Origin: Eubacteriales bacterium
GTDB lineage: Bacteria; Bacillota; Clostridia; Lachnospirales; Lachnospiraceae
Length of the DNA: 64,000 nt
Direction of reading: 5' to 3'
NCBI GenBank assembly: GCA_030533405.1
Contig: JAUNJF010000004.1
Span: 97,103 to 161,102, forward strand
Within the stretch, counting starts at the first letter, position 1; the number at the start of each line of letters is the position of its first letter. Under the pieces are notes generated by a model. The model was not told the DNA's origin and did no database searches. It saw only the letters and a list, made by a program, of their open reading frames with translations. The translations under genes and the position numbers were made by a program. Positions 1 to 64,000 of this stretch are shown piece after piece.

Positions 1-2
1 CT

Positions 3-1169
3 GTACAGAGTATGGTCATGACGGCATGTCGTTCTGGAGAAAAAATTATTCTTCCCAGAAATGTGCATAAGAGTGTAATTAATGCACTGGTATTAAATGG
101 TGCGATACCTGTATATGTAGATCCCAAGGTAGATGAAAAATTAGGTATTTCGTTGGGAATGGAATTACAGGATTTAGAACAGGCTATTTTAGACAATCCA
201 GATGCTGTATGTGTGTTGGTAAATAATCCGACCTATTATGGTATATGCTCCGATTTAAGAGGTATTGTAAATCTTGCGCATCAGCATGATATGAAGGTGT
301 TGGTAGATGAGGCCCATGGAACGCATTTATATTTTGGGAAAGGACTACCAGTCAATGCAATGGAGGCAGGTGCGGATATGGCATCGGTATCGATGCACAA
401 ATCAGGTGGAAGCCTAACGCAGAGCTCCTTATTGTTAGTGAATAAGACTGTGAACTGGGAGTATGTGAGTCAGATTATCAATTTGACACAAACAACGAGT
501 GCGTCCTATTTGTTGTTGTCAAGTTTGGATATATCAAGAAGAAATCTTGCACTTAGAGGAGAAGAGTCCTTTGAGAAAGTAAAGAGCATGGCAGAGTATG
601 CGAGAGAAGAGATTAATCAGATTGGTGGATTTTATGCATACGGCAGAGAACTTGTGAACGGAACCAGTGTGTATGATTTTGATGTAACAAAGCTGTCTGT
701 TTATACAAGAGATATCGGTTTGGCAGGTATTGAGGTATATGATTTGTTACGAGATGAATATGATATTCAGATTGAATTTGGGGATATCACCAATATTCTT
801 GCGTATATCTCGATTGGTGACCGTATTCAGGATATTGAGCGACTGGTGGGTGCGTTAGCGGATATCAAGCGTCTGTATTCTAAGGATCCATCGCATATGC
901 TGTCGACGGAATACATTTCGCCAAAGGTGTGTGTGTCACCACAAAAAGCGTTTTATTCAGATAAAGAAGCGCTTCCGATTCGGGAGACGGCAGGAAAAAT
1001 TTGCGCGGAATTTGTAATGTGTTATCCACCTGGAATTCCAATTTTGGCGCCTGGTGAAATGATAACAAATGAGATTATCGAGTACATCATTTACGCAAAG
1101 GAAAAGGGTTGCTCTATGCAGGGTACACAGGATCCATATGTAGAAAACTTAAATGTACTTGTAAAATAG
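3..1169 (+). CDS. speA: Arginine decarboxylase, Orn/Lys/Arg decarboxylase class I fold (5' truncated by window)
   Basis: PLP-dependent decarboxylase of the aminotransferase-fold Orn/Lys/Arg family. The frame is open to the window edge, and the residues before the first Met look like continuing protein, so the N-terminus lies upstream. The PLP lysine is in SMHKSGG (Lys codon 399-401), preceded by VDEAHGTH with the cofactor-binding Asp. The C-terminal domain has the family's PPGIPILAPGE motif. The downstream agmatine deiminase and N-carbamoylputrescine amidase genes make arginine the likely substrate and agmatine the product; lysine or ornithine cannot be excluded from the sequence alone. It is the first visible gene of the polyamine operon and is followed after 79 bp by the speE-like gene. 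Confidence 0.88.
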   Translation, partial: VQSMVMTACRSGEKIILPRNVHKSVINALVLNGAIPVYVDPKVDEKLGISLGMELQDLEQAILDNPDAVCVLVNNPTYYGICSDLRGIVNLAHQHDMKVLVDEAHGTHLYFGKGLPVNAMEAGADMASVSMHKSGGSLTQSSLLLVNKTVNWEYVSQIINLTQTTSASYLLLSSLDISRRNLALRGEESFEKVKSMAEYAREEINQIGGFYAYGRELVNGTSVYDFDVTKLSVYTRDIGLAGIEVYDLLRDEYDIQIEFGDITNILAYISIGDRIQDIERLVGALADIKRLYSKDPSHMLSTEYISPKVCVSPQKAFYSDKEALPIRETAGKICAEFVMCYPPGIPILAPGEMITNEIIEYIIYAKEKGCSMQGTQDPYVENLNVLVK

Positions 1170-1211
1170 CAGGATAGGATCCTGTAGGAGAATACCCACC
1201 CTTGCAGGTGG
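1170..1211 (+). other. Two small hairpins in the speA-speE gap
   Basis: CAGGAT (1170-1175) pairs with ATCCTG (1179-1184), and CCACC (1196-1200) with GGTGG (1207-1211). Neither has a T-run, so they are not intrinsic terminators. They could serve in mRNA processing or in setting translation between the two genes. Confidence 0.35.
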
Positions 1212-1248
1212 CGAATCACAAACTAAAATGAGTGGGAGGATCATAAAG

Positions 1249-2103
1249 ATGGAATTATGGTTTTCGGATTATCATACAGATAAAGTAAAGCTTTCTGTAA
1301 AGGTGGAGAAGCAGTTGTTTGGTGCAGAAACAGATCTTCAAAGAATCGATGTTTTCGAATCTGCAGAATTTGGACGTTTTTTGAGTTCGGATGGAAGTAT
1401 CGTTTTTTCGGAAAAAGATGAGTTTGTGTATGATGAAATGATAGTGCATGTGCCGATGGCAGTACATCCCAATGTAGAAAAGGTTTTGGTAATCGGTGGT
1501 GGTGACGGTGGTGTTGCCAGAGAGTTATCGCTTTATAATGAGATTAAGCAAATAGATGTTGTAGAAGCGGATGAGACCTTTGTGCAGGTGTGTAAGGAAT
1601 TTTTCCCTGATAATGCCTGTGGGTTAGAGGATCCGCGTGTTACGGTTTATTATCGTGATGGATTGCGTTTTCTTCGTACCAAACAGGAAGAGTATGATTT
1701 GATTATCAATGATGCGATTGATCCCCTTGGTCATACAGCTGGATTATTTACAAAAGAATTTTATGGGAATTGTTATAGAGCACTTCGAGAGGATGGCATG
1801 ATGGTTTATCAGCATGGAAGTCCATTTTATGATGAAGATGAGGAATCTTGTCGACTGATGCATCGAAAAGCGAGTCATAGTTTTCCGATTAGTAAGGTGT
1901 ATCAGGCGCATATTCCAACCTGTTCATCTGGATATTGGTTGTTTGGATTTGCCTCTAAAAAATATCATCCATTACGTGATTTAGATGAAACGAGATGGAA
2001 GGAAAGAGGCCTTCAGACTTGGTATTATACAACGAATTTGCATAAGGGTGCATTTATGTTGCCAAAATATGTAGAGGATATGTTATTAGAAGAAGAGAAT
2101 TAA
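1249..2103 (+). CDS. speE: Spermidine synthase-like aminopropyltransferase
   Basis: 284-residue member of the SpeE family, which transfers aminopropyl from decarboxylated SAM to putrescine. The N-terminal beta domain begins MELWFSDYHT, then EFVYDEMIVHVP, then the nucleotide loop GGGDGGVARE, and the C-terminal IPTCSSGYW. The start at 1249 is chosen because GGGAGG at 1234-1239 is well spaced; the longer frame from 1228 would contain that Shine-Dalgarno. Several normally conserved sites differ from the family pattern I know: EFVYHEM is EFVYDEM, the D(S/T)(S/T)DP loop is DAIDP followed by GHT rather than GPA, and QxESP is QHGSP. No speD is near. The enzyme may be a true spermidine synthase fed by a distant speD, or may use another donor or acceptor. 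Confidence 0.82.
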   Translation: MELWFSDYHTDKVKLSVKVEKQLFGAETDLQRIDVFESAEFGRFLSSDGSIVFSEKDEFVYDEMIVHVPMAVHPNVEKVLVIGGGDGGVARELSLYNEIKQIDVVEADETFVQVCKEFFPDNACGLEDPRVTVYYRDGLRFLRTKQEEYDLIINDAIDPLGHTAGLFTKEFYGNCYRALREDGMMVYQHGSPFYDEDEESCRLMHRKASHSFPISKVYQAHIPTCSSGYWLFGFASKKYHPLRDLDETRWKERGLQTWYYTTNLHKGAFMLPKYVEDMLLEEEN

Positions 2104-2151
2104 TTCGAATCGAAAAAATGCGTGAGACAAGTTGTCGGAAAGGAAGAAAGA

Positions 2152-3411
2152 ATGAGCAGATTATTGATTATCGGATGTGGAGGAGTTGCTGGCGTAGCAA
2201 TTCATAAATGTTGTCAAAATAGTGATGTGTTTACAGAGATTTGTATCGCAAGCCGTACAAAGGAGAAATGCGACGCAGTTAAAGCAAAGTTAGAGGGACA
2301 GACAAAAACAGTAATTACAACTGCAAAGGTGGATGCGGACAACAAGGATGAGTTGGTGGCCTTGATCAAGGATTATCAGCCAGATGCAGTGCTGAACGTA
2401 GCATTGCCATATCAGGATTTAACAATCATGGACGCTTGTTTGGAATGTAAAGTAGATTATATTGATACAGCAAATTACGAGCCAGAAGATATTGAAGATC
2501 CACAGTGGCGTGCAATTTATGATAAGCGTTGTGAGGAACTTGGATTTAGTGCGTATTTTGATTATTCATGGCAGTGGGCTTATATGGATCGTTTCAAAGA
2601 GGCAGGAATTACAGGTCTTTTAGGAACAGGATTTGATCCAGGTGTAACCAGTGTATTTACTGCGTATGCATTAAAGCATTATTTTGATGAAATAGAGACC
2701 ATTGATATTTTGGATTGTAATGGTGGTGATCATGGTTATCCATTTGCGACAAACTTTAATCCGGAGATTAATCTTCGTGAGGTATCTGCACCGGGCTCAT
2801 ATTGGGAAAATGGTCATTGGGTAGAGATACCAGCAATGAGTATCAAGAGAGAGTATGATTTCCCACAGGTAGGAATGAAGGATATGTATCTTTTGCATCA
2901 TGAGGAGATTGAGTCCCTTGCAAAGAATATTCCTGGGGTAAAGAGGATTCGTTTCTTTATGACATTTGGTCAGAGTTATCTGACACATATGAATTGCTTG
3001 GAAAATATTGGAATGCTTTCTACAACACCAATCAACTATGAGGGAAAAGAGATTGTGCCTATTCAGTTTTTAAAGGCATTGTTACCAGATCCTGCAAGTC
3101 TTGGTCCAAGAACCGTTGGAAAGACCAATATTGGATGTATTTTCACAGGTAAAAAGGATGGCAAAGAGAAGACCATTTATATTTATAATGTATGTGATCA
3201 TCAAGAATGCTACAAAGAAGTTGGTTCGCAGGCAATTTCGTATACAACAGGTGTACCAGCAATGATTGGTGCTGCGTTGGTTGTTACAAAGCAGTGGGAT
3301 CGTGACGGTGTATTTACGGTGGAAGAATTTGATCCGGATCCATACATGGATATGTTAAATCGGTTTGGATTGCCATGGGTAGTGGACGAGAATCCAAAGC
3401 TTGTAGATTAA
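2152..3411 (+). CDS. Carboxynorspermidine/carboxyspermidine dehydrogenase (saccharopine dehydrogenase family)
   Basis: 419-residue NAD(P)-dependent reductase of the saccharopine dehydrogenase fold. N-terminal Rossmann motif IIGCGGVAGVAI, then the ASRTKEK nucleotide-specificity region, GLLGTGFDPGVTSVF in the middle, and a long C-terminal substrate domain. With nspC directly downstream, the likely reaction is reductive condensation of aspartate semialdehyde with putrescine (or diaminopropane) to carboxyspermidine (or carboxynorspermidine), rather than lysine metabolism. The start at 2152 follows a purine-rich GGAAAGGAAGAA; an upstream GTG at 2122 would add ten residues that do not fit the Rossmann start. 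Confidence 0.85.
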   Translation: MSRLLIIGCGGVAGVAIHKCCQNSDVFTEICIASRTKEKCDAVKAKLEGQTKTVITTAKVDADNKDELVALIKDYQPDAVLNVALPYQDLTIMDACLECKVDYIDTANYEPEDIEDPQWRAIYDKRCEELGFSAYFDYSWQWAYMDRFKEAGITGLLGTGFDPGVTSVFTAYALKHYFDEIETIDILDCNGGDHGYPFATNFNPEINLREVSAPGSYWENGHWVEIPAMSIKREYDFPQVGMKDMYLLHHEEIESLAKNIPGVKRIRFFMTFGQSYLTHMNCLENIGMLSTTPINYEGKEIVPIQFLKALLPDPASLGPRTVGKTNIGCIFTGKKDGKEKTIYIYNVCDHQECYKEVGSQAISYTTGVPAMIGAALVVTKQWDRDGVFTVEEFDPDPYMDMLNRFGLPWVVDENPKLVD

Positions 3412-3440
3412 TTCTTTTGGATATAGGAGTTAAGAAATCC

Positions 3441-4568
3441 GTGTTTAGTAAGGTGAATACGCCATGTTATGTGGTGGATGAGAAAAAATTAATTGAAAAT
3501 TTAGAGATATTACAGGAAGTCGAAAAGCAGAGTGGCTGTCATATTTTACTGGCACAAAAAGCATTTTCGATGTTTTCGACCTATCCGTTGATTGGGAAAT
3601 ATTTGAGTGGAACGACAGCGAGTGGTCTGTATGAAGCGAGATTGGGAAAAGAAGAGATGGGAAAAGAAAATCATGTGTTTGCACCAGCATATAAGGAGGA
3701 GCACGTGAAGGAATTGGTGACTATTTGTGACCATATTATTTTCAACTCGGTTGCACAATATGAACGATTTCGTGATTTGTGCCAAAATGTGAGTGTGGGA
3801 TTGCGTGTCAATCCGATGTGCTCTACGCAGGAGGATCATGCCATTTATGATCCATGTGCAAAGGGTTCCCGATTAGGTGTATTAAAGGAGCAATTGCCAG
3901 ATGATTTGTGTTGGGGGGAAGGCGGAATAGAAGGTCTTCATTTCCATACATTGTGTGAACAAAACTGTGATGATTTAATCACAACTGTTAAAAGTGTAGA
4001 GGCGCAGTTTGGTGAGATTTTACATAAGGTAAAATGGCTGAATATGGGTGGTGGACACCATATTACAAGAGCAGATTATCAAAGAGAGGATTTAATTGCA
4101 TTAATTCGCTCGTTACGTGAAACATATGATATAGAAGTGTATTTGGAGCCAGGAGAGGCGATTGCGCTAAATGCAGGTTATCTTGTGACGGAGGTTATGG
4201 ATGTAGTACACAACGATATGGATATTTTGGTGCTGGATGCATCGGCGGCATGCCATATGCCAGATGTATTGGAGATGCCATATCGTCCACCGTTACGAGA
4301 TAGTTATGAGGCGGGCGAACAGCCATACACATATCGATTGTCATCACTAACATGTTTGGCTGGTGATGTAATCGGAGATTATAGCTTTACGCATCCAATT
4401 CAAATCGGAGATCGATTGGTGTTTGAAGATATGGCGATTTATTCGATGGTAAAAAATAATACGTTTAATGGGATTCCGTTGCCTGACATTTGTATGTTGA
4501 AGGAAAATGGAACCATAGAGGTTGTAAAAACATTCTCCTATGAGGATTTCAAGGGACGATTGTCGTAA
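3441..4568 (+). CDS. nspC: Carboxynorspermidine/carboxyspermidine decarboxylase
   Basis: 375-residue PLP-dependent fold III (alanine-racemase-like) decarboxylase that removes CO2 from carboxyspermidine to give spermidine. Visible features: PLP lysine in LLAQKAFS, GLHFHTLCEQN, NMGGGHHIT, LEPGEAI for phosphate binding, and CLAGD near the C-terminus contributing the second active-site half. I choose the GTG start at 3441 because TAGGAG lies 11 bases upstream and the family begins close to TPCYVVDE; the frame could extend back to 3375, overlapping the preceding gene, but those residues are not family-like. It shares the operon and probably the intermediate with the dehydrogenase before it. Confidence 0.85.
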   Translation: MFSKVNTPCYVVDEKKLIENLEILQEVEKQSGCHILLAQKAFSMFSTYPLIGKYLSGTTASGLYEARLGKEEMGKENHVFAPAYKEEHVKELVTICDHIIFNSVAQYERFRDLCQNVSVGLRVNPMCSTQEDHAIYDPCAKGSRLGVLKEQLPDDLCWGEGGIEGLHFHTLCEQNCDDLITTVKSVEAQFGEILHKVKWLNMGGGHHITRADYQREDLIALIRSLRETYDIEVYLEPGEAIALNAGYLVTEVMDVVHNDMDILVLDASAACHMPDVLEMPYRPPLRDSYEAGEQPYTYRLSSLTCLAGDVIGDYSFTHPIQIGDRLVFEDMAIYSMVKNNTFNGIPLPDICMLKENGTIEVVKTFSYEDFKGRLS

Positions 4569-4628
4569 GGGATTCATGATGTGCGGCACAACGTTAAGAA
4601 AGACAAGTAATCTGGGAGAAAAAATAAA

Positions 4629-5627
4629 ATGAGAAAAGTAATAGGAGTTTTTTTTATTATGGCAGGATTTATGGGTGGTCTCTTTGGATGTGACAATGAT
4701 TCCATTAAAGATCGAAATATAGATAATACAACAAAGCAGGTAACAAGTCAGAATGTGGAGGAACATGATGAGGTTTGCAGATTTCAGCAAAAAGAAGATT
4801 CTTGCATGAAGGAAATGCAAATTGAAAATCCGCTTTCTAGTGAATATTTGAAAAAATCAGATGATGTAACATATGGTGAGCTTGTTAAGACAAGTTATTA
4901 TTCTACAACTTGTGAAAAAGATAGAAATGTGATTGTTTTACTTCCAGCGGGATATTCCGAGGAGAAAAAATATCCGGTTTGTTATGTGTTACATGGTATT
5001 TTTGGTGATGAAAATTCTATGATTGGTGATGGTGAAAGTGGAACGCGTATTGTCATTGGCAATATGATGCATAAGAAACAGGCGGAAGAAATGATTTTGG
5101 TATTTCCATATATGTACGCAAGTAAGACAAAAGATGTTTGTACAGCGATTGATTTGGAAAACACATTAGTTTATGACAATTTTGTCAATGATTTGGTTAC
5201 AGATTTAATGCCATTTATGGAAGAAAATTATGCAGTTGCGGCTGGAAGAGAGAATACTGCTGTAATTGGTTTTTCAATGGGAGGCAGAGAATCTCTTGCC
5301 ATTGGATTAGAAAAATCAGATGTGATTGGATATATTGGTGCGATTGCACCAGCACCAGGTTTGACCCCGGGAAAGGATCAGATGATGGATCATCCTGGTC
5401 AGTTTGAGGAATCACAGTTGAATTTTGAGGGAAAAGAAAAACCACTATTGTTAATGGTTTGTTCTGGTGATTCGGATAGCGTGGTAGGAACATTCCCAAT
5501 GAGTTATCATAACATATTTAATACGAATGGTGTTGAACACTATTGGTGGGAGATTGCTGGCTCTGATCATGGAGATCCAGCCATAACCAATGGACTTGCG
5601 AATTTCTGGAGAACGATTTTTAAGTAA
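4629..5627 (+). CDS. Lipoprotein esterase, esterase D / feruloyl-esterase-like alpha/beta hydrolase
   Basis: 332 residues. A hydrophobic N-terminus ends in GGLFGC, a lipobox, so the protein is probably a membrane-anchored extracytoplasmic lipoprotein. An acidic and polar linker of about 70 residues leads to an alpha/beta hydrolase resembling the feruloyl esterase domains of xylanases: YPVCYVLHGIFGDENSM (oxyanion-hole region), nucleophile Ser216 in GFSMGG, and catalytic His314 in GSDHGDP. RBS GGGAG precedes ATG 4629. It sits inside the polyamine operon between nspC and aguA, which is unexpected because the other products are cytosolic. Substrate unknown; an aromatic ester or conjugate of plant origin is a guess. 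Confidence 0.72.
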   Translation: MRKVIGVFFIMAGFMGGLFGCDNDSIKDRNIDNTTKQVTSQNVEEHDEVCRFQQKEDSCMKEMQIENPLSSEYLKKSDDVTYGELVKTSYYSTTCEKDRNVIVLLPAGYSEEKKYPVCYVLHGIFGDENSMIGDGESGTRIVIGNMMHKKQAEEMILVFPYMYASKTKDVCTAIDLENTLVYDNFVNDLVTDLMPFMEENYAVAAGRENTAVIGFSMGGRESLAIGLEKSDVIGYIGAIAPAPGLTPGKDQMMDHPGQFEESQLNFEGKEKPLLLMVCSGDSDSVVGTFPMSYHNIFNTNGVEHYWWEIAGSDHGDPAITNGLANFWRTIFK

Positions 5628-5674
5628 TTATGGTATTATCATTTGCTGTGTTTTGGCAGATCGTGAGGTAGAAT

Positions 5675-6856
5675 ATGAGAAACAAAGAGAATGGATTAGA
5701 GGATGTTGTGGTTGCGGGTGATGAGGATACACAAATGTGTCCGATTGCAGGGATTCCTAAGGAAGATGGATATTATATGCCTGCAGAATTTGAAAAGCAT
5801 GATGGATGCATTTTGATTTGGCCAGAAAGACCAGGTTCCTGGCCACATGGAGCGGTAGCTGGCAGACGTGCGTTTGCAGATGTTATTAAGGCGATTGCAA
5901 GAAGTGAACGTGTGTATTTGGCTGCAAGTAAAGCTACAATTGCCGAGGCGAGAGGTGCACTTCAAAATATCCCAAACGTTGAGATTTTTGCTGTTGAGAC
6001 GGATGATTCCTGGGCAAGAGATGTGGGACCTACTTTTTTGGTTGATGGGAAAGGTGGTCGTCGATGTGTGAATTGGGAATTCAATGCATGGGGTGGTACC
6101 TTTAACGGATTGTATGCGTCTTGGGAAAAAGACAATGCATTTGCCACAACATTTGCGAAGTGGTTTTCGTGTGAATATTATGATGCGGCACCATTTGTGT
6201 TAGAGGGAGGTTCCATCCATTCTGATGGGGAAGGAACGATTTTGGTGACGGAGGCATGTTTGCTTAGTCCTGGCAGAAATCCTGACCTTGATAAAGAAGA
6301 TATTGAAAAGAAACTTTGTCAGTATCTTGGTGCTGAAAAAGTGATTTGGATTCCACATGGCATTTACGGAGACGAGACGGATGAACATGTGGATAATATG
6401 TGTGCGTTTATTCGACCAGGTGAGGTTGTATTAGCCTGGACAGACAATGAGGATGATCCACAGCATCTGTATTCAAAAGCAAGTTTGGAGGCATTAGAGA
6501 ATGCAGTAGATGCAAAGGGGAGAAAATTAGTCATTCACAAATTACCGATTCCTTCTCATCCAGTTTGGATTCATGAAGAAGATTTAGAGGGATATGAATT
6601 TGAAGAGGGTGAAGATGAACGTGAGATTGGAGAGCGACTTGCAGCTTCTTATGTGAATTTTTATTTCTCAAACGGTTCCGTGATTATGCCTGCGTTTGGC
6701 GGGGAAAATGTGGATAGTGATTTACAGGCTGCATTTATTATGCGCGATCTTTGTCCGGAACGCGAGATTGTACAGGTCCCTGCACGAGACATATTAGTGG
6801 GTGGGGGCAACATACACTGTATTACGCAGCAGATTCCTGCTAACCTTATCAATTAA
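5675..6856 (+). CDS. aguA: Agmatine deiminase
   Basis: 393-residue guanidine-modifying enzyme that hydrolyses agmatine to N-carbamoylputrescine and ammonia. Family signatures: MPAEFEKHDGCILIWPERP, DDSWARDVGPTF, NAWGGTFNGLY, DETDEHVDNM with the catalytic His and Asp, and nucleophile Cys382 in GGGNIHCITQQ. It is about 20-30 residues longer than usual at the N-terminus, where an acidic leader precedes the conserved PKEDGYYMP; GAGGT before ATG 5675 supports this longer start. The stop codon lies inside the 10-bp duplication that flanks a palindromic element, which separates the gene from its partner aguB. Confidence 0.95.
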   Translation: MRNKENGLEDVVVAGDEDTQMCPIAGIPKEDGYYMPAEFEKHDGCILIWPERPGSWPHGAVAGRRAFADVIKAIARSERVYLAASKATIAEARGALQNIPNVEIFAVETDDSWARDVGPTFLVDGKGGRRCVNWEFNAWGGTFNGLYASWEKDNAFATTFAKWFSCEYYDAAPFVLEGGSIHSDGEGTILVTEACLLSPGRNPDLDKEDIEKKLCQYLGAEKVIWIPHGIYGDETDEHVDNMCAFIRPGEVVLAWTDNEDDPQHLYSKASLEALENAVDAKGRKLVIHKLPIPSHPVWIHEEDLEGYEFEEGEDEREIGERLAASYVNFYFSNGSVIMPAFGGENVDSDLQAAFIMRDLCPEREIVQVPARDILVGGGNIHCITQQIPANLIN

Positions 6857-7080
6857 ATATTAGGCAATTGCGAAACTAGGTTTTGGTGGTTAAAAGTTGT
6901 TCAATATAAACAAATCCAAGTTGGGCCGCTTTCGCTTAGTTCTGTAAGTAACGGTACATAAGGTCACAAAATACGTGACCTAAGTACCGACATACAGAAA
7001 TATCCCAACTTAGATAGTTGTTTATATTGTACAACTTTAATTTACAAATCGAAAGTTTCGCAATTGCCTAAATTAAATAT
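6851..7080. repeat. 10-bp direct repeats flanking the palindromic element
   Basis: AATTAAATAT occurs at 6851-6860 and again at 7071-7080, abutting the two ends of the element exactly. The left copy includes the aguA stop codon (6854-6856). Low complexity (all A/T) leaves some room for chance. Confidence 0.7.
6861..7070. mobile_element. 210-bp palindromic MITE-like element with 17-bp terminal inverted repeats
   Basis: TAGGCAATTGCGAAACT at 6861-6877 is the exact reverse complement of 7054-7070. The element is immediately flanked by a perfect 10-bp direct repeat AATTAAATAT (6851-6860 and 7071-7080), as expected of a target duplication. Further arms nest inside: 6893-6913 with 7018-7038 (one mismatch), ATCCAAGTTGGG 6914-6925 with 7004-7015 (one mismatch), TTCTGTA near 6940 with 6984-6999 imperfectly, and AGGTCAC 6961-6967 with GTGACCT 6975-6981. 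No ORF is inside. It could be a non-autonomous transposon or a structured RNA. The transcript between aguA and aguB would carry a very long hairpin. Confidence 0.8.
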
Positions 7081-7101
7081 TATAAAAAGGAGAAAGTAGA
7101 A

Positions 7102-7977
7102 ATGAGAAAGGTGAAAGTCGCTGCGATTCAGATGCAGTGTAGTGTTGATCTACAGGAGAATATCGATAAGGCAGAATGTAAGGTAAGAGAAGCGGCGGGA
7201 AATGGTGCCAATATCATTTTGCTTCCTGAACTTTTTGAAAGAGAGTATTTTTGCCAGCAAAGACAATATGAGTTCTATGCATATGCATATCCAGTAATGG
7301 AGCATCCGGCAGTGCAAATGGGAATGCGTTTGGCAAAGGAATTAAGTGTTGTATTACCTGTTAGTTTTTTTGAACGCGATGGGAATGTGCTATATAATTC
7401 TCTTGCCTGTATTGATGCGGATGGTAAGTTGTTAGGTGTGTATCGTAAAACACATATTCCAGATGATCATTTCTATCAGGAGAAGTTTTACTTTACACCG
7501 GGAAATACAGGATTTCAGGTGTTTGATACTGCGTATGGGAAAATTGGAATTGGAATCTGTTGGGATCAGTGGTTTCCTGAGACTGCAAGATGTCTTGCGA
7601 TAAAGGGCGCGGAATTACTGTTTTATCCAACAGCAATTGGATCTGAGCCGGTGCTTCTTTGTGACAGCATGCCACATTGGAGAAGATGCATGCAGGGACA
7701 TGCAGCTGCTAATCTGATACCTGTGATTGCGGCAAATCGAATTGGAACGGAAGAAGTAAAACCATGTGAGGAAAATGCTGGACAGGAATCTTCTTTGACA
7801 TTTTATGGTTCGTCTTTTATGACAGATGAAACGGGTGAATTGGTTGAAAATGCAGGAAGAGATCAGGAAGAGATTCTAATACATGAATATGATTTAGATG
7901 AGATTGGAATCAATCGTTTGTCATGGGGATTGTTTAGAGATCGAAGACCTGAAATGTATCAGGATATTGTACGATAA
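7102..7977 (+). CDS. aguB: N-carbamoylputrescine amidase
   Basis: 291-residue nitrilase-superfamily amidohydrolase that turns N-carbamoylputrescine into putrescine, CO2 and ammonia. The catalytic triad is visible: Glu43 in LLPELFE, Lys116 in YRKTHIPD, and Cys153 in GICWDQWFPE. HIPDDHFYQEKFYFTPG and the C-terminal WGLFRDRRPEMY are typical of plant and bacterial AguB. AAAGGAGAAAG precedes ATG 7102. It completes the arginine to agmatine to putrescine branch begun by the genes before it. It is the last gene of the operon; the inserted palindrome upstream may reduce its expression relative to aguA or supply its own start signals. Confidence 0.95.
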   Translation: MRKVKVAAIQMQCSVDLQENIDKAECKVREAAGNGANIILLPELFEREYFCQQRQYEFYAYAYPVMEHPAVQMGMRLAKELSVVLPVSFFERDGNVLYNSLACIDADGKLLGVYRKTHIPDDHFYQEKFYFTPGNTGFQVFDTAYGKIGIGICWDQWFPETARCLAIKGAELLFYPTAIGSEPVLLCDSMPHWRRCMQGHAAANLIPVIAANRIGTEEVKPCEENAGQESSLTFYGSSFMTDETGELVENAGRDQEEILIHEYDLDEIGINRLSWGLFRDRRPEMYQDIVR

Positions 7978-8024
7978 ATATGTGAAAAAATGAATCTGAA
8001 ACTGGAATTAATTAAGTTGTTGAA

Positions 8025-8053
8025 TTGCTTATATTTGCGTGATATGTTAAAAT
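8025..8053 (+). promoter_or_regulatory. Candidate promoter of the cytidylate-kinase-like gene
   Basis: TTGCTT (8025-8030) and TAAAAT (8048-8053) with a 17-base spacer, upstream of the gene at 8139. A TATAAT overlaps at 8053-8058 but lacks a well-spaced -35. Confidence 0.4.
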
Positions 8054-8138
8054 ATAATTAGTTATATGATGTGTTCTGGCGACATAGCAGCATTCATAGA
8101 ATGAATCTAGCTATTAATCGAGGAGAAGAGGTGTGACT

Positions 8139-8744
8139 ATGGGAAAGCAGATTATTATTTCCGTTGGTAGAGAGTTTGGTAGTGGTGGGCATGAGATTGC
8201 AGAACGCCTTGCAAAGCATTATGACATTCCACTCTATGACAAAGAGATTTTTGATCATATTGAAGAGAATGAATCCATTAATGCCGAGGTTGCTCAGTTT
8301 TTTGATGAAAAACCAGTTGGCCCATTGTTTTATCCGATTTTGTTGGATGGTGGGAATCTACCGTTAGAGCAAAAGGTTGCAAATCATATTTTTAATTTCA
8401 TTCGAGAGAAAGGCAATGTCGAGAAAAAGTCTTTTGTGATTGTGGGACGTTGTGCTGAATATGTATTACGTGATAATCCGAATATGATTAGCTTGTTTAT
8501 TCTCGGAGATGAGGCATCCAAGGTGGAAAGAGTTATGAAAAAATATGATTTGGATGAGAAAGCAGCGAAGTCACGCATGCGAAAAGAGGATAAGATGAGA
8601 AAAACATATCACAACTTCTATGCAGATGGAAAATGGGGAGATTCCAGAAGTTATGATGTTTGTGTCAATAGTTCCACACTTGGGGTTGATAGTACAATTG
8701 AAGCTTTGATTACATACATTGATAATGCAATGAAACAATTGTAA
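8139..8744 (+). CDS. Cytidylate kinase-like family protein
   Basis: 201-residue P-loop protein. IIISVGREFGSGGHEIAERL at the N-terminus is the altered Walker A of the cytidylate-kinase-like (AAK) family, followed by YDIPLYDKEIF and FVIVGRCAEYVL. The C-terminal YDVCVNSSTLGVDSTIEAL is the usual end of the family. True CMP kinases have a different NMP-binding insert, so the substrate is not known; these proteins are common in gut Clostridia without assigned function. ATG 8139 is preceded by AGGAGAAGAGG. Monocistronic, between a candidate promoter and a clear terminator. Confidence 0.75.
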   Translation: MGKQIIISVGREFGSGGHEIAERLAKHYDIPLYDKEIFDHIEENESINAEVAQFFDEKPVGPLFYPILLDGGNLPLEQKVANHIFNFIREKGNVEKKSFVIVGRCAEYVLRDNPNMISLFILGDEASKVERVMKKYDLDEKAAKSRMRKEDKMRKTYHNFYADGKWGDSRSYDVCVNSSTLGVDSTIEALITYIDNAMKQL

Positions 8745-8757
8745 AAAGAATGAGTAC

Positions 8758-8815
8758 GAAAAGACTGTCGCAGGGGATTAGTATAGATATACTATCATTG
8801 CGGCAGTTTTTTTGA
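8758..8815 (+). terminator. Intrinsic terminator
   Basis: AAGACTGTCGCA pairs with TGCGGCAGTTTTTTT (one G-U pair), with an inner short stem (TAGTATA/TATACTA) between the arms, followed by seven T. Ends the transcript of the upstream kinase-like gene. Confidence 0.85.
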
Positions 8816-8892
8816 GAAGAATACTACGAAGGTAATAGGGACTGAGTGTTTTGTAATTTCTTATATGAATAAAAGAAATAAAGGAGATCAAG

Positions 8893-9255
8893 ATGGATAA
8901 TAAAAAGGATATGAATCAGAATTTAAATGAACAAAATCCAGAGTTTGCAGCATTGCAGCAGTTCTTTGGAGAAAATGTGCAAAAAGAGGCAGACTTTATT
9001 GGTGCGCAGTTGGATGTGGATCCGGAATTGGTGCAAAAGGTGTTAGACTCCTGTGAAGAATTTTCGGCAATTGCGGAAGGAAATCCAGAGTATATTGTGG
9101 AGGAACTTGATGAGGATGGAATTCCAGTAAAAATGATTTCTGGAGATAAAATGTATGCATTTATCAGCGAGCAGACAGGTGTCGCAGAAGATTTATTAGA
9201 TCAAATCTTTGATGCTGAAGTAGACTATTTTGAACAGTTTGGTTTGGTGGAGTAA
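8893..9255 (+). CDS. Acidic hypothetical protein, 120 aa
   Basis: I do not recognise this family. The product is small, very acidic (many Asp/Glu) and soluble, with no membrane segment, Cys pairs or signal peptide. The predicted layout is a helical N-terminal half (PEFAALQQFFGENVQKEADF), then a short beta-like VKMISGDKMYAFI, and a helical end (GVAEDLLDQIFDAEVDYFEQ). AAAGGAGATCAAG before ATG 8893 is a good RBS, which argues that it is a real gene. It stands alone between a terminator and the gatCAB promoter. Confidence 0.7.
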   Translation: MDNKKDMNQNLNEQNPEFAALQQFFGENVQKEADFIGAQLDVDPELVQKVLDSCEEFSAIAEGNPEYIVEELDEDGIPVKMISGDKMYAFISEQTGVAEDLLDQIFDAEVDYFEQFGLVE

Positions 9256-9271
9256 ATCTTGTGATAAAAGA

Positions 9272-9300
9272 TTGATGAAATAAGGGAATTATAGTATACT
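9272..9300 (+). promoter_or_regulatory. Promoter of gatCAB
   Basis: TTGATG (9272-9277), a 17-base spacer, and TATACT (9295-9300), 94 bases upstream of the gatC start. Good sigma-A-type match. Confidence 0.65.
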
Positions 9301-9393
9301 AACTATGTATGTTGATTTGTAATACAATATGGAATAACAATGGTTTGTGAAAATGAATCATATGATGTATATATTATTCGAGGAGGACTGAAT

Positions 9394-9681
9394 ATGCAGA
9401 TTACAGATGAAACCATCGATTATGTTGGAATTCTTGCAAAACTTGAACTTTCAGAGGAAGAAAAAGAGCAGGCAAAAAAGGATATGACCAATATGCTTGA
9501 ATATGTTGGTAAGTTGAATGAGCTTGATACAGATGGTGTGGAACCAATGAGTCACACATTCTCTGTGCACAATGTGTTCCGTGAGGATGTTGTTGTAAAT
9601 GGAGATGACAGAGAGAATATGCTCAAGAATGCACCAGAGCAAAAGGATGGTGCTTATAAAGTTCCTAAAACATTTGATTAA
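9394..9681 (+). CDS. gatC: Aspartyl/glutamyl-tRNA amidotransferase subunit C
   Basis: 95-residue GatC, the small subunit that wraps GatA and stabilises the GatCAB complex, which amidates misacylated Glu-tRNA(Gln) and Asp-tRNA(Asn). Typical features: [21 protein letters not shown] at the N-terminus, TDGVEPMSH, and VFREDVV. GAGGAGG precedes ATG 9394; the frame extends upstream to 9340, but the family starts at this Met. First gene of the gatC-gatA-gatB operon. Confidence 0.95.
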
Positions 9682-9794
9682 ATAAAAATGACATGATATT
9701 GGTGTAATAGTGGGATTTGAACCAAAGCGGAAGTGAATGACCGTTTTATTTGTACAGATCGAAATGAAGCGAGCTGAAAGGAGATAAAGAGAAC

Positions 9795-11264
9795 ATGGAT
9801 TTTAGTTTAACTGCCGTGGAACTCGGTAAGAAAATTAAGAACAAAGAGATTTCGGTTGTGGAAGCAACAAAAGCATATTTAGATAGCTTAGAGGAAAAAG
9901 AAAAGGATATTAAGGCGTTTGTAACGATTGATCGTGAGGGTGCTTTAAAACGTGCGGAAGAAGTACAAGCATTAATAGATGAGGGTAAGTTGACAGGACC
10001 ATTAGCAGGTGTGCCTGTAGGAATCAAGGATAACATGTGTGTGGACGGTATGCTTACAACATGTTCTTCAAAGATTTTATCGAATTTCAAGCCAACCTTT
10101 ACAGCAACTGCGGTACAGAAGTTAGAGGAAGCAGGCGCTGTTATCATTGGTAAAACAAACATGGATGAGTTTGCGATGGGTTCTACTTCAGAGACTTCGT
10201 ATTATGGAGCAACAAAGAATCCATGGGATTTGGATCGTGTGCCTGGTGGTTCTTCCGGTGGTTCTGCAGCAGCAGTTGCAGCAGAGGAAGTACCTTATGC
10301 ATTGGGTTCTGACACAGGTGGAAGTATTCGTCAGCCTGCAGGATTTTGTGGTGTAACTGGTATTAAGCCAACCTATGGTCGTGTGTCACGTTATGGTTTG
10401 ATTGCATATGGTTCTTCGCTTGATCAGATTGGACCTTTGGCAAAGGATGTAACAGATTGTGCTACAATCTTAGAGATTATCTGTGGAAAAGATGAAAAGG
10501 ACTCTACTTCTGTGAAGGAGTCTGGGGATGACTTTACAGCTGCTTTAGTAGATGATGTGAAGGGAATGAAAATTGGTATTCCAAAAGATTATTTTGGAGC
10601 AGGCTTAGACCCAGAAGTAAAGGAAGGCGTGATGGCTGCTGCAAAGGTGCTTGAGGAAAAGGGGGCAATTGTAGAGGAGTTTGATTTAAGCTTGGTTGAA
10701 TACGCAATTCCAGCTTATTATATCATTGCTTCTGCAGAGGCTAGTTCTAATTTAGAGCGTTTTGATGGTGTGAAATATGGATATCGTACAGAAGAGTTTT
10801 CGGACCTTCATAACATGTACAAAAAGACGCGTTCTGAAGGATTTGGACCAGAGGTTAAGAGAAGAATTATGTTAGGTTCTTTTGTTCTTTCTTCAGGATA
10901 TTTTGATGCGTACTATATGAAAGCATTACGTACAAAGGCATTGATTAAGCAGGCATTTGATAAAGCCTTTGAAAAATATGATGTGATACTTGGACCAGTT
11001 GCGCCAACGACAGCGCTTAAGATTGGTGAATCATTAAGTGATCCAATTAAAATGTATCTTGGTGATGTTTATACGGTATCTGTGAATTTGGCAGGTCTTC
11101 CAGGTATCTGTTTACCATGTGGTACAGATAGCAAGGGATTGCCAATCGGTTTACAGTTGCTTGGTAAACATTTTGATGAAAAGAGCATTATTCGTGCAGC
11201 ATATGCATATGAGCAGACAAGAAGCTATGAAAGACCAGCATTTGCAACAGGAAAGGAGGCATAA
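9795..11264 (+). CDS. gatA: Aspartyl/glutamyl-tRNA amidotransferase subunit A
   Basis: 489-residue amidase-signature enzyme that hydrolyses glutamine (or asparagine) and channels ammonia to GatB. The Ser-cisSer-Lys triad is visible: Lys78 in VGIKDNM, Ser153 in PGGSSGGS, and Ser177 in GSDTGGSIRQPA. Length and motifs are standard, and AAAGGAG precedes the ATG. It ends two bases before gatB and is probably translationally coupled to it. Confidence 0.97.
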   Translation: MDFSLTAVELGKKIKNKEISVVEATKAYLDSLEEKEKDIKAFVTIDREGALKRAEEVQALIDEGKLTGPLAGVPVGIKDNMCVDGMLTTCSSKILSNFKPTFTATAVQKLEEAGAVIIGKTNMDEFAMGSTSETSYYGATKNPWDLDRVPGGSSGGSAAAVAAEEVPYALGSDTGGSIRQPAGFCGVTGIKPTYGRVSRYGLIAYGSSLDQIGPLAKDVTDCATILEIICGKDEKDSTSVKESGDDFTAALVDDVKGMKIGIPKDYFGAGLDPEVKEGVMAAAKVLEEKGAIVEEFDLSLVEYAIPAYYIIASAEASSNLERFDGVKYGYRTEEFSDLHNMYKKTRSEGFGPEVKRRIMLGSFVLSSGYFDAYYMKALRTKALIKQAFDKAFEKYDVILGPVAPTTALKIGESLSDPIKMYLGDVYTVSVNLAGLPGICLPCGTDSKGLPIGLQLLGKHFDEKSIIRAAYAYEQTRSYERPAFATGKEA

Positions 11265-11266
11265 AA

Positions 11267-12697
11267 ATGAGTAAAGTTTATGAAACAGTAATCGGTTTGG
11301 AAGTACACGTAGAGTTAGCAACAAAGACAAAGATTTTCTGTGGTTGTTCGACTGCATTTGGTGGAGCTCCTAATACACATACTTGTCCAGTTTGTACTGG
11401 TATGCCTGGTTCCCTTCCTGTATTAAATAAAGAGGTTGTAAATAAAGCAATCGCTGTAGGATTGGCAACCAATTGTACCATTACACAGAATTGTAAATTT
11501 GATCGTAAGAATTATTTTTATCCAGATAATCCACAAAATTATCAGATTTCACAGCTTTACTATCCAATTTGTCGAGATGGTAAGGTAGAGATTTGTGTGG
11601 ATGGCAAGAAGAAGTTTGTCGGAATTCACGAGATTCATATGGAGGAAGATGCGGGTAAGTTGATTCATGATCCATATACAGATAGTTCATTGGTAGATTT
11701 TAACCGTTCTGGTGTACCTTTGATTGAAATCGTATCAGAACCGGATATGCGTTCTGCTGAGGAAGTAATTGCATATCTTGATAAGTTACGTACAACCATT
11801 CAGTATCTTGGTGCGTCAGATTGTAAGTTGAATGAGGGTTCTATGCGTGCGGATGTGAACTTATCTATCCGTGAAGTAGGTGCAACAGAATTTGGTACAC
11901 GAACAGAGATGAAGAACTTGAATTCCTTTAAGGCAATCGCAAGAGCGATTGAAAATGAGAGAGAGCGTCAGATTGACTTGTTAGAGGCAGGACAAGAGGT
12001 TGTTCAGGAAACAAGACGTTGGGATGATACAAAGGAATATTCTTATGCAATGCGTTCTAAAGAGGATGCGCAGGATTACCGTTATTTCCCAGATCCAGAC
12101 CTTGTGCCAATTATCATCAGTGATGCATGGTTAGAGGAAATTCGTAACAATCAGCCAGAATTCCGTGAGGAAAAAATGACTCGTTATCAGGAAGAATTTG
12201 GACTTCCAGAATATGATGCAGAGATTTTAACTGGAACAAAGAAGTTAGCGGATATCTTTGAGGAAACAGTTGCACTCGGTGCAAATCCAAAGAAGGTTTC
12301 AAACTGGTTGATGGTTGAAACAATGCGTCTTTTGAAGGAAAAAGAGATGGATGCAGATGATATTCAGTTCTCGGCCGCAAATCTTGCTAAATTGATTCAG
12401 CTTGCTGATTCACAGGCAATTAACTCAAGTGTTGCAAAAGAAGTGTTTGAAGTGATTTTTGAGAAAGATATCGATCCAGATCAATACGTGGAAGAAAAGG
12501 GATTGAAGACTGTAAATGATGAGGGTGAATTGCGCGCTACAGTAGAAAAGGTAATCGCTGAAAATCCACAGTCCGTAGAAGATTATAGAAATGGTAAAGA
12601 GAAAGCCATTGGATTCTTGGTAGGCCAGACGATGAAGGCTATGAAGGGTAAAGCAAATCCAGGAATGGTAAATCAAATTTTAAAAGAGTTATTATAA
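11267..12697 (+). CDS. gatB: Aspartyl/glutamyl-tRNA amidotransferase subunit B
   Basis: 476-residue GatB, which carries the kinase/amidation site that activates the misacylated tRNA and adds the amide. Signatures: ETVIGLEVHVEL, two Cys pairs CGCS and CPVC for zinc near the N-terminus, RKNYFYPDNPQNYQISQ, and the YqeY-like tail domain ending NPGMVNQILKELL. AAAGGAGG overlaps the end of gatA. With GatC and GatA it completes the trimeric transamidosome. Confidence 0.97.
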   Translation: MSKVYETVIGLEVHVELATKTKIFCGCSTAFGGAPNTHTCPVCTGMPGSLPVLNKEVVNKAIAVGLATNCTITQNCKFDRKNYFYPDNPQNYQISQLYYPICRDGKVEICVDGKKKFVGIHEIHMEEDAGKLIHDPYTDSSLVDFNRSGVPLIEIVSEPDMRSAEEVIAYLDKLRTTIQYLGASDCKLNEGSMRADVNLSIREVGATEFGTRTEMKNLNSFKAIARAIENERERQIDLLEAGQEVVQETRRWDDTKEYSYAMRSKEDAQDYRYFPDPDLVPIIISDAWLEEIRNNQPEFREEKMTRYQEEFGLPEYDAEILTGTKKLADIFEETVALGANPKKVSNWLMVETMRLLKEKEMDADDIQFSAANLAKLIQLADSQAINSSVAKEVFEVIFEKDIDPDQYVEEKGLKTVNDEGELRATVEKVIAENPQSVEDYRNGKEKAIGFLVGQTMKAMKGKANPGMVNQILKELL

Positions 12698-12704
12698 GAT
12701 ATTT

Positions 12705-12738
12705 ACGGCTGTTGTGATGTGATATTTCCAACAGCCGT
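12705..12738 (+). terminator. Stem-loop after gatB (weak terminator)
   Basis: ACGGCTGTTG (12705-12714) is fully complementary to CAACAGCCGT (12729-12738) around a 14-base loop. No T-run follows, so termination may be partial or Rho-assisted, leaving some readthrough into the response regulator that starts 24 bases later. Confidence 0.5.
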
Positions 12739-12761
12739 TAAGAAGTTGAGGGGTGAATCCG

Positions 12762-13136
12762 ATGGGGGAGAATACGCAAAAGATAATTCTTGCGGTGGAT
12801 GATGAACCGTTGAATATTCGAATGATACAATTTGTGATGAAAGATGAACGGAATTACAAGTTGGTGTGTACAAATAGTGGTAAAGAAGCACTTTCTTTGC
12901 TCGAGGAACAAAATATTGATTTGGTGTTATTAGATGTAAAAATGCCTGAAATGGATGGTTTTGAAACGCTAGAAAAAATACAGGAAAAGTATAGTGTGCC
13001 AGTTGTGTTTTTGACTGCAGATCAAGATGCGGAAACAATTCAAAGGGCAGCAGATATGGGTGTGAAGAATTATCTTTCAAAACCATTTTTGCCTGCTGAT
13101 TTAAAGAAAATTGTGAAAGCTGTTTTGGATGAATAA
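12762..13136 (+). CDS. Single-domain response regulator (CheY-like REC)
   Basis: 124-residue receiver with no output domain. Acidic pocket Asp13/Asp14 in AVDDEP, phosphorylation site Asp58 in LLLDVKMPEMDG, the conserved switch Thr in FLTADQDAE, and Lys in YLSKPF. The start at 12762 is preferred because GAGGGG lies about 10 bases upstream; a GTG at 12753 is too close to it. It ends inside the upstream extension of the hybrid kinase frame. It is likely a phosphate sink or phosphorelay intermediate for the kinase next door, acting through protein contacts rather than DNA. Confidence 0.88.
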   Translation: MGENTQKIILAVDDEPLNIRMIQFVMKDERNYKLVCTNSGKEALSLLEEQNIDLVLLDVKMPEMDGFETLEKIQEKYSVPVVFLTADQDAETIQRAADMGVKNYLSKPFLPADLKKIVKAVLDE

Positions 13137-13158
13137 CAGAAAAACCAGGTGGGGATTT

Positions 13159-16100
13159 ATGGAGAAAACAAAAGAAAAGAAGGACAAATTTTATAAAAGA
13201 CAATCCTTTGTTATATCATTAATTGCACTGAGTTTGTTAATGATTGGTATTTTTTTGCTAAACGTTATGATTATTAAACGTTCAGAGAATGCCAGGATGA
13301 TGTCGGAAGGACAAATTCAGATGACCAGTATTACTGCTGAGGTGGAAAGTAATCTGTATCAGGCAGAATGTATGGTCGATGGTATGGCGAATTATCTCGA
13401 GCATTTATTGGAGAATAATGAGTCAAGCGATGACGAAATATGGAAATTTGTCGAAGAACAGCAAAGTAAAATTCAGGAAAAGTCAGACAATCAGTGTTTT
13501 GCAACCTATGTTGCGCATGATGAACGTTTGTATATGCAAGGGTTTACGCCAGGTGAAGATTGGGTACTTTCAGAACGTGCATGGTATATTGGTGCAAAGA
13601 AAAAAGCAGGTGGAGTCTTTATTTCTTCTCCTTATGTAGATGCGAGTACGGGAAAAATGTGTTACAGCGTATCGAAACTGTTGTCAGACGGAGAGACGAT
13701 TATCAGTGTGGACTACTACATGGATCGTATCCAGAATTTCATTGAGGAAATGAATCGCGAAAATGGTGGCATCAGTTTGATTGTCAACGAGAACGGAATG
13801 ATTGTAGGACATTCCAATGCAGAATATATTGGCAGGGGATATGAATCTCTTCCATACGCCGATATTGTAAAGAAAACATTTTCTTTGTATGGTGATTCTT
13901 TTGTTTACAAATCAAATGGTGTTGCCTATAACGTATTTTCGGATAAGACAATTTATGATTGGTATATGATTGTATGTGTAGAGCCTGGTAGTGTAAATTC
14001 TTCTGTGGCAAAAGAATATCATATGATTTTATTTGTCATTTTATTACTGGCAGCTTGTCTGATCGGCTTATACATTTATAACTACAGAAATAAGTATCGT
14101 TCTGAACAGCGATTGATGGTAAAGGATAATGTTTTAAATTCGATTGAGGATGAATGGCAAAAATATAAAGCGATGCTTTTGACGCAGACACATCTAGCTG
14201 ACTCTGGAGACTGGGGAAGAAACAATGTGATGGAGCAGATTCAGTTGATTACGGAATCGATGTCCGGAAGATTGGGGAACTTAATTCAAAAGCCAGAAGA
14301 GGAAATTGCGTACAAAGAAGATGAGACAGAATCGATTTCGAATGGTAATCACAAATCTAAATTTTTAGTGATTGTATGTATTATTGCATTAACCAGTTTG
14401 CTTGCGTTGACGATTAATACCATCACCCAATATCGATGGGGTAATACTAAAATGCAAAATGAGATGAAGGATTACTACTATCAAACCAAAGATTGGGTAA
14501 CGGAAAACAAGAAGCTGGTAAATACTTTAGCACAGACGATATCTGTAAATCCGAAGTGTGTTGAGGATTATGAAGCGTGTGTGGAATATTTAAATGACAT
14601 GGTAAGTGATTATGATGATATTTCTGTAGCGTATATTGTAAATCCAGAATGGGAACACACAGTTATTATGAATAACGGATGGGAACCACCTGAGGATTGG
14701 AAGGTGGAAGAGCGCGGATGGTATCAGGAAACGATGCAGTCCAATAATGAAAATGGATTTAATGTTTCGACGCCATATTTGGACGAGCAGACTGGCTATT
14801 ACTGTGTAACGCTCAGTCAAATTGTATATGATGCAAGAGGTAATCGAATTGGCTTGTTGGGTATCGATTACTATATGGATAAGTTGATTGATATTTTAGG
14901 TGAAAGTTATTCCGATGACGGTTATGCATTTTTGGTAGACATGGATTACAATGTGTTAAACCATCCAAATGATGCATATCAGATGAAACCAGATGCATCT
15001 ACGAATGCAGGTGATTTGTGCTATCGAGAGGTTTTGACAAGTGACGAAGTAACAATGATTAAGGACTACGATGGAAAACATCGTTTGTGTATTAGACAGG
15101 AAGAGGATATTTCTGGATTTACTGTTATTGTAGTAAAGAGCATGTGGATTATGTATCGAAACATGTTTGTGACGGATTTATTATTCCTTTTGCTGTTTGG
15201 ACTTTGTATTATCATTGTCATGGTGATTATGAACAAACTGGGTCGGATGCAACAAAAAACAAATCAGGAATTAAAAATGGCGGCGGAAAGTGCGAGTGCA
15301 GCGAGTAAGGCCAAAAGTGATTTCCTTGCACAAATGTCTCATGAAATACGAACTCCAATCAATGCGGTTTTGGGTATGAATGAGATGATTCTACGTGAGA
15401 GTACAGATGGCGAGATTATTGATTACGCAACGAATATTCAAAGTGCAGGTCGAACATTGTTAAACCTAATCAACAGTATTTTGGATTTTTCAAAAATTGA
15501 AGATGGAAAGATGGAGATTGTACCAATTGAGTACGATACTGCCTCTATGATTAATGATTTGGTGCATATGATTTCTGATCGTGCAGAGAAGAAAAATTTG
15601 TTGTTAAGCCTTGAGGTGGATTCCACAATTCCGAAAACATTGTATGGCGATGATGTTCGAATTCGACAGATTATTACCAATTTGCTGACCAATGCGGTGA
15701 AGTATACGCCAAAAGGAACGGTTACGTTGACGATTCGTTCTGAACAGGCTGAAGATGCACAGGGAATTAACTTGTATGTGGAAGTAAAGGATACTGGAAT
15801 GGGTATCAAAGAGGAGGATATCGAGAAGCTGTTTATGTCCTTCCAAAGACTGGATTTAAAGAAAAATCGTAATGTGGAGGGAACCGGTCTTGGTATTTCC
15901 ATTGTACAAAGATTGCTTTCTCTTATGAACAGTAGTCTTCAGGTGCATAGTGTGTATGGAAAGGGTTCTGTATTTTCATTTACTATTTATCAAAAGGTGG
16001 TGGATGGAACACCAATTGGTGATTATAAGGAACGATTGGAAAAGAGTAAGCGTGAGGCGAAAAATAATACCTTTATTTATGCGCCGGATGCAAAGATTTT

Positions 16101-17010
16101 AATTGTAGATGATTATCCACTGAATTTAAAAGTTGCATCAGGATTATTAAAACGTTGTGGTATTATTCCGGTTACAGCATTAAGCGGAAAGCAATGTCTG
16201 GAAACTGTGAAGGAAATGAAGTTTGATATTATCTTTTTGGATCATATGATGCCAGAGATGGATGGTATTGAAACGTTACAGGCACTTAGAGAATCAGGAG
16301 ATTTGCCAGAGAAAACAAAGGTTGTGATGATGACTGCGAACGCCATTTCTGGTGCGAGAGAGGAATATATCGGTGCAGGTTTTGATGAATATTTGACAAA
16401 ACCAATTGAGATTGGACAGTTAGAACGTGTGCTTAAGAATTTCTTGCCAAAAGAAAAGATATCCTTTAAGACAGAAACGCAATCACTGAGCCAAGAGGTG
16501 GCTGAAAAGGCGGAGCAGAATGGGGATATTACAGAAGAAATAGCGGAAACACAGACGAATGTCTTGAGGGAATCAGACACAAGTCAACAACAAGAAAATG
16601 AGGAAGGGTTACAGGAGGAAAATGAAATGGGAGAGGATACATTTACCCCAAGTGAATTATTAGAAATATCACAGTGCTTATCAGAACTTTCGGTAGAAGA
16701 GGGATTGTCATACTGTATGGAGTCAAAATCATTTTATTTAGAGATATTGGCAGACTATATTGACGAGGATAAGGAAACTGTTTTGGATGGTTATTTGGAG
16801 AGCGAGGATATGAAGAATTATGCCATTGTGGTACATAGCCTAAAGGGTGTATCCAAAACAATTGGATGTAATTCGTTGTATGAAAAGACGTTCGCATTAC
16901 AAAAAGCATCCGAAGAAGAGGATTTAGCGTTCGTGAAAGAAAATCATGGACCAGCAATGAAGCAGTATGTTGCGTTAAAGAAAGCAATTGCAGAATATTT
17001 GAATAAATAA
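13159..17010 (+). CDS. Hybrid sensor histidine kinase with two tandem extracellular sensor modules, REC and HPt
   Basis: 1,283 residues. Order: TM (17-39), extracellular Cache-like sensor with the GEDWVLSERAWY signature, TM (286-308), cytosolic spacer, TM (397-420), a second Cache-like sensor with PPEDWKVEERGWY, TM (669-700), short coiled linker, HisKA with phospho-His near 727 in SHEIRTPINAVLGM, HATPase_c (N box near 838, GTGLGIS near 907), REC with Asp1028 in FLDHMMPEMDG, an acidic Glu/Gln-rich linker, and HPt with His1226 in VVHSLKGVSKTIG. RBS AGGTGGGG precedes ATG 13159. No DNA-binding output is present, so the signal must leave by phosphotransfer, perhaps to the upstream REC protein. Confidence 0.88.
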   Translation: MEKTKEKKDKFYKRQSFVISLIALSLLMIGIFLLNVMIIKRSENARMMSEGQIQMTSITAEVESNLYQAECMVDGMANYLEHLLENNESSDDEIWKFVEEQQSKIQEKSDNQCFATYVAHDERLYMQGFTPGEDWVLSERAWYIGAKKKAGGVFISSPYVDASTGKMCYSVSKLLSDGETIISVDYYMDRIQNFIEEMNRENGGISLIVNENGMIVGHSNAEYIGRGYESLPYADIVKKTFSLYGDSFVYKSNGVAYNVFSDKTIYDWYMIVCVEPGSVNSSVAKEYHMILFVILLLAACLIGLYIYNYRNKYRSEQRLMVKDNVLNSIEDEWQKYKAMLLTQTHLADSGDWGRNNVMEQIQLITESMSGRLGNLIQKPEEEIAYKEDETESISNGNHKSKFLVIVCIIALTSLLALTINTITQYRWGNTKMQNEMKDYYYQTKDWVTENKKLVNTLAQTISVNPKCVEDYEACVEYLNDMVSDYDDISVAYIVNPEWEHTVIMNNGWEPPEDWKVEERGWYQETMQSNNENGFNVSTPYLDEQTGYYCVTLSQIVYDARGNRIGLLGIDYYMDKLIDILGESYSDDGYAFLVDMDYNVLNHPNDAYQMKPDASTNAGDLCYREVLTSDEVTMIKDYDGKHRLCIRQEEDISGFTVIVVKSMWIMYRNMFVTDLLFLLLFGLCIIIVMVIMNKLGRMQQKTNQELKMAAESASAASKAKSDFLAQMSHEIRTPINAVLGMNEMILRESTDGEIIDYATNIQSAGRTLLNLINSILDFSKIEDGKMEIVPIEYDTASMINDLVHMISDRAEKKNLLLSLEVDSTIPKTLYGDDVRIRQIITNLLTNAVKYTPKGTVTLTIRSEQAEDAQGINLYVEVKDTGMGIKEEDIEKLFMSFQRLDLKKNRNVEGTGLGISIVQRLLSLMNSSLQVHSVYGKGSVFSFTIYQKVVDGTPIGDYKERLEKSKREAKNNTFIYAPDAKILIVDDYPLNLKVASGLLKRCGIIPVTALSGKQCLETVKEMKFDIIFLDHMMPEMDGIETLQALRESGDLPEKTKVVMMTANAISGAREEYIGAGFDEYLTKPIEIGQLERVLKNFLPKEKISFKTETQSLSQEVAEKAEQNGDITEEIAETQTNVLRESDTSQQQENEEGLQEENEMGEDTFTPSELLEISQCLSELSVEEGLSYCMESKSFYLEILADYIDEDKETVLDGYLESEDMKNYAIVVHSLKGVSKTIGCNSLYEKTFALQKASEEEDLAFVKENHGPAMKQYVALKKAIAEYLNK

Positions 17011-17062
17011 TGGAAAATGATGCATCCTATTTTTATATGAATAAGAAAAGTGAGGTAAAAAT

Positions 17063-17494
17063 ATGGATGCAAATACGATTGAATTGTTAAAGGAATGTAG
17101 TTCAGGCTGTAAGATGGCGATTGATAGTATTTCGCAGATTCGAGACTATGTACAGGATGCAAAGCTGCGAGAACTATTGATGGCATATAATCAAAAGCAT
17201 GTGGAGTTACAGACGAAGATTCGTCAATTGTTGGGACAGTGTGATGAAGAAGATAAGGATCCAAGTTTAATGGCGGAGTGGTGCTCCAAAATGAAAATCA
17301 GTATGAAAATGAATATGCATCCAGATGATCATCAGGTTGCCAAACTGATGATGGATGGCTGTAATATGGGAATTCAATCGGTTAGTGAGTATGTAAACAA
17401 ATATCCAGACGCTTCACCACAGGCACAGGATGTAGCGAAGGAGTTAATTAAGGCAGAAGAAGACTTTATGATTGAGATGAAGGAATTTGTTTAA
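17063..17494 (+). CDS. Helical hypothetical protein, possibly ferritin-like four-helix bundle
   Basis: 143 residues, all-helical by composition, rich in Met, Glu and Lys, with Cys at three scattered positions (LKECSSGC, EWCSKMK, DGCNMGIQ). The spacing of helices (IELLKECSSGCKMAIDSISQ; LRELLMAYNQKHVELQTKI; DHQVAKLMMDGCNMGIQSV; AKELIKAEEDFMIEMKEF) resembles small ferritin-like stress proteins (DUF2383/PA2169 type), but iron ligands are not clear. AAGTGAGGTAAAA precedes the ATG. It follows the hybrid kinase by 52 bp and may share its transcript. Function not known. Confidence 0.65.
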   Translation: MDANTIELLKECSSGCKMAIDSISQIRDYVQDAKLRELLMAYNQKHVELQTKIRQLLGQCDEEDKDPSLMAEWCSKMKISMKMNMHPDDHQVAKLMMDGCNMGIQSVSEYVNKYPDASPQAQDVAKELIKAEEDFMIEMKEFV

Positions 17495-17496
17495 TC

Positions 17497-17577
17497 TAGG
17501 AAATTGTGATACTCAATTTAGGTGGTTGACAGTTGTACAACATTAATCTGCATGATTGAGAGTATCACAATTACTTA
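17497..17577. repeat. 81-bp relative of the palindromic element (short form)
   Basis: The left end TAGGAAATTGTGATACT and right end AGTATCACAATTACTTA form terminal inverted repeats with 14 of 17 positions paired. The first 44 bases align without gaps to the left end of the 6861-7070 element at 34 of 44 positions, including GGTGGTT and AGTTGT. The long internal arms of the larger copy are missing. The flanks show an inverted extension (TTTAATCT/AGATTAAA), not a direct repeat, so no target duplication is visible. It starts three bases after a stop codon, similar to the other copy. Confidence 0.7.
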
Positions 17578-17606
17578 AGATTAAAACAAATAAGAAAGGG
17601 ATTAGC

Positions 17607-19412
17607 ATGAATTGCGTAAATGAGAGAATAAATAAGCTACGTCAGCTTATGAAGGAACATGGAATGGATGCGTATATCATTCCAACAGAGGATTATCATA
17701 ATTCGGAATATGTAGGTGAATATTTTAAAGCAAGAGAATATATGTCTGGATTTACGGGGTCTGCTGGAACGTTAGTGGTTTTAGCAGACCGTGCTGCTTT
17801 ATGGACAGATGGAAGATATTTTTTGCAGGCAGAAAGCCAGCTTGAGACATCTGAGATTGTATTAATGCGTGCAGGTCAGCCTGATGTACCAAAGATTGCA
17901 GAGTATTTAAAAGAACAATTACCAGCACATGGTGTCGTCGGATTTGATGGTAGAACGGTTAGTAATCGATTTGTTCGAGAGGTTATGGAGATTGCGGGAG
18001 ATAAAGCATTTTCGTTTGCAGGTGATGAAGATTTGGTGGACTTGGTATGGGAGAAACGTCCAAGTATTTCAAAAGAGCCTGTATGGAAAGTAGAAGACGA
18101 ATGGGTTGGAATGAACAGAAGTCAAAAACTTGCGATGGTGCGGGAGAAAATGCAGAAAAAGAAGACAGATGTGTTATTGGTGACGGCATTAGATGATATT
18201 GCCTGGCTACTTAATTTGAGGGGAGCAGATGTTGCTTATACCCCTGTGTTTTTGGCATACATGATGATTCGATTGGAAAGCGCAACGCTTTGTGTACATG
18301 AAGAAATTTTGTCTGAGAAAATTGTAAATGAATTAAAAGAGAATGGGATTGACATCATGCCTTATGACGCAGTGGATGCTTTGGTAAAAGAAATTGCAGA
18401 GGAACAGGTGGTTTGGGTAGAGGAAGGACAGGTGAATTATCATCTGACAAACTGTATTCCTGCGTCTGTGAAAAAATATAATGCGATCAATCCGATTGTT
18501 GGCATGAAAGCAAAAAAGACAGTACAGGAGATGGAACATATTTGCGAGGCACATATCAAAGATGGTGTGGCTGTTACCAAATTTATTTACTGGTTAAAAC
18601 AACAGGTAAAAACATCTAAGGTGACAGAGTGCTCGGCTGCTACGAAATTATTGGAGTTTCGAAAGCAAATGGATGGATTTCTGGATCAAAGTTTTGACCC
18701 GATTATTGCATATGGAGCGCACGGTGCGATTATTCATTATTCTGCAACGGAGCAGACAGATGCAGTTATGGAAGCAAAGGGACTTTGCCTTGCAGATACA
18801 GGTGGACATTATAAAGAGGGAACAACGGATATTACAAGAACAATTGCGTTGGGTCCTGTAACAGAAGAAGAAAAAAGGGCATTTACACTTGTATTAAAGG
18901 GAAATTTGAATCTGGGTGCTGCAGTATTTATGGAGGGCTGCTGTGGACAGAACTTGGATTATCTTGCAAGAAAACCGCTTTGGGAGCACCAGTTGGATTT
19001 TAATCATGGAACGGGACATGGTGTTGGATATATTTTAAATGTACATGAAGGCCCACAACGAATTCACTGGAGAATTACCAAGGATACCCATGCTGTGCCG
19101 TTAGAAGAGGGGATGTTGATCTCGAATGAGCCAGGATTGTATATTCCAGGGCAATTCGGCATACGTCATGAAAACTTGGTGTTATGTCGTAAGGGTGAGA
19201 AAAATGATTATGGGCAGTTTATGTATTTTGAAACAGTAACTATGGTGCCGTTTGACCGTGAGGCGATAGACTGTGATTTAATGACGAAAGAAGAACTGGA
19301 ACTGTTGAATGCATATCACAAAAAGGTTTACGAAAAATTGGTGCCATATATGAACAAAGAGGAAGCTGCATGGTTGAAAGAGGCAACTTCCCCACTTAGT
19401 CTATCGAAATAA
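17607..19412 (+). CDS. Xaa-Pro aminopeptidase (M24B, aminopeptidase P family)
   Basis: 601-residue cytosolic peptidase with three domains: two creatinase-like N-terminal domains (start NERINKLRQLMKEHGMDAYI; TGSAGTLVV) and a C-terminal pita-bread catalytic domain. Metal ligands are visible in order: Asp in LADTGGHY, Asp in GTTDITRTI, His in NHGTGHGVGY, Glu in ISNEPGLY, and Glu in FETVTMVP. It releases N-terminal residues preceding proline. The start at 17607 follows AGAAAGGG; the frame extends back into the short palindromic repeat, which is unlikely to be coding. Length is that of the eukaryote-like long form. Confidence 0.92.
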   Translation: MNCVNERINKLRQLMKEHGMDAYIIPTEDYHNSEYVGEYFKAREYMSGFTGSAGTLVVLADRAALWTDGRYFLQAESQLETSEIVLMRAGQPDVPKIAEYLKEQLPAHGVVGFDGRTVSNRFVREVMEIAGDKAFSFAGDEDLVDLVWEKRPSISKEPVWKVEDEWVGMNRSQKLAMVREKMQKKKTDVLLVTALDDIAWLLNLRGADVAYTPVFLAYMMIRLESATLCVHEEILSEKIVNELKENGIDIMPYDAVDALVKEIAEEQVVWVEEGQVNYHLTNCIPASVKKYNAINPIVGMKAKKTVQEMEHICEAHIKDGVAVTKFIYWLKQQVKTSKVTECSAATKLLEFRKQMDGFLDQSFDPIIAYGAHGAIIHYSATEQTDAVMEAKGLCLADTGGHYKEGTTDITRTIALGPVTEEEKRAFTLVLKGNLNLGAAVFMEGCCGQNLDYLARKPLWEHQLDFNHGTGHGVGYILNVHEGPQRIHWRITKDTHAVPLEEGMLISNEPGLYIPGQFGIRHENLVLCRKGEKNDYGQFMYFETVTMVPFDREAIDCDLMTKEELELLNAYHKKVYEKLVPYMNKEEAAWLKEATSPLSLSK

Positions 19413-19421
19413 TATAAAAGA

Positions 19422-20180
19422 CTATTCCGATTGTGTCCAATGTTTTCGATAGTGGACTTTTCGATAGTTGCTAGGTGTTGTTCCCGTATGCTTATGAAAA
19501 GAACTGGCAAAATGACTGTTGTCTGAAAAGGATAGATATTGCGCGATTTCGCTGCAAGTGAATTCCGAGTACATCAACATTTGTTTTGCCGTTTCTATTT
19601 TTTTGCTTGCAATAAATTGTGAAATTGTTTGTCCCATTTCACGGTGAAATAGTTTGCTAAAATAACTGCGTTCTAATCCTAAATAATCGGCAACATCTGC
19701 TACCTGTATATTTTCGTGCAGGTGATCGTAGATGTAATCCATTGCTTTGATGCAGTGTACGGAAATGATTTGCTGTTTTTGTAGCTTTTTCATGCGTTTT
19801 GCGTAATCAAAGATGACATCATGATGAATCTTGCGGGCACCTGCTTCATCAACGCATTCATCAATGGCCTTAATATAGGAATCGCTAAGCGCATAGCTTT
19901 CCTGTTCTGACATGCCATTTTCAATGCAAAACCGTGAAATCATTGTAATGGATACAATAATATGATACTTCAGATTTCGCAAAGGATTGTCTGACAAGAT
20001 ACCACGTTCTTTGCTGTTGACGGATTCATAGTCTGTACGGGCTTCTAATGCCTTGATATCACCAGCGCTAACCAACTGATAAAATGCCAACTCTGAATCG
20101 TATGTGGGATGAATGATTCCGTATTCTCGTTGAACAAACTGTTTGTTCATCAATTCTATATGCATTTGGTTGTGTTGCAT
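19422..20180 (-). CDS. AraC family transcriptional regulator
   Basis: 252 residues. The N-terminal about 145 residues form a helical domain of the type seen in Clostridial AraC regulators without a cupin. The C-terminal HTH_18 pair reads IQVADVADYLGLERSYFSKLF (first helix-turn-helix) and CSEIAQYLSFSDNSHFASSF (second), with the typical GTTPSNYRK end. The start at 20180 has GGAGG seven bases upstream on the minus strand; the open frame reaches seven residues further. It is divergent from the GH5 gene, 120 bp apart, which makes that gene its likely target. Convergent and nearly touching with the aminopeptidase. Confidence 0.88.
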   Translation of the reverse strand: MQHNQMHIELMNKQFVQREYGIIHPTYDSELAFYQLVSAGDIKALEARTDYESVNSKERGILSDNPLRNLKYHIIVSITMISRFCIENGMSEQESYALSDSYIKAIDECVDEAGARKIHHDVIFDYAKRMKKLQKQQIISVHCIKAMDYIYDHLHENIQVADVADYLGLERSYFSKLFHREMGQTISQFIASKKIETAKQMLMYSEFTCSEIAQYLSFSDNSHFASSFHKHTGTTPSNYRKVHYRKHWTQSE

Positions 20181-20300
20181 AAGTACCTCCAATATAGACA
20201 CGAATTTAATAATTAAACAACATATATTATATCATGTCTGTATATGAAATGATAGAATAACCTCATCAGATACGGAAAAACATATATGGAGGTAGCGAAT

Positions 20301-21332
20301 ATGAGATCATTAAAGGGTTTTCAAAAAGGTGTAAACTTAGGCGGTTGGTTGTCACAGGGTCCAAAGGATAAAGAGCATTTGGATACATTTATTGTGGAAG
20401 CGGATATTGAAAAAATTGCATCATGGGGCGTGGATCATGTTCGTTTGCCACTTGATTATGAGAATGTAGAAAATGAAGATGGAACGGAAAAAGAAAGTGG
20501 ATATCAGTATGTGGATAACTGCATTGCATGGTGCCGAAAATACAATTTGAATATTGTATTGGATTTGCACAAAACCTATGGATATTCATTTGATGACTTA
20601 GAGTATTCTAGTGACTTTTTTGATGATAAAGCATTACAGGATCGCTTTATTGCATTGTGGGATCGCTTAAGTAATCGTTATGCAAAGGATGCAGATATTA
20701 TGATGTTTGAATTACTCAATGAAGTAGTTCGATTTGATGTGATTGAGCAATGGAATGCGATTGCTGCACGAGCAACAGAAACCATTCGAAAAAACAGTAA
20801 AACAGCAAAGATTTTGTATGGTGGTGTGGGTTACAATGCAGTAACCTCTATCAAATATTTACTTCCAACAACAGATGAGAATATTGTTTATAATTTTCAC
20901 TGCTATGAACCAATGATTTTTACACATCAGACTGCACATTGGATGGATCAGATGCCAAGTGATTTTCATATTTCGTATCCGGGAGATTTTGATGAATATA
21001 TGGAAAAATCAAAGTCGATTATGGGTGCCATGACTGGCGCATTGGCTGATGAGGGAATTACATTGACCTCTCTTGGACCAGAGTTTTTTGAAGTCATGTT
21101 CAAGGATGCAATCGATGTTTCAGTTGAGAGAGATATTCCAATTTATTGTGGAGAATATGGTGTCATTGACCAGGCGAATCCAGAAGATACAGTGAAGTGG
21201 TTTCAGGATATTCATGCAGCGTTTGAAAAATTTGGTATTGGAAGAGCCGCATGGAGTTATAAACAGATGGATTTTGGGTTATCAGATGATCATTATAAGC
21301 CAGTTATTGATCAATTGATTCAATATCTATAA
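20301..21332 (+). CDS. Glycoside hydrolase family 5-like glucanase, cytosolic
   Basis: 343-residue TIM-barrel of the GH5 (endoglucanase/exo-1,3-glucanase) type. KGVNLGGWLS is the conserved start, followed by VDHVRLPLDYE. Acid/base Glu141 is in FELLNEVV and nucleophile Glu285 in IYCGEYGV. No signal peptide is present, so it probably acts on imported oligosaccharides rather than on polymer outside. GGAGGTAGCG precedes ATG 20301. The divergent AraC gene suggests substrate-dependent control. Specificity (beta-1,4 glucan, mannan or beta-1,3 glucan) cannot be read from the sequence. Confidence 0.85.
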   Translation: MRSLKGFQKGVNLGGWLSQGPKDKEHLDTFIVEADIEKIASWGVDHVRLPLDYENVENEDGTEKESGYQYVDNCIAWCRKYNLNIVLDLHKTYGYSFDDLEYSSDFFDDKALQDRFIALWDRLSNRYAKDADIMMFELLNEVVRFDVIEQWNAIAARATETIRKNSKTAKILYGGVGYNAVTSIKYLLPTTDENIVYNFHCYEPMIFTHQTAHWMDQMPSDFHISYPGDFDEYMEKSKSIMGAMTGALADEGITLTSLGPEFFEVMFKDAIDVSVERDIPIYCGEYGVIDQANPEDTVKWFQDIHAAFEKFGIGRAAWSYKQMDFGLSDDHYKPVIDQLIQYL

Positions 21333-21393
21333 AGAAAAAGTCCTGTTTTGCAGGCAGATTTACAACTTGATAATCTCGAGTAATTCGTTAAAT

Positions 21394-21452
21394 AAAGGGG
21401 CGAAAATGCATATCTATTGGGTGGGATGTTACAGGCATTTTCGTCCCCTTTT
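21394..21452. terminator. Long stem-loop terminator after the GH5 gene
   Basis: AAAGGGGCGAAAATGC (21394-21409) pairs with GCATTTTCGTCCCCTTTT (21435-21452), with a single bulged base. A run of T ends the 3' arm. It overlaps the -35 region of the trkA promoter by its last bases. Confidence 0.85.
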
Positions 21453-21454
21453 GA

Positions 21455-21482
21455 TTGCTATTTATACAGAATATGGTATAAT
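21455..21482 (+). promoter_or_regulatory. Promoter of trkA-trkH
   Basis: TTGCTA (21455-21460), a 16-base spacer, and TATAAT (21477-21482), 54 bases before the trkA start. Confidence 0.65.
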
Positions 21483-21535
21483 TAAATTTTATAAAAGCAA
21501 TGGTATGATTTGGTTGTTTTGGAGGATGTTGGTAT

Positions 21536-22894
21536 ATGAAGATTTTAATTGCAGGTGATGGTAAAGTAGGAATGACACTTGCTAAAAAATTATTATTAGA
21601 AGACAATGATGTGACGCTGATTGATATCAATCAATCTGTATTAGATAGTACAGTGGAGCGAATAGATGTTATGACGCTGCAGGGAAATGCGGCTTCCATG
21701 GAAGTATTGAAGCAGGCAGGTGTTATGAACGCAGATTTACTGATTGCTGTGACAAGTGCGGATGAGATTAATCTGCTTTGTTGTATGACAGCACACATTT
21801 TAAATAAAAAGCTTCACACAATTGCCAGAATGCGTAACCCAGAGTATGGAGATCAGATTTATGAAATGCGGGACGTGTTTGGCTTATCTATGACAGTGAA
21901 TCCAGAACGACAGGCTGCACTGGAGATTGAACGTTTGTTAAAGTATCCAGGTTTTCTAAAGAGAGATACCTTTGCAAAGGGAAGAGTTGAGATTGTAGAG
22001 CTTCGTATTGATGAGGAAAGTAAGCTTTGCGGCGTCCCACTTTATGATATGGGATCGATTGTAAAATGTAAGGTTTTGATTTGTGCAGTAAGTCGCGATT
22101 GTGAAGTGTTTATTCCAGGTGGTGATTATGTGTTCAAACAGGGTGATCGTATCTTTGTTACGGCAGCTTCCGATCATCTTACGACGTTGTTGCGTAATCT
22201 TGGAATTGTACAGCACAAGGTGAAAAATGTGCTTTTATGTGGTGGTGGTGGTGTCAGTTTTTATCTGGCACAACAGTTGGAAAAAAGCGGAATCAATGTG
22301 CAGTTGATTGAACAGGATGAGAAACGTTGCATAGAGCTTGCGTGCCAGTTGCCACAGATTAATGTCATTCATGGAGATGCCAGTAACCAGTTCCTTTTGG
22401 AAAGTGAAGGAATTAATGATTGCGATGCATTGGTAACCATGACTGGTTTAGATGAAATGAACATGATTATTTCTTTGTTTGGAACAAGATGTAAGGTGCC
22501 ACAGATTATTACAAAGGTGGATCACACAGAGAATAATATACAAGATAGTTTACCGATTGGTAGTGTGGTGTGTCCAAAGGATTTATGTTGTACGAATATC
22601 GTGCGATATGTGCGTGCGATGCAGAATGCCGTAGGTGCTGCAATTACGATGCACACGATTGCAGATGGACAGGCAGAGGCAATGGAATTTATGGTGGATG
22701 ATAATACACAACATTGTGGGGAACCGTTGAAAAATTTACCGATTCGTAAAAACGTTTTGATTGCATGTATTACTTCGGGAAGAAGAACCGATATTCCAAA
22801 CGGTGATTCCACATTCCGCAAGGGTGATCGTATCATTGTTGTGTCAAGTGGCGATCAGGTGATTAAGCAATTGAATGACATTTTTGTAGGCTAG
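21536..22894 (+). CDS. trkA: Trk potassium uptake regulatory subunit TrkA
   Basis: 452-residue cytosolic gating ring subunit with two RCK repeats. Each RCK_N Rossmann unit is visible (ILIAGDGKVGMTLAKKL at the start and VLLCGGGGVSFYLAQQL near residue 235), each followed by an RCK_C domain (VELRIDEESKLCGVPL; FMVDDNTQHCGEPLKNLP). It binds NAD(H) or ATP and controls the TrkH channel encoded 17 bp downstream. GGAGG precedes ATG 21536. Confidence 0.95.
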   Translation: MKILIAGDGKVGMTLAKKLLLEDNDVTLIDINQSVLDSTVERIDVMTLQGNAASMEVLKQAGVMNADLLIAVTSADEINLLCCMTAHILNKKLHTIARMRNPEYGDQIYEMRDVFGLSMTVNPERQAALEIERLLKYPGFLKRDTFAKGRVEIVELRIDEESKLCGVPLYDMGSIVKCKVLICAVSRDCEVFIPGGDYVFKQGDRIFVTAASDHLTTLLRNLGIVQHKVKNVLLCGGGGVSFYLAQQLEKSGINVQLIEQDEKRCIELACQLPQINVIHGDASNQFLLESEGINDCDALVTMTGLDEMNMIISLFGTRCKVPQIITKVDHTENNIQDSLPIGSVVCPKDLCCTNIVRYVRAMQNAVGAAITMHTIADGQAEAMEFMVDDNTQHCGEPLKNLPIRKNVLIACITSGRRTDIPNGDSTFRKGDRIIVVSSGDQVIKQLNDIFVG

Positions 22895-22911
22895 AATGGA
22901 GGCAATGACGT

Positions 22912-24366
22912 ATGAATTATAAAATGCTGGGTCGTTTGATTTCCCAGATTTTGTTAGTGGAAGCCGTGTTTATGCTACCGGCACTATTTATCAGTTTGCA
23001 TGACAGACAATGGGGTGCCTCAAAAGCATTTGCATATACGATTTTGATTATTGCGATTGTAGCAGGTGGAATGTTTGCAGTGTGCAGAAATGCACAAAAG
23101 AAGATATATGCTAGAGAGGGCTTGGTTTGTGTAGGCGTCAGTTGGATATTTATGTCCGTTTTAGGCTGTTTGCCATTTTATTTTTCAGGTGAAATTCCAC
23201 ATTTTATTGATGCATTATTTGAGATTGTATCTGGTTTTACAACAACAGGAGCATCTATTTTGTCTAATGTAGAGGCGCTTTCCAGAGGTATTATGTACTG
23301 GAGAAGCTTTAGTCATTGGATTGGTGGAATGGGTGTGTTGGTATTTTTGCTTGCAGTGGTTCCGGTAGCGGGACAGGGAAGTGGATTTACGATGCATTTG
23401 TTAAGAGCAGAAAGTCCGGGTCCGAATGTCGGAAAGCTGGTGCCAAGAATGGGGCAGACAGCAAAGATTTTATATATGATGTATGTATTGCTTACCATTT
23501 TGAATATCGTGTTTTTGATGTTTGGTGGTTTGCCATTGTTTGATTCTGTATGTATCGGAATTGGAACAGCCGGAACAGGTGGATTTGGCATTAAAAATGA
23601 CAGTATAGCAAGCTACAGTCCGTATATTCAAAATGTATGTACAGTATTTATGATTTTGTTTGGTGTGAATTTTAGCTGTTATTATTTACTGCTCATCAAA
23701 GAGTGGAAAGCGGTGTTTAAGGATGAAGAGCTTCGCATGTACATTGGTGTGATTTTGGGTAGTGTTGCCATTATTTCGTGCAATGTTCGTGGTATGTATG
23801 CAACGTTGGAAGAAACAGTGCGTCATGTGTTTTTTCAGGTCGCAAGTATTATCACAACAACAGGTTTTGGTACGACAGACTTTGATTTGTGGCCGAGCCT
23901 GTCGAAGTCTATATTGCTATTTTTGATGGTGATTGGAGCCTGTGCAGGAAGTACAGGTGGTGGATTGAAATGCGGTCGTTTTCTTTTACTGGCGAAGAGT
24001 TTAAAGCGAAATATTCGTCAGGTGTTAGATCCGCAAAAGGTATCTGTTGTGCGTAATAACGGGCAGATGGTAAGTGAGAAGGTTTTGGATAATACCAATG
24101 CCTATTTGGTAGCGTATGCATTTATTGTGTTATTTAGTTTTGTTTTGGTATCGTTAGATGGTCAGAGTATGGAAACAAATGTGTCAGCTGTCATTGCATG
24201 CTTCAATAACATTGGACCAGGTTTTGATGCAGTAGGCGCAACCTGTAATTATAGTGTGTTTGGAACAGGAACAAAACTTGTTTTAATCATGGATATGTTA
24301 GCGGGAAGATTGGAGATTTTCCCAATCTTAATTTTGTTATCTAGACATACATGGAAGAGAAGATAA
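22912..24366 (+). CDS. trkH: Trk potassium channel subunit TrkH
   Basis: 484-residue integral membrane K+ transporter of the TrkH/KtrB superfamily, with eight or more hydrophobic segments and four P-loop regions that carry the selectivity glycines (VSGFTTTGASI, GIGTAGTGGFG, SIITTTGFGTTDF, CFNNIGPGFDAVG). GACAGSTGGG is the gate loop region. It ends with RLEIFPILILLSRHTWKRR, typical of the family. Co-transcribed with trkA. The GGDEF gene follows after 29 bp and may belong to the same transcript. Confidence 0.95.
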   Translation: MNYKMLGRLISQILLVEAVFMLPALFISLHDRQWGASKAFAYTILIIAIVAGGMFAVCRNAQKKIYAREGLVCVGVSWIFMSVLGCLPFYFSGEIPHFIDALFEIVSGFTTTGASILSNVEALSRGIMYWRSFSHWIGGMGVLVFLLAVVPVAGQGSGFTMHLLRAESPGPNVGKLVPRMGQTAKILYMMYVLLTILNIVFLMFGGLPLFDSVCIGIGTAGTGGFGIKNDSIASYSPYIQNVCTVFMILFGVNFSCYYLLLIKEWKAVFKDEELRMYIGVILGSVAIISCNVRGMYATLEETVRHVFFQVASIITTTGFGTTDFDLWPSLSKSILLFLMVIGACAGSTGGGLKCGRFLLLAKSLKRNIRQVLDPQKVSVVRNNGQMVSEKVLDNTNAYLVAYAFIVLFSFVLVSLDGQSMETNVSAVIACFNNIGPGFDAVGATCNYSVFGTGTKLVLIMDMLAGRLEIFPILILLSRHTWKRR

Positions 24367-24395
24367 AATGCTAAGGAGTAATGGGAGGTGATTGT

Positions 24396-26021
24396 ATGGA
24401 TAAAAAGTCGATAAGGGGATATATTGGCACATTAATTATTGTGGTTGTATTTGCTTTTTTGATGGGCAATGTCTATGATAATCACTATATTCAAAATCGT
24501 CCAGGGAATACCATTGAAAAATGGGAGGTTAAACCTGAGTTAAGAGATGGAGCGTTTTATTACACGATTTTACTTCCGAAAGATGGTTTAAATGGAGAGT
24601 CTGTTGCGTTTTCTACAAGACATGTAGAAGCTGAAGTTACGATAGAGGATGAATTGGTATATCAGTTAAAGGCGGCGAATCCGAAGTTTAATAAGTCAAC
24701 TGGTTATCGTTGGAATTTTGTGAAACTTAGTCAGGAGGATGAAGGTAAAACGATGACGATTTGCATCACCCCAGTTTATAAGGGCCCAAAACTAGATGAG
24801 TTTGTGTATTTTGGTGATGAATTTGATATTTATTTAAGTGTAATCGAAGAAAATGGAGTGCGCTTTGTGTTAGCATTGTTTATTTTAGTGATTGGTGTTA
24901 CGCTTTGTGTTTATTCCAATTGGATTATAGAGAAAAAGAATAGGGATGCAGCATTGAGTCATTTCTCGCTGTTTTCCATTTTGTTGGCGTTGTGGTCTCT
25001 AGCAGAGTCTCCAATTTGTGAATTGATACGACTTTGGCCGATTCAGACACTTGTTATTGACCATTATGCGCTCATGGTTATGCCGATGTCGTTTGCGATG
25101 TTTTTACGAAAGTTATTTCATTTAAATAATCGAAACTGGTATATATATACGTATTTTAATATTTTGGTAATTGTAATTCGTACTGTGCTACAGGCTACCT
25201 GTATTTTGGATTTAAGAGAAACACTTTGGATGACACAGATTTCTATTATGGTATTTGCAGCGCTTGGTATGAGCTGGGCAATTTCGATATTCCGCGGCAG
25301 GAAAATGACTACGAAATTGAAAAGAAACCTCATATGGATATCTTGTCTGTTTGGAGCAACCGTATTAGAACTCTTATTATTTATTGTATTTAAAAAGAGC
25401 AATATTGTTGGTATGATTGGATTTGTATGGTATGTTTGGGTTATGGCGATTGAAATGATTAATAAATCCCGTAAGAATTTGGAACGTGCACAGGAGGCTG
25501 AGGTATATAGAAAGCTTGCATTTACTGATGACTTAACTGGAACTTATAATCGTACAGCATTCCAGCGAGATATGGATGACCAATGGACAGTCAATGAAAA
25601 AACGGGTAAGAAGATTGTGAAACAAAACACAATATTTATGTTTGATTTGAATGATTTGAAAAAATGTAATGATACATATGGACATGAATATGGTGATCAA
25701 TATATTAAAATGATTTCAGAAGTATTGCTTCGGATTATTGGTGTGGATGGTCGTTGTTATCGAATTGGCGGTGACGAGTTTTGTGCCATCTTGCCAGATA
25801 TTTCGCAGAATGAGGCGGATAATAAATTGATTGGTATTACAAAGGATATTCAGGAATTGGACCGTAAGGGATTTGTAGTACCTGTTAGTTTGGCGATTGG
25901 ATATGCGATGTATAATCCACAATATGATGAAAGCTTAGAGGATACGATGAAACGTGCAGATATGTTGATGTATCAGAATAAGCAGCAAATGAAGAAAAAA
26001 AGACAAATGGCAAATGAATAA
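24396..26021 (+). CDS. Membrane diguanylate cyclase with 7TM sensor
   Basis: 541 residues. One N-terminal TM (about 5-25) is followed by an extracytoplasmic beta-rich domain of about 120 residues, then seven hydrophobic segments (about 150-350) resembling 7TMR-DISM receptors, then a GGDEF domain. The cyclase motif GGDEF is intact at 458-462 in YRIGGDEFCAIL; the upstream position for an RxxD inhibitory site does not match. It makes c-di-GMP in response to an unknown external signal. GGGAGGTG precedes ATG 24396. It lies between trkH and the amidase. Confidence 0.85.
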   Translation: MDKKSIRGYIGTLIIVVVFAFLMGNVYDNHYIQNRPGNTIEKWEVKPELRDGAFYYTILLPKDGLNGESVAFSTRHVEAEVTIEDELVYQLKAANPKFNKSTGYRWNFVKLSQEDEGKTMTICITPVYKGPKLDEFVYFGDEFDIYLSVIEENGVRFVLALFILVIGVTLCVYSNWIIEKKNRDAALSHFSLFSILLALWSLAESPICELIRLWPIQTLVIDHYALMVMPMSFAMFLRKLFHLNNRNWYIYTYFNILVIVIRTVLQATCILDLRETLWMTQISIMVFAALGMSWAISIFRGRKMTTKLKRNLIWISCLFGATVLELLLFIVFKKSNIVGMIGFVWYVWVMAIEMINKSRKNLERAQEAEVYRKLAFTDDLTGTYNRTAFQRDMDDQWTVNEKTGKKIVKQNTIFMFDLNDLKKCNDTYGHEYGDQYIKMISEVLLRIIGVDGRCYRIGGDEFCAILPDISQNEADNKLIGITKDIQELDRKGFVVPVSLAIGYAMYNPQYDESLEDTMKRADMLMYQNKQQMKKKRQMANE

Positions 26022-26083
26022 GTAACAGGATAATAGTCGATTGCATAGTATAATCTGAAGGAAATGGGAGCAAAGGTTATCAT

Positions 26084-26857
26084 ATGCAACCGACTATTAT
26101 TATTGATGCAGGGCATGGAGGATTTGATAACGGCGCAGTTTATAATGGAAGAAGAGAAAAGGATGATAATTTGCGTCTGGCTATGTTAGTGGGTGCACGC
26201 TTAGAACAGGATGGATTTCCAGTTATATATACGCGCACAACGGATGTGTATCAACGACCGGCAGAGAAGGCAACCATCGCAAACAATAGTGGTGGAGACT
26301 ATTTTGTATCGATTCACCGAAATGCGAGTCCGAATGCGAATATGTATAGTGGAATAGAGACGTTGGTGTTTAACGACAGCGGAATTCCTGCCCGTATGGC
26401 AAGAGCGGTGAATTCGGAGTTGGAGCGGGTTGGATTTACTAATTTAGGCGTATCTGTGCGACCAGAACTTGCAGTGTTAAGAAGAACAAGAATGCCAGCG
26501 ATTTTAGTAGAGGCAGGATTTATTAATACCGATGCGGATAACACATTGTTGGACGCCAATTATGAGGAGACAGCAAATGCAATTGCAAGAGGAATTGAAA
26601 ATGCAGTAGGAACGGGTACCAATGGTTCGGGAACACCGACACGATTTGGCGTGCAGGTTGGCTTGTTCCGTCGTTTTGAAAATGCACAGTATTTATTGAA
26701 TCAGTTAGTTGACCAGGGCTATCAGGTAGATGTGCGTGACTGGAGAGATTATTATGCTGTTGTCGTTGGTGATAAGGATAGTTTATCTGGCGCACAACAG
26801 TTAGAACGTGAACTTCGAGGAAAAGGATACGACACCTTGGTTGTAAATAATTCATGA
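26084..26857 (+). CDS. N-acetylmuramoyl-L-alanine amidase with SPOR domain
   Basis: 257 residues: Amidase_3 catalytic domain (about 1-175) followed by a linker (GTGTNGSGTPT) and a C-terminal SPOR-like domain (FGVQVGLFRRFENAQYLLNQ). Zinc ligands are the His in IDAGHGGFD, the Glu in GRREKDDN, and the His in FVSIHRNAS, with catalytic Glu in ILVEAGFI. It cleaves the MurNAc-L-Ala bond of peptidoglycan; SPOR domains bind denuded glycan. No signal peptide or TM is present, so release may need lysis (as with mother-cell amidases of CwlC type) or a non-classical route. Confidence 0.9.
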   Translation: MQPTIIIDAGHGGFDNGAVYNGRREKDDNLRLAMLVGARLEQDGFPVIYTRTTDVYQRPAEKATIANNSGGDYFVSIHRNASPNANMYSGIETLVFNDSGIPARMARAVNSELERVGFTNLGVSVRPELAVLRRTRMPAILVEAGFINTDADNTLLDANYEETANAIARGIENAVGTGTNGSGTPTRFGVQVGLFRRFENAQYLLNQLVDQGYQVDVRDWRDYYAVVVGDKDSLSGAQQLERELRGKGYDTLVVNNS

Positions 26858-26945
26858 TAGGATATAATTTCCATAAATGGTTAAAATTGTTACGATTAAT
26901 TTAAGAAAACTTAATAATATTAGGTCTAGAATTATTGATTGAATG

Positions 26946-26954
26946 TGCTATACT
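26946..26954 (+). promoter_or_regulatory. Extended -10 promoter of the deacetylase-dut pair
   Basis: TGCTATACT (26946-26954) is an extended -10 without an obvious -35, 111 bases before the deacetylase start. The rest of the 207-bp gap is AT-rich with no recognised feature. Confidence 0.45.
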
Positions 26955-27064
26955 AATAAATGTGAGCAGTTTACATAATGAATAAACTGTGGCGCTTTTG
27001 AATACGAAAGATAATGCCAAATCAAGTACCGATTTGGTTGTTGATAGATAAGAGGATAGGCAGA

Positions 27065-28021
27065 ATGAATTTACGAAGAGAAATCAGAAGGACAAAACGT
27101 AAACTTCGAAAATGGTGGAGAACAACACATCGTCGAAGAGAGATTACAATATATGCAAGATTTGTTTTGATTGTGACGGTGATTTGCATCATTGCGCCAC
27201 AATTTTTAAGTGGAAGCAAATTGAGAACCTGGATTGAGAAAGTGACGCACAAGGATTTAATTAACAAAGATATTCAATATAAAGTGGACGGAAACGATGA
27301 GGGAACTGTTGCGGCGGGAACTTTTTTGACACATTACAGAAAAATGAAATTTGGTGCAACAGACCCAGAAGATATTGATCCGAATGCACCGATGATTGCA
27401 TTTACATTTGATGATGGCCCGAATTCTGAATATACGCAAAGAATCTTAAATGTTTTGGCAGAGAATTATTCTCATGCTACTTTTTTTGTGGTTGGATATA
27501 ATATTGAGAAATATCCAGATATGATTAAGGCAATTTCGTTAGCAGGATGCGAGCTTGGTAATCACACCAATGATCACAAGAATTTGACGTTATTAGACAG
27601 TGATGAAGCTGAGAACCAGATTGGTAAGGTGAATCGAGCGGTAAAGAAATTGACAGGAAGCAAGACGACGATGATTCGTCCGCCAGAGGGGGCGTATAAT
27701 GAATCTGTACTTTCGTTACTTGAGGAACCTGTTGTGCTTTGGAATTTGGATACAGAGGATTGGAGTAGTCGTAATGCACAGGTAATTGCGCAGAGAATAT
27801 TGGATTCTGCACAAGATGGGGATATTGTGTTGATGCATGATATCTATGATTCTACTGCCGAAGCAGTAGAAATTGTAGTGCCAATGCTGAAGGAACGTGG
27901 ATTTCAGATTATGTCTGTTGGAGAAATGGCGAGATATAAGGGAAAAGAATTGGAACTTGGCAAAGCTTATGGTAAAATTGTTGTAGAAAAAGAAGAAAGC
28001 AATACGGAGGAAGAGGAATGA
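27065..28021 (+). CDS. Polysaccharide deacetylase, membrane-anchored (NodB/CE4)
   Basis: 318 residues. A very basic N-terminus (RREIRRTKRKLRKWW) is followed by one TM (about 33-52), which places the catalytic domain outside. NodB motifs: FTFDDGPN with catalytic and metal Asp, GNHTNDHKN with the two metal His, RPPEGAYN, DTEDW, and the LMHDIYD motif 5. It removes acetyl groups from peptidoglycan (GlcNAc or MurNAc) or another glycan. The start at 27065 is chosen because AGAGGATAGG precedes it and the earlier residues are atypical. Its stop overlaps the dut start by four bases. Confidence 0.88.
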   Translation: MNLRREIRRTKRKLRKWWRTTHRRREITIYARFVLIVTVICIIAPQFLSGSKLRTWIEKVTHKDLINKDIQYKVDGNDEGTVAAGTFLTHYRKMKFGATDPEDIDPNAPMIAFTFDDGPNSEYTQRILNVLAENYSHATFFVVGYNIEKYPDMIKAISLAGCELGNHTNDHKNLTLLDSDEAENQIGKVNRAVKKLTGSKTTMIRPPEGAYNESVLSLLEEPVVLWNLDTEDWSSRNAQVIAQRILDSAQDGDIVLMHDIYDSTAEAVEIVVPMLKERGFQIMSVGEMARYKGKELELGKAYGKIVVEKEESNTEEEE

Positions 28022-28464
28022 TTAACGCAAATGTACCAGTTAAGAAATTGAAGGAGAATGCAACGCTTCCTACTTATGGTTCCGCATATGCTGCAGGGGC
28101 AGATTTATATGCGTGTATCACAGAGAATGAGACGTTTGCACCAGGAGAGACAAAGTTGATTCCGACAGGACTTGCGATGGAGATTCCAGCAGGATATGCA
28201 GGTTTGATATATGCCAGAAGTGGTTTGGCATCCAAAAAGGGATTAGCACCAGCAAATAAGGTTGGTGTTGTTGATGCGGATTATCGTGGAGAGATTATGG
28301 TTGCACTTCATAATCATAGCGGAAAGGAAACTTCGATTGAACCGAATGAAAGAATTGCACAGCTTGTGATTACGCCATATTTAACAGCACATTTTGAAGA
28401 GACAGAAGTGTTGAGTGAAACGGTTCGTGGTGAAGGTGGATTTGGTTCGACAGGTAGCAAATAA
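28018..28464 (+). CDS. dut: dUTP diphosphatase (dUTPase)
   Basis: 148-residue trimeric dUTPase that hydrolyses dUTP to dUMP. Five family motifs are present: AGADLYA, ARSGLASKKGL, NKVGVVDADYRGE, ERIAQLVI, and the C-terminal RGEGGFGSTG that closes over the nucleotide. ATG overlaps the deacetylase stop (ATGA), so translation is coupled. Confidence 0.96.
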   Translation: MINANVPVKKLKENATLPTYGSAYAAGADLYACITENETFAPGETKLIPTGLAMEIPAGYAGLIYARSGLASKKGLAPANKVGVVDADYRGEIMVALHNHSGKETSIEPNERIAQLVITPYLTAHFEETEVLSETVRGEGGFGSTGSK

Positions 28465-28510
28465 AAAAAGAGTTGTTTTCGTCTGTATAGAGGAAAACAA
28501 CTCTTTTTTT
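28463..28510. terminator. Bidirectional terminator between dut and the nrd operon
   Basis: AAAAAAAGAGTTGTTTTC (28463-28480) pairs with GAAAACAACTCTTTTTTT (28493-28510). Poly-A and poly-T flanks serve the convergent transcripts of dut (+) and the CarD-like gene (-). Confidence 0.93.
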
Positions 28511-28536
28511 ATATGAAAGTGTTTTACTTTTTGTTT

Positions 28537-28821
28537 TCATTTAGTATTTGCAATGACATATTCTGCTTCTTGACGTAAGACAAGTTCTAATTCATCGCTG
28601 GCATTTGCCAGGCGTTCCTTTGCCTCGTCAAGCGAAATGAGTTCTCTAAGCTGCACCTGATGGTTTTCTACAGGAATGTAGGAAACCTTTGATTTGTCAT
28701 AAATAGAGCGTAAACCATAATAGGCAACCTGCTCGCCACCTTTTGTGGAGAGTTTAGGAAGCTCTGCAACCTGACATACGCCAAGGGTTTCGCTAAAAAT
28801 GATATCCTTTTTTTCAAACAT
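28537..28821 (-). CDS. Small CarD/TRCF-interaction-domain-like protein
   Basis: 94 residues. The N-terminal about 60 residues (FEKKDIIFSETLGVCQVAEL, then EQVAYYGLRSIYDKSKVSYI) follow the pattern of the CarD_CdnL_TRCF RNA-polymerase-interacting domain, with a short helical tail (SLDEAKERLANASDELELVL). No DNA-binding motif is evident and it is shorter than CarD/CdnL (about 160 residues). The start at 28821 is chosen from the domain start. It is the last gene of the nrdD-nrdG transcript, 14 bp after nrdG. A transcription role is inferred from the domain only. Confidence 0.7.
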   Translation of the reverse strand: MFEKKDIIFSETLGVCQVAELPKLSTKGGEQVAYYGLRSIYDKSKVSYIPVENHQVQLRELISLDEAKERLANASDELELVLRQEAEYVIANTK

Positions 28822-28835
28822 ATTAAACTCTCTTT

Positions 28836-29378
28836 CTAATAAATGGAAAACTCTTTTGTATCGTCCCAAAGAATGACTTTGTTCTGCTCAAGAGATTCTG
28901 GAATACGTATAATTCTTTGATTCGAAGAACCTCGAAAACGTAGCGAGATATCTTTTTTCTCTAATTCAAATCTGCCATCTACCAAAACGTCGATACAAGA
29001 TAACATTTCGTATGTTTCTTGCCATTTCTTTGCCATATCTTCCAAAATATTCTTTTCAAAGTCATATCCAGTATAGACCCAGATATCTTTTTGTGGAAAT
29101 GTTTGTTTGATTTCCTTTAACAGTGGAAGAACACCTTGCTGATTCTTATATTCAAATGGTTCGCCACCAAGAAGTGAAAAACCGCGAATAAAAGATGGCT
29201 GTAGGGCTTCCAAAATCTCATTGATTACATCGCTGTCAAATGGTTTTCCGTAACTAAAATCCCAAGTTTCTTCGTTAAAACATCCTGGACAATGGTGTGT
29301 ACAGCCGCTGACAAAAAGGCTCACGCGAACGCCAGGTCCGTTTGCTACATCGTGTTTTTTAATTGCTGCGTAATTCAT
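28836..29378 (-). CDS. nrdG: Anaerobic ribonucleotide reductase activating protein
   Basis: 180-residue radical SAM activase that generates the glycyl radical on NrdD. The 4Fe-4S ligands are Cys26, Cys30 and Cys33 in GCTHHCPGC; GGEPFEY is the SAM-contacting GGE motif; DVLVDGRFE is a family signature. It lies 14 bp after nrdD and is co-transcribed. The gene implies strictly anaerobic dNTP synthesis. Confidence 0.96.
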   Translation of the reverse strand: MNYAAIKKHDVANGPGVRVSLFVSGCTHHCPGCFNEETWDFSYGKPFDSDVINEILEALQPSFIRGFSLLGGEPFEYKNQQGVLPLLKEIKQTFPQKDIWVYTGYDFEKNILEDMAKKWQETYEMLSCIDVLVDGRFELEKKDISLRFRGSSNQRIIRIPESLEQNKVILWDDTKEFSIY

Positions 29379-29392
29379 AGAACATCACCTCA

Positions 29393-31519
29393 TTACAGAT
29401 GTAAAACTCTGGCTTTGATTTCTTTGGTTTTACCAACATTCCAGAAGTTCTCACCTAAGTAACCACAAGTTCTTCTTGTAACATTCATTTTTGCGTGATC
29501 TTTATTGCCGCACTGTGGGCATTCCCATTCATTATCTTCATTGATGATGATTTCACCATCATATTCACATACGTGACAATAGTCAGATTTGGTATTAAAT
29601 TCTGCATACTGAATATTGTCGTAAATGAAGCGAACTACTTCAGCTAATGCATCTAAGTTGTTACGCATATTTGGAATCTCTACATAAGAGATTGCACCAC
29701 CAGAAGAAATCTTCTGGAACTGACTCTCAAAACGGAATTTGCTAAATGCATCAATGGTCTCACGTACATCTACATGATAAGAGTTGGTATAATAGCCCTT
29801 GTCAGTGATATCAGGAATGCTTCCGAAACGTTCTAAGTCGATGCGCGCAAAACGATAGCAAAGAGACTCTGCTGGACTTCCGTATAATCCAAATCCAATA
29901 CCAGTTTCTGCTTTCCATTTATCAGTTGCTGCACGAAGTCTGTTCATGACGCGAAGTGCAAAATCCTGTCCGTTGCTATCTGTATGACTACAGCCTTTCA
30001 TTAACTTGGTTACTTCGTAAAGTCCAATATAACCAAGAGAAATGGTTGAATATCCATCTAATAATAATTTATCGATTGGCTCGCCCTTTGGAAGACGGGC
30101 AATTGCACCATATTGCCAGTGTACAGGGCTAACATCTGAAGTAACGCCCATTAAAGAGTTATGACGGCACATCAATGCTTCATAACAAAGATTTAAACGT
30201 TCTTCTAATAATTCCCAGAAGACTTCCTCGTCTCCTTTTGCTAAAATACCAATCTGTGGAAGGTTCAGGCTGACAACACCCTGATTAAAACGACCTTCAA
30301 ATTTGTAGTTGCCATCAGCATCTTTCCATGGTGTGAGGAAGGAGCGGCATCCCATACAAGAGAAGACGTTGCCTTCGTAGTTTTCACGCATTTTCTTTGC
30401 TGAAATATAATCTGGATACAAACGCTTTGCAGAACATTTTACTGCAAGCTCTGTAATATAATCGTATTCGCCGCCCTTTAAGCAGTTATGTTCATCTAAT
30501 ACATAGATTAACTTAGGGAAGGCAGGTGTGATATAAACACCCTTCTCGTTCTTGATGCCTTCTAAACGCTGACGAAGAATTTCTTCAACAATCATGGCAT
30601 TTTCTTTTAAATATTCATCATTTTTATCTAAGTTCAAAAACAATGTGACAAATGGTGACTGGCCGTTAGTAGTCATCAATGTATTAATCTGATATTGAAT
30701 CGTCTGCACACCGGAACGAAGCTCATCCTGAAGACGTTCTGATACCATTTTCTCAATGACATCTTCTGGAACAGTAGAACCAAATTGTGCTGTAAATTTG
30801 GTTTTGAACTTATGGTAAGACTTGCGTAAATATTTGCCGAGATGACGAACATCTACAGACTGTCCACCGTATTGGCTACTTGCCACTGCCGCAATAACCT
30901 GTGTCATAACTGTGCAGGCAACTTGAAAGCTCTTAGGGCTTTCGATTAATTTGCCGTTCATAACTGTACCGTTATCTAACATATCTCCAATGTTGATGAG
31001 ACAGCAGTTAAATATTGGCTGTAAGAAATAATCTGCATCATGAAAATGAAGGATACCTTCCTCATGTGCTTTTGAAATCTTTTCAGGAAGAAGAACACGT
31101 TTGGTTAAGTCCTTTGAAACCTCACCGGCAATCAAATCACGCTGTGTAGAGGCAACCGTAGCATTCTTGTTGGAATTCTCTTCCATAACATCTTTATTCC
31201 GATTCTGAATCAAGCTGAGAATAGAGTCGTCTGTTGTATTGGCTTTACGAACAAGTTCTCTGGAATAACGGTAAATAATGTATGTTTTAGCTAATACAAA
31301 TTTCTTCTCATCCATGAGACGCTGTTCGATAATATCCTGAATGTCTTCTACTAACATTCTGGAACGATTCTTTGATTCAATGCAGGAAATAATATATTCA
31401 ATGGTTTCGTCTGTTACTTTTTCTCCTGGTTCTACTTCTGCATTGGCTTTTTGTATGGCACGTTTAATCTTATTGCGGTCATAGGAAACCGTCGTGCCGT
31501 CTCGCTTGATTACTTTCAT
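29393..31519 (-). CDS. nrdD: Anaerobic (class III) ribonucleoside-triphosphate reductase
   Basis: 708 residues. The N-terminal ATP-cone (KVIKRDGTTVSYDRNKIKRA) provides allosteric control, followed by the ten-stranded barrel with FSCMGCRSFLTPW (active-site Cys). The C-terminus has two Cys pairs (CHVC and CPQC) for zinc and the glycyl-radical loop RTCGYLG, radical Gly about residue 686. It reduces NTPs with formate or another reductant. The start at 31519 follows GGGAGAAG on the minus strand, six residues after the start of the open frame. The upstream region has a strong promoter overlapped by candidate NrdR sites. Confidence 0.96.
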   Translation of the reverse strand: MKVIKRDGTTVSYDRNKIKRAIQKANAEVEPGEKVTDETIEYIISCIESKNRSRMLVEDIQDIIEQRLMDEKKFVLAKTYIIYRYSRELVRKANTTDDSILSLIQNRNKDVMEENSNKNATVASTQRDLIAGEVSKDLTKRVLLPEKISKAHEEGILHFHDADYFLQPIFNCCLINIGDMLDNGTVMNGKLIESPKSFQVACTVMTQVIAAVASSQYGGQSVDVRHLGKYLRKSYHKFKTKFTAQFGSTVPEDVIEKMVSERLQDELRSGVQTIQYQINTLMTTNGQSPFVTLFLNLDKNDEYLKENAMIVEEILRQRLEGIKNEKGVYITPAFPKLIYVLDEHNCLKGGEYDYITELAVKCSAKRLYPDYISAKKMRENYEGNVFSCMGCRSFLTPWKDADGNYKFEGRFNQGVVSLNLPQIGILAKGDEEVFWELLEERLNLCYEALMCRHNSLMGVTSDVSPVHWQYGAIARLPKGEPIDKLLLDGYSTISLGYIGLYEVTKLMKGCSHTDSNGQDFALRVMNRLRAATDKWKAETGIGFGLYGSPAESLCYRFARIDLERFGSIPDITDKGYYTNSYHVDVRETIDAFSKFRFESQFQKISSGGAISYVEIPNMRNNLDALAEVVRFIYDNIQYAEFNTKSDYCHVCEYDGEIIINEDNEWECPQCGNKDHAKMNVTRRTCGYLGENFWNVGKTKEIKARVLHL

Positions 31520-31633
31520 CGATCTTCTCCCTCTCATCTAAATTACCTAAAATAATAGAAATTACAATGTATCATAAACAATATAATATGTACTCTATTG
31601 ATTGCATGGCATAATTTGCCTAAAGCAAAATCC

Positions 31634-31662
31634 ATTATAGCACTCTATATAGGCAATGTAAA
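31634..31662 (-). promoter_or_regulatory. Promoter of nrdD-nrdG
   Basis: On the minus strand TTTACA (31657-31662), a 17-base spacer, and TATAAT (31634-31639) preceded by TGC, an extended -10. It lies about 115 bases upstream of the nrdD start. Confidence 0.7.
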
Positions 31663-31685
31663 TGGGAAAACACACAATATAGTGT
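31640..31685. promoter_or_regulatory. Candidate tandem NrdR boxes
   Basis: Two 16-bp sites resemble the NrdR consensus acaCwAtATaTwGTgt: ACACACAATATAGTGT at 31670-31685 (14 of 16 by eye) and a weaker GCACTCTATATAGGCA at 31640-31655. Their starts are 30 bp apart, about three helical turns, as usual for NrdR pairs. The weaker one fills the spacer between -35 and -10 of the nrdD promoter, consistent with repression. The remainder of the 349-bp gap 31520-31868 is AT-rich, with a hairpin CCCCTAAATATAGGGG near 31714. Confidence 0.55.
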
Positions 31686-31868
31686 ATTATTTTTTGCAAT
31701 ATACCACAAAGCCCCTAAATATAGGGGTTTGAAGAAAATGGAATTTGAGAGGGAAAAACATGACGATTTTGTGAACTTGAAAAAATTACTTTATTTTTAA
31801 ATGGGTTTATGATATAAATTATGTTATGTGTCGTGAGACAGAATATATAAATAGAAGGGAAAAGAAAC

Positions 31869-32951
31869 ATGAAGAAACAAAGATTAGGTGCTATTATTTT
31901 AACAGGTGCGCTTATGTTAGGGCTTACGAGTTGTGGTACAGCAAGTACTACAAGTGCTTATAAGAAGTATGTAACATTAGGAGATTATAAGAAGATTGAG
32001 TATACAAAGACGGTACAGGAAGTAACAGATGCAGATGTTCAGTCTCAGGTAGATTCCTTTGTAAGAGGATTGGCAGAGAAGACAGAAATCACAGATCGTG
32101 CAGTACAGGATGGTGATATTGTTAACATCGATTATGTAGGAACTAAAGATGGTGTTGCATTTGATGGTGGTACAGCAAAGGGATTTGATTTGACAATTGG
32201 TTCACACATGTTCATCGATGGTTTTGAGGAAGGATTGATTGGACATAATATCGGCGAGGAAGTTTCACTTGATTTGAAATTCCCAGAGGAATATAAGAGT
32301 GAAGAGCTTGCGGGAGCAGCTGTTAATTTTGCAGTTACAATCAATAGTATTTCAGAAAGTAAAGAACCAGAGTTGACAGACGACTTGGTAAAAGATAATA
32401 CAGATTATAGTACAATTGCAGATTATAAGCAGTCAATTAAAGATAAACTTATAGAGCAGAACGAAGAAAATGCTGAAACAGGTGCAGACGCAGACATTTT
32501 CAGCCAGGTTCTTGCTAATGCAACAATCAGTGGATATGATGAGGAAGAAGTTAAGAAACTTGTAGATGATAAGTTTGAGGAGTTCAAGGGTTATACACAG
32601 CAGTATCAGTGCACATATGAAGAATTGTTGGAAGCTTTCGGATTCAAGTCAGAGGATGAGTTGATGGAAGGTATCACAGAGTATGTAAAGAAATACCTTG
32701 ACGAGAAGATGGTTGTTTACTGTATCGCTGATGCAGAGGGTATCAAGGTGACAAGCGAAGATATCAAGGCTGCAGCACAGGCTGACGCCGATCTTTACGG
32801 CGCAAAGATGGAAGAAGTACTTAAGTTCAACGGTGAAGATTACTATGAGTTTAAGTTATTATCTGATCAGGTTAAGGCTTTACTTAGAGAGAATGCTGTA
32901 TTAGTAGATAGTACAGAGGAGAAGGCAGAGACAACAGAAGCTGCTGAATAA
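31869..32951 (+). CDS. Trigger-factor-like lipoprotein, FKBP-type peptidyl-prolyl isomerase
   Basis: 360 residues. The signal peptide ends in the lipobox GLTSCG (Cys22), so it is a membrane-anchored extracytoplasmic protein. A trigger-factor-type FKBP domain follows (DGDIVNIDYVGTKDGVAFDGG; GSHMFIDGFEEGLIG; VTINSISE), then an acidic helical trigger-factor C-terminal-like domain. The ribosome-binding N-terminal domain of trigger factor is absent. It probably helps fold or hold exported proteins. Followed by a terminator and then by the promoter of the giant pilin gene, so it is a neighbour but not part of that operon. Confidence 0.88.
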   Translation: MKKQRLGAIILTGALMLGLTSCGTASTTSAYKKYVTLGDYKKIEYTKTVQEVTDADVQSQVDSFVRGLAEKTEITDRAVQDGDIVNIDYVGTKDGVAFDGGTAKGFDLTIGSHMFIDGFEEGLIGHNIGEEVSLDLKFPEEYKSEELAGAAVNFAVTINSISESKEPELTDDLVKDNTDYSTIADYKQSIKDKLIEQNEENAETGADADIFSQVLANATISGYDEEEVKKLVDDKFEEFKGYTQQYQCTYEELLEAFGFKSEDELMEGITEYVKKYLDEKMVVYCIADAEGIKVTSEDIKAAAQADADLYGAKMEEVLKFNGEDYYEFKLLSDQVKALLRENAVLVDSTEEKAETTEAAE

Positions 32952-32969
32952 TATATAGATGAGAGTCTA

Positions 32970-33006
32970 TCCCCTAAAGGCGAGATGCTTTTAGGGGATT
33001 TTTTTT
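32970..33006 (+). terminator. Intrinsic terminator
   Basis: ATCCCCTAAA (32970-32979) pairs with TTTAGGGGAT (32991-33000), followed by T6-G-T7. Confidence 0.93.
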
Positions 33007-33065
33007 GTTTTTTTGTGGAAATCTATAAATAATAGGTAGAAATTTGTCGATATATAGGAATATAG

Positions 33066-33094
33066 TTGACCTGAAAATCAAGAAAGAATATAAT
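33066..33094 (+). promoter_or_regulatory. Strong promoter of the pilus operon
   Basis: TTGACC (33066-33071), a 17-base spacer, and TATAAT (33089-33094), 45 bases before the giant pilin start. This is one of the two best sigma-A matches in the window. Confidence 0.8.
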
Positions 33095-33138
33095 TATAAT
33101 GAACTAGGAAAACATGGATGGAGTCCGAGGTGATATAG

Positions 33139-36100
33139 ATGAAATCAGTGGGAGAAATGATTTGTTTGCTTGGGAAAAGTTCTTACAAAAGAGCAAGAAA
33201 TCACAAAGGTTTTACATTGATTGAGATGGTCGTTGTTATGGCCATTTTAAGCATTTTATTAGGGTTGTCTGTAGTAGGAATGTTAGGCTGGCAGGATTGG
33301 GCAGATTTTAACCGACAAAATGAGTACGCACAGACGCTTTTTTTGGCTGCGCAAAGTCAGCTTGCTGAATATAGTGAGAGTGGACAGTTGGGCCAGTTGG
33401 AACAGATGATGAAGGATGAGCATGAGGATTATTCGAATGTCATTGATCCAACAACATTGCGTACAGAAAATGGATTATATGAATTGGATAAGGTGTGGTA
33501 TCAAAGCGGTGGTGACAGTGCATATCAGACCTCTATTTGTAGCGTTTCCGCGCAAGCAGGGGATTACAGCAAGTATATGCAGGGTCAAAAGACGGCTAGT
33601 GATACTGCGCCTATTTTATTCCAAATTGTATCAGCTTATGTATATGATACCAGTGTTTTAGATGCTGCGATTTGTTTGGAATTTACACCATCAGAAGGAC
33701 AGGTGTTTGCAGTTTGTTTTAGTGATAAAAATAGTTCTCTTGTATATCGCGCACCAGAAAAGGAAGGTGAGGTTGATATCACAGATCGAAGCGAGAATGT
33801 CCGTTATGATAACAAATGGGGATATTATGGTGTAGATACATTGACTGTTTCAAAGGGTGGAGAGAAGAAACAGCCAAAGCTTGTTGCCGTGCATTTAAAT
33901 GATGAGGATACGCTTAATTTGTCATTTAGAGTAACAGAGGTAGATCACGCAGAACGCGAGCTGAAGTATAACATTGTTGTGACAGATTATTACAAGGATT
34001 GGGCACAGGATGATAGTCCAGAGAAAAATGAGAAAATTCTGTCATTTAATTTAGACGGAAAATACTTGCATAATTATGAACACAGAAGCATGATTTCCTG
34101 TCCTGTGATTCGATATACTTATTCTGAAACAGGCGAGGAACAGAAAGAGGAATTAGGAAATTATGATATTTTAGCATGGATGGATGAAGATAATACGATT
34201 CGTATTGTTTTAGATGCGGCAGATATTCAGGCATCAAGCTATCTTTACAAAAAGTCATTATTAGGTGGTGTGACGAAACCTGCAAATAATGGAACGAAAA
34301 TTTCTGATATGGCATTCACCAAGACACTTAGTTTTCACAGATTTGGTGTTGATGCAGAGGAGATTTCCTGTGCAGTTCAGGCATTTGGAGACGACTATCG
34401 TTCTTCTATGGTAAAGGAATCTAATCAGGAACATGTTTATTTTGCAGAGCAGGCAACGAAAAAAGAAATTACATCAGATGGAACAAACCTGTTCAAGATG
34501 CAATATGCATTAAAAAATGCAAGACATTTGTACAATGTCAGATATATTGAGGATATTGAGAAGGATGTACAGTATACCTATGGTAAGACAGCATTATTAG
34601 CAGGAAAGACGGATATTCAAAATACATTTTCTATCAAGGAAGATATCGATTGGGGAACCTTTGTAGAGAACGGCAATTTGTATTTTACTAAGGTGACACC
34701 AAATTTAGATGAAGAAAATAGTGTTATTATGGGTGCGTTAAAACGACCAACTATAGTGCAAATAGAAAATGGTCTTCCTGGAACAAATGGAGCGGAAGAT
34801 GAGGACCCAGACATGGGTAATCAGTCACAGAAGTATGCAAGATATGCAACAAAGGCAGATTTCCCATCTATTCGTCAGCTTCGCTATACGGATGAGATGG
34901 AAGCGAAGCAGTTGCTAGGTGAGGATAAGACGATTTCAAATATTTCTATTTCTTTAGATACCAATAACGATTGTCTTGTTTATCAGACAGCAATAGATGA
35001 AATGAATGCAAAGGATGAGGCGAACCGGCAAAAGGTTGAAAAACCGGTTGGTCTGTTTGTGATGAATTTAGGTAAGATTGAGTCGTTGCGTTTGGACAAG
35101 GTTACTGTAGAAGGTCAGAGTAAGGTTGGTGCTTTTTGTGGTACGAATGTTGGAACCTTGACAAAATTGGAAACATGGAACACCAATCGTGAGAGTGTGA
35201 TTACAGGTGAAAGTCATGTCGGAGGTATTTTGGGATATCAGGCAGGCGTATTGGATGATAGTAAGATTACAGCAGATACAGATCTTTCTGTCGAATTAAA
35301 GGAATTAAAGAATCACGCAAAAGTTCAGGGAACCTGGTATGTTGGTGGTATTTTAGGAAAAATTACGATTCCAGAGGAAAAGAATAATATTAAAATGTCA
35401 GTGCTGATTGAGGAATGTGATAACTATGGTGCGCTAGAACCAGTGAATAGCGTTTCTAGAGAGGGCGATATCGAACATAAAGAACTTGAACCAAGATATA
35501 TTGGTGGTATTGTTGGATTATCAGAGAATTTACAGCAGAAGAAGCAATATGTTCCGATTGAAAATGCTACGTCCAAGTTAATTATTCAGGAATGTAACAG
35601 TTCGCCATCTTATGCTACAGAAGATGTACAAGACATTTTGAAACATGATGCTGCAGCAAAAGAGAAACTCCAGAAGTATTTAAATGGTGTTTATGTTGGA
35701 GGTATTGTTGGTTTTAACTGTTATGGAGAAATCGTAGAATGTAGCACTAAGCCAGAACAGGGAAAAGTGGGTTATGTATTTGGTAATCAATATGTTGGAG
35801 GTGTTGTTGGTTTTAATCAGGGACCAGCACTTGGTGTTGAGAGTGGCATTCTTCGAAAACAGGGTGAAAATGATGCAACCGTTGTAGGTAATCAGTATGT
35901 CGGTGGTATTGTTGGTTGTAGCTCAGATGTAAATAAGAAGCAGTTGCTACAGGTAGATGCTGCATTGAAGGCAAAATATGCAAAGAATGAATCGTTAAAG
36001 GAGAGTGAATGGACACAGGTAATTGGACCAGTGATAGAGCCAGAAAAAGAACGTAACATGCATGTTGTAGTGAAAAACTGGGTTAACAAAGGTGTTGTAT

Positions 36101-39100
36101 ATGCAGCAGATTGTTATGCAGGTGGTATCACAGGATATAATGCAGGATGGGTATATCAGTGTGATAGTGAAGTAGATAATAGCGAGACTTCAGGTTATTT
36201 CCAGGAAATCTACGCAGGAGATTATGCAGGTGGTATTGCAGGATATAATAATGGCATTATTGGAAATACGGACCGCGATCAAGATGGAAAATGTAAGACA
36301 AAAGCAGATGGAACACCTGTTACAGGTGAGGAAAAGAAGGCAATTTGTAATGTCACAGGAAAGAACTATATTGGTGGTATCGTTGGATATAACGATGCAG
36401 ATGCGATTATAGAAGATTATGCGCTTTCAGGTGGACATATTCTTGGTGAAGAAAATGATAGTACATTTGTCGGCGGATTTGCTGGCTTAAATGCATCTAT
36501 TCTGCTATTACAGGATGAAAATGGTAAGGCAAGAACCATTTCAGCAACGCCGAATGAAGTAAGCGGACAGTACTGTGTAGGTGGAAGTATTGGTGGTAAT
36601 ATCATTAATACAAATGGATATAATAAAAAGGACAATTCGGGTGATGCTCCTGTTGATGAACCAACAACACAGGCGACAACACAGAAACCACCAGTAGTGA
36701 ATCCGCCAGCAGGAGAGTTGAATCCGGATATTAATGTGAATGTCAAAGATAAAAAACATTATAATGGTAATTATTACGGTGATATTGATTTTTCAATAAA
36801 AAATTCAACCAATGTAAACTGGAAGAGTTGGAGTTTAGAGATTACTTTGCCGGAAACTCCAATCTTTAGTGATAATTTTTGGAATTGCAAAAAAACAATT
36901 CAAGACAATAAGATGATTATAATACCACTTGATTGGAATAAGAATATAATGGCTGGAAATACGCAAAACGGTAGTGGTTGTTATATTGGCTTTTCTTCAG
37001 AAGCTGCCTTAAATCAGTTTATTGAAAATATAAAACGCGCAAAGATTATCTACGAAGCGGATTTGGGTAGACAAGGTGCAGCTCCAGATGGTATGACAGG
37101 TGATTGCAGTGTACAATTGAAACGAACTGGTATATATGGTACAAACTCAAATGAAAATCCTACAAGTCAGTATTTATTGACTTGCAAGAATAACACTGCA
37201 ACAGCAATTACAGACTGGCGTGTGGAGATTGAGATTCCAGATGGAATAGAGCTTGAATTGTTAGAGGCATGGGGTGATGGTGCCTATGAAAAGGTAAACA
37301 AAAAAATAATGATAACCCCTCCGACAAATGGGAAATCAATTCCGGCAAAGGGTTCTATTGAATTTGGTTTTAAAGTTCGTACACGTAATGTTTTGGAATG
37401 CTTTAAATTCTCGAATACAGTGGTAAGTATATATACAAATGGTATTTTGAGTGGTGTACAGGATGGTAGAAATACAGATCAGGTCGATAAGCCATACAAA
37501 ATAGAACTCGTGCAAAGCAATGTATGGCAGGAGAATGGAAAATATAGAACGCAATATGAGTATAAAGTCATTAATGAAACAGATGAGCCGATTGAGGGAT
37601 GGGGAATTGAAATTGAAACAGGAAATCGTGACTTTGAAGTTGTTAGTGGTTGGGTGAATCATGAAAAACAAGACGGTCTTTTGATTATTCTTCCGCATTT
37701 TGTTTATGACAGTATTATTCCAGCGCATGGTAGTGTAAGTGGTAATTTCCAAATTGTGAGTAAAAACAAAGCGGATATTGTAAATCTTGCAGGTGGTAAA
37801 ACAAATACTTTTGAATATTATCACGGAAATCAGGGAAATACTGAGCCGGGTGATGATGGAATTCTTCGGATCAAAACCAATTTCCAGACAAATAACTTCC
37901 TAGGTCAGGTAAAAGGAAATGTTTGTGTTGGTGGATTTATTGGATATAACTTATTTGTTGATAGTAATGATCAGGATTTTGTGTGGAATTTGACTGATAC
38001 AATGCATACAAAATTGCAGGAAACAACAACGTTAGAAACATGTAATACAGTATTAAACGCATTGAAGGAAAGCGATGCATATGGTGTTGGTGAGTATAGT
38101 GAAAGCAAGGTACAGTTCTATGTAGCGGGAAATCAGAGCAAGAGGGCAAGTAGTCTCGCGCAGGTAACAGGTGCTATTCATATTGGTGGTGTAGTTGGAT
38201 ATGACGATTGTGGAACCGAGTTGTACTTTGATAATATTATCAACGGAACGCCTGTGACGGCAACTGCTGCAATTGAAAATGCAGATGAACAGGATGAATA
38301 CGCAGATATCATTTTTGAAAATGAGAAACCAATTAGGAAAGAGCGTATGACCTATCAGGATGAAGTGTATACATATTCTTATACTGGTGGAATTATAGGA
38401 CGAGCAAATCGTAACGTTACAATCACACGTTGTAAGAACGCTGGAACTGCTGTGATTAAGACAAAGGGTACTTACATTGGCGGTCTTTGTGAAGTAAATG
38501 ATGGTTTGATTAAATTGTGTGAATGTGCAGACATTGGCGCAAGCACCAAGGACTATATTGGTTCGATTTGTGGATTGAATAAATATCAGGTTGAGGATTG
38601 TAAGCTTGTCGGTAAGACCATGCATGGTAGAAATTATTTAGGCGGAATTGCTTCGGAGAATTTTGGTACTATTCAGGGTGTTACGATTGAAAATACGAAG
38701 CTTGTTGTAAGTGGAAAGGATTCGCAATCTGTTGCAGGAACATTGGCGGCATATAACGGTGGAAGAATAATTGTTTGCTCTGATTTGAAAAATGTGATGA
38801 TTGACGCAAGGGGATCATATGTTGGTACAGTTGCAGGTATCAACGAGGGCACCGTTACAAAACGAGATGAATTGGAAAATGTGATGGTTACGGGATCGGT
38901 TAAAGGTAATCAATGTGTCGGTGGTGTTATTGGTGAAAATAGAAGTATAGAAAAGATATCACATTTTGTAAATCAAGCGACGGTGCATGCGGATTATGGA
39001 GAAGCAGGTGGTATTGTAGGACGTAATACATTAACTGGCGAGATTGCAGATTGTATCAATGAAGCAACTGTAACAGCAGAAAAAGATGGTAACGCTGGTG

Positions 39101-42100
39101 GTATTACTGCAGAGAATATCGGAACCATTTCAAATTGTATCGATTATGGTGTGATTGCTGCGCCAAAGGGTGTTTGCGGTGGTATTGCATCAGACAATGC
39201 AGAAAATGCAACGATTGTTGATTGTATGGTTACTGCAAAAAATGGAGCAAGATTACAGTTTTCATCTCTTCGTGTAACTGGTGGCGTTGTTGCATCGAAC
39301 GAAGGAACCATCGAAAGATGTATTGTGGAAAACGTGGATGTAACCAATTATAAGAGTAGCAAGGTAAGTGATATTGGTGCACTTGTTGGTGTGAATGAGC
39401 AAAGTGGTAATATTGTACTGCCTGCCGGTGAGGTTGCGAAAAACTGTACAGCAGTGACATACTCTGATGGAAGTAATGTTGGTGGTTTGGTTGGAAGCAA
39501 CAAAGGTGTGCTTCGTGGTCAGGTTGATAATAGTAAGAGACCAGCAACACAGGTGAAAAACAGTATTGCCAAATTACAAAAGGATTATGCTACAGTTGCC
39601 AATATTGGTGGTGCAGTAGGAAGAAATAGTGGTATCGTAGAAAATATTTCTGTAGAAGAAGAATTACAGGGTAATATGGGCGCGAAGAATGTTGGTCTTG
39701 GTGGTGTTGTTGGTGCATCCTTGAAGGAGGATGGACCTGAGTTACAGGACACAGAGGTACGCGTATCCAATTGTGAATTTAATGGAAAGTTGTCTGGTAA
39801 TGGTTCTGCCGCAAAGGTATTAGCAATAGGTGGAATTGTTGGATTCAATGGTGCAGGTAGTAAGGTATCTGCATGTGCGATTGGAACCGAGAAAGAAACA
39901 CAGATTTTAGCTGGTGTGAATAAGGATGGAACGCTTTTATCTAACGGAAAAGACAGTTATGTATATATGGGTGGTATTGTCGGAGATAATTATGGAACGG
40001 TTTTATCTTGTGACAATAACAATGCGGTATATCGTAACAAGAAAGCAGTTGCAATCGTCGGAGCCAAGGGCAATATTGGTGGTATCATCGGTCAAAATGA
40101 AATCGGTGGACTTGTGGCAGGCGAAAGTGAAAGTAAAGTAACTGCAACGGGTAGTAACTGGAAGATTCGTGCTGTGGATTTCTTCAATGATCAGGGTGTA
40201 GGCGGTATCATCGGATATAGCCAAAGTGGAAAGAGCATAGAGTTTGTAAGAAATTACGCATATGTTGAACTGAACAAAGCAGGCGGAAATAATAATCAAA
40301 GTGCTGGTGGTATCATTGGTCGTATTGAAAATCAGGAAACGCGTTATATGGAAATTCGCGACAGCATTAACTATGGAAAGGTTGTTGGTGCGAATCGTGT
40401 TGGCGGTTTTGTTGCGACAGTGAAGAACAAGGGTATAATGATTCTGCGCTGTGACAATTATGGAAATGTCACCTGTACAGGTGGTAACGCAGAAAGTAGC
40501 GTTACGTCTGGGTTTATTGCAACTGCTTACAATGTTCGAGGCGAAAATATTTATATGGATGAATGTAATAACTTTGGAAATATTACAGGAAATGGATATA
40601 CAGCTGGTTTCTTGGCATTTAATCAGGTTAATCCATCACCGCGTTACTTTACAGAATGTATCAATGTAGGATGCATTAATACGTCAAGACAGTCTGGTTT
40701 TGCACATGCTGGTATTACAACCGCAACGCAATCTTATTTGTTTGAGTGTCAGAATTATGGTGTAACCAATGATGAAAGTGTTTTTGCTGGATTGGCATAT
40801 GTACCGAATAATGGTTCGGTAGAGAAGATGACGAATTGTTTTGATGATGGAGGTTCCATCAGACCAATGGCAAAAACAAGTAATGCAAAGTTTTCATACT
40901 ATTTGGCACATGACAATGTGAGTGCAATAGATGATTATACAGGAAAAGGATCTGTGACATCATCCCAAACACTTTTTGCTGATACATATCAGATTAATAT
41001 GTTGAAGTTTGATTTGTTTGATGGATATATGGCGTATTCTGGTGATGTAAAAGGACTTAAGCACAATCCGGCAAATATGGAAAAGAAAAATGATTTTGCG
41101 GATTATACGGGTTCTACAATCAGAAAGCCAATATATGAAGAAGTGCATGAAAAGGTTAAACAGGCGATGATAGAGATGAACCGAGTAGAAACGCCTATTT
41201 GGGCAAGAAGAATAGATACGCCTAAAAATCCTGCATTAACAGATTCGCAGAAATGTTTCATGATGACATGGGGTAAGGTACCGAATGCATATTGTTATGA
41301 GGTGAAATATGAGGTTGTTGATGCAAATGGAAAGACGATTTATGAAAAGAAGAATACTTATGTAAAGGGCAGAGAAGTATTTGAATTTCAGATGCAAGAG
41401 GAATGGGAAGGATGTACAGTAAATGCTTATGTAAGAGCGATTGCTGCGAATGATTTAATTGGAGATGATGGCAAAATTCATCTGTTCACATGGGGAGAAA
41501 GATCTTCTGACTGGGTTATGGCATCAAAGAAGGTTAAAAAATTGTTGCCAAATCCAAAGGTACATTTGGAAATGGTAGATGTTGGACAGGTTGTTGCCAT
41601 TTTGGATAACCAGGAAGACTATCGCGATTACGAAGATTGTCAGATTGTAACTGAATTGATTCATGATAATAAGGTTGCAAATCGTTTTGTGATTGATCCA
41701 AAAACTGGATACTCTGATCAGGTGCAGACCTTGTCTGAGACATTTGTGAATAATACATTCTTAACAGCACAGGCAAAACCAACAGACGAACAAAGTAGTA
41801 TAGACAAATATGCAGAATCGGTAACAAGTGTCATTGAAACAACGATTTTCAATCGTAATGTATTGAACGGAACCAGCAACATTTTAGGTACACAGTTCAA
41901 TGGATTTATTGGCACGATGCCAGAAGATTTGCAATATAAGATTCGATTTAAGGCAAGTTCATACAATCAATTTGTTGCAACAGACATTGAGGCATATGAT
42001 GCTAAAGTTGGAGCCGATGTTGTATATGTGCATGAGGATAGTAGTCATGTGACAAAAAACGAAAGTTTTGCAATATTAACTGGATTACCAGATGATTTGG

Positions 42101-44739
42101 TGAAGCAGCAGACGATAACGGTTCGTGCATATCCTTGGGTGACCATGGCAAATCAGGTACATTACATGCATGAGGTTGGAGAAGCTGGCAGTGTGGATGA
42201 TTTGCATAGCATGGTGGATCGAAATATGTACCAGATCAGCGGCAATTACTGTGAAAAGACAGAGCAGAGCATTTGGACTGCAGATGGCAGTTTAAAACCA
42301 GGATATATCATTTGTAAGACACAAAAAGGTCGTTATCAGGTGTTCTATAATGTGTTGTTAGCGAATACAAGAAATGGCAATTGTCAGGTGCAACAGCGTG
42401 TATATCGTTATGATGCGGAGACTTCGAAGTTTGTATATGATACTTCTGGTATTGCACAAAGGCCAGAGCCTGTATTGGCAGATACGATGGATATTCAAGA
42501 CCATACTTATATCTTTAGTTGGGATAAGGAATTCCAAAATGCTTCTGCTTATGAAAATGCTGAATACGCAGTGGATCTTGTTGGAATCACAGCAAAGGAT
42601 GAAGAGATACCACTGTTTACAACAAGTCAGATGGTGACAATGTCACAGTTAAAGAGCAACAATATGCAGTATGCAATTGAGGATACGCAAGGCAATTGGA
42701 AATACAGGAAAATGCGTGTTCGTATTACAAGAAAGGGTAGCGAACAGAACGGATATACAGACGTTTTACCAAACTATACTGAGAAAGAATATGACACAAA
42801 ATTACCGTTGCCACAGATGGAAATGCCAGCAGTTTCGTTGGTACGCGACGGTGCGCAGATGAATCGTCATAGCACATTACATGATATTTCATGGACCGGC
42901 ATTTTGAAATCGCAGGATGAATATAAGGATTTAGCGGGTTATTTGATTACCGTAAAACCGGAAGATGAGAATAAACAGGCAGATACCAAGTACTTCTACG
43001 TGAAGCTTAAGGATGTTGCAGTATCTCTTCCAAATGGTGTATACGATATCACTAATACCTATGATGATACGGATGCAAATGGCGAAGTGAAAGCAGTGAT
43101 TGATTTTGCGGGATTGACATGCGATGAGAATGTATTGATTTCCGTAAAGGCAATCGCAACAGGTCTTGAAGATGCAACGTATACAGATGGTCCAGAAGGT
43201 GTACCATTAACCTATATGGTGGAGCATAGACTAGAGGTACCTGATGTGAGTGGCCTTGTGGTAACCAATGTGGCAAGTCGTCAGGCAGATGAAAAATCAT
43301 TAGAGAGTGTGCAGGAGGCAGTTGTGCCGGCATTCCTCAATAATGGATTACGTTTTAAACTTGATAATCGTGCAGGTGAGAAGCTACAGCTTGCGGTTGC
43401 AATCGTTGAAAAACCAGAGGAAGCAGGTATGCATCAGGTTGCGAAAAATGGAGATTGTGTCAATGAACAAAGCGGATATTGGAATACATCTGCAACAGAC
43501 AACAAAGTTGTAACATTGATTGGCAAGACTGCAACAAGTGGTAATGAAACAAATAAAAATGGTGAGTTCACATATCAGTTTGCAACAGATGGACAGATAA
43601 ACTGGGCTGATTATGCAGGAAAATACTTAAAGGTTACAATTCGTGCAACTGCAGAGAATGCAATTAGTTCTGATTGGACTGATGAGGATTCTGAAGCGGG
43701 AGCAACAGTGGATTATAAGTACATTCGAATTCCGACTGTGCAGCTAGAGGATGTCACAGTTAAGGAAGAAGAGGTAATGCAATATTATCAGAATGCGGAA
43801 CAGACCTGGACAATGGAGCAGGGAGCATCTGCTGAATACAGTGCAGTCTTTAAAACATTGACCTTTGATACACAGAAGTATGCAGATTGTTATAAAGTGG
43901 CCGTGATTGGTGATTTGTCAAAGCAGGGTATTCCTGCGGCATGGATTTATTTGCAAAAACAGGAAAATGGTAGCGGATATGATGTATTTGCGACGGCAGA
44001 GGCGTCACCTGAAGAGGATAAGGATGAAAACAAACAAATCCCAGCTTGTAAGGTAGATGAGACCGCTGTTTATGTAGGTGATATATTGCCAGATGCAAAG
44101 AACTTGGTATTGCCAATCGGTGTTCCAAACTTAGTGGAAGATATGCAGATTATTAAACAGAATGAAGAAGCGTTAGCAGATATTCCATATATGATTTCGC
44201 TTTCGCAGGATGGAAAATTGGTATCGTTGGTTATGCCAGATATGAAAAAAATCAGTGTGGCTGGTAAGGCGTTGAAAGATTTGAAAAAAGCATATGATGT
44301 AACTGCATATGTAAATATCTGTGCATCTTCATTACCAAATGCTTTGCAGGAGGTAAGATATGCGGATTCTGCTACATTAAAGTGGAGCCAGGATGGAAAA
44401 ACAGAAAAAGAAACAAAACCATCTGAAAAAAAAGCACCAGAGATTGCTGGGCCATTCCAGTTAGCAACTGTGGCAGATGGTGATGGAGTTGCTTATCGTT
44501 TGGATGTGCAGTCGGGTGACCTGATTGCAAAGGTAATGGTAAGAGATGATAAGCAAAAGTTGTTAGGAACTTACATGTTACCATTGTCTACAGAGAAGAT
44601 GGATGGAGTGACAAAGTACTATTTTGTGATAGCTGATACTTATTTTGGTAAGGAGATTGATACGAAGATTTGTTTCGCGACATGCAAAGATGGTGTAATT
44701 AGCGATTGGACAGAGGAACAATCGTTGACGGTGGAGTAA
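33139..44739 (+). CDS. Giant modular type IV pilin-adhesin with GLUG repeats and CBM2-like modules
   Basis: 3,866 residues. A 24-residue leader ends in HKG before FTLIEMVVVMAILSILLG, a canonical prepilin peptidase site with Glu at +5 and a hydrophobic helix. After a beta-rich region (about 45-640) come about thirty GLUG-like motifs such as VGGIVGYN, in two blocks (about 650-1160 and 1578-2555). Between them lie a Thr/Pro linker (about 1175-1194) and three CBM2-like beta modules (about 1198-1312, 1319-1420, 1452-1554) with NxW/GW and late-Trp patterns. The remainder (about 2670-3866) is beta-rich and possibly fibronectin III-like. GAGGTGAT precedes ATG 33139. The frame is unbroken through 11.6 kb, so it is under selection. 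Probably a tip or shaft minor pilin carrying an adhesin; the ligand is inferred from the CBM-like parts. Confidence 0.85.
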   Translation: MKSVGEMICLLGKSSYKRARNHKGFTLIEMVVVMAILSILLGLSVVGMLGWQDWADFNRQNEYAQTLFLAAQSQLAEYSESGQLGQLEQMMKDEHEDYSNVIDPTTLRTENGLYELDKVWYQSGGDSAYQTSICSVSAQAGDYSKYMQGQKTASDTAPILFQIVSAYVYDTSVLDAAICLEFTPSEGQVFAVCFSDKNSSLVYRAPEKEGEVDITDRSENVRYDNKWGYYGVDTLTVSKGGEKKQPKLVAVHLNDEDTLNLSFRVTEVDHAERELKYNIVVTDYYKDWAQDDSPEKNEKILSFNLDGKYLHNYEHRSMISCPVIRYTYSETGEEQKEELGNYDILAWMDEDNTIRIVLDAADIQASSYLYKKSLLGGVTKPANNGTKISDMAFTKTLSFHRFGVDAEEISCAVQAFGDDYRSSMVKESNQEHVYFAEQATKKEITSDGTNLFKMQYALKNARHLYNVRYIEDIEKDVQYTYGKTALLAGKTDIQNTFSIKEDIDWGTFVENGNLYFTKVTPNLDEENSVIMGALKRPTIVQIENGLPGTNGAEDEDPDMGNQSQKYARYATKADFPSIRQLRYTDEMEAKQLLGEDKTISNISISLDTNNDCLVYQTAIDEMNAKDEANRQKVEKPVGLFVMNLGKIESLRLDKVTVEGQSKVGAFCGTNVGTLTKLETWNTNRESVITGESHVGGILGYQAGVLDDSKITADTDLSVELKELKNHAKVQGTWYVGGILGKITIPEEKNNIKMSVLIEECDNYGALEPVNSVSREGDIEHKELEPRYIGGIVGLSENLQQKKQYVPIENATSKLIIQECNSSPSYATEDVQDILKHDAAAKEKLQKYLNGVYVGGIVGFNCYGEIVECSTKPEQGKVGYVFGNQYVGGVVGFNQGPALGVESGILRKQGENDATVVGNQYVGGIVGCSSDVNKKQLLQVDAALKAKYAKNESLKESEWTQVIGPVIEPEKERNMHVVVKNWVNKGVVYAADCYAGGITGYNAGWVYQCDSEVDNSETSGYFQEIYAGDYAGGIAGYNNGIIGNTDRDQDGKCKTKADGTPVTGEEKKAICNVTGKNYIGGIVGYNDADAIIEDYALSGGHILGEENDSTFVGGFAGLNASILLLQDENGKARTISATPNEVSGQYCVGGSIGGNIINTNGYNKKDNSGDAPVDEPTTQATTQKPPVVNPPAGELNPDINVNVKDKKHYNGNYYGDIDFSIKNSTNVNWKSWSLEITLPETPIFSDNFWNCKKTIQDNKMIIIPLDWNKNIMAGNTQNGSGCYIGFSSEAALNQFIENIKRAKIIYEADLGRQGAAPDGMTGDCSVQLKRTGIYGTNSNENPTSQYLLTCKNNTATAITDWRVEIEIPDGIELELLEAWGDGAYEKVNKKIMITPPTNGKSIPAKGSIEFGFKVRTRNVLECFKFSNTVVSIYTNGILSGVQDGRNTDQVDKPYKIELVQSNVWQENGKYRTQYEYKVINETDEPIEGWGIEIETGNRDFEVVSGWVNHEKQDGLLIILPHFVYDSIIPAHGSVSGNFQIVSKNKADIVNLAGGKTNTFEYYHGNQGNTEPGDDGILRIKTNFQTNNFLGQVKGNVCVGGFIGYNLFVDSNDQDFVWNLTDTMHTKLQETTTLETCNTVLNALKESDAYGVGEYSESKVQFYVAGNQSKRASSLAQVTGAIHIGGVVGYDDCGTELYFDNIINGTPVTATAAIENADEQDEYADIIFENEKPIRKERMTYQDEVYTYSYTGGIIGRANRNVTITRCKNAGTAVIKTKGTYIGGLCEVNDGLIKLCECADIGASTKDYIGSICGLNKYQVEDCKLVGKTMHGRNYLGGIASENFGTIQGVTIENTKLVVSGKDSQSVAGTLAAYNGGRIIVCSDLKNVMIDARGSYVGTVAGINEGTVTKRDELENVMVTGSVKGNQCVGGVIGENRSIEKISHFVNQATVHADYGEAGGIVGRNTLTGEIADCINEATVTAEKDGNAGGITAENIGTISNCIDYGVIAAPKGVCGGIASDNAENATIVDCMVTAKNGARLQFSSLRVTGGVVASNEGTIERCIVENVDVTNYKSSKVSDIGALVGVNEQSGNIVLPAGEVAKNCTAVTYSDGSNVGGLVGSNKGVLRGQVDNSKRPATQVKNSIAKLQKDYATVANIGGAVGRNSGIVENISVEEELQGNMGAKNVGLGGVVGASLKEDGPELQDTEVRVSNCEFNGKLSGNGSAAKVLAIGGIVGFNGAGSKVSACAIGTEKETQILAGVNKDGTLLSNGKDSYVYMGGIVGDNYGTVLSCDNNNAVYRNKKAVAIVGAKGNIGGIIGQNEIGGLVAGESESKVTATGSNWKIRAVDFFNDQGVGGIIGYSQSGKSIEFVRNYAYVELNKAGGNNNQSAGGIIGRIENQETRYMEIRDSINYGKVVGANRVGGFVATVKNKGIMILRCDNYGNVTCTGGNAESSVTSGFIATAYNVRGENIYMDECNNFGNITGNGYTAGFLAFNQVNPSPRYFTECINVGCINTSRQSGFAHAGITTATQSYLFECQNYGVTNDESVFAGLAYVPNNGSVEKMTNCFDDGGSIRPMAKTSNAKFSYYLAHDNVSAIDDYTGKGSVTSSQTLFADTYQINMLKFDLFDGYMAYSGDVKGLKHNPANMEKKNDFADYTGSTIRKPIYEEVHEKVKQAMIEMNRVETPIWARRIDTPKNPALTDSQKCFMMTWGKVPNAYCYEVKYEVVDANGKTIYEKKNTYVKGREVFEFQMQEEWEGCTVNAYVRAIAANDLIGDDGKIHLFTWGERSSDWVMASKKVKKLLPNPKVHLEMVDVGQVVAILDNQEDYRDYEDCQIVTELIHDNKVANRFVIDPKTGYSDQVQTLSETFVNNTFLTAQAKPTDEQSSIDKYAESVTSVIETTIFNRNVLNGTSNILGTQFNGFIGTMPEDLQYKIRFKASSYNQFVATDIEAYDAKVGADVVYVHEDSSHVTKNESFAILTGLPDDLVKQQTITVRAYPWVTMANQVHYMHEVGEAGSVDDLHSMVDRNMYQISGNYCEKTEQSIWTADGSLKPGYIICKTQKGRYQVFYNVLLANTRNGNCQVQQRVYRYDAETSKFVYDTSGIAQRPEPVLADTMDIQDHTYIFSWDKEFQNASAYENAEYAVDLVGITAKDEEIPLFTTSQMVTMSQLKSNNMQYAIEDTQGNWKYRKMRVRITRKGSEQNGYTDVLPNYTEKEYDTKLPLPQMEMPAVSLVRDGAQMNRHSTLHDISWTGILKSQDEYKDLAGYLITVKPEDENKQADTKYFYVKLKDVAVSLPNGVYDITNTYDDTDANGEVKAVIDFAGLTCDENVLISVKAIATGLEDATYTDGPEGVPLTYMVEHRLEVPDVSGLVVTNVASRQADEKSLESVQEAVVPAFLNNGLRFKLDNRAGEKLQLAVAIVEKPEEAGMHQVAKNGDCVNEQSGYWNTSATDNKVVTLIGKTATSGNETNKNGEFTYQFATDGQINWADYAGKYLKVTIRATAENAISSDWTDEDSEAGATVDYKYIRIPTVQLEDVTVKEEEVMQYYQNAEQTWTMEQGASAEYSAVFKTLTFDTQKYADCYKVAVIGDLSKQGIPAAWIYLQKQENGSGYDVFATAEASPEEDKDENKQIPACKVDETAVYVGDILPDAKNLVLPIGVPNLVEDMQIIKQNEEALADIPYMISLSQDGKLVSLVMPDMKKISVAGKALKDLKKAYDVTAYVNICASSLPNALQEVRYADSATLKWSQDGKTEKETKPSEKKAPEIAGPFQLATVADGDGVAYRLDVQSGDLIAKVMVRDDKQKLLGTYMLPLSTEKMDGVTKYYFVIADTYFGKEIDTKICFATCKDGVISDWTEEQSLTVE

Positions 44740-44808
44740 GCAGAAATTTGCGAAGTGGAATATGAAGGAGCCACTTTACAGGACGAAAAGAGATAGGAGA
44801 CATTTAGC

Positions 44809-45513
44809 GTGAAAAGACGATTAAAAATGCGAAAATTGAATAATAGTGGTTCTGCTATGATTATGGCAATGGTAGTAGGCGTCATCATTTTGGCATTTTG
44901 TCTTTCCATGCTGATGGTCTCCTATAGTGTTATGATGAATGCAGCAAATCAAAGGATTTCATTGCAATGTAAAGAATATGCAAAATCTGTCAGTAAAGAG
45001 GTGGAAAGAAGCATATTAAATGGGGACAAAAATGATGAAATTTGGATGTTTTTGCGGTATAATATAAGACAGGAATCATGGCCATATTATAAAGCGGGAG
45101 AGGCTGATCATGAGAAGAATCAGGCATACCGTTATTTTGAACTGACGTGTGATGGGGAGGAGACTCCAAATGGTAATATCAAAGCCAAAGTCATCCTGTA
45201 TTGGGAGCCTGAGGAAGGTCTGGTGGAGGATGGTGATACCGTTGCCACATTGCATGCGCAGGTGATTGCGGGTATTGGTGATGCCATTGATACGACAAAG
45301 GTGGAGAATCTTCAGGATACTTCGTATACTTTGGGAACGGTTTATGAACTTACAATCCGTAAGGAAGACCCATCAGAGAGTGATTTGGATCCTTCGGAAG
45401 ACGGAGGAAGTGAGCCAGAGTTAGAGGTTTGTCCAGATGAGGAGTATAATTCATTTGGAAATAGCATTCAAGTTGATGAGATTTGGAAATGGGATTTGAA
45501 AGAGCGGGTATAA
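44809..45513 (+). CDS. PilX-like minor pilin
   Basis: 234 residues. A short basic leader ends NNSG before SAMIMAMVVGVIILAFCLSM, a hydrophobic helix like those of PilX/GspK-type minor pilins. The usual Glu at +5 is replaced by Met, as in GspK-like tip pseudopilins. The rest is a soluble domain with an acidic Ser/Glu/Asp tail (DPSESDLDPSEDGGSEPE). The GTG start at 44809 is preceded by TAGGAG. It follows the giant pilin by 69 bp and likely joins the same initiation complex. Confidence 0.75.
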   Translation: MKRRLKMRKLNNSGSAMIMAMVVGVIILAFCLSMLMVSYSVMMNAANQRISLQCKEYAKSVSKEVERSILNGDKNDEIWMFLRYNIRQESWPYYKAGEADHEKNQAYRYFELTCDGEETPNGNIKAKVILYWEPEEGLVEDGDTVATLHAQVIAGIGDAIDTTKVENLQDTSYTLGTVYELTIRKEDPSESDLDPSEDGGSEPELEVCPDEEYNSFGNSIQVDEIWKWDLKERV

Positions 45514-45515
45514 GC

Positions 45516-45884
45516 ATGAGAAAGAATAACAAAAGAAAAAAACTGAACAATTTGGGTACAACAATGCTTGAGGTTGTAATTGGTTTTGCAGTGCTTATGG
45601 TGTTGGATGCAGGATTTCTTAAGCTGATTGCAGTGGGAAATACTATGTATTACAGAAGTGTGGATATGATGAAGGAAGCAGAGCATTTTAAGGAGCTGTT
45701 GTATCAGGATCCAGCGCAGTTAGAGGCAAAGGATTTGGGATGCACAGTGCATTTGGAATCTGTGAAAGAATCTGGTGACCCGACAGGAATTACACTTCGC
45801 ATGTCAACGAAAGTAACACAATACAGAGAAAAGGAATCAACTAGTGAGGATGCGATAGAAGTTTATCGATTTCAGGAAAAATAG
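45516..45884 (+). CDS. PilV/GspI-like minor pilin
   Basis: 122 residues. The leader KRKKLNNLG is followed by TTMLEVVIGFAVLMVLDAG, with Glu at +5. The small C-terminal domain is of the size of GspI/PilV pseudopilins. The ATG at 45516 lies two bases after the stop of the preceding minor pilin, so translation is probably coupled; the frame could start 11 residues earlier by overlap. A candidate component of the priming tip complex. Confidence 0.75.
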   Translation: MRKNNKRKKLNNLGTTMLEVVIGFAVLMVLDAGFLKLIAVGNTMYYRSVDMMKEAEHFKELLYQDPAQLEAKDLGCTVHLESVKESGDPTGITLRMSTKVTQYREKESTSEDAIEVYRFQEK

Positions 45885-45923
45885 TATTTTGGTTTGAATG
45901 GTTAGATAAATGTGGAGGGGAAT

Positions 45924-46562
45924 ATGCCGAGGTCAAGTCATAATAAAAGAAAAAAATTGCATAATCAAGGCATGACTTTGGTCGAGATGATTGTTACCTT
46001 CGCATTGTTAAGTATATTTATGGTATGTGCAACCATGATTATATCAGCTACAGTGCAGACCTATCATCGCTCCAAAGGACTTTCGTATGGTATGCAGGTG
46101 GGCGACATGCTAGTTAGCAGAATTACAAAGGAACTAGAGAGTGCACAGTGTGATGTGACAAAAATGGAAAAGGTCGCAGGAGAAGAGGTAGAAGATGTTG
46201 CTATGTTGGTAGAGAAGAATGTGATTCAGTTTACCAACAAACAAGGAAGCCACGTATCATTTGAATTGGTGCAGCATGACGGCAGACAGTATCTGGCAGA
46301 GAAGTACTATGAGGTTCGTGATGAGGGTGGAAATGTTGCAAGTAAAGAGATTTTATGGACCTTTGATGATAAAGCATATATGGGGTATGAAGTGAAAAAT
46401 ATGGAATTCATCATAAAGGATGCAGACCATCCAAGTATTGTTTGTGTAGCGTTAACATTAGACAATGGAACTTATGGTCAGTATGAAATCAATGAGTATA
46501 TTGAGTGTTATCAGTTTGATAATAGTGAGAAGGAAAGTTATATCAAATATTATCCAGATTAG
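45924..46562 (+). CDS. PilW/GspJ-like minor pilin
   Basis: 212 residues. The leader KKLHNQG precedes MTLVEMIVTFALLSIFMVC, with Glu at +5. A larger beta-rich domain follows, as in PilW/GspJ minor pilins. GGAGGGG lies upstream of ATG 45924. The set of three minor pilins plus one giant pilin corresponds in number to the four-pseudopilin tip complex of type II and type IV systems (I, J, K and H). Confidence 0.78.
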   Translation: MPRSSHNKRKKLHNQGMTLVEMIVTFALLSIFMVCATMIISATVQTYHRSKGLSYGMQVGDMLVSRITKELESAQCDVTKMEKVAGEEVEDVAMLVEKNVIQFTNKQGSHVSFELVQHDGRQYLAEKYYEVRDEGGNVASKEILWTFDDKAYMGYEVKNMEFIIKDADHPSIVCVALTLDNGTYGQYEINEYIECYQFDNSEKESYIKYYPD

Positions 46563-46580
46563 TGTGAAGAGGGGACAGCA

Positions 46581-47405
46581 ATGAGTAAGATTTTACAAGC
46601 ACAGTCGACATATTATGTTTTGGCGGCGTTAATTCTGATTTTCGTATTTTTGATTGGAGCGACATTTTATTCGTATCTGAATGAAGTAATAATTCGATTG
46701 CCGAAAAAAGAGGATTTAACACACGGAAGAAGTAAATGTCCACATTGCGGACATGCATTTGCAATGAAGGAAGCATTGCCGATTTTTTCTCATTTGCGTT
46801 ATAAGGGAAAATGCATTTATTGTTTTGAACCGTTGCCAAAGCGAAAATTGGTGATTGAAATATTGGGTGGTTGTCTGGCAGTTTTGGTTGTATGCCATTA
46901 TCGAATCAGTTTAGAAGCATTACTAATGGTGTTGCTCTATGGTGTACTGACTGTCATTTCATTTATTGATGCGGATACACAGGAGATTCCGCCAGTCCTA
47001 AATGCCATTATTTTAGGCCTTGGTGTGATTCGATTGTTGTTGTTTCGACTAAGCATTGTTTCCTTTTTGGAGTCAGTGATTGGGTTCTTTTGCATTAGCC
47101 TATTGCTATATGTGATTGTAATCATTGTCCCAGATGGATTTGGTGGTGGAGACATTAAGATGATGGCTGCTGCAGGATTTTTCCTGGGCTGGAAGGCCAA
47201 CGTGTTTGCGTTTTTTATTGGATTGGTAATGGGTGGTGCTTATGGGGTGTACCTATTACTTCGAAAAAAGAAGGATAAAAATGAGCATTTTGCTTTTGGC
47301 CCATTTTTAAGTATTGGAATTGCGATTTCTGCATATGCAGAGATTGGTAATATAGTAATGAATCAATATTTAGAACCATTTCGCAAGTTCTTTGAGTACA
47401 TGTGA
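46581..47405 (+). CDS. pilD: Prepilin peptidase (A24 family)
   Basis: 274-residue polytopic membrane aspartic protease that cuts prepilin leaders after Gly and N-methylates the new end. The N-terminal DiS-P-Dis domain has two Cys pairs, CPHC and CIYC, and the substrate-binding SYLNEVIIRLP. The catalytic Asp pair sits in FIDADTQEIP and FGGGDIKMM. It is needed to process all five pilin-like proteins of this locus. RBS GAGGGG precedes ATG 46581. Confidence 0.95.
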   Translation: MSKILQAQSTYYVLAALILIFVFLIGATFYSYLNEVIIRLPKKEDLTHGRSKCPHCGHAFAMKEALPIFSHLRYKGKCIYCFEPLPKRKLVIEILGGCLAVLVVCHYRISLEALLMVLLYGVLTVISFIDADTQEIPPVLNAIILGLGVIRLLLFRLSIVSFLESVIGFFCISLLLYVIVIIVPDGFGGGDIKMMAAAGFFLGWKANVFAFFIGLVMGGAYGVYLLLRKKKDKNEHFAFGPFLSIGIAISAYAEIGNIVMNQYLEPFRKFFEYM

Positions 47406-47430
47406 GGGGATATAGGACGGAGGAGAAAGC

Positions 47431-48630
47431 GTGGTACAATACAAATATAAGGCAAAAGATTCTACTGGAAAAATCGTATCTGGTACCATTTCGGCGAATG
47501 ATGAAGTGGATTTACACGAGAGATTGAAGGCTGGCAATCTATATTTGATTCAGGCAAAGGAAAAGGTAGAAAAGAGAAATACAAAGCGATTAAAATCAAA
47601 TGTCATATCTGAATTTTCCAGAAATATAGGAAAATTGGTCGGTGCAGGTGTTTCGCTGGTAAAAGCACTTCGAATTATATCAGAGGATGAGTCTATTAAT
47701 CCAGAAGAGCGAGAAGTGTACAGTCGAGTGTTAAAACTGGTTCGTTCCGGTATGGCACTTTCTGAGGCGTTGTTAGAGCAAGGAGATGCATTTCCACCAC
47801 TTTTTATCAATATGATTAAAAGTGCAGAAGCAAGTGGTAATATGGATCAGATTGCTATGCAGATGGCATCGTATTATGACAAAGAATACCGTTTGAATGG
47901 TAAAGTAAAAAGTTCCATGACATATCCTAAGATTTTGAGTGTCATGATTATTTTGGTTGTGGCTATTATTATGGGATTTGTTATGCCGCAGTTTGACAGT
48001 TTATTTGCATCTATGCCAGAGTTGCCAGTATCTACAGAAATTTTGTTGGCAATTAGTGCATTTGTGAAGACAAGATGGTATGTGTTAATTGGCGTTGCAT
48101 TTGTTGGATATATTGCATTTGAATTGATTTGCTCCATTCCGAAGGTGCGATACTTAAGAGATAAAATGTTGATTAAGATGCCAAAGATTGGTGGCTTGAT
48201 GAAGATTATTTATACAGCTCGATTTGCAAGAACGTTATCGAGTTTGTATTCTGCAGGTATTTCGATTATCAATTGCTTGCAAATTGCGAAAAACACCATT
48301 GGTAATGCATATATTGAACAGCAATTTGATAGTGTTATTTCCGAGATTCGCGCAGGCGGTAATCTGAGCGAAGCGATTGATAAGGTGGATGGATTTACCA
48401 AGAAACTGTCATCTTCTGTTATGGTCGGTGAGGAGACTGGTGCATTGGATACGATGTTAGTTTCCATTGCAGACCAGATGGAGTTTGACTCGGAGATGGC
48501 GCTTAATAAATTGGTTTCTTACTTGGAACCAGTCATGATTGTAATCATGGCGATAATTGTTGGTTTTATTATGATTTCTGTGATTCAGCCGATTTATGGC
48601 TCATATCAGCAGATTTCAACTTCTTACTAA
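47431..48630 (+). CDS. pilC: Type IV pilus inner-membrane platform protein PilC
   Basis: 399-residue platform protein with two T2SSF domains. Typical motifs: YKAKDSTGKIVSGTI at the start, FSRNIGKLVGAGVSLVKALRI, FARTLSSLYSAGISIINCL for the second repeat, GEETGALDTML, and LEPVMIVIMAIIVGFIMISV near the end. It couples PilB and PilT rotation to pilin insertion or removal. The GTG start follows GGAGGAG. Confidence 0.95.
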   Translation: MVQYKYKAKDSTGKIVSGTISANDEVDLHERLKAGNLYLIQAKEKVEKRNTKRLKSNVISEFSRNIGKLVGAGVSLVKALRIISEDESINPEEREVYSRVLKLVRSGMALSEALLEQGDAFPPLFINMIKSAEASGNMDQIAMQMASYYDKEYRLNGKVKSSMTYPKILSVMIILVVAIIMGFVMPQFDSLFASMPELPVSTEILLAISAFVKTRWYVLIGVAFVGYIAFELICSIPKVRYLRDKMLIKMPKIGGLMKIIYTARFARTLSSLYSAGISIINCLQIAKNTIGNAYIEQQFDSVISEIRAGGNLSEAIDKVDGFTKKLSSSVMVGEETGALDTMLVSIADQMEFDSEMALNKLVSYLEPVMIVIMAIIVGFIMISVIQPIYGSYQQISTSY

Positions 48631-48650
48631 GGAACAGGTGGTGATTACAT

Positions 48651-50102
48651 ATGAGTACGGTTATATATTTAGCAAATCAGCATGTGCAGGCAGTCACTGG
48701 TACTCCAGGACAGAAGAAAATTTCGGTAAAGCAATGTTATAGTGCAATCGCCCCGGAAGGCAGCTTGATTAATGGTATGGTTATGGATCCAGAAGCCTTT
48801 ATTGAATTTTTGAAGGTATTTTGGGCGGAGAATCAGTTGTCAAAGAAAGACGTTACACTGGTTATTAACAGTACAAAATTCATAGGAAAAACAATTGAGA
48901 TGCCGGCGCTTTCTGATAAGAAAACGTTGGAATATATTGAGCGAGAATTTGCGGATGTAAAAAAGGATGACGACATTGTTTATGGGTGGATTCCACTTGG
49001 TTCGACAGATCAGAAAATGAAGCGCTACTATGCAGAAGCTATTATACCAGAATTTATTCAAGAGTATGTTGCGATGTTTGAGGAAGCGGGGATTAAGCTT
49101 AAAAATATCTATTCTGGTGAAAGTAGTATTATCACGCTGACAGATCGTACCATTGGCAATTTCTATAAAACATTTATTTTGGAGATTGCAGATGATACAT
49201 CCCTTTCGTTACTTTTGTGGGTAAATGGAAGCTTTAGTTATTTTAATGCAGTACGAAGTTTTTATGAACAGGGCACGGAAGAATATGCACAGGATGTTGC
49301 AAGGTCTATTAGTCAGATTCAGCAATTTATGCAGGCGCAGCAGATTGAAGAACCGCTAGAACGTATTGTATTGGCAGGTATGAAAGCTGAGGATGTTCGG
49401 TTATATCAACTTTCTCTGGCTGAACGAGGCATGGATATAGAAATAGAAATGTTTGAATCGGATTCTATTTCCAATGATGCGAAAGAAGCAGGTCACTATT
49501 TGTATGCAGCAAGTGGATTGTATTTGAATAATAAGTTCCATAATTATCTGGAGCTTTGTAAAAAGAAGAAGAGCAAATCTTCTGTGATGGAAAAGAATCG
49601 TACAGGGATTATCATTATAGGAATTTGTTTGATTATAATGCTTGTCGGATTAACGGTTTCTATGGTGATTAAGATAAATAAAAAGAGGCAGCTGACTGCA
49701 GTGTTGGATTATAATGATAATCCGGTAACGATGATGGAGGTTGCGGAATATGATATGGCAGTGGAACGAAGCAATTTTTTGAATGCACAGATGCGTGCCA
49801 TTCAGGATATTGATGATAATATTGTCAGTTATCCTGTATGTGATAATGGTATTTTGAAGGTACTTGATCAATGTGCAGGGAATAATGCAGTTGTTGTTTT
49901 CCAATCCTTTGATGCAGATGCTGGTGTGGTTCGTGTGATTGCGACTTCGGATACGGTTGACCATATCAATGCGTTCATTAAGCAGTTGAATCAGCAGGAG
50001 ATTTTCAATGAAATTGATTATACAGGATATTCCTATGACGAAGGTCGTGATTTATGGGATATTCATGTGAGTTGTACTTTGGCAGAAGCAGCGGGAAGGT
50101 AG
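48651..50102 (+). CDS. pilM: PilM-PilN fusion protein
   Basis: 483 residues. The N-terminal about 310 residues are an actin-like PilM domain (VTLVINSTKFIGKTIEMPAL; late IVLAGMKAEDVRLYQL), although the phosphate loops are poorly conserved. A basic stretch (KKKKSK) and one TM (about 324-346, GIIIIGICLIIMLVGLTVSM) lead to a PilN-like extracytoplasmic domain with the alpha/beta pattern NAVVVFQSFDADAGVVRVIA. In most systems PilM and PilN are separate proteins joined by the PilN tail; here they are one chain. No separate pilN gene exists. The junction to pilO is 10 bp. Confidence 0.82.
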   Translation: MSTVIYLANQHVQAVTGTPGQKKISVKQCYSAIAPEGSLINGMVMDPEAFIEFLKVFWAENQLSKKDVTLVINSTKFIGKTIEMPALSDKKTLEYIEREFADVKKDDDIVYGWIPLGSTDQKMKRYYAEAIIPEFIQEYVAMFEEAGIKLKNIYSGESSIITLTDRTIGNFYKTFILEIADDTSLSLLLWVNGSFSYFNAVRSFYEQGTEEYAQDVARSISQIQQFMQAQQIEEPLERIVLAGMKAEDVRLYQLSLAERGMDIEIEMFESDSISNDAKEAGHYLYAASGLYLNNKFHNYLELCKKKKSKSSVMEKNRTGIIIIGICLIIMLVGLTVSMVIKINKKRQLTAVLDYNDNPVTMMEVAEYDMAVERSNFLNAQMRAIQDIDDNIVSYPVCDNGILKVLDQCAGNNAVVVFQSFDADAGVVRVIATSDTVDHINAFIKQLNQQEIFNEIDYTGYSYDEGRDLWDIHVSCTLAEAAGR

Positions 50103-50112
50103 GTGAGAGGCT

Positions 50113-50856
50113 ATGAAGTATGAAATGTCAGAAAGAGATAAAAAGCTTCTAATTATGCTTTCCGTATTTGTTATTGTAGTTGGAATTGGATATTGGGGCA
50201 TTTTCCCGCAGATTAAGTCGATTCGGGAAATGGATGAACAATTGAAAAAAGAAAAACAGATTCAACAAAAGACGGAATTAAAGCTTGCAGAATTACCGAT
50301 GCTACTTGCTGATGTGGAGGACATGGAGCAATCGATTTTGGATGCACGTAAGAATTATTATCAAATGATGACAAGCAATGAGGTAGATCGTTATTTTACC
50401 AATATGGTGCTTGATTATGGTTTGTATTCTTATGATTTGGATATTGGAATGCCTCATGAAACCACAAAGCTGGAACCATACCAATTTTCGGCAAAAGCAT
50501 TAGGAATGGTGGAGGAGCCAGAAGAGGTTGAAGTAGAGGAAAAAAGTGCTTTGGAAAAGGTAGATGAGGCCGCAGGCATTGAAGCGGATGATGAGGAAGA
50601 CGCAGAAGCCTTATTTGAAGAGGAAGAAGTGGATAACGGCATTTATGCTGTGCATGTTAGTATGCGTCTTGGCGGTGAGATGGACAGATTGAAAAAGTTA
50701 GTGGATGATTTATCGAATACAGATGATAAGCTGAGAGTGTGTTCTTATTCGTATTCACAGATTACTGACAGTCGTCAAAATGAGAATGGGGAAATGGAGA
50801 TTGTTGGTAAGAATATTTTGCAATTGACGTTAGAAATCTATATGTGTGAGGAATAG
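50113..50856 (+). CDS. pilO: PilO-like pilus alignment protein
   Basis: 247 residues. A short cytosolic start (KYEMSERDKKLLIM) is followed by one TM (about 12-32), a coiled-coil region, and a ferredoxin-like PilO domain (IYAVHVSMRLGGEMDRLKKL). A very acidic insertion (EEPEEVEVEEKSALEKV then EADDEEDAEALFEEEE) interrupts the globular part. It should pair with the PilN half of the preceding protein. Recognition is by position and topology more than by sequence. Confidence 0.75.
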   Translation: MKYEMSERDKKLLIMLSVFVIVVGIGYWGIFPQIKSIREMDEQLKKEKQIQQKTELKLAELPMLLADVEDMEQSILDARKNYYQMMTSNEVDRYFTNMVLDYGLYSYDLDIGMPHETTKLEPYQFSAKALGMVEEPEEVEVEEKSALEKVDEAAGIEADDEEDAEALFEEEEVDNGIYAVHVSMRLGGEMDRLKKLVDDLSNTDDKLRVCSYSYSQITDSRQNENGEMEIVGKNILQLTLEIYMCEE

Positions 50857-50859
50857 CCT

Positions 50860-52545
50860 ATGCAGATAATGAGTAACAAAAATATTAGAATTGGTGATGT
50901 ACTAAAAGAATTCGGCTATATCAATGATGATGACGTAACGAAAGCGTTAGAGTACCAGAAGGAAAATAAGGGTGTTCGTTTGGGTGGTGCGTTGATTGCG
51001 CTTGGATTTATCACAGAAAAACAGATGTTAGAGGCGCTAGCAAAGCGCTTGGATTACAGTATGGTCAATGTGTCTGATGTTACGGTTGAGGAGAAGGCAT
51101 TGGATATTGTACCAAAGGTATTGGCTGAAAAATATTGTATGATGCCTTATAAAATTGTAGATAATATGCTTTACATTTTGGTAAATGACCCATTGAATTT
51201 CTATGGAATTGAGGATATTCGACAGGTCGCCGGAATGGAGCTTAATATTGCACTTTGTGAGCAGGTTGCGCTTGAAAATTCTATTCATTACCACTACTCT
51301 GAGGTGGCAGCGAGACAGGCGGCACAAAAGGCGGCTGCAAAGAGTGCGCAGGTGACGGAAACGGTAGAAATCAACATCGAAGAGGGTGATGATGACACAC
51401 CGATTATCAACCTGTTTAACAGTATTTTGATTCGAGCTTATAACTCCAATGTATCCGATATTCATATTGAACCATTTGAACATCAGACAAGTGTGCGAAT
51501 GAGAATGGACGGTGTTATTTGTGATTTCATGACATTGCAGAAAAACGTACATAATCCGTTGATTGCCAGAATTAAAATTTTGGGTGATTTGGATATTGCG
51601 GAGCGTAGAATTCCCCAGGATGGACATTTCCGAATCAACATTGAGGGTGTGAATTTGAATGTCCGTGTGTCAGTCATTCCAACGGTGTTTGGCGAAAAAG
51701 CCGTACTTCGTTTGTTGGCAAGTGCAAGTAATGTGGATCATGTCGGAACATTTGGTATGACAGAGAAGAATTATCAGCTGGTTATGAAAATGCTACAGTC
51801 GCCAAATGGTATCATTTACATGACAGGACCAACGGGTTCTGGTAAGTCCACTACGTTATATATGATTTTGGAGGAATTGTCGAAGCGAAGTGTAAACATT
51901 TCGACAATCGAAGATCCTGTAGAAAAAAATGTGGCAAAATTGAATCAGATGCAGGTAAATAATACCGCTGGACTGACCTTTGAAGTAGGTCTTCGTGCAC
52001 TGCTTCGTCAGGATCCGGATATTATCATGGTTGGTGAGACCCGTGATGCTGAGACTGCTTCGATTTCTGTCCGTGCGGCGATTACAGGACATTTGGTATT
52101 GTCTACCTTGCATACCAATGATGCAGCATCTTCTGTTGTGCGTTTGGCAGATATGGGCGTTGAGCCGTATATGATTGCCAGCTCACTGGTTGGTATTGTG
52201 GCACAGCGTTTGGTGCGTAAGGTGTGCCCTGCCTGTGCAGTCATGGAAGAAATGACAGATAATGAGGAGAGTATTGTAGGACAGAGATTAGAACGTGTGG
52301 CGCATGCAAGAGGCTGTCGTCAGTGTAACAATTCTGGATATAAGGGACGTATTTCGATTCATGAGATTTTAATGATAGATAAAGAAATTAAATCGATGAT
52401 TACCAAGGGAGCATCGGTTGAGGAAATCAAGCAATATGCTATTCGAGAGCAGGGCATGAGTACCCTGAAGCAGAGTGCATTGGAATTGGTTCGGGAAGGC
52501 ATCACGACAGTGGATGAATTATTGAAGGTGGCGTACACTGATTGA
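50860..52545 (+). CDS. pilB: Type IV pilus extension ATPase PilB with MshEN-like N-terminus
   Basis: 561 residues. Residues 10-60 hold two half-motifs of the MshEN kind (RIGDVLKEFGYINDDDVTKA and RLGGALIALGFITEKQMLEA), a c-di-GMP-binding fold in MshE and some PilB proteins. The ATPase core has Walker A GPTGSGKST (about 323-331), the Asp box, DPDIIMVGETRDAE as Walker B, and His box LSTLHTNDA. Zinc Cys are in VCPAC and GCRQC. It ends with GITTVDELLKVAYTD, the usual PilB terminus. The stop is UGA in the same frame as the downstream linker and PilT. Confidence 0.95.
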   Translation: MQIMSNKNIRIGDVLKEFGYINDDDVTKALEYQKENKGVRLGGALIALGFITEKQMLEALAKRLDYSMVNVSDVTVEEKALDIVPKVLAEKYCMMPYKIVDNMLYILVNDPLNFYGIEDIRQVAGMELNIALCEQVALENSIHYHYSEVAARQAAQKAAAKSAQVTETVEINIEEGDDDTPIINLFNSILIRAYNSNVSDIHIEPFEHQTSVRMRMDGVICDFMTLQKNVHNPLIARIKILGDLDIAERRIPQDGHFRINIEGVNLNVRVSVIPTVFGEKAVLRLLASASNVDHVGTFGMTEKNYQLVMKMLQSPNGIIYMTGPTGSGKSTTLYMILEELSKRSVNISTIEDPVEKNVAKLNQMQVNNTAGLTFEVGLRALLRQDPDIIMVGETRDAETASISVRAAITGHLVLSTLHTNDAASSVVRLADMGVEPYMIASSLVGIVAQRLVRKVCPACAVMEEMTDNEESIVGQRLERVAHARGCRQCNNSGYKGRISIHEILMIDKEIKSMITKGASVEEIKQYAIREQGMSTLKQSALELVREGITTVDELLKVAYTD

Positions 52546-52947
52546 ACTGGAAAGGCTTCTAAAGAGCCTTCTGGTAACCAATCCACGGACGAACTGAATA
52601 ATGAATTAACAGATGATCAGGTTGCAGCTTTGTTCGCACAGACCCAGCAGATGTTTGAGGAGACGCCGAAGATAGAAATTGAGCAAGCAATTCCGATGGA
52701 ATTAGAAGTCGATGTGGTGGAAGAGCGAGATGCAGTGGATATGAGCGTTACAGAAGAGATTTCGATGGAAAATAATGGTATCGGATCTTCAGAAGAAGAT
52801 TTTGATAAACCAGAACAAGCTGAGATACCTGTGATTGAAGTAGCTGGAGACATACCAGTTGTTGAGGTGGTTAGCGAAAGACCGCGAGAAACGATAATTG
52901 CGACAAATGTTGTGAGAAAACCGAATGACGAAGGAGGTAGGGAACTT
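52546..52947 (+). other. 134-codon open linker in frame between PilB and PilT
   Basis: After the PilB UGA (52543-52545) the same frame stays open for 134 codons up to the PilT start. The translation looks protein-like: helical LTDDQVAALFAQTQQMFEE, then a very acidic Val/Ile/Pro-rich region typical of linkers. The first usual start codon is TTG at 52630, with no clear RBS. A stem AAGGCT (52552-52557) with AGCCTT (52565-52570) begins six bases after the stop. It may be an N-terminal extension of PilT started unusually, a readthrough-encoded fusion linker, or a decayed fusion. Confidence 0.6.
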
Positions 52948-53991
52948 ATGATAGATCGTTTGATTTTAAAGGCAAGAGCAATGGGGTGCTCAGATATGCA
53001 TATTACAGTGGGAATGCCACTGATGTTCCGTATTAATGGTAAATTGCAGATTATTCCAGATGCACCAAATGATGCGGAAACAGAAGCAATGTTACTTGAA
53101 ATGTTAGATGAAAAACAGCGTAAAAAGATTGAAGAAAGTATTGACTTGGACTTTGCGATTAAGTCATCCGATGGCAATCGTCAACGTGTTAATATTTTTA
53201 AGCAGGAAGGTAATTTGGCTGCAACTATTCGTTTGTTAAATAGCGATATTCCATCGTTACAGATGTTGGGACTTCCAAATGTTTTAAGTGAGCTGGCTGA
53301 CCGTCCAAGAGGACTGATTTTGGTAACAGGTCCAACCGGTTCTGGTAAGTCTACCACATTGGCTGCAATGATTGATCATATTAACAGTACAAGACCAGAG
53401 CATATTATTACAATTGAGGATCCAATCGAGTATAAATACCAAAGAAAGATGTCATTGATTCACCAAAGAGAAGTGGGACGTGACGTGGGCGACTTTGCAG
53501 CTGCACTTCGAAGTGCATTGCGTGAAGACCCAGATATCATTCTTGTTGGAGAGATGCGTGATTATGAGACGATTTCGGCTGCATTGACTGCTGCTGAGAC
53601 AGGACATTTGGTTATGTCTACCTTACATACAACTGGTGCGGCACAGACGATTGATCGTATCATTGATGCATGTCCTGCATCCATTCAGAATCAGATTCGT
53701 ACGCAGTTAGCAGGCGTATTAAATGGTGTAATCACACAGTGTTTGGTACCAAATGCAAAAGGAACAGGTCGTCTTGCTGCAACAGAGATTTTGGTTGGAA
53801 CAGATGCCGTATGTAACTTGATTCGCGAGAATAAATGTCATCAGATGAACTCCTTGATGCAGAGTGGATATAATGTTGGAATGCACACATTAAATAGCGA
53901 TTTATCGCGCCTGGTTAACAGTGGAATGATTACCATGGAGAACGCAATCCGCTACTCAAATGACCCTGCAGAATTAGAACAATATTTCTAA
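52948..53991 (+). CDS. pilT: Type IV pilus retraction ATPase PilT
   Basis: 347 residues from ATG 52948, the normal PilT length, with AAGGAGG ten bases upstream. The N-terminal domain starts IDRLILKARAMGCSDMHI. Walker A is GPTGSGKST, Walker B DPDIILVGEMRDYETI, His box MSTLHTTGAA, and AVCNLIRENKCHQ matches the retraction-specific AIRNLIRE motif. It powers pilus depolymerisation. An in-frame extension of up to 134 residues is possible (see the preceding entry). Confidence 0.95.
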   Translation: MIDRLILKARAMGCSDMHITVGMPLMFRINGKLQIIPDAPNDAETEAMLLEMLDEKQRKKIEESIDLDFAIKSSDGNRQRVNIFKQEGNLAATIRLLNSDIPSLQMLGLPNVLSELADRPRGLILVTGPTGSGKSTTLAAMIDHINSTRPEHIITIEDPIEYKYQRKMSLIHQREVGRDVGDFAAALRSALREDPDIILVGEMRDYETISAALTAAETGHLVMSTLHTTGAAQTIDRIIDACPASIQNQIRTQLAGVLNGVITQCLVPNAKGTGRLAATEILVGTDAVCNLIRENKCHQMNSLMQSGYNVGMHTLNSDLSRLVNSGMITMENAIRYSNDPAELEQYF

Positions 53992-54069
53992 AAAATAATA
54001 GAGGAAAAATTACTAAATAATCTAAAAATTTTTTGGTTATTTCCGATATATAAAATAGAGCGAAAAGTC

Positions 54070-54098
54070 TTTAAAAATATAGCAAAAAATGGTATAAT
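54070..54098 (+). promoter_or_regulatory. Promoter of the major pilin gene
   Basis: TTTAAA (54070-54075), a 17-base spacer, and TGGTATAAT, an extended -10 (TATAAT 54093-54098), 55 bases upstream of the pilin start. It allows expression of the major pilin in excess over the machinery genes. Confidence 0.6.
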
Positions 54099-54152
54099 TA
54101 GACATCGCTTAAAAAGCAAATACAGACAGGAAAAAAGAGGAGGGACACTGTT

Positions 54153-54626
54153 ATGAAGAATGAGAAGAATTTACAGAGTAACAAAGGTTTCACATTGGTT
54201 GAGTTGATTGTTGTATTGGTTATTTTAGCAATTTTAGCGGCAATTTTAGTACCTGCATTATTGGGTTATATCGATAGAGCCAAGGGACAACAGATTGTAT
54301 TGAATGCGAAGTCATGTTTGACAGCAGCACAGGCAGAGATGTCAAGTTTATATGCAGCAACATCGGATACTAGTAATCCGTTAAGTTCAATTGGTGCATC
54401 ATCTACAAAAAGAATTTTAGACACAGCTGATGTTCCTGCTGATGAGTTGATTGTTGGAGTTAAGAAGGGAAGCAAGCATGAGAATTTTACAATAGTATAT
54501 GTGAAATATACAGAAGGTGATCAATCTATTTATCTTGATCCAACAACAAAACAGTGGGTTGAGGAGGCGGTGTCAGTATCGTCATCTGATTACACATTGT
54601 ATACATTGAAGACCAAATCAAAGTAA
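54153..54626 (+). CDS. pilA: Major type IV pilin
   Basis: 157 residues. A 12-residue leader ends SNKG before FTLVELIVVLVILAILAAIL with Glu at +5, the standard pilin helix, followed by PALLGYIDRAKGQ. The C-terminal domain is small and Ser/Thr-rich. The size is typical, in contrast to the 3,866-residue pilin at the other end of the locus. AGAGGAGGG precedes ATG 54153. A dedicated promoter and terminator make it a single-gene unit. Confidence 0.93.
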   Translation: MKNEKNLQSNKGFTLVELIVVLVILAILAAILVPALLGYIDRAKGQQIVLNAKSCLTAAQAEMSSLYAATSDTSNPLSSIGASSTKRILDTADVPADELIVGVKKGSKHENFTIVYVKYTEGDQSIYLDPTTKQWVEEAVSVSSSDYTLYTLKTKSK

Positions 54627-54638
54627 GTATTACGTTTA

Positions 54639-54668
54639 AAAGACGGCTGAATATCAGCCGTCTTTTTC
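54639..54668 (+). terminator. Intrinsic terminator of pilA
   Basis: AAAAGACGGCTGA (54639-54651) pairs perfectly with TCAGCCGTCTTTT (54655-54667), followed by further T. Confidence 0.95.
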
Positions 54669-54747
54669 TATGCCATCATTTACCATAACTTGTCTTGGCA
54701 GAATATAGAAAGTGATACATATTTTCATAGTCATTTACTCATCTTTG

Positions 54748-54756
54748 TGTTATAAT
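54748..54756 (+). promoter_or_regulatory. Extended -10 promoter of the first PBP-GGDEF gene
   Basis: TGTTATAAT (54748-54756), 97 bases before the start; no convincing -35 at 17 bases. Confidence 0.45.
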
Positions 54757-54852
54757 AAAAAACAATAGTGGGAAAAGGCTGGTCGGTGCATGACCGATAG
54801 AATGTGTTGGGGAGATAATCAAATAGAGAATCATTTCAAAGCGAGGGTTTAC

Positions 54853-56757
54853 ATGAAACGAAGGATAGCGTTATTCGCAAATGGATGGGGTTGCGAGTAT
54901 TTAAGAGAGGTCGCAGCTGGAGTGGTAGAGGAAGCAAAGGAAGAGAATTGTGATGTCTTTTCGTTTGTTAACTTTTCTATTCTCTCAGGGGACTTAGAAC
55001 ATAATCATGGAGAATTTAATATTTTTCGGTTGCCGCAGATGAAGGATTTTGATGGGGCTATTTTGCTGACAAATTCTTTTAATATGGAGGAAGAACGTGC
55101 TTATCTTCATGAAAAGGTTATGGAGGCAGGGATTCCTGCGATTTCAGTAGGAGGAGATTTAGAGGGGATTGTTTCCCTCAACACGGATAATTATTATGGA
55201 ATGTATGAATTGGCATCCCATGTGATTCGGGATCATGGGGCAAGAAAGATTGTTTACCTGGGTGGCCCCAAGGAACATGATGAGAATCAGATTCGATTGA
55301 AGGCTGTTAAAGATGTTGCGGAGGAAATGGGATTTTCTATTCCCGAAGATAATATTCTTTATGGTGATTGGGCTAGAACAAAATCAAAGATTTTAATTGC
55401 AGACTGGATAGAACAGCACAAGGAATTGCCAGATGCTATTATTTGTGCAAATGATGTATCAGCGATTGGTGTGTGTGATTTGTTAAAAAAACATGGATAT
55501 ATGATACCAGAGGATATAATTGTGACAGGATATGACTGTACGAAGATGGGACAGGAATATCAGCCTGCGATTTCGTCAGTGAGTCATGAATGGTATCGTA
55601 TGGGGATTCAGGCAATGAAGTTGTTGGCTGAGGAGATGCGTGGACATGAAGTGGTTTCACCAACTCCGACAAAAACACGATTTGTAAGAGGTGGAAGCTG
55701 TGGTTGTGTATTTAGTCGATATGAGGCACAGGCACAGATTGAGATTGGTAAAAGCCATAATCATGAAATTATTCAGGGATCGTTATGTGACTCGCATTTT
55801 CGACATATTTACTTGACTATCAGTGAGTGTAAGGATGCAGATAATTTACATCGGAATTTAACGAGATTATTAGCAAAAGAGCATTGGATGGAAGGCGATG
55901 ATTTTCTTCTTTGTGTGGAACCAGATTTGTTCCGTGTGGATGACGATAATTTATTATGCAAGGAAGGATATAGTTGGGAAATGGATGCTGTGTGTGTCGT
56001 GCAGAAGGAAAATGTTAGACCGCATCAAAGACTAAATGTGAAGGATTCGTTATTTATGTTTTCTGAAGGCAGACAGGAGCCACAACATTATATTGTTGTG
56101 CCATTATGTAATAGAGAGCAGGTATACGGTTTTGCGGTGCTGAATCGACGTATTGACCTTGTACTGGATAATTATTTATACAGTTGGACTAGACACATGG
56201 ATATGTATATTGACCAGATGCGCCGTAATATCAAACTTGCGGAATTGACAAGAAGATTGCAGGTTTCCTCTGTAACAGATGTGCTTACTGGCGTTTATAA
56301 TCGAGCAGGATGTGAGGAAATTGCTTATCCAATGCTGAAGGAGTATCATAAAGCTGGTAAAAATGGTGTTGTTATGATTGTTGATATTGATCATATGAAA
56401 CAGATCAATGATTCGTATGGTCATGCAAATGGAGATTTGGCGGTTAAGACGGTTGCAACGGTATTAAAAAATGAAGTTCCGCGAGGATGGGTTGTTTCTC
56501 GTTTTGGCGGAGATGAGTTTTTAGTTGGTGGCTTGGTTACAGATTCCATTCAGATGGATGATATGGCGATAGCGATTACAGAACGATTAAAAAGAGAAGT
56601 GGAACGTCAACATATCTCATTTAAATTAACAATTAGTATTGGATATAAAGTAATCGATCCAAATGAAGAATTTAATATAGAAAAGCATTTGAAGGAAGCG
56701 GATGCATCTATGTACTTTGTGAAGAAGTGTCATCACGAAGAGATGGAGCATGTATAA
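54853..56757 (+). CDS. Cytosolic diguanylate cyclase with LacI/periplasmic-binding-like sensor (copy 1)
   Basis: 634 residues, no TM and no signal peptide. Residues 1-270 form a Peripla_BP_3-like domain as in LacI regulators (IALFANGWGCEYL; DNYYGMYELASHVI; GARKIVYLGGP; PDAIICANDVSAIGVCDLL; ITGYD-like VTGYDCTKMG), but with no DNA-binding helix. A middle region (about 320-470; DSHFRHIYLTISECKDADN) of unrecognised fold, possibly GAF-like, leads to a GGDEF domain with intact GGDEF at 552-556 in SRFGGDEF; no RxxD inhibitory site is visible. The start at 54853 matches the paralog and has GAGGG. It should make c-di-GMP when a small ligand, perhaps a sugar, binds. Confidence 0.85.
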   Translation: MKRRIALFANGWGCEYLREVAAGVVEEAKEENCDVFSFVNFSILSGDLEHNHGEFNIFRLPQMKDFDGAILLTNSFNMEEERAYLHEKVMEAGIPAISVGGDLEGIVSLNTDNYYGMYELASHVIRDHGARKIVYLGGPKEHDENQIRLKAVKDVAEEMGFSIPEDNILYGDWARTKSKILIADWIEQHKELPDAIICANDVSAIGVCDLLKKHGYMIPEDIIVTGYDCTKMGQEYQPAISSVSHEWYRMGIQAMKLLAEEMRGHEVVSPTPTKTRFVRGGSCGCVFSRYEAQAQIEIGKSHNHEIIQGSLCDSHFRHIYLTISECKDADNLHRNLTRLLAKEHWMEGDDFLLCVEPDLFRVDDDNLLCKEGYSWEMDAVCVVQKENVRPHQRLNVKDSLFMFSEGRQEPQHYIVVPLCNREQVYGFAVLNRRIDLVLDNYLYSWTRHMDMYIDQMRRNIKLAELTRRLQVSSVTDVLTGVYNRAGCEEIAYPMLKEYHKAGKNGVVMIVDIDHMKQINDSYGHANGDLAVKTVATVLKNEVPRGWVVSRFGGDEFLVGGLVTDSIQMDDMAIAITERLKREVERQHISFKLTISIGYKVIDPNEEFNIEKHLKEADASMYFVKKCHHEEMEHV

Positions 56758-56848
56758 CGTAAAGTGGTTGATTGCTACTACCAGAGATATTGTAAATGAA
56801 ATAGATAGCCTGAAAATACTTGAAATAAGATAGAAATGGGGGTGCCAT

Positions 56849-58750
56849 ATGAAAAAGAAAATAGCTGTGTTTGCGAATGGATGGGGCGATGAGTATTTGC
56901 GCGAAATCGTCAGTGGCGCCTTTGAGATTGCAGAACCAGCCAATTGTGATCTGTTTTGTTTTGTGAATTTTTCGGTTATGGTTGACCAAGAGAAAAATAA
57001 GGGAGAGGGAACTATTTTTCGCCTGCCTGATTTAAAGGATTTTAATGGTGCGATATTGATGCCGAACTCTTATAACTGTGAAAGTGAGAGAACATATTTG
57101 CATGAAGCAGTTCTTGCGTCAGGAATTCCGGCAATTAGTTTGGAGTATGATTTGGATGGAATGATATCTATTCATACAGATAATTATTATGGAATGAAAG
57201 AATTGTCCGAGCACATTATTGTGGAACATGGTGCAAAGGAAATCGTGTTTATTGGTGGACCAGAGGAGCATCCAGAATGTCAGATTCGATTGCAAGCATT
57301 AAAGGATGTTGCAACGGAACATGGTATTTCGATTCCAGAAGAAAACATTATGTTTAGCGATTGGGCGAAAAATTATGCAAAAACCCTGATTGGTCAGTGG
57401 GTGGAATCTCACCAAGGTTTGCCGGATGCCGTAGTTTGTGCTAATGATATTATGGCGATGGGTGTTTGTGACTGGATGAAGGAGCATGATTATCGTGTAC
57501 CAGAGGATGTTATTATCACAGGATATGATTTTACGCAGCGCGCGCAGGAATATGTTCCGTCTATTTCTTCTGTCAGCCATGAATGGGTTAGTATGGGTGT
57601 GAAGGCAATGGAGTTGTTGCTTGATTTGATAGAAGGAAAAGCATGTGAAGAGATCGAACCAATGCGGACTCGATTTTTTTGTGCTGAGAGTTGTTGTTCG
57701 GACATGAATTTGATGAATACGCGTATTACAGTGAATCGCAAACGGAGTAGTCGCCATCAAAAAATGGAAGGAACAGAGTGTGATTCGCATTTTCGTCATA
57801 TTTTTGGCGCGGCAAATCAGTGTGAAAATATGGACCAGTTATACTATGAATATGGCGAGTTGTTCCGTACGGATCATTGGATGGAAGGAAACGATTTCAT
57901 TTTATGTTTAGAGGAAGAGCCGTTTCAGGATGAAGTTCAGGGGATTAACAATAGGGAGACGTTTAGCGATGTCATGGATATGGTTTGCTATATGAGGAAT
58001 GGGGAAATTATGCCTCGTGCCAAGATTCGTAGTAAGGAAGCGATATTTTTGATTTCTGATCAAAAAACAGAACCTGCTGTTTATATATTTGTTCCGCTAG
58101 CAGCGGTAGATAACTTGTTTGGTTTTGCGATGTTAGTACGAGATATTGATATTGTGTTGGAGAATTATTTGTATAGCTGGACGAGACATATGAATCAGGA
58201 TTTGGAGCATTTTCGACGCAATCTTATTATTTCGCAATTGACAAATAAATTAAGACGAATTTCTGTAACAGATAATTTAACGGGTGTTTATAATCGTGCG
58301 GGTTGTGAGGAAATTGCGTATCCGATGCTTCGTAACTACAAGAAAGCTGGAGAAACAGGTGTTTTAATGATTGCGGATATTGATCGCATGAAGGCAATTA
58401 ATGATTTGTATGGTCATGCAAATGGCGATTTGGCGTTAAAAACAATTGCTTCTGTGTTGAAATCGCAAGTTCCAGAGGATTGGATTGTTTCTCGTTTTGG
58501 TGGAGATGAATTCTTTGTTGCGGGTAAATTAAATGCGACTATGGATTTGGATGCAATGGTGCAGTCTATGATGGATCGTTTAAAGGAAGAGATTCGGGAA
58601 CGAGAGATTACATTTTCATTATCAATGAGTGTTGGTTATGCGAAAATTGAGCCAAATGATAATTTGGATATTGAGAAGAGTTTGCGTGAGGCAGATAAAC
58701 TGATGTATTTAGTGAAAAAGGTGCATCATGAACAACAGGACCGAAAGTAG
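56849..58750 (+). CDS. Cytosolic diguanylate cyclase with LacI/periplasmic-binding-like sensor (copy 2)
   Basis: 633 residues, collinear with the preceding gene and strongly similar along the whole length (IAVFANGWGDEYLREI; DNYYGMKELSEHII; ITGYDFTQRAQEY; CDSHFRHIFGAANQCENMDQ; GVYNRAGCEEIAYPML). GGDEF is intact at 551-555. The sensor regions differ most where a LacI-type ligand pocket would lie (SLEYDLDGMISIH against SVGGDLEGIVSLN), so the two may read different ligands. GGGGGTG precedes ATG 56849. It lies 91 bp after copy 1 and looks like a tandem duplication. Confidence 0.85.
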   Translation: MKKKIAVFANGWGDEYLREIVSGAFEIAEPANCDLFCFVNFSVMVDQEKNKGEGTIFRLPDLKDFNGAILMPNSYNCESERTYLHEAVLASGIPAISLEYDLDGMISIHTDNYYGMKELSEHIIVEHGAKEIVFIGGPEEHPECQIRLQALKDVATEHGISIPEENIMFSDWAKNYAKTLIGQWVESHQGLPDAVVCANDIMAMGVCDWMKEHDYRVPEDVIITGYDFTQRAQEYVPSISSVSHEWVSMGVKAMELLLDLIEGKACEEIEPMRTRFFCAESCCSDMNLMNTRITVNRKRSSRHQKMEGTECDSHFRHIFGAANQCENMDQLYYEYGELFRTDHWMEGNDFILCLEEEPFQDEVQGINNRETFSDVMDMVCYMRNGEIMPRAKIRSKEAIFLISDQKTEPAVYIFVPLAAVDNLFGFAMLVRDIDIVLENYLYSWTRHMNQDLEHFRRNLIISQLTNKLRRISVTDNLTGVYNRAGCEEIAYPMLRNYKKAGETGVLMIADIDRMKAINDLYGHANGDLALKTIASVLKSQVPEDWIVSRFGGDEFFVAGKLNATMDLDAMVQSMMDRLKEEIREREITFSLSMSVGYAKIEPNDNLDIEKSLREADKLMYLVKKVHHEQQDRK

Positions 58751-58770
58751 CGAACAACGTGGTTTTTGCG

Positions 58771-58799
58771 TTGACATGTTACATTTCGTCATGTATAAT
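58771..58799 (+). promoter_or_regulatory. Consensus promoter of greA
   Basis: TTGACA (58771-58776), exactly 17 bases, then TATAAT (58794-58799): a perfect sigma-A promoter, 60 bases before the greA start. Confidence 0.9.
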
Positions 58800-58858
58800 C
58801 AAAAAATGAATGCGAAGATTTCGCGTTATAATTATTATGAAATAGAGAGGCGAGTCGA

Positions 58859-59344
58859 ATGGCAGAGAAAAAGAACCTTCTGACCGATAAAGGTCTTAAA
58901 AAATTAGAGGACGAGTTACAGGAGTTACGTGTTGTAAAACGTAAAGAGGTTGCCCAGAAGATTAAGGAAGCAAGAGAACAGGGTGACTTGTCAGAGAATG
59001 CTGAGTATGATGCTGCGAAGGATGAGCAGAAAGATATCGAGGCAAGAATTGAAGAGTTAGAGGCGATTCTTAAAAATGTTGAAGTCATTTATACAGACGA
59101 AGTTGACAAAGAGAAAGTTAACGTTGGTTGTGTTGTTACAATCAAGGATCTTTCGAATGACAATGTTCAGATTTTTAAGTTAGTAGGTTCAACAGAGACT
59201 GACATTTTGAATAATAAAATTTCGAATGAGTCACCAATTGGTGCAGCATTGATGGGTTCAAAGGTTGGAGAGAAGGTTGATGTAGAAGCTCCAGCTGGTA
59301 CATTCCAGTTTGAAATCTTAGAGATTAGCTTGGATGAAGAATAA
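58859..59344 (+). CDS. greA: Transcription elongation factor GreA
   Basis: 161-residue GreA. The N-terminal coiled coil reads LTDKGLKKLEDELQEL, with the conserved tip acidic residues in EQGDLSENAEYDAAKDEQ; the C-terminal FKBP-like domain has SPIGAALMGSKVGEKVDV. It rescues backtracked RNA polymerase by stimulating transcript cleavage. Start ATG 58859 follows AGAGAGGCG. Confidence 0.97.
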   Translation: MAEKKNLLTDKGLKKLEDELQELRVVKRKEVAQKIKEAREQGDLSENAEYDAAKDEQKDIEARIEELEAILKNVEVIYTDEVDKEKVNVGCVVTIKDLSNDNVQIFKLVGSTETDILNNKISNESPIGAALMGSKVGEKVDVEAPAGTFQFEILEISLDEE

Positions 59345-59359
59345 TCATAAACGTAGATG

Positions 59360-59393
59360 AGGGAATGGGGATGCACTATTCCCTTTCTTTTTC
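59360..59393 (+). terminator. Terminator after greA
   Basis: AGGGAAT (59360-59366) pairs with ATTCCCT (59378-59384), followed by TTCTTTTTC. Modest stem; some readthrough into lysS is plausible. Confidence 0.7.
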
Positions 59394-59489
59394 ATTTGTT
59401 CCTTATGATAGAAAAATAAAAGATTTAAGGAATAGCGCATTATTATATTAGATAAAAGAGAGTAAATAATAGGAAAGTGAGATAGAGAA

Positions 59490-61103
59490 ATGGCTGAGAA
59501 TAATCAGGAAAAGCAGCAACAGACACAGGACATTAACCAGTTGTTAAAGGTTCGTAGAGAGAAGTTTGAGAACCTTCAGGCAGAGGGTAAGGATCCATTT
59601 ACAATTACAAAGTATGATGTAACACATCACTCAGAGGATGTTAAGAATTTGTACATTCCACACGAAGAGAAATTATTAGCTGGACGTGCAGAAGTAGATG
59701 TAACAGGAATGGATGAGCAGGAAGCTCGTATGGCAAAGAAGAATGACTACAATGAGCGTCGTGAGATTATGGATGCACAGCCAATCGATGTTTGTGTAGC
59801 TGGTCGTATGATGTTAAAGCGTGTTATGGGTAAGGCTTCTTTTGCTACACTTCGTGATTTAAAGGGTGATATCCAGATTTATGTTTCAAGAGATGCTGTT
59901 GGTGAAGATGCTTATGCTATCTTTAAAAAGGCCGATATCGGTGATATTTATGGTGTAAAGGGTTTTGCATTTAGAACAATGACAGGTGAGATTTCTATCC
60001 ACGCGCATGAGATTACAATGCTTTCTAAGTCTTTACAGATTTTACCAGAGAAGTTCCACGGTATTACAAATGTTGATCAGAGATACCGTCAGAGATATGT
60101 TGACTTAATCATGAATCCAGAAGTTAAGGATACATTTGTTAAGCGTTCTAAGATTCTTAGCACAATCCGTAAGTTCTTGGATGCGCAGGGATTTATGGAG
60201 GTTGAGACTCCAATGTTAGTTGCAAATCCAGGTGGAGCTGCTGCCAGACCATTTGAGACTCATTTCAACGCATTAGATGAGGATTTGAAATTACGTATTT
60301 CTCTTGAGTTATACTTGAAGAGATTGATTGTTGGTGGTTTGGAGAGAGTATACGAGATTGGTCGTGTGTTCCGTAATGAAGGTCTTGATACAAGACATAA
60401 CCCAGAGTTTACTTTGATGGAGTTATATCAGGCATATACAGATTACAACGGAATGATGGACTTAACTGAGAATATGTATCGTACTATCGCGCAGGAGGTT
60501 CTTGGAACCACTAAGATTACTTACCAGGGAATCGAGATGGATCTTGGTAAGCCGTTTGAACGTATTACTATGATTGATGCGGTTAAGAAGTATGCAGGTG
60601 TTGATTTCAATGAGATTGCTGACACAGATGCTGCTAAGGCAATCGCAAAGGAAAAGGGAATTGAGTTCGAGGATTGGCATACAAAGGGTCATATCTTGAA
60701 CCTCTTCTTCGAGGAGTTCGTTGAGGAGCATTTGATTCAGCCTACATTCGTTATGGATCACCCAATTGAGATTTCTCCACTTACAAAGAAGAAACCAGAA
60801 GATCCTAACTATGTTGAGCGTTTCGAGATGTTCATGAATGGATGGGAGATGTGTAATGCATACTCAGAGTTAAATGATCCAATCGATCAGAGAGAGCGTT
60901 TCGAGCTTCAGGATGCAAATGCTGCAGCTGGTGATGAGGAAGCTGAGCACTGTGATGATGATTTCTTGAATGCATTGGAGATTGGTATGCCTCCAACAGG
61001 TGGTATCGGATATGGTATCGACAGACTTTGTATGTTGATGACAGATAGTCCTGCTATTAGGGATGTGTTGTTGTTCCCAACGATGAAGTCATTGGACAAG
61101 TAA
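59490..61103 (+). CDS. lysS: Lysyl-tRNA synthetase (class II)
   Basis: 537 residues. The N-terminal OB-fold anticodon-binding domain (VAGRMMLKRVMGKASFATLRD) is followed by class II motif 1 (FMEVETPMLVANPGGAAARPF), motif 2 (ERVYEIGRVFRNEGLDTRHNPEFT), and motif 3 (GIGYGIDRLCML). It charges tRNA(Lys). It is slightly longer than the common 500 residues owing to a charged N-terminus rich in Gln. It is the last gene before the mobile-element-like region. Confidence 0.97.
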   Translation: MAENNQEKQQQTQDINQLLKVRREKFENLQAEGKDPFTITKYDVTHHSEDVKNLYIPHEEKLLAGRAEVDVTGMDEQEARMAKKNDYNERREIMDAQPIDVCVAGRMMLKRVMGKASFATLRDLKGDIQIYVSRDAVGEDAYAIFKKADIGDIYGVKGFAFRTMTGEISIHAHEITMLSKSLQILPEKFHGITNVDQRYRQRYVDLIMNPEVKDTFVKRSKILSTIRKFLDAQGFMEVETPMLVANPGGAAARPFETHFNALDEDLKLRISLELYLKRLIVGGLERVYEIGRVFRNEGLDTRHNPEFTLMELYQAYTDYNGMMDLTENMYRTIAQEVLGTTKITYQGIEMDLGKPFERITMIDAVKKYAGVDFNEIADTDAAKAIAKEKGIEFEDWHTKGHILNLFFEEFVEEHLIQPTFVMDHPIEISPLTKKKPEDPNYVERFEMFMNGWEMCNAYSELNDPIDQRERFELQDANAAAGDEEAEHCDDDFLNALEIGMPPTGGIGYGIDRLCMLMTDSPAIRDVLLFPTMKSLDK

Positions 61104-61498
61104 GATGGCTTATGTTAGGGCTTTCAAAGCCTTATAAACACTGAGTTTTGACCAATTTTGACCAATTCAAAAAATGGCGAAAATCAGCTTACTAACAGAA
61201 GTACTAACATAAATTTCGAGTTTATTAGTCCTTAATTTACCTTCAATGTGTTGGATAGAACCTAGTATTTTAGGGTATTTGAGAGAAAATTCGTATAAAT
61301 GTTAGTGCATACGAAAAATGTTAGTGATTAGAAAGTAAATATAGATTTGTACCTACAAGGGACATTTTCCTAGATGAAAATCTAAGAAGATGTCCCTTTT
61401 TACGTTTCGGGGACAACCTGAGCAGTTATGGTCGAATTCACAGCGTTAAGTGCACCGGTTGCAATCTGATATTTGATAGAAGGAGGCGGCGGAGTAGC
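61104..61498. repeat. Repeat-rich gap after lysS, candidate end of an integrated element
   Basis: No gene is seen in 395 bp. It holds a hairpin GGCTTTCAAAGCC just after lysS, a perfect tandem repeat of TTTTGACCAA (61146-61155 and 61156-61165), and four copies of a heptamer: ACTAACA at 61191-61197 and 61203-61209, and its inverse TGTTAGT at 61300-61306 and 61319-61325, the latter two within AATGTTAGTG. Such clustered short repeats suit integrase arm sites, excisionase sites or partition sites. The exact att core cannot be fixed without the other end. Confidence 0.5.
61357..61401 (+). terminator. Stem-loop with T-run in the post-lysS gap
   Basis: AAGGGACAT pairs with ATGTCCCTTTTT, with an inner TAGAT/ATCTA stem. 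It would insulate the element genes from lysS transcription. Confidence 0.7.
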
Positions 61499-61675
61499 AT
61501 GTTAAAAATCAGATTAATGGGTACCAAGAACGATATAAAGTGGTTTGTAAAAATCATACAGAGGTGTCCAAAAGTAGAAACTAGAGAAGTTTCAGAATTT
61601 TACAGAAACAAAGGAACAGACAGATATTATCGAGTTTATGTAGAAATAGGTAAAGCGAATACAAAGAACAGTTAA
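61499..61675 (+). CDS. Small DUF3970-like protein, 58 aa
   Basis: A 58-residue frame with a strong RBS (AGGAGGCGGCGGAG) and the pattern KIRLMGTKNDIKWF then RYYRVYVEI, which resembles the DUF3970 family of small basic proteins found on conjugative elements of Firmicutes. It precedes parA by 13 bp and probably shares its transcript. Function unknown. Confidence 0.65.
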   Translation: MLKIRLMGTKNDIKWFVKIIQRCPKVETREVSEFYRNKGTDRYYRVYVEIGKANTKNS

Positions 61676-61688
61676 TGGAGGTATAACC

Positions 61689-62471
61689 ATGGCGAAAGCA
61701 ATTGCAATCGGAAATAATAAGGGTGGAATTGGAAAAACAACAACAGCGACAAATCTAGCTACAGGACTTGCGAGAAAAGGGAAAAAAGTACTGGCAATAG
61801 ATAATGATCCCCAGGGGCATTTATCAAAAAGCTTAGGAGTAGAAAGCCCAGCAAGTCTTGAATATACATTAGATGATGTTATGAAGAATCTTGTAAATGA
61901 CATCGATATCGAGCCAGGTGATGGCATTATAAAGACTGCAGAAGGTGTGGATCTGATGCCAACGAATTTAAAGTATTCGGGAATGGAACTGGTGCTTTTC
62001 AGCGCTATAAACAGAGAACAGATATTAAAAGATTATGTAACAATGATGAGACCATTTTATGACTATATCATAATAGATTGTCAACCCACACTTGGTCTTT
62101 TAACAGTAAATGCTTTTACAGCTGCTGACAGTATTCTTATACCGGTAACACCGGAAGCACTTCCAGTAGATGGACTTCAGCAGTTATTTCAGACGATAGG
62201 AATGATTAAGAGGAAGCTTAATCCAGGATTAGAGATAGAAGGAATTCTTTTTACTATCGTTGATAACCGTACCAGAGATGCAAGGGAAGTAATGCAGGCT
62301 GTAAGGGAAGCATTTGAAAATAATGTGCATTTTTATGAAAAGGTCATTCCAGCATCCGTAAGAGCAAAGGAGTGTCCTGCAACAGGCTATAGTATATTTG
62401 AGTATGATCCTAAGGGAACAGTAGCAAATGGCTATGCATCCCTGGTTGAGGAGGTGCTTGATAATGAGTAA
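61689..62471 (+). CDS. parA: ParA family partition ATPase
   Basis: 260-residue deviant-Walker ATPase. Walker A KGGIGKTTTATNLA near the N-terminus, Walker A' in LAIDNDPQGHLSKSLGVE, and Walker B in YIIIDCQPTLGLLT; PVTPEALPVDGLQQL is typical of Soj/ParA from Firmicutes elements. GGAGGTATAACC precedes ATG 61689. It acts with ParB to maintain the element, most likely while it is excised. Its end overlaps parB by eight bases. Confidence 0.93.
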   Translation: MAKAIAIGNNKGGIGKTTTATNLATGLARKGKKVLAIDNDPQGHLSKSLGVESPASLEYTLDDVMKNLVNDIDIEPGDGIIKTAEGVDLMPTNLKYSGMELVLFSAINREQILKDYVTMMRPFYDYIIIDCQPTLGLLTVNAFTAADSILIPVTPEALPVDGLQQLFQTIGMIKRKLNPGLEIEGILFTIVDNRTRDAREVMQAVREAFENNVHFYEKVIPASVRAKECPATGYSIFEYDPKGTVANGYASLVEEVLDNE

Positions 62472-63372
62472 GCCTAAGGTACAGAAGAAACCTATTAAAT
62501 TTGATTCTTACGAGGCCTTACTTGGTCTTGAGAATATAGATGATGATACTTCTGGACACAGTGTCCAGAGTAACTATCCGGTACTTGAAATTAATCTTGA
62601 TGAATTAAAGGAATTCCCGGAGCATCCCTTTAAGGTTTTGGATGATGAACAGATGAAAGAACTTGTTGAGAGTATCAGCGAGTATGGTCTGTTCCATCCA
62701 GGACTTGCTATTAAAGATTCTGAGGGTGGTTATTTCATTGTATCGGGACACAGAAGAGCAAGAGCCAGCAGACTGGCAGGAAAGGATGCAATGCCTTTTC
62801 GAATATTAGATACAGATATGGAGACAGCGAGAATTATGATGGTGGATTCGAATTTTCAACAGCGTGACGAGCTGCTTCCTTCTGAAAAGGCAAAAGCATA
62901 TAGGCAGAAATATGATGCTATCAAGCGTCAAGGTAAGAGAGGGCTTGGAAGCAGTTTCGATGAAGTAGGAGAAGCTGCAGGAGAAAGTGGCAGAACAGTT
63001 CAGAGATTTATCAGACTTTCGTATTTATCAGATGAACTTCTTGAACTGGTTGATGCAGGGAAGCTTGGAGTAGTACAGGGAGTAGATATTTCTTTCTTGG
63101 ATGATGAAAAGCAATCTATTGTATGTGATGCAATTATTGAGACAGGCATCAGTATGAGCAAAGAGCAGGCTGCAAAGATTAAGGAATATGGAACAAAGGG
63201 AAATCTGATTCCTGAAATGGTAATGCTTATTCTTACTGATAAGAAACCAAAGAAAAGACAGTTTTCATTAAAGGCTGATAAGCTGAGCGAGTACTTTTCA
63301 GATGATGTCAGTGAAGATGAAATTGAGCAGGTAATATTGGAATTATTAGATAATTGGAAGAAAGGAAGGTGA
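62464..63372 (+). CDS. parB: ParB/Spo0J family partition protein
   Basis: 302 residues. The N-terminal ParB/sulfiredoxin-like CTPase domain has EHPFKVLDDEQMKELVESI, the GHRR signature in YFIVSGHRRARASRLAG, and NFQQRDELLPSEKA; a central HTH covers about 150-200 (DEVGEAAGESGRTVQRFI). The C-terminus is of the type seen on conjugative transposons. ATG 62464 overlaps the parA stop (ATGAGTAA), with GAGGAGGTG inside parA. Confidence 0.92.
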   Translation: MSKPKVQKKPIKFDSYEALLGLENIDDDTSGHSVQSNYPVLEINLDELKEFPEHPFKVLDDEQMKELVESISEYGLFHPGLAIKDSEGGYFIVSGHRRARASRLAGKDAMPFRILDTDMETARIMMVDSNFQQRDELLPSEKAKAYRQKYDAIKRQGKRGLGSSFDEVGEAAGESGRTVQRFIRLSYLSDELLELVDAGKLGVVQGVDISFLDDEKQSIVCDAIIETGISMSKEQAAKIKEYGTKGNLIPEMVMLILTDKKPKKRQFSLKADKLSEYFSDDVSEDEIEQVILELLDNWKKGR

Positions 63373-63377
63373 GATGC

Positions 63378-63995
63378 ATGGAGTTCTTTTCCACCGGTAT
63401 AGAAGCCGTAGACAGAATCGGACATATCAATATATCCGGTGATGTTAAGCCAAGAATATGGCATAAGACAATCGTAAATGAACAGGGAAAGCCACAGCGT
63501 CTTGCCATGGATATTCTTTCTGAAATTGTTTACTGGTACAGACCACAGGAAGTCCGTGATGAAAGAACTGGTGAAGTAATTGGATGGAAGAAAAGATTTG
63601 CCGGCGATATGCTTCAGAAGGATTATAACTATTTCGTGGACAATTACGGAGAAAGCGAAAAGACTATTTCCAGAGCGTTGGCATTTCTTGAGGACCTGGG
63701 AGTAATCATAAGACACAGAAAATCAATCAGATTAAAAAGTGGAACTATTGCTCATAATGTTCTCTTCATTGAGCTTGTGGCAGACAGATTATATGAACTG
63801 ACTTATCCACAAAAGGAAGATGTGGCAACTAAAGGCACTGGAAATATTTCAGAAGAATATGAAATTATAGCAGATGAAGATGACGAAAATGCTGATAAAA
63901 TGGGCGTTTCCACCGGACGGTCAAATTTGTCCAACTACTCAGACAAAATGAAGTGCTATAATAAAGTTGTAACAGGAGTGGCTAATAAGATATAA
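63378..63995 (+). CDS. Winged-helix protein of conjugative elements (replication-type)
   Basis: 205 residues. Contains PRIWHKTIVNEQGKPQRLAM and ILSEIVYWYRPQEVRDERTG, a conserved block in proteins carried by Tn1549-like and related elements next to parA/parB, followed by a winged-helix region (YGESEKTISRALAFLEDLGV). The C-terminal part is variable and acidic. A role in replication initiation or regulation of the element is inferred from context. The start at 63378 follows AAAGGAAGGTGAG. The stop is five bases from the window end; the element continues beyond. Confidence 0.72.
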   Translation: MEFFSTGIEAVDRIGHINISGDVKPRIWHKTIVNEQGKPQRLAMDILSEIVYWYRPQEVRDERTGEVIGWKKRFAGDMLQKDYNYFVDNYGESEKTISRALAFLEDLGVIIRHRKSIRLKSGTIAHNVLFIELVADRLYELTYPQKEDVATKGTGNISEEYEIIADEDDENADKMGVSTGRSNLSNYSDKMKCYNKVVTGVANKI

Positions 63996-64000
63996 TAAAA

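Follow-up and report, generated by a model that had tools for sequence, protein, structure and literature searches.

The window analyzed here, a 64-kb stretch of DNA from a Lachnospiraceae genome of 3.15 Mb (94 contigs, 95.8% complete), carries on its forward strand a giant prepilin gene (33139..44739, +) encoding 3,866 residues, i.e., 424 kDa in full and 421 kDa when counted from F25. This makes it about twenty times as large as an ordinary pilus subunit. A previous sequence-only reading of this DNA had reported one unbroken 11.6-kb frame with an exact prepilin site, KG before FTLIE, and both observations hold. The single frame is open over all 3,866 codons, while the remaining five frames of 33139-44739 contain 119–392 stop codons each. 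The first 24 residues (33139..33210, +) form a prepilin leader that ends in KG at a predicted cleavage site (...RNHKG|FTLIEMVVVMAILSILLGLSVVG), and this leader scored above cut-off in both Pfam N_methyl (34.5 bits, cut-off 21.2) and TIGR02532 (29.8 bits, cut-off 16.3). In addition, a profile of the N-terminal region matched solved type IV pilins by sequence, the best being S. sanguinis PilE1 (E 6e-8). Overall, the giant displays the N-terminal features expected of a type IV pilin, namely the prepilin motif G|FxxxE, a hydrophobic helix, and Glu5.

Upstream of the gene, an intrinsic-terminator-like hairpin with a 14-pair stem and a T run (32969..33009, +) closes a trigger-factor-like gene. It is followed by a promoter-like TTGACC-17-TATAAT (33066..33094, +) with 11 of 12 consensus bases, 44 nt 5' of the start codon, and by a ribosome-binding-like GAGGTGAT (33127..33134, +), read from the sequence, which precedes the ATG at 33139. 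Terminator-like sites were found twice in 32800-33300 (shuffle mean: 0.1), the second one inside the giant gene, and the promoter-like site is a consensus match only, with 4 such sites found for a shuffle mean of 1.9. Given the combination of hairpin, promoter-like site, and GAGGTGAT, the giant probably begins its own transcription unit. A search of Rfam at gathering thresholds returned no matches within the 64-kb window.

Next, we evaluated how this protein is built. An AlphaFold2 model of residues 25-1157, obtained with 45 homologues (pLDDT 82, pTM 0.73), displayed a helix at model residues 3-57, then a small mixed head, and further on a beta-rich region, followed, starting near model residue 540, by numerous short strands. 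With this whole N-terminal model as query, Foldseek yielded no PDB match at E ≤ 0.001, and the 50 matches listed did not include a pilin. The pilin module (aa 25-233; 33211..33837, +), i.e., the long N-terminal helix and a small head ending in GYYGVD, was delineated from this model and from two short forms that occur naturally. One of them, encoded by a Lachnospiraceae MAG from water-deer colon (L158), is 213 aa long, shares 39% identity over 221 columns with giant residues 18-233, and ends exactly at GYYGVD (giant residue 233), where the giant runs on. The other, also of 213 aa (L078, genome G195), displays 34% identity over 174 columns. Both short forms are located 3' of PilB and directly 5' of K-, I-, and J-like pilins. 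Since the K-like gene begins 18 nt past the short-form stop in L158, and overlaps the short form in L078 when genes are called from the first start codon, there is no space for a passenger at either locus. With 213-aa forms in the same operon slot, the giant is, as judged from sequence comparison, a self-sufficient ~200-residue pilin followed by a ~3,630-residue passenger. The L158 and L078 forms also provide what is expected of a modular pilin, i.e., a module grafted onto a pilin moiety able to stand alone.

The passenger starts with a family-specific beta-rich region (aa ~234-564; 33838..34830, +), identified from alignment and model, which bears an RHLYNVRY signature whose R-H-L-N-R residues are invariant in a 46-sequence alignment (A5). 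This is followed by a GLUG-repeat region in two halves. The first half (aa ~565-1157; 34831..36609, +) matched Pfam Glug with 29.4 bits over 6 stretches (cut-off 20.5) and contains many short strands in the model, and the second half (aa ~1578-2600; 37870..40938, +) matched with 41.4 bits, again over 6 stretches. When the insert between the halves is left out, the remaining 1,621 residues contain 29 copies of a GGxxG-type motif, whereas 1,000 shuffles had 1.1 on average and never more than 6. This region is probably a beta-solenoid. The same repeat is found in GLUG-repeat surface proteins (PF07581; M26 IgA1 peptidase N-terminal region) and is above cut-off in both halves of the giant, but here the repeats ride on a pilin. 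Peptidase_M26_N itself was detected in 1 of the 14 members of one set, and not in the window's giant.

The C-terminal part (aa ~2690-3866; 41206..44736, +) is predicted to be a string of Ig/FnIII-like beta-sandwich domains, based on a structure model and its PDB matches. The model of residues 2640-3839 (pLDDT 74.9, pTM 0.46) yielded 270 PDB matches at E ≤ 0.001, and the 50 of these that were listed are mainly multi-domain Ig/FnIII or complement/alpha-2-macroglobulin proteins. These matches had low TM-scores, as would follow from an uncertain arrangement of the domains relative to one another, and the C-terminal profile had no matches at E ≤ 1 among PDB sequences. Overall, N_methyl, CBM_2, and Glug are all above cut-off in the giant, and the beta-propeller domain typical of PilC/PilY1 is not among its Pfam matches at E ≤ 1.

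The CBM_2 signal originates from a module inserted within the repeat region (aa ~1158-1577; 36610..37869, +), composed of a Thr/Pro linker and three CBM2-like domains (55.8 bits over 3 stretches, cut-off 24) and delimited with the help of homologues that lack it. Using blastp at E ≤ 0.01, a similar stretch was detected in no other of 114 rows (redundant rows included). Both flanks of the insert site could be placed in 64 rows, 56 of which have ≤29 residues there vs ~420 in the window. A right flank that starts later accounts for six of the remaining eight, and the last two are L142 and L111. L111 holds ~206 residues at the site, with a weak CBM_2 match (15.5 bits, E 0.023, below the cut-off of 24). 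L142 was considered as a third insert and not counted, since its larger gap (230) holds GG-repeat sequence. In a quick tree of the N-terminal region (SH-aLRT support only, midpoint rooting), the window branches (94) beside L111 and eight insert-free rows (97). On that tree, the site would have changed at least twice, and both a double gain and a single gain followed by a loss are possible.

The CBM2 binding face is expected to carry aromatic residues, and these are partly kept in the insert. When compared with PDB sequences using phmmer, the insert had no match at E ≤ 0.01. Within the same genome, the only other CBM2 match at E ≤ 0.1 is found on a GH5 cellulase lipoprotein, and the ligand of the insert may be a plant polysaccharide. 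The sequence-only reading was silent on the CBM2-like insert, on the repeats, and on the membership of the giant in a family.

Downstream of the giant, and on the same (+) strand, lie three genes for minor pilins: a K-like one without Glu5 (44809..45513; G|SAMIM), assigned from its position and Glu5 pattern with an NCBIfam GspK match far below cut-off (E 0.061), an I-like one by position with Glu5 (45483..45884; G|TTMLE), recognized from its sequence and without family match, and a J-like one by position with Glu5 (45912..46562; G|MTLVE; Pfam N_methyl 25.4 bits). Pfam gave no match for two of these three small pilin-like ORFs. The next genes, also on the + strand, encode the prepilin peptidase PilD (46581..47405; A24_N_bact, Peptidase_A24), the platform protein PilC/T2SSF (47431..48630; T2SSF), a PilM-like protein (48651..50102; PilM_2 E 6e-4, below Pfam cut-off), a PilN/O-like protein (50113..50856; T2SSM E 0.002, below Pfam cut-off), the extension ATPase PilB with an MshEN domain (50860..52545; T2SSE 418 bits, MshEN 39 bits), a retraction ATPase (52630..53991; T2SSE 169 bits) that we take to be PilT-like from its position and length, and a likely major pilin of 157 aa (54153..54626; N_methyl 35.7 bits; best partial NCBIfam match GspG, below cut-off). 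All Pil gene names in the operon are labels assigned in this analysis. Together, these genes make up the full pilus operon that the giant had been claimed to head, and the association of the giant with PilB, PilC, and PilD recurs beside its relatives.

Two paralogous sugar-receptor-like proteins with GGDEF domains are encoded beside the operon (54790-56757 and 56849-58750, +; GGDEF 110.6 and 110.1 bits, Peripla_BP_3) and are 52% identical to each other. MshEN is a c-di-GMP binder, and the GGDEF neighbors along with the MshEN domain of PilB suggest a possible c-di-GMP control of the pilus. A full-length relative of the GGDEF proteins was found in 1 of the 110 loci searched (L111, 23–25% identity, the locus that also has a CBM2-like insert), while L039 and L165 had partial matches, and this co-occurrence is a lead only since many of the 110 loci end short of the equivalent place. 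The best matches to the window's PilB (70–76% in three loci), PilC, PilM, and PilD came from other genera and surpassed those in the same-genus loci examined (60–61% for PilB in the two loci aligned in full), hence the operon may have moved between lineages.

We then analyzed the distribution of giant pilins across genomes. Using residues 1-632 as query, 11 of 59 other genomes were matched at E ≤ 1e-8, with best frames of 2,276–3,188 aa. Residues 1-200 matched 34 of 298 family genomes (own included) at E ≤ 1e-6, and the best frame exceeded 1,400 aa in 27 of these 34. The other seven had frames of 159–867 aa, including some ordinary pilins matched via the helix, one frame cut by a contig end, and one short form. 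Profile A1 matched 9 of 26 genomes within the genus, 20 of 294 within the order, and 3 of 398 sampled across the phylum (own included each), so that the bounds of the family are those drawn from samples of genomes. The sequence-only reading had placed this protein far above known pilins. Its extreme size stands but it is not a lone case: frames of 2,000–4,200 aa recur, a member of 7,662 residues occurs in one genome, and a tandem pair of giants (3,222 and 3,167 aa) is found in one genome.

A scan of named genomes provided 67 related loci, among which 62 display a prepilin motif ([GAS]x4[DE] followed by 14 uncharged residues). Three of the five motif-less loci are cut at a 5' contig end, and two (L167 and L170) are devoid of the motif. 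In these two loci, none of 13 neighbor-gene queries, 10 for the pilus and three for flanking genes, had a match, i.e., leader and operon are missing together. For loci complete at both ends and with a motif (n = 41), 39 frames were >1,500 aa and 23 were >2,500 aa, the exceptions being 1,293 and 204 (counted from the motif). Closed genomes also contain such frames, including a complete one of 3,105 aa in the CE91-St56 genome and one of at least 3,803 aa on the Blautia parvula chromosome, where the flanking sequence analyzed ends within the frame.

To examine the pilins encoded next to the giants, we used 59 loci de-duplicated by downstream DNA, with a complete large frame and ≥1.6 kb downstream. 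A first downstream pilin-like ORF was present within 450 nt in 52 of these, and Glu/Asp was found at mature position 5 in 0 of 52. For the second and third downstream pilins, by comparison, Glu/Asp occupied this position in 40/51 and 43/45 cases, respectively. No pilin-like ORF was found within 450 nt in seven loci (L040, L084, L095, L138, L151, L167, and L170): in L084 a second tandem giant comes next, and in L151 a pilin-like ORF lies at 583 nt. In the short-form locus L158, the I-like pilin is also without Glu5. Subunit K is described as devoid of Glu5 and therefore as topping the HIJK complex (PMC9934059). From order and Glu5, the downstream set may be read as K-I-J, which would leave the H slot to the giant, the H, I, J, and K labels resting on these two features and not on homology (GspK E 0.061). 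The earlier proposal of a position at the pilus tip with the three minor pilins is a prediction, but one that gains support from a first downstream pilin without Glu5 in 52 of 52 cases.

The giant was also associated with PilT. In searches run with the same draw settings on 298 genomes each, a PilT-like ATPase was detected at E ≤ 1e-50 in 189 of 298 family genomes vs 33 of the 34 giant-matching ones. The 34th, G195, encodes a short form and PilB, with no PilT at E ≤ 1e-50. The best 15 PilT matches outside the own genome (62–70% identity) all came from genomes positive for residues 1-200. Conversely, 156 of the 189 PilT-bearing genomes had no match to the giant, which is thus not required for a pilus. 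The own genome encodes three PilT-like ATPases (C14, C86, and C76) for one giant. By eye, the C76 cluster is an ordinary type IV pilus (T4P) set.

Thermus thermophilus is a diderm, and the family of the window is one that we take to be monoderm. In the former, ComZ provides an example of a solenoid on a pilin: this DNA-binding protein of ~554 residues carries, within its pilin sheet, a solenoid insertion of ~380 residues (PMC6561018). Unlike in ComZ, the ~3,630 residues of the giant come after the pilin module, and include GLUG repeats along with Ig/FnIII-like and CBM2-like domains. S. sanguinis PilB (vWA) and PilC (lectin) resemble the giant as small pilins of a monoderm T4P that bear an adhesive module, and are thought to be located at the tip with a pilin without Glu5 (PMC8179133, PMC9934059). 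However, they are 50.5 and 52.8 kDa, compared to 421 kDa for the giant, with one or two extra modules instead of several, and S. sanguinis PilABC replace HIJK, whereas an I/J/K-like set is kept here beside the giant. In diderms, PilC/PilY1 is a very large modular tip effector on a four-pilin HIJK complex (PMC8179133, PMC9934059, PMC10191384). PilY1 differs from the giant in that it does not belong to the pilins and in its C-terminal beta-propeller, a domain without match in the giant. It has been reported to be missing from monoderms (PMC9934059). In gut Firmicutes, type IV pilins with a link to cellulose have been described, namely Ruminococcus albus CbpC and R. flavefaciens Pil3 (PMC3672088). 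Pil3 was cotton-bound and induced by Avicel, yet it is an ordinary 14-kDa pilin, and the part of this source that was available reports no CBM for Pil3 or CbpC, in contrast to the giant.

The most extreme multi-domain pilin in the available part of PMC8179133 has 860 residues and 12 repeats. Giants may have been missed because PilFind, designed for pilins in Gram-positive genomes, combined its criteria with a 350-aa length limit (PMC3244431), and because the InterPro survey of modular pilins was limited to known domains (PMC8179133). Among the literature matches listed, whose coverage excludes subscription journals and preprints, no account of a giant type IV pilin was found, and we expect that database entries for giant pilins likely exist under automatic names. 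Two other candidates were set aside: the “large pilin” of C. perfringens (PMC6958937) refers to a large locus, not a large protein, and no giant pilin is described in the available part of the Myxococcus Kil system source (PMC12075869). By tests on its sequence, the giant is an extreme variant among the modular pilins, a status already claimed in the sequence-only reading and well supported by the operon context, by the leader, and by short forms of ~200 residues that occupy the same slot.

Starting from the observed frame, leader motif, operon, family, short forms, and insert with an empty site in relatives, the explanation we consider probable as a whole is that of a giant modular minor pilin acting as the tip adhesin of a dedicated T4P and aimed at plant polysaccharide. 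Specifically, PilD would cleave the leader after G24, and the N-terminal helix and ~200-residue pilin module would join the K-like (no Glu5), I-like, and J-like minor pilins. This four-pilin complex, with the giant in the fourth (H) slot, would initiate and cap the filament. The passenger would then form a long arm off the tip, made of the beta-rich region, the GLUG solenoid-like arm, and the Ig/FnIII-like string. Set into the side of this arm, the three CBM2-like domains would bind plant polysaccharide, and PilT retraction would draw cell and fibre together. The giant would thereby do the job of PilY1, carried by a minor pilin.

Other explanations differ in how much of this scheme they would replace. 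It is most improbable that the leader match is due to chance on a repeat protein that is cytosolic or secreted in another way, or that assembly fused two genes, given the motif found in 62 of 67 relatives, the profiles above cut-off, and the same kind of frame in closed genomes. The fusion, an outcome that the sequence-only reading had itself named as fatal to its claim, was not borne out, as independent genomes, including closed ones, carry such frames; no point was found in favor of either variant, and both are refuted for practical purposes. The giant could also be a pseudopilin-like surface protein, for which leader and helix would serve only as a cleavable membrane anchor. It would then stay at the cell surface, outside any filament, and the pilus machine may lift or expose it briefly, as in type II secretion. 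This would fit with a mature size of 421 kDa, which makes packing into a shaft implausible, and with L167 and L170, which have neither prepilin motif nor operon matches, so that the passenger seems usable as a plain surface protein. However, the tight linkage to the K-I-J-like set and to PilT (33/34), and the resemblance of the ~200-aa forms in the same slot to ordinary minor pilins, are harder to reconcile with a protein kept out of the filament, and we regard this alternative as quite unlikely.

Within the tip-adhesin explanation, the role of the insert can be weighed separately. The CBM2-like domains could represent a beta-sandwich structural spacer, while the repeat arm or the C-terminal domains would recognize a protein or host glycan. 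Homologues manage without the insert, so the rest of the passenger must do their binding, and the insert has partly lost its aromatics and has no PDB sequence match. Yet its CBM_2 match is above cut-off (55.8 bits, three stretches), the only other CBM2 match of the genome at E ≤ 0.1 is on a cellulase, and L111 has a CBM2-like insert at the same site (E 0.023, below cut-off), which makes a mere spacer somewhat unlikely.

Taken together, these results designate the giant family as a concrete candidate for the replacement of PilY1 in part of the Lachnospiraceae, and raise the question of how a pilus machine handles a subunit of 400–800 kDa. More tentatively, monoderm gut bacteria may have their own answer to PilY1 in the form of 2,000- to 7,700-residue tip pilins, in which an H-slot pilin is fused to a solenoid-like arm. 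CBMs would come and go at a preferred site of this arm and thereby re-aim the pilus, and in this genome the GGDEF proteins may set pilus extension via the MshEN domain of PilB. The 213-residue short forms represent a natural control for the role of the passenger, and through the CBM2-like insert, a link between T4P and the attachment to fibre in the gut can be put to the test.

Outside the giant prepilin-headed pilin, whose insert comprises three CBM2-like domains, the only other CBM2 match in the window's genome (E ≤ 0.1) was a lipoprotein-like GH5 cellulase carrying a CBM2 (locus L171, 454-2022). The same genome also encodes a second T4P-like cluster on contig C76 (locus L042, 2733-17599), in which we read by eye PilB, PilT, PilC, one pilin, PilD and PilM, as well as a 550-residue prepilin-headed frame followed by a 917-residue frame.

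When each gene is taken to begin at its first start codon, the K-like minor pilin gene of the giant's own operon shares 31 bases (window 45483-45513) with the I-like one; at L078, where a 213-residue short form occupies the giant's slot, this short pilin and K overlap as well. Immediately past the operon lie two neighbouring GGDEF proteins (window 54790-58750), 52% identical to each other, each combining a periplasmic-binding/LacI-type sugar-receptor domain with a GGDEF domain. A distant full-length relative of these proteins is encoded upstream of the giant at L111 (886-2706), a locus whose family member has a weak CBM2-like insert at the site that holds the three CBM2-like domains in the window's giant.

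Genome G206 encodes two giant pilins side by side on the same strand (L084 and L085; 3,222 and 3,165 residues) with near-identical leaders. Genome G201 encodes a prepilin-headed frame of 7,662 residues with 78 GG-type repeat motifs (L093-L094) and another giant of 3,497 residues (L095). Upstream of a family member of ~1,900 residues, four loci from ruminant Lachnospiraceae carry another large prepilin-headed frame, which measures 1,124-1,551 residues and has zero or one GG-repeat motif (L140, position 4448; L142, 5183; L143, 5685; L145, 5658).

Two giant-family members had no prepilin motif (L167, position 9842; L170, 9395), and no matches to T4P genes were found near either. The N-terminus of the L167 member is a plain hydrophobic helix, as if this protein had been re-anchored in the membrane.
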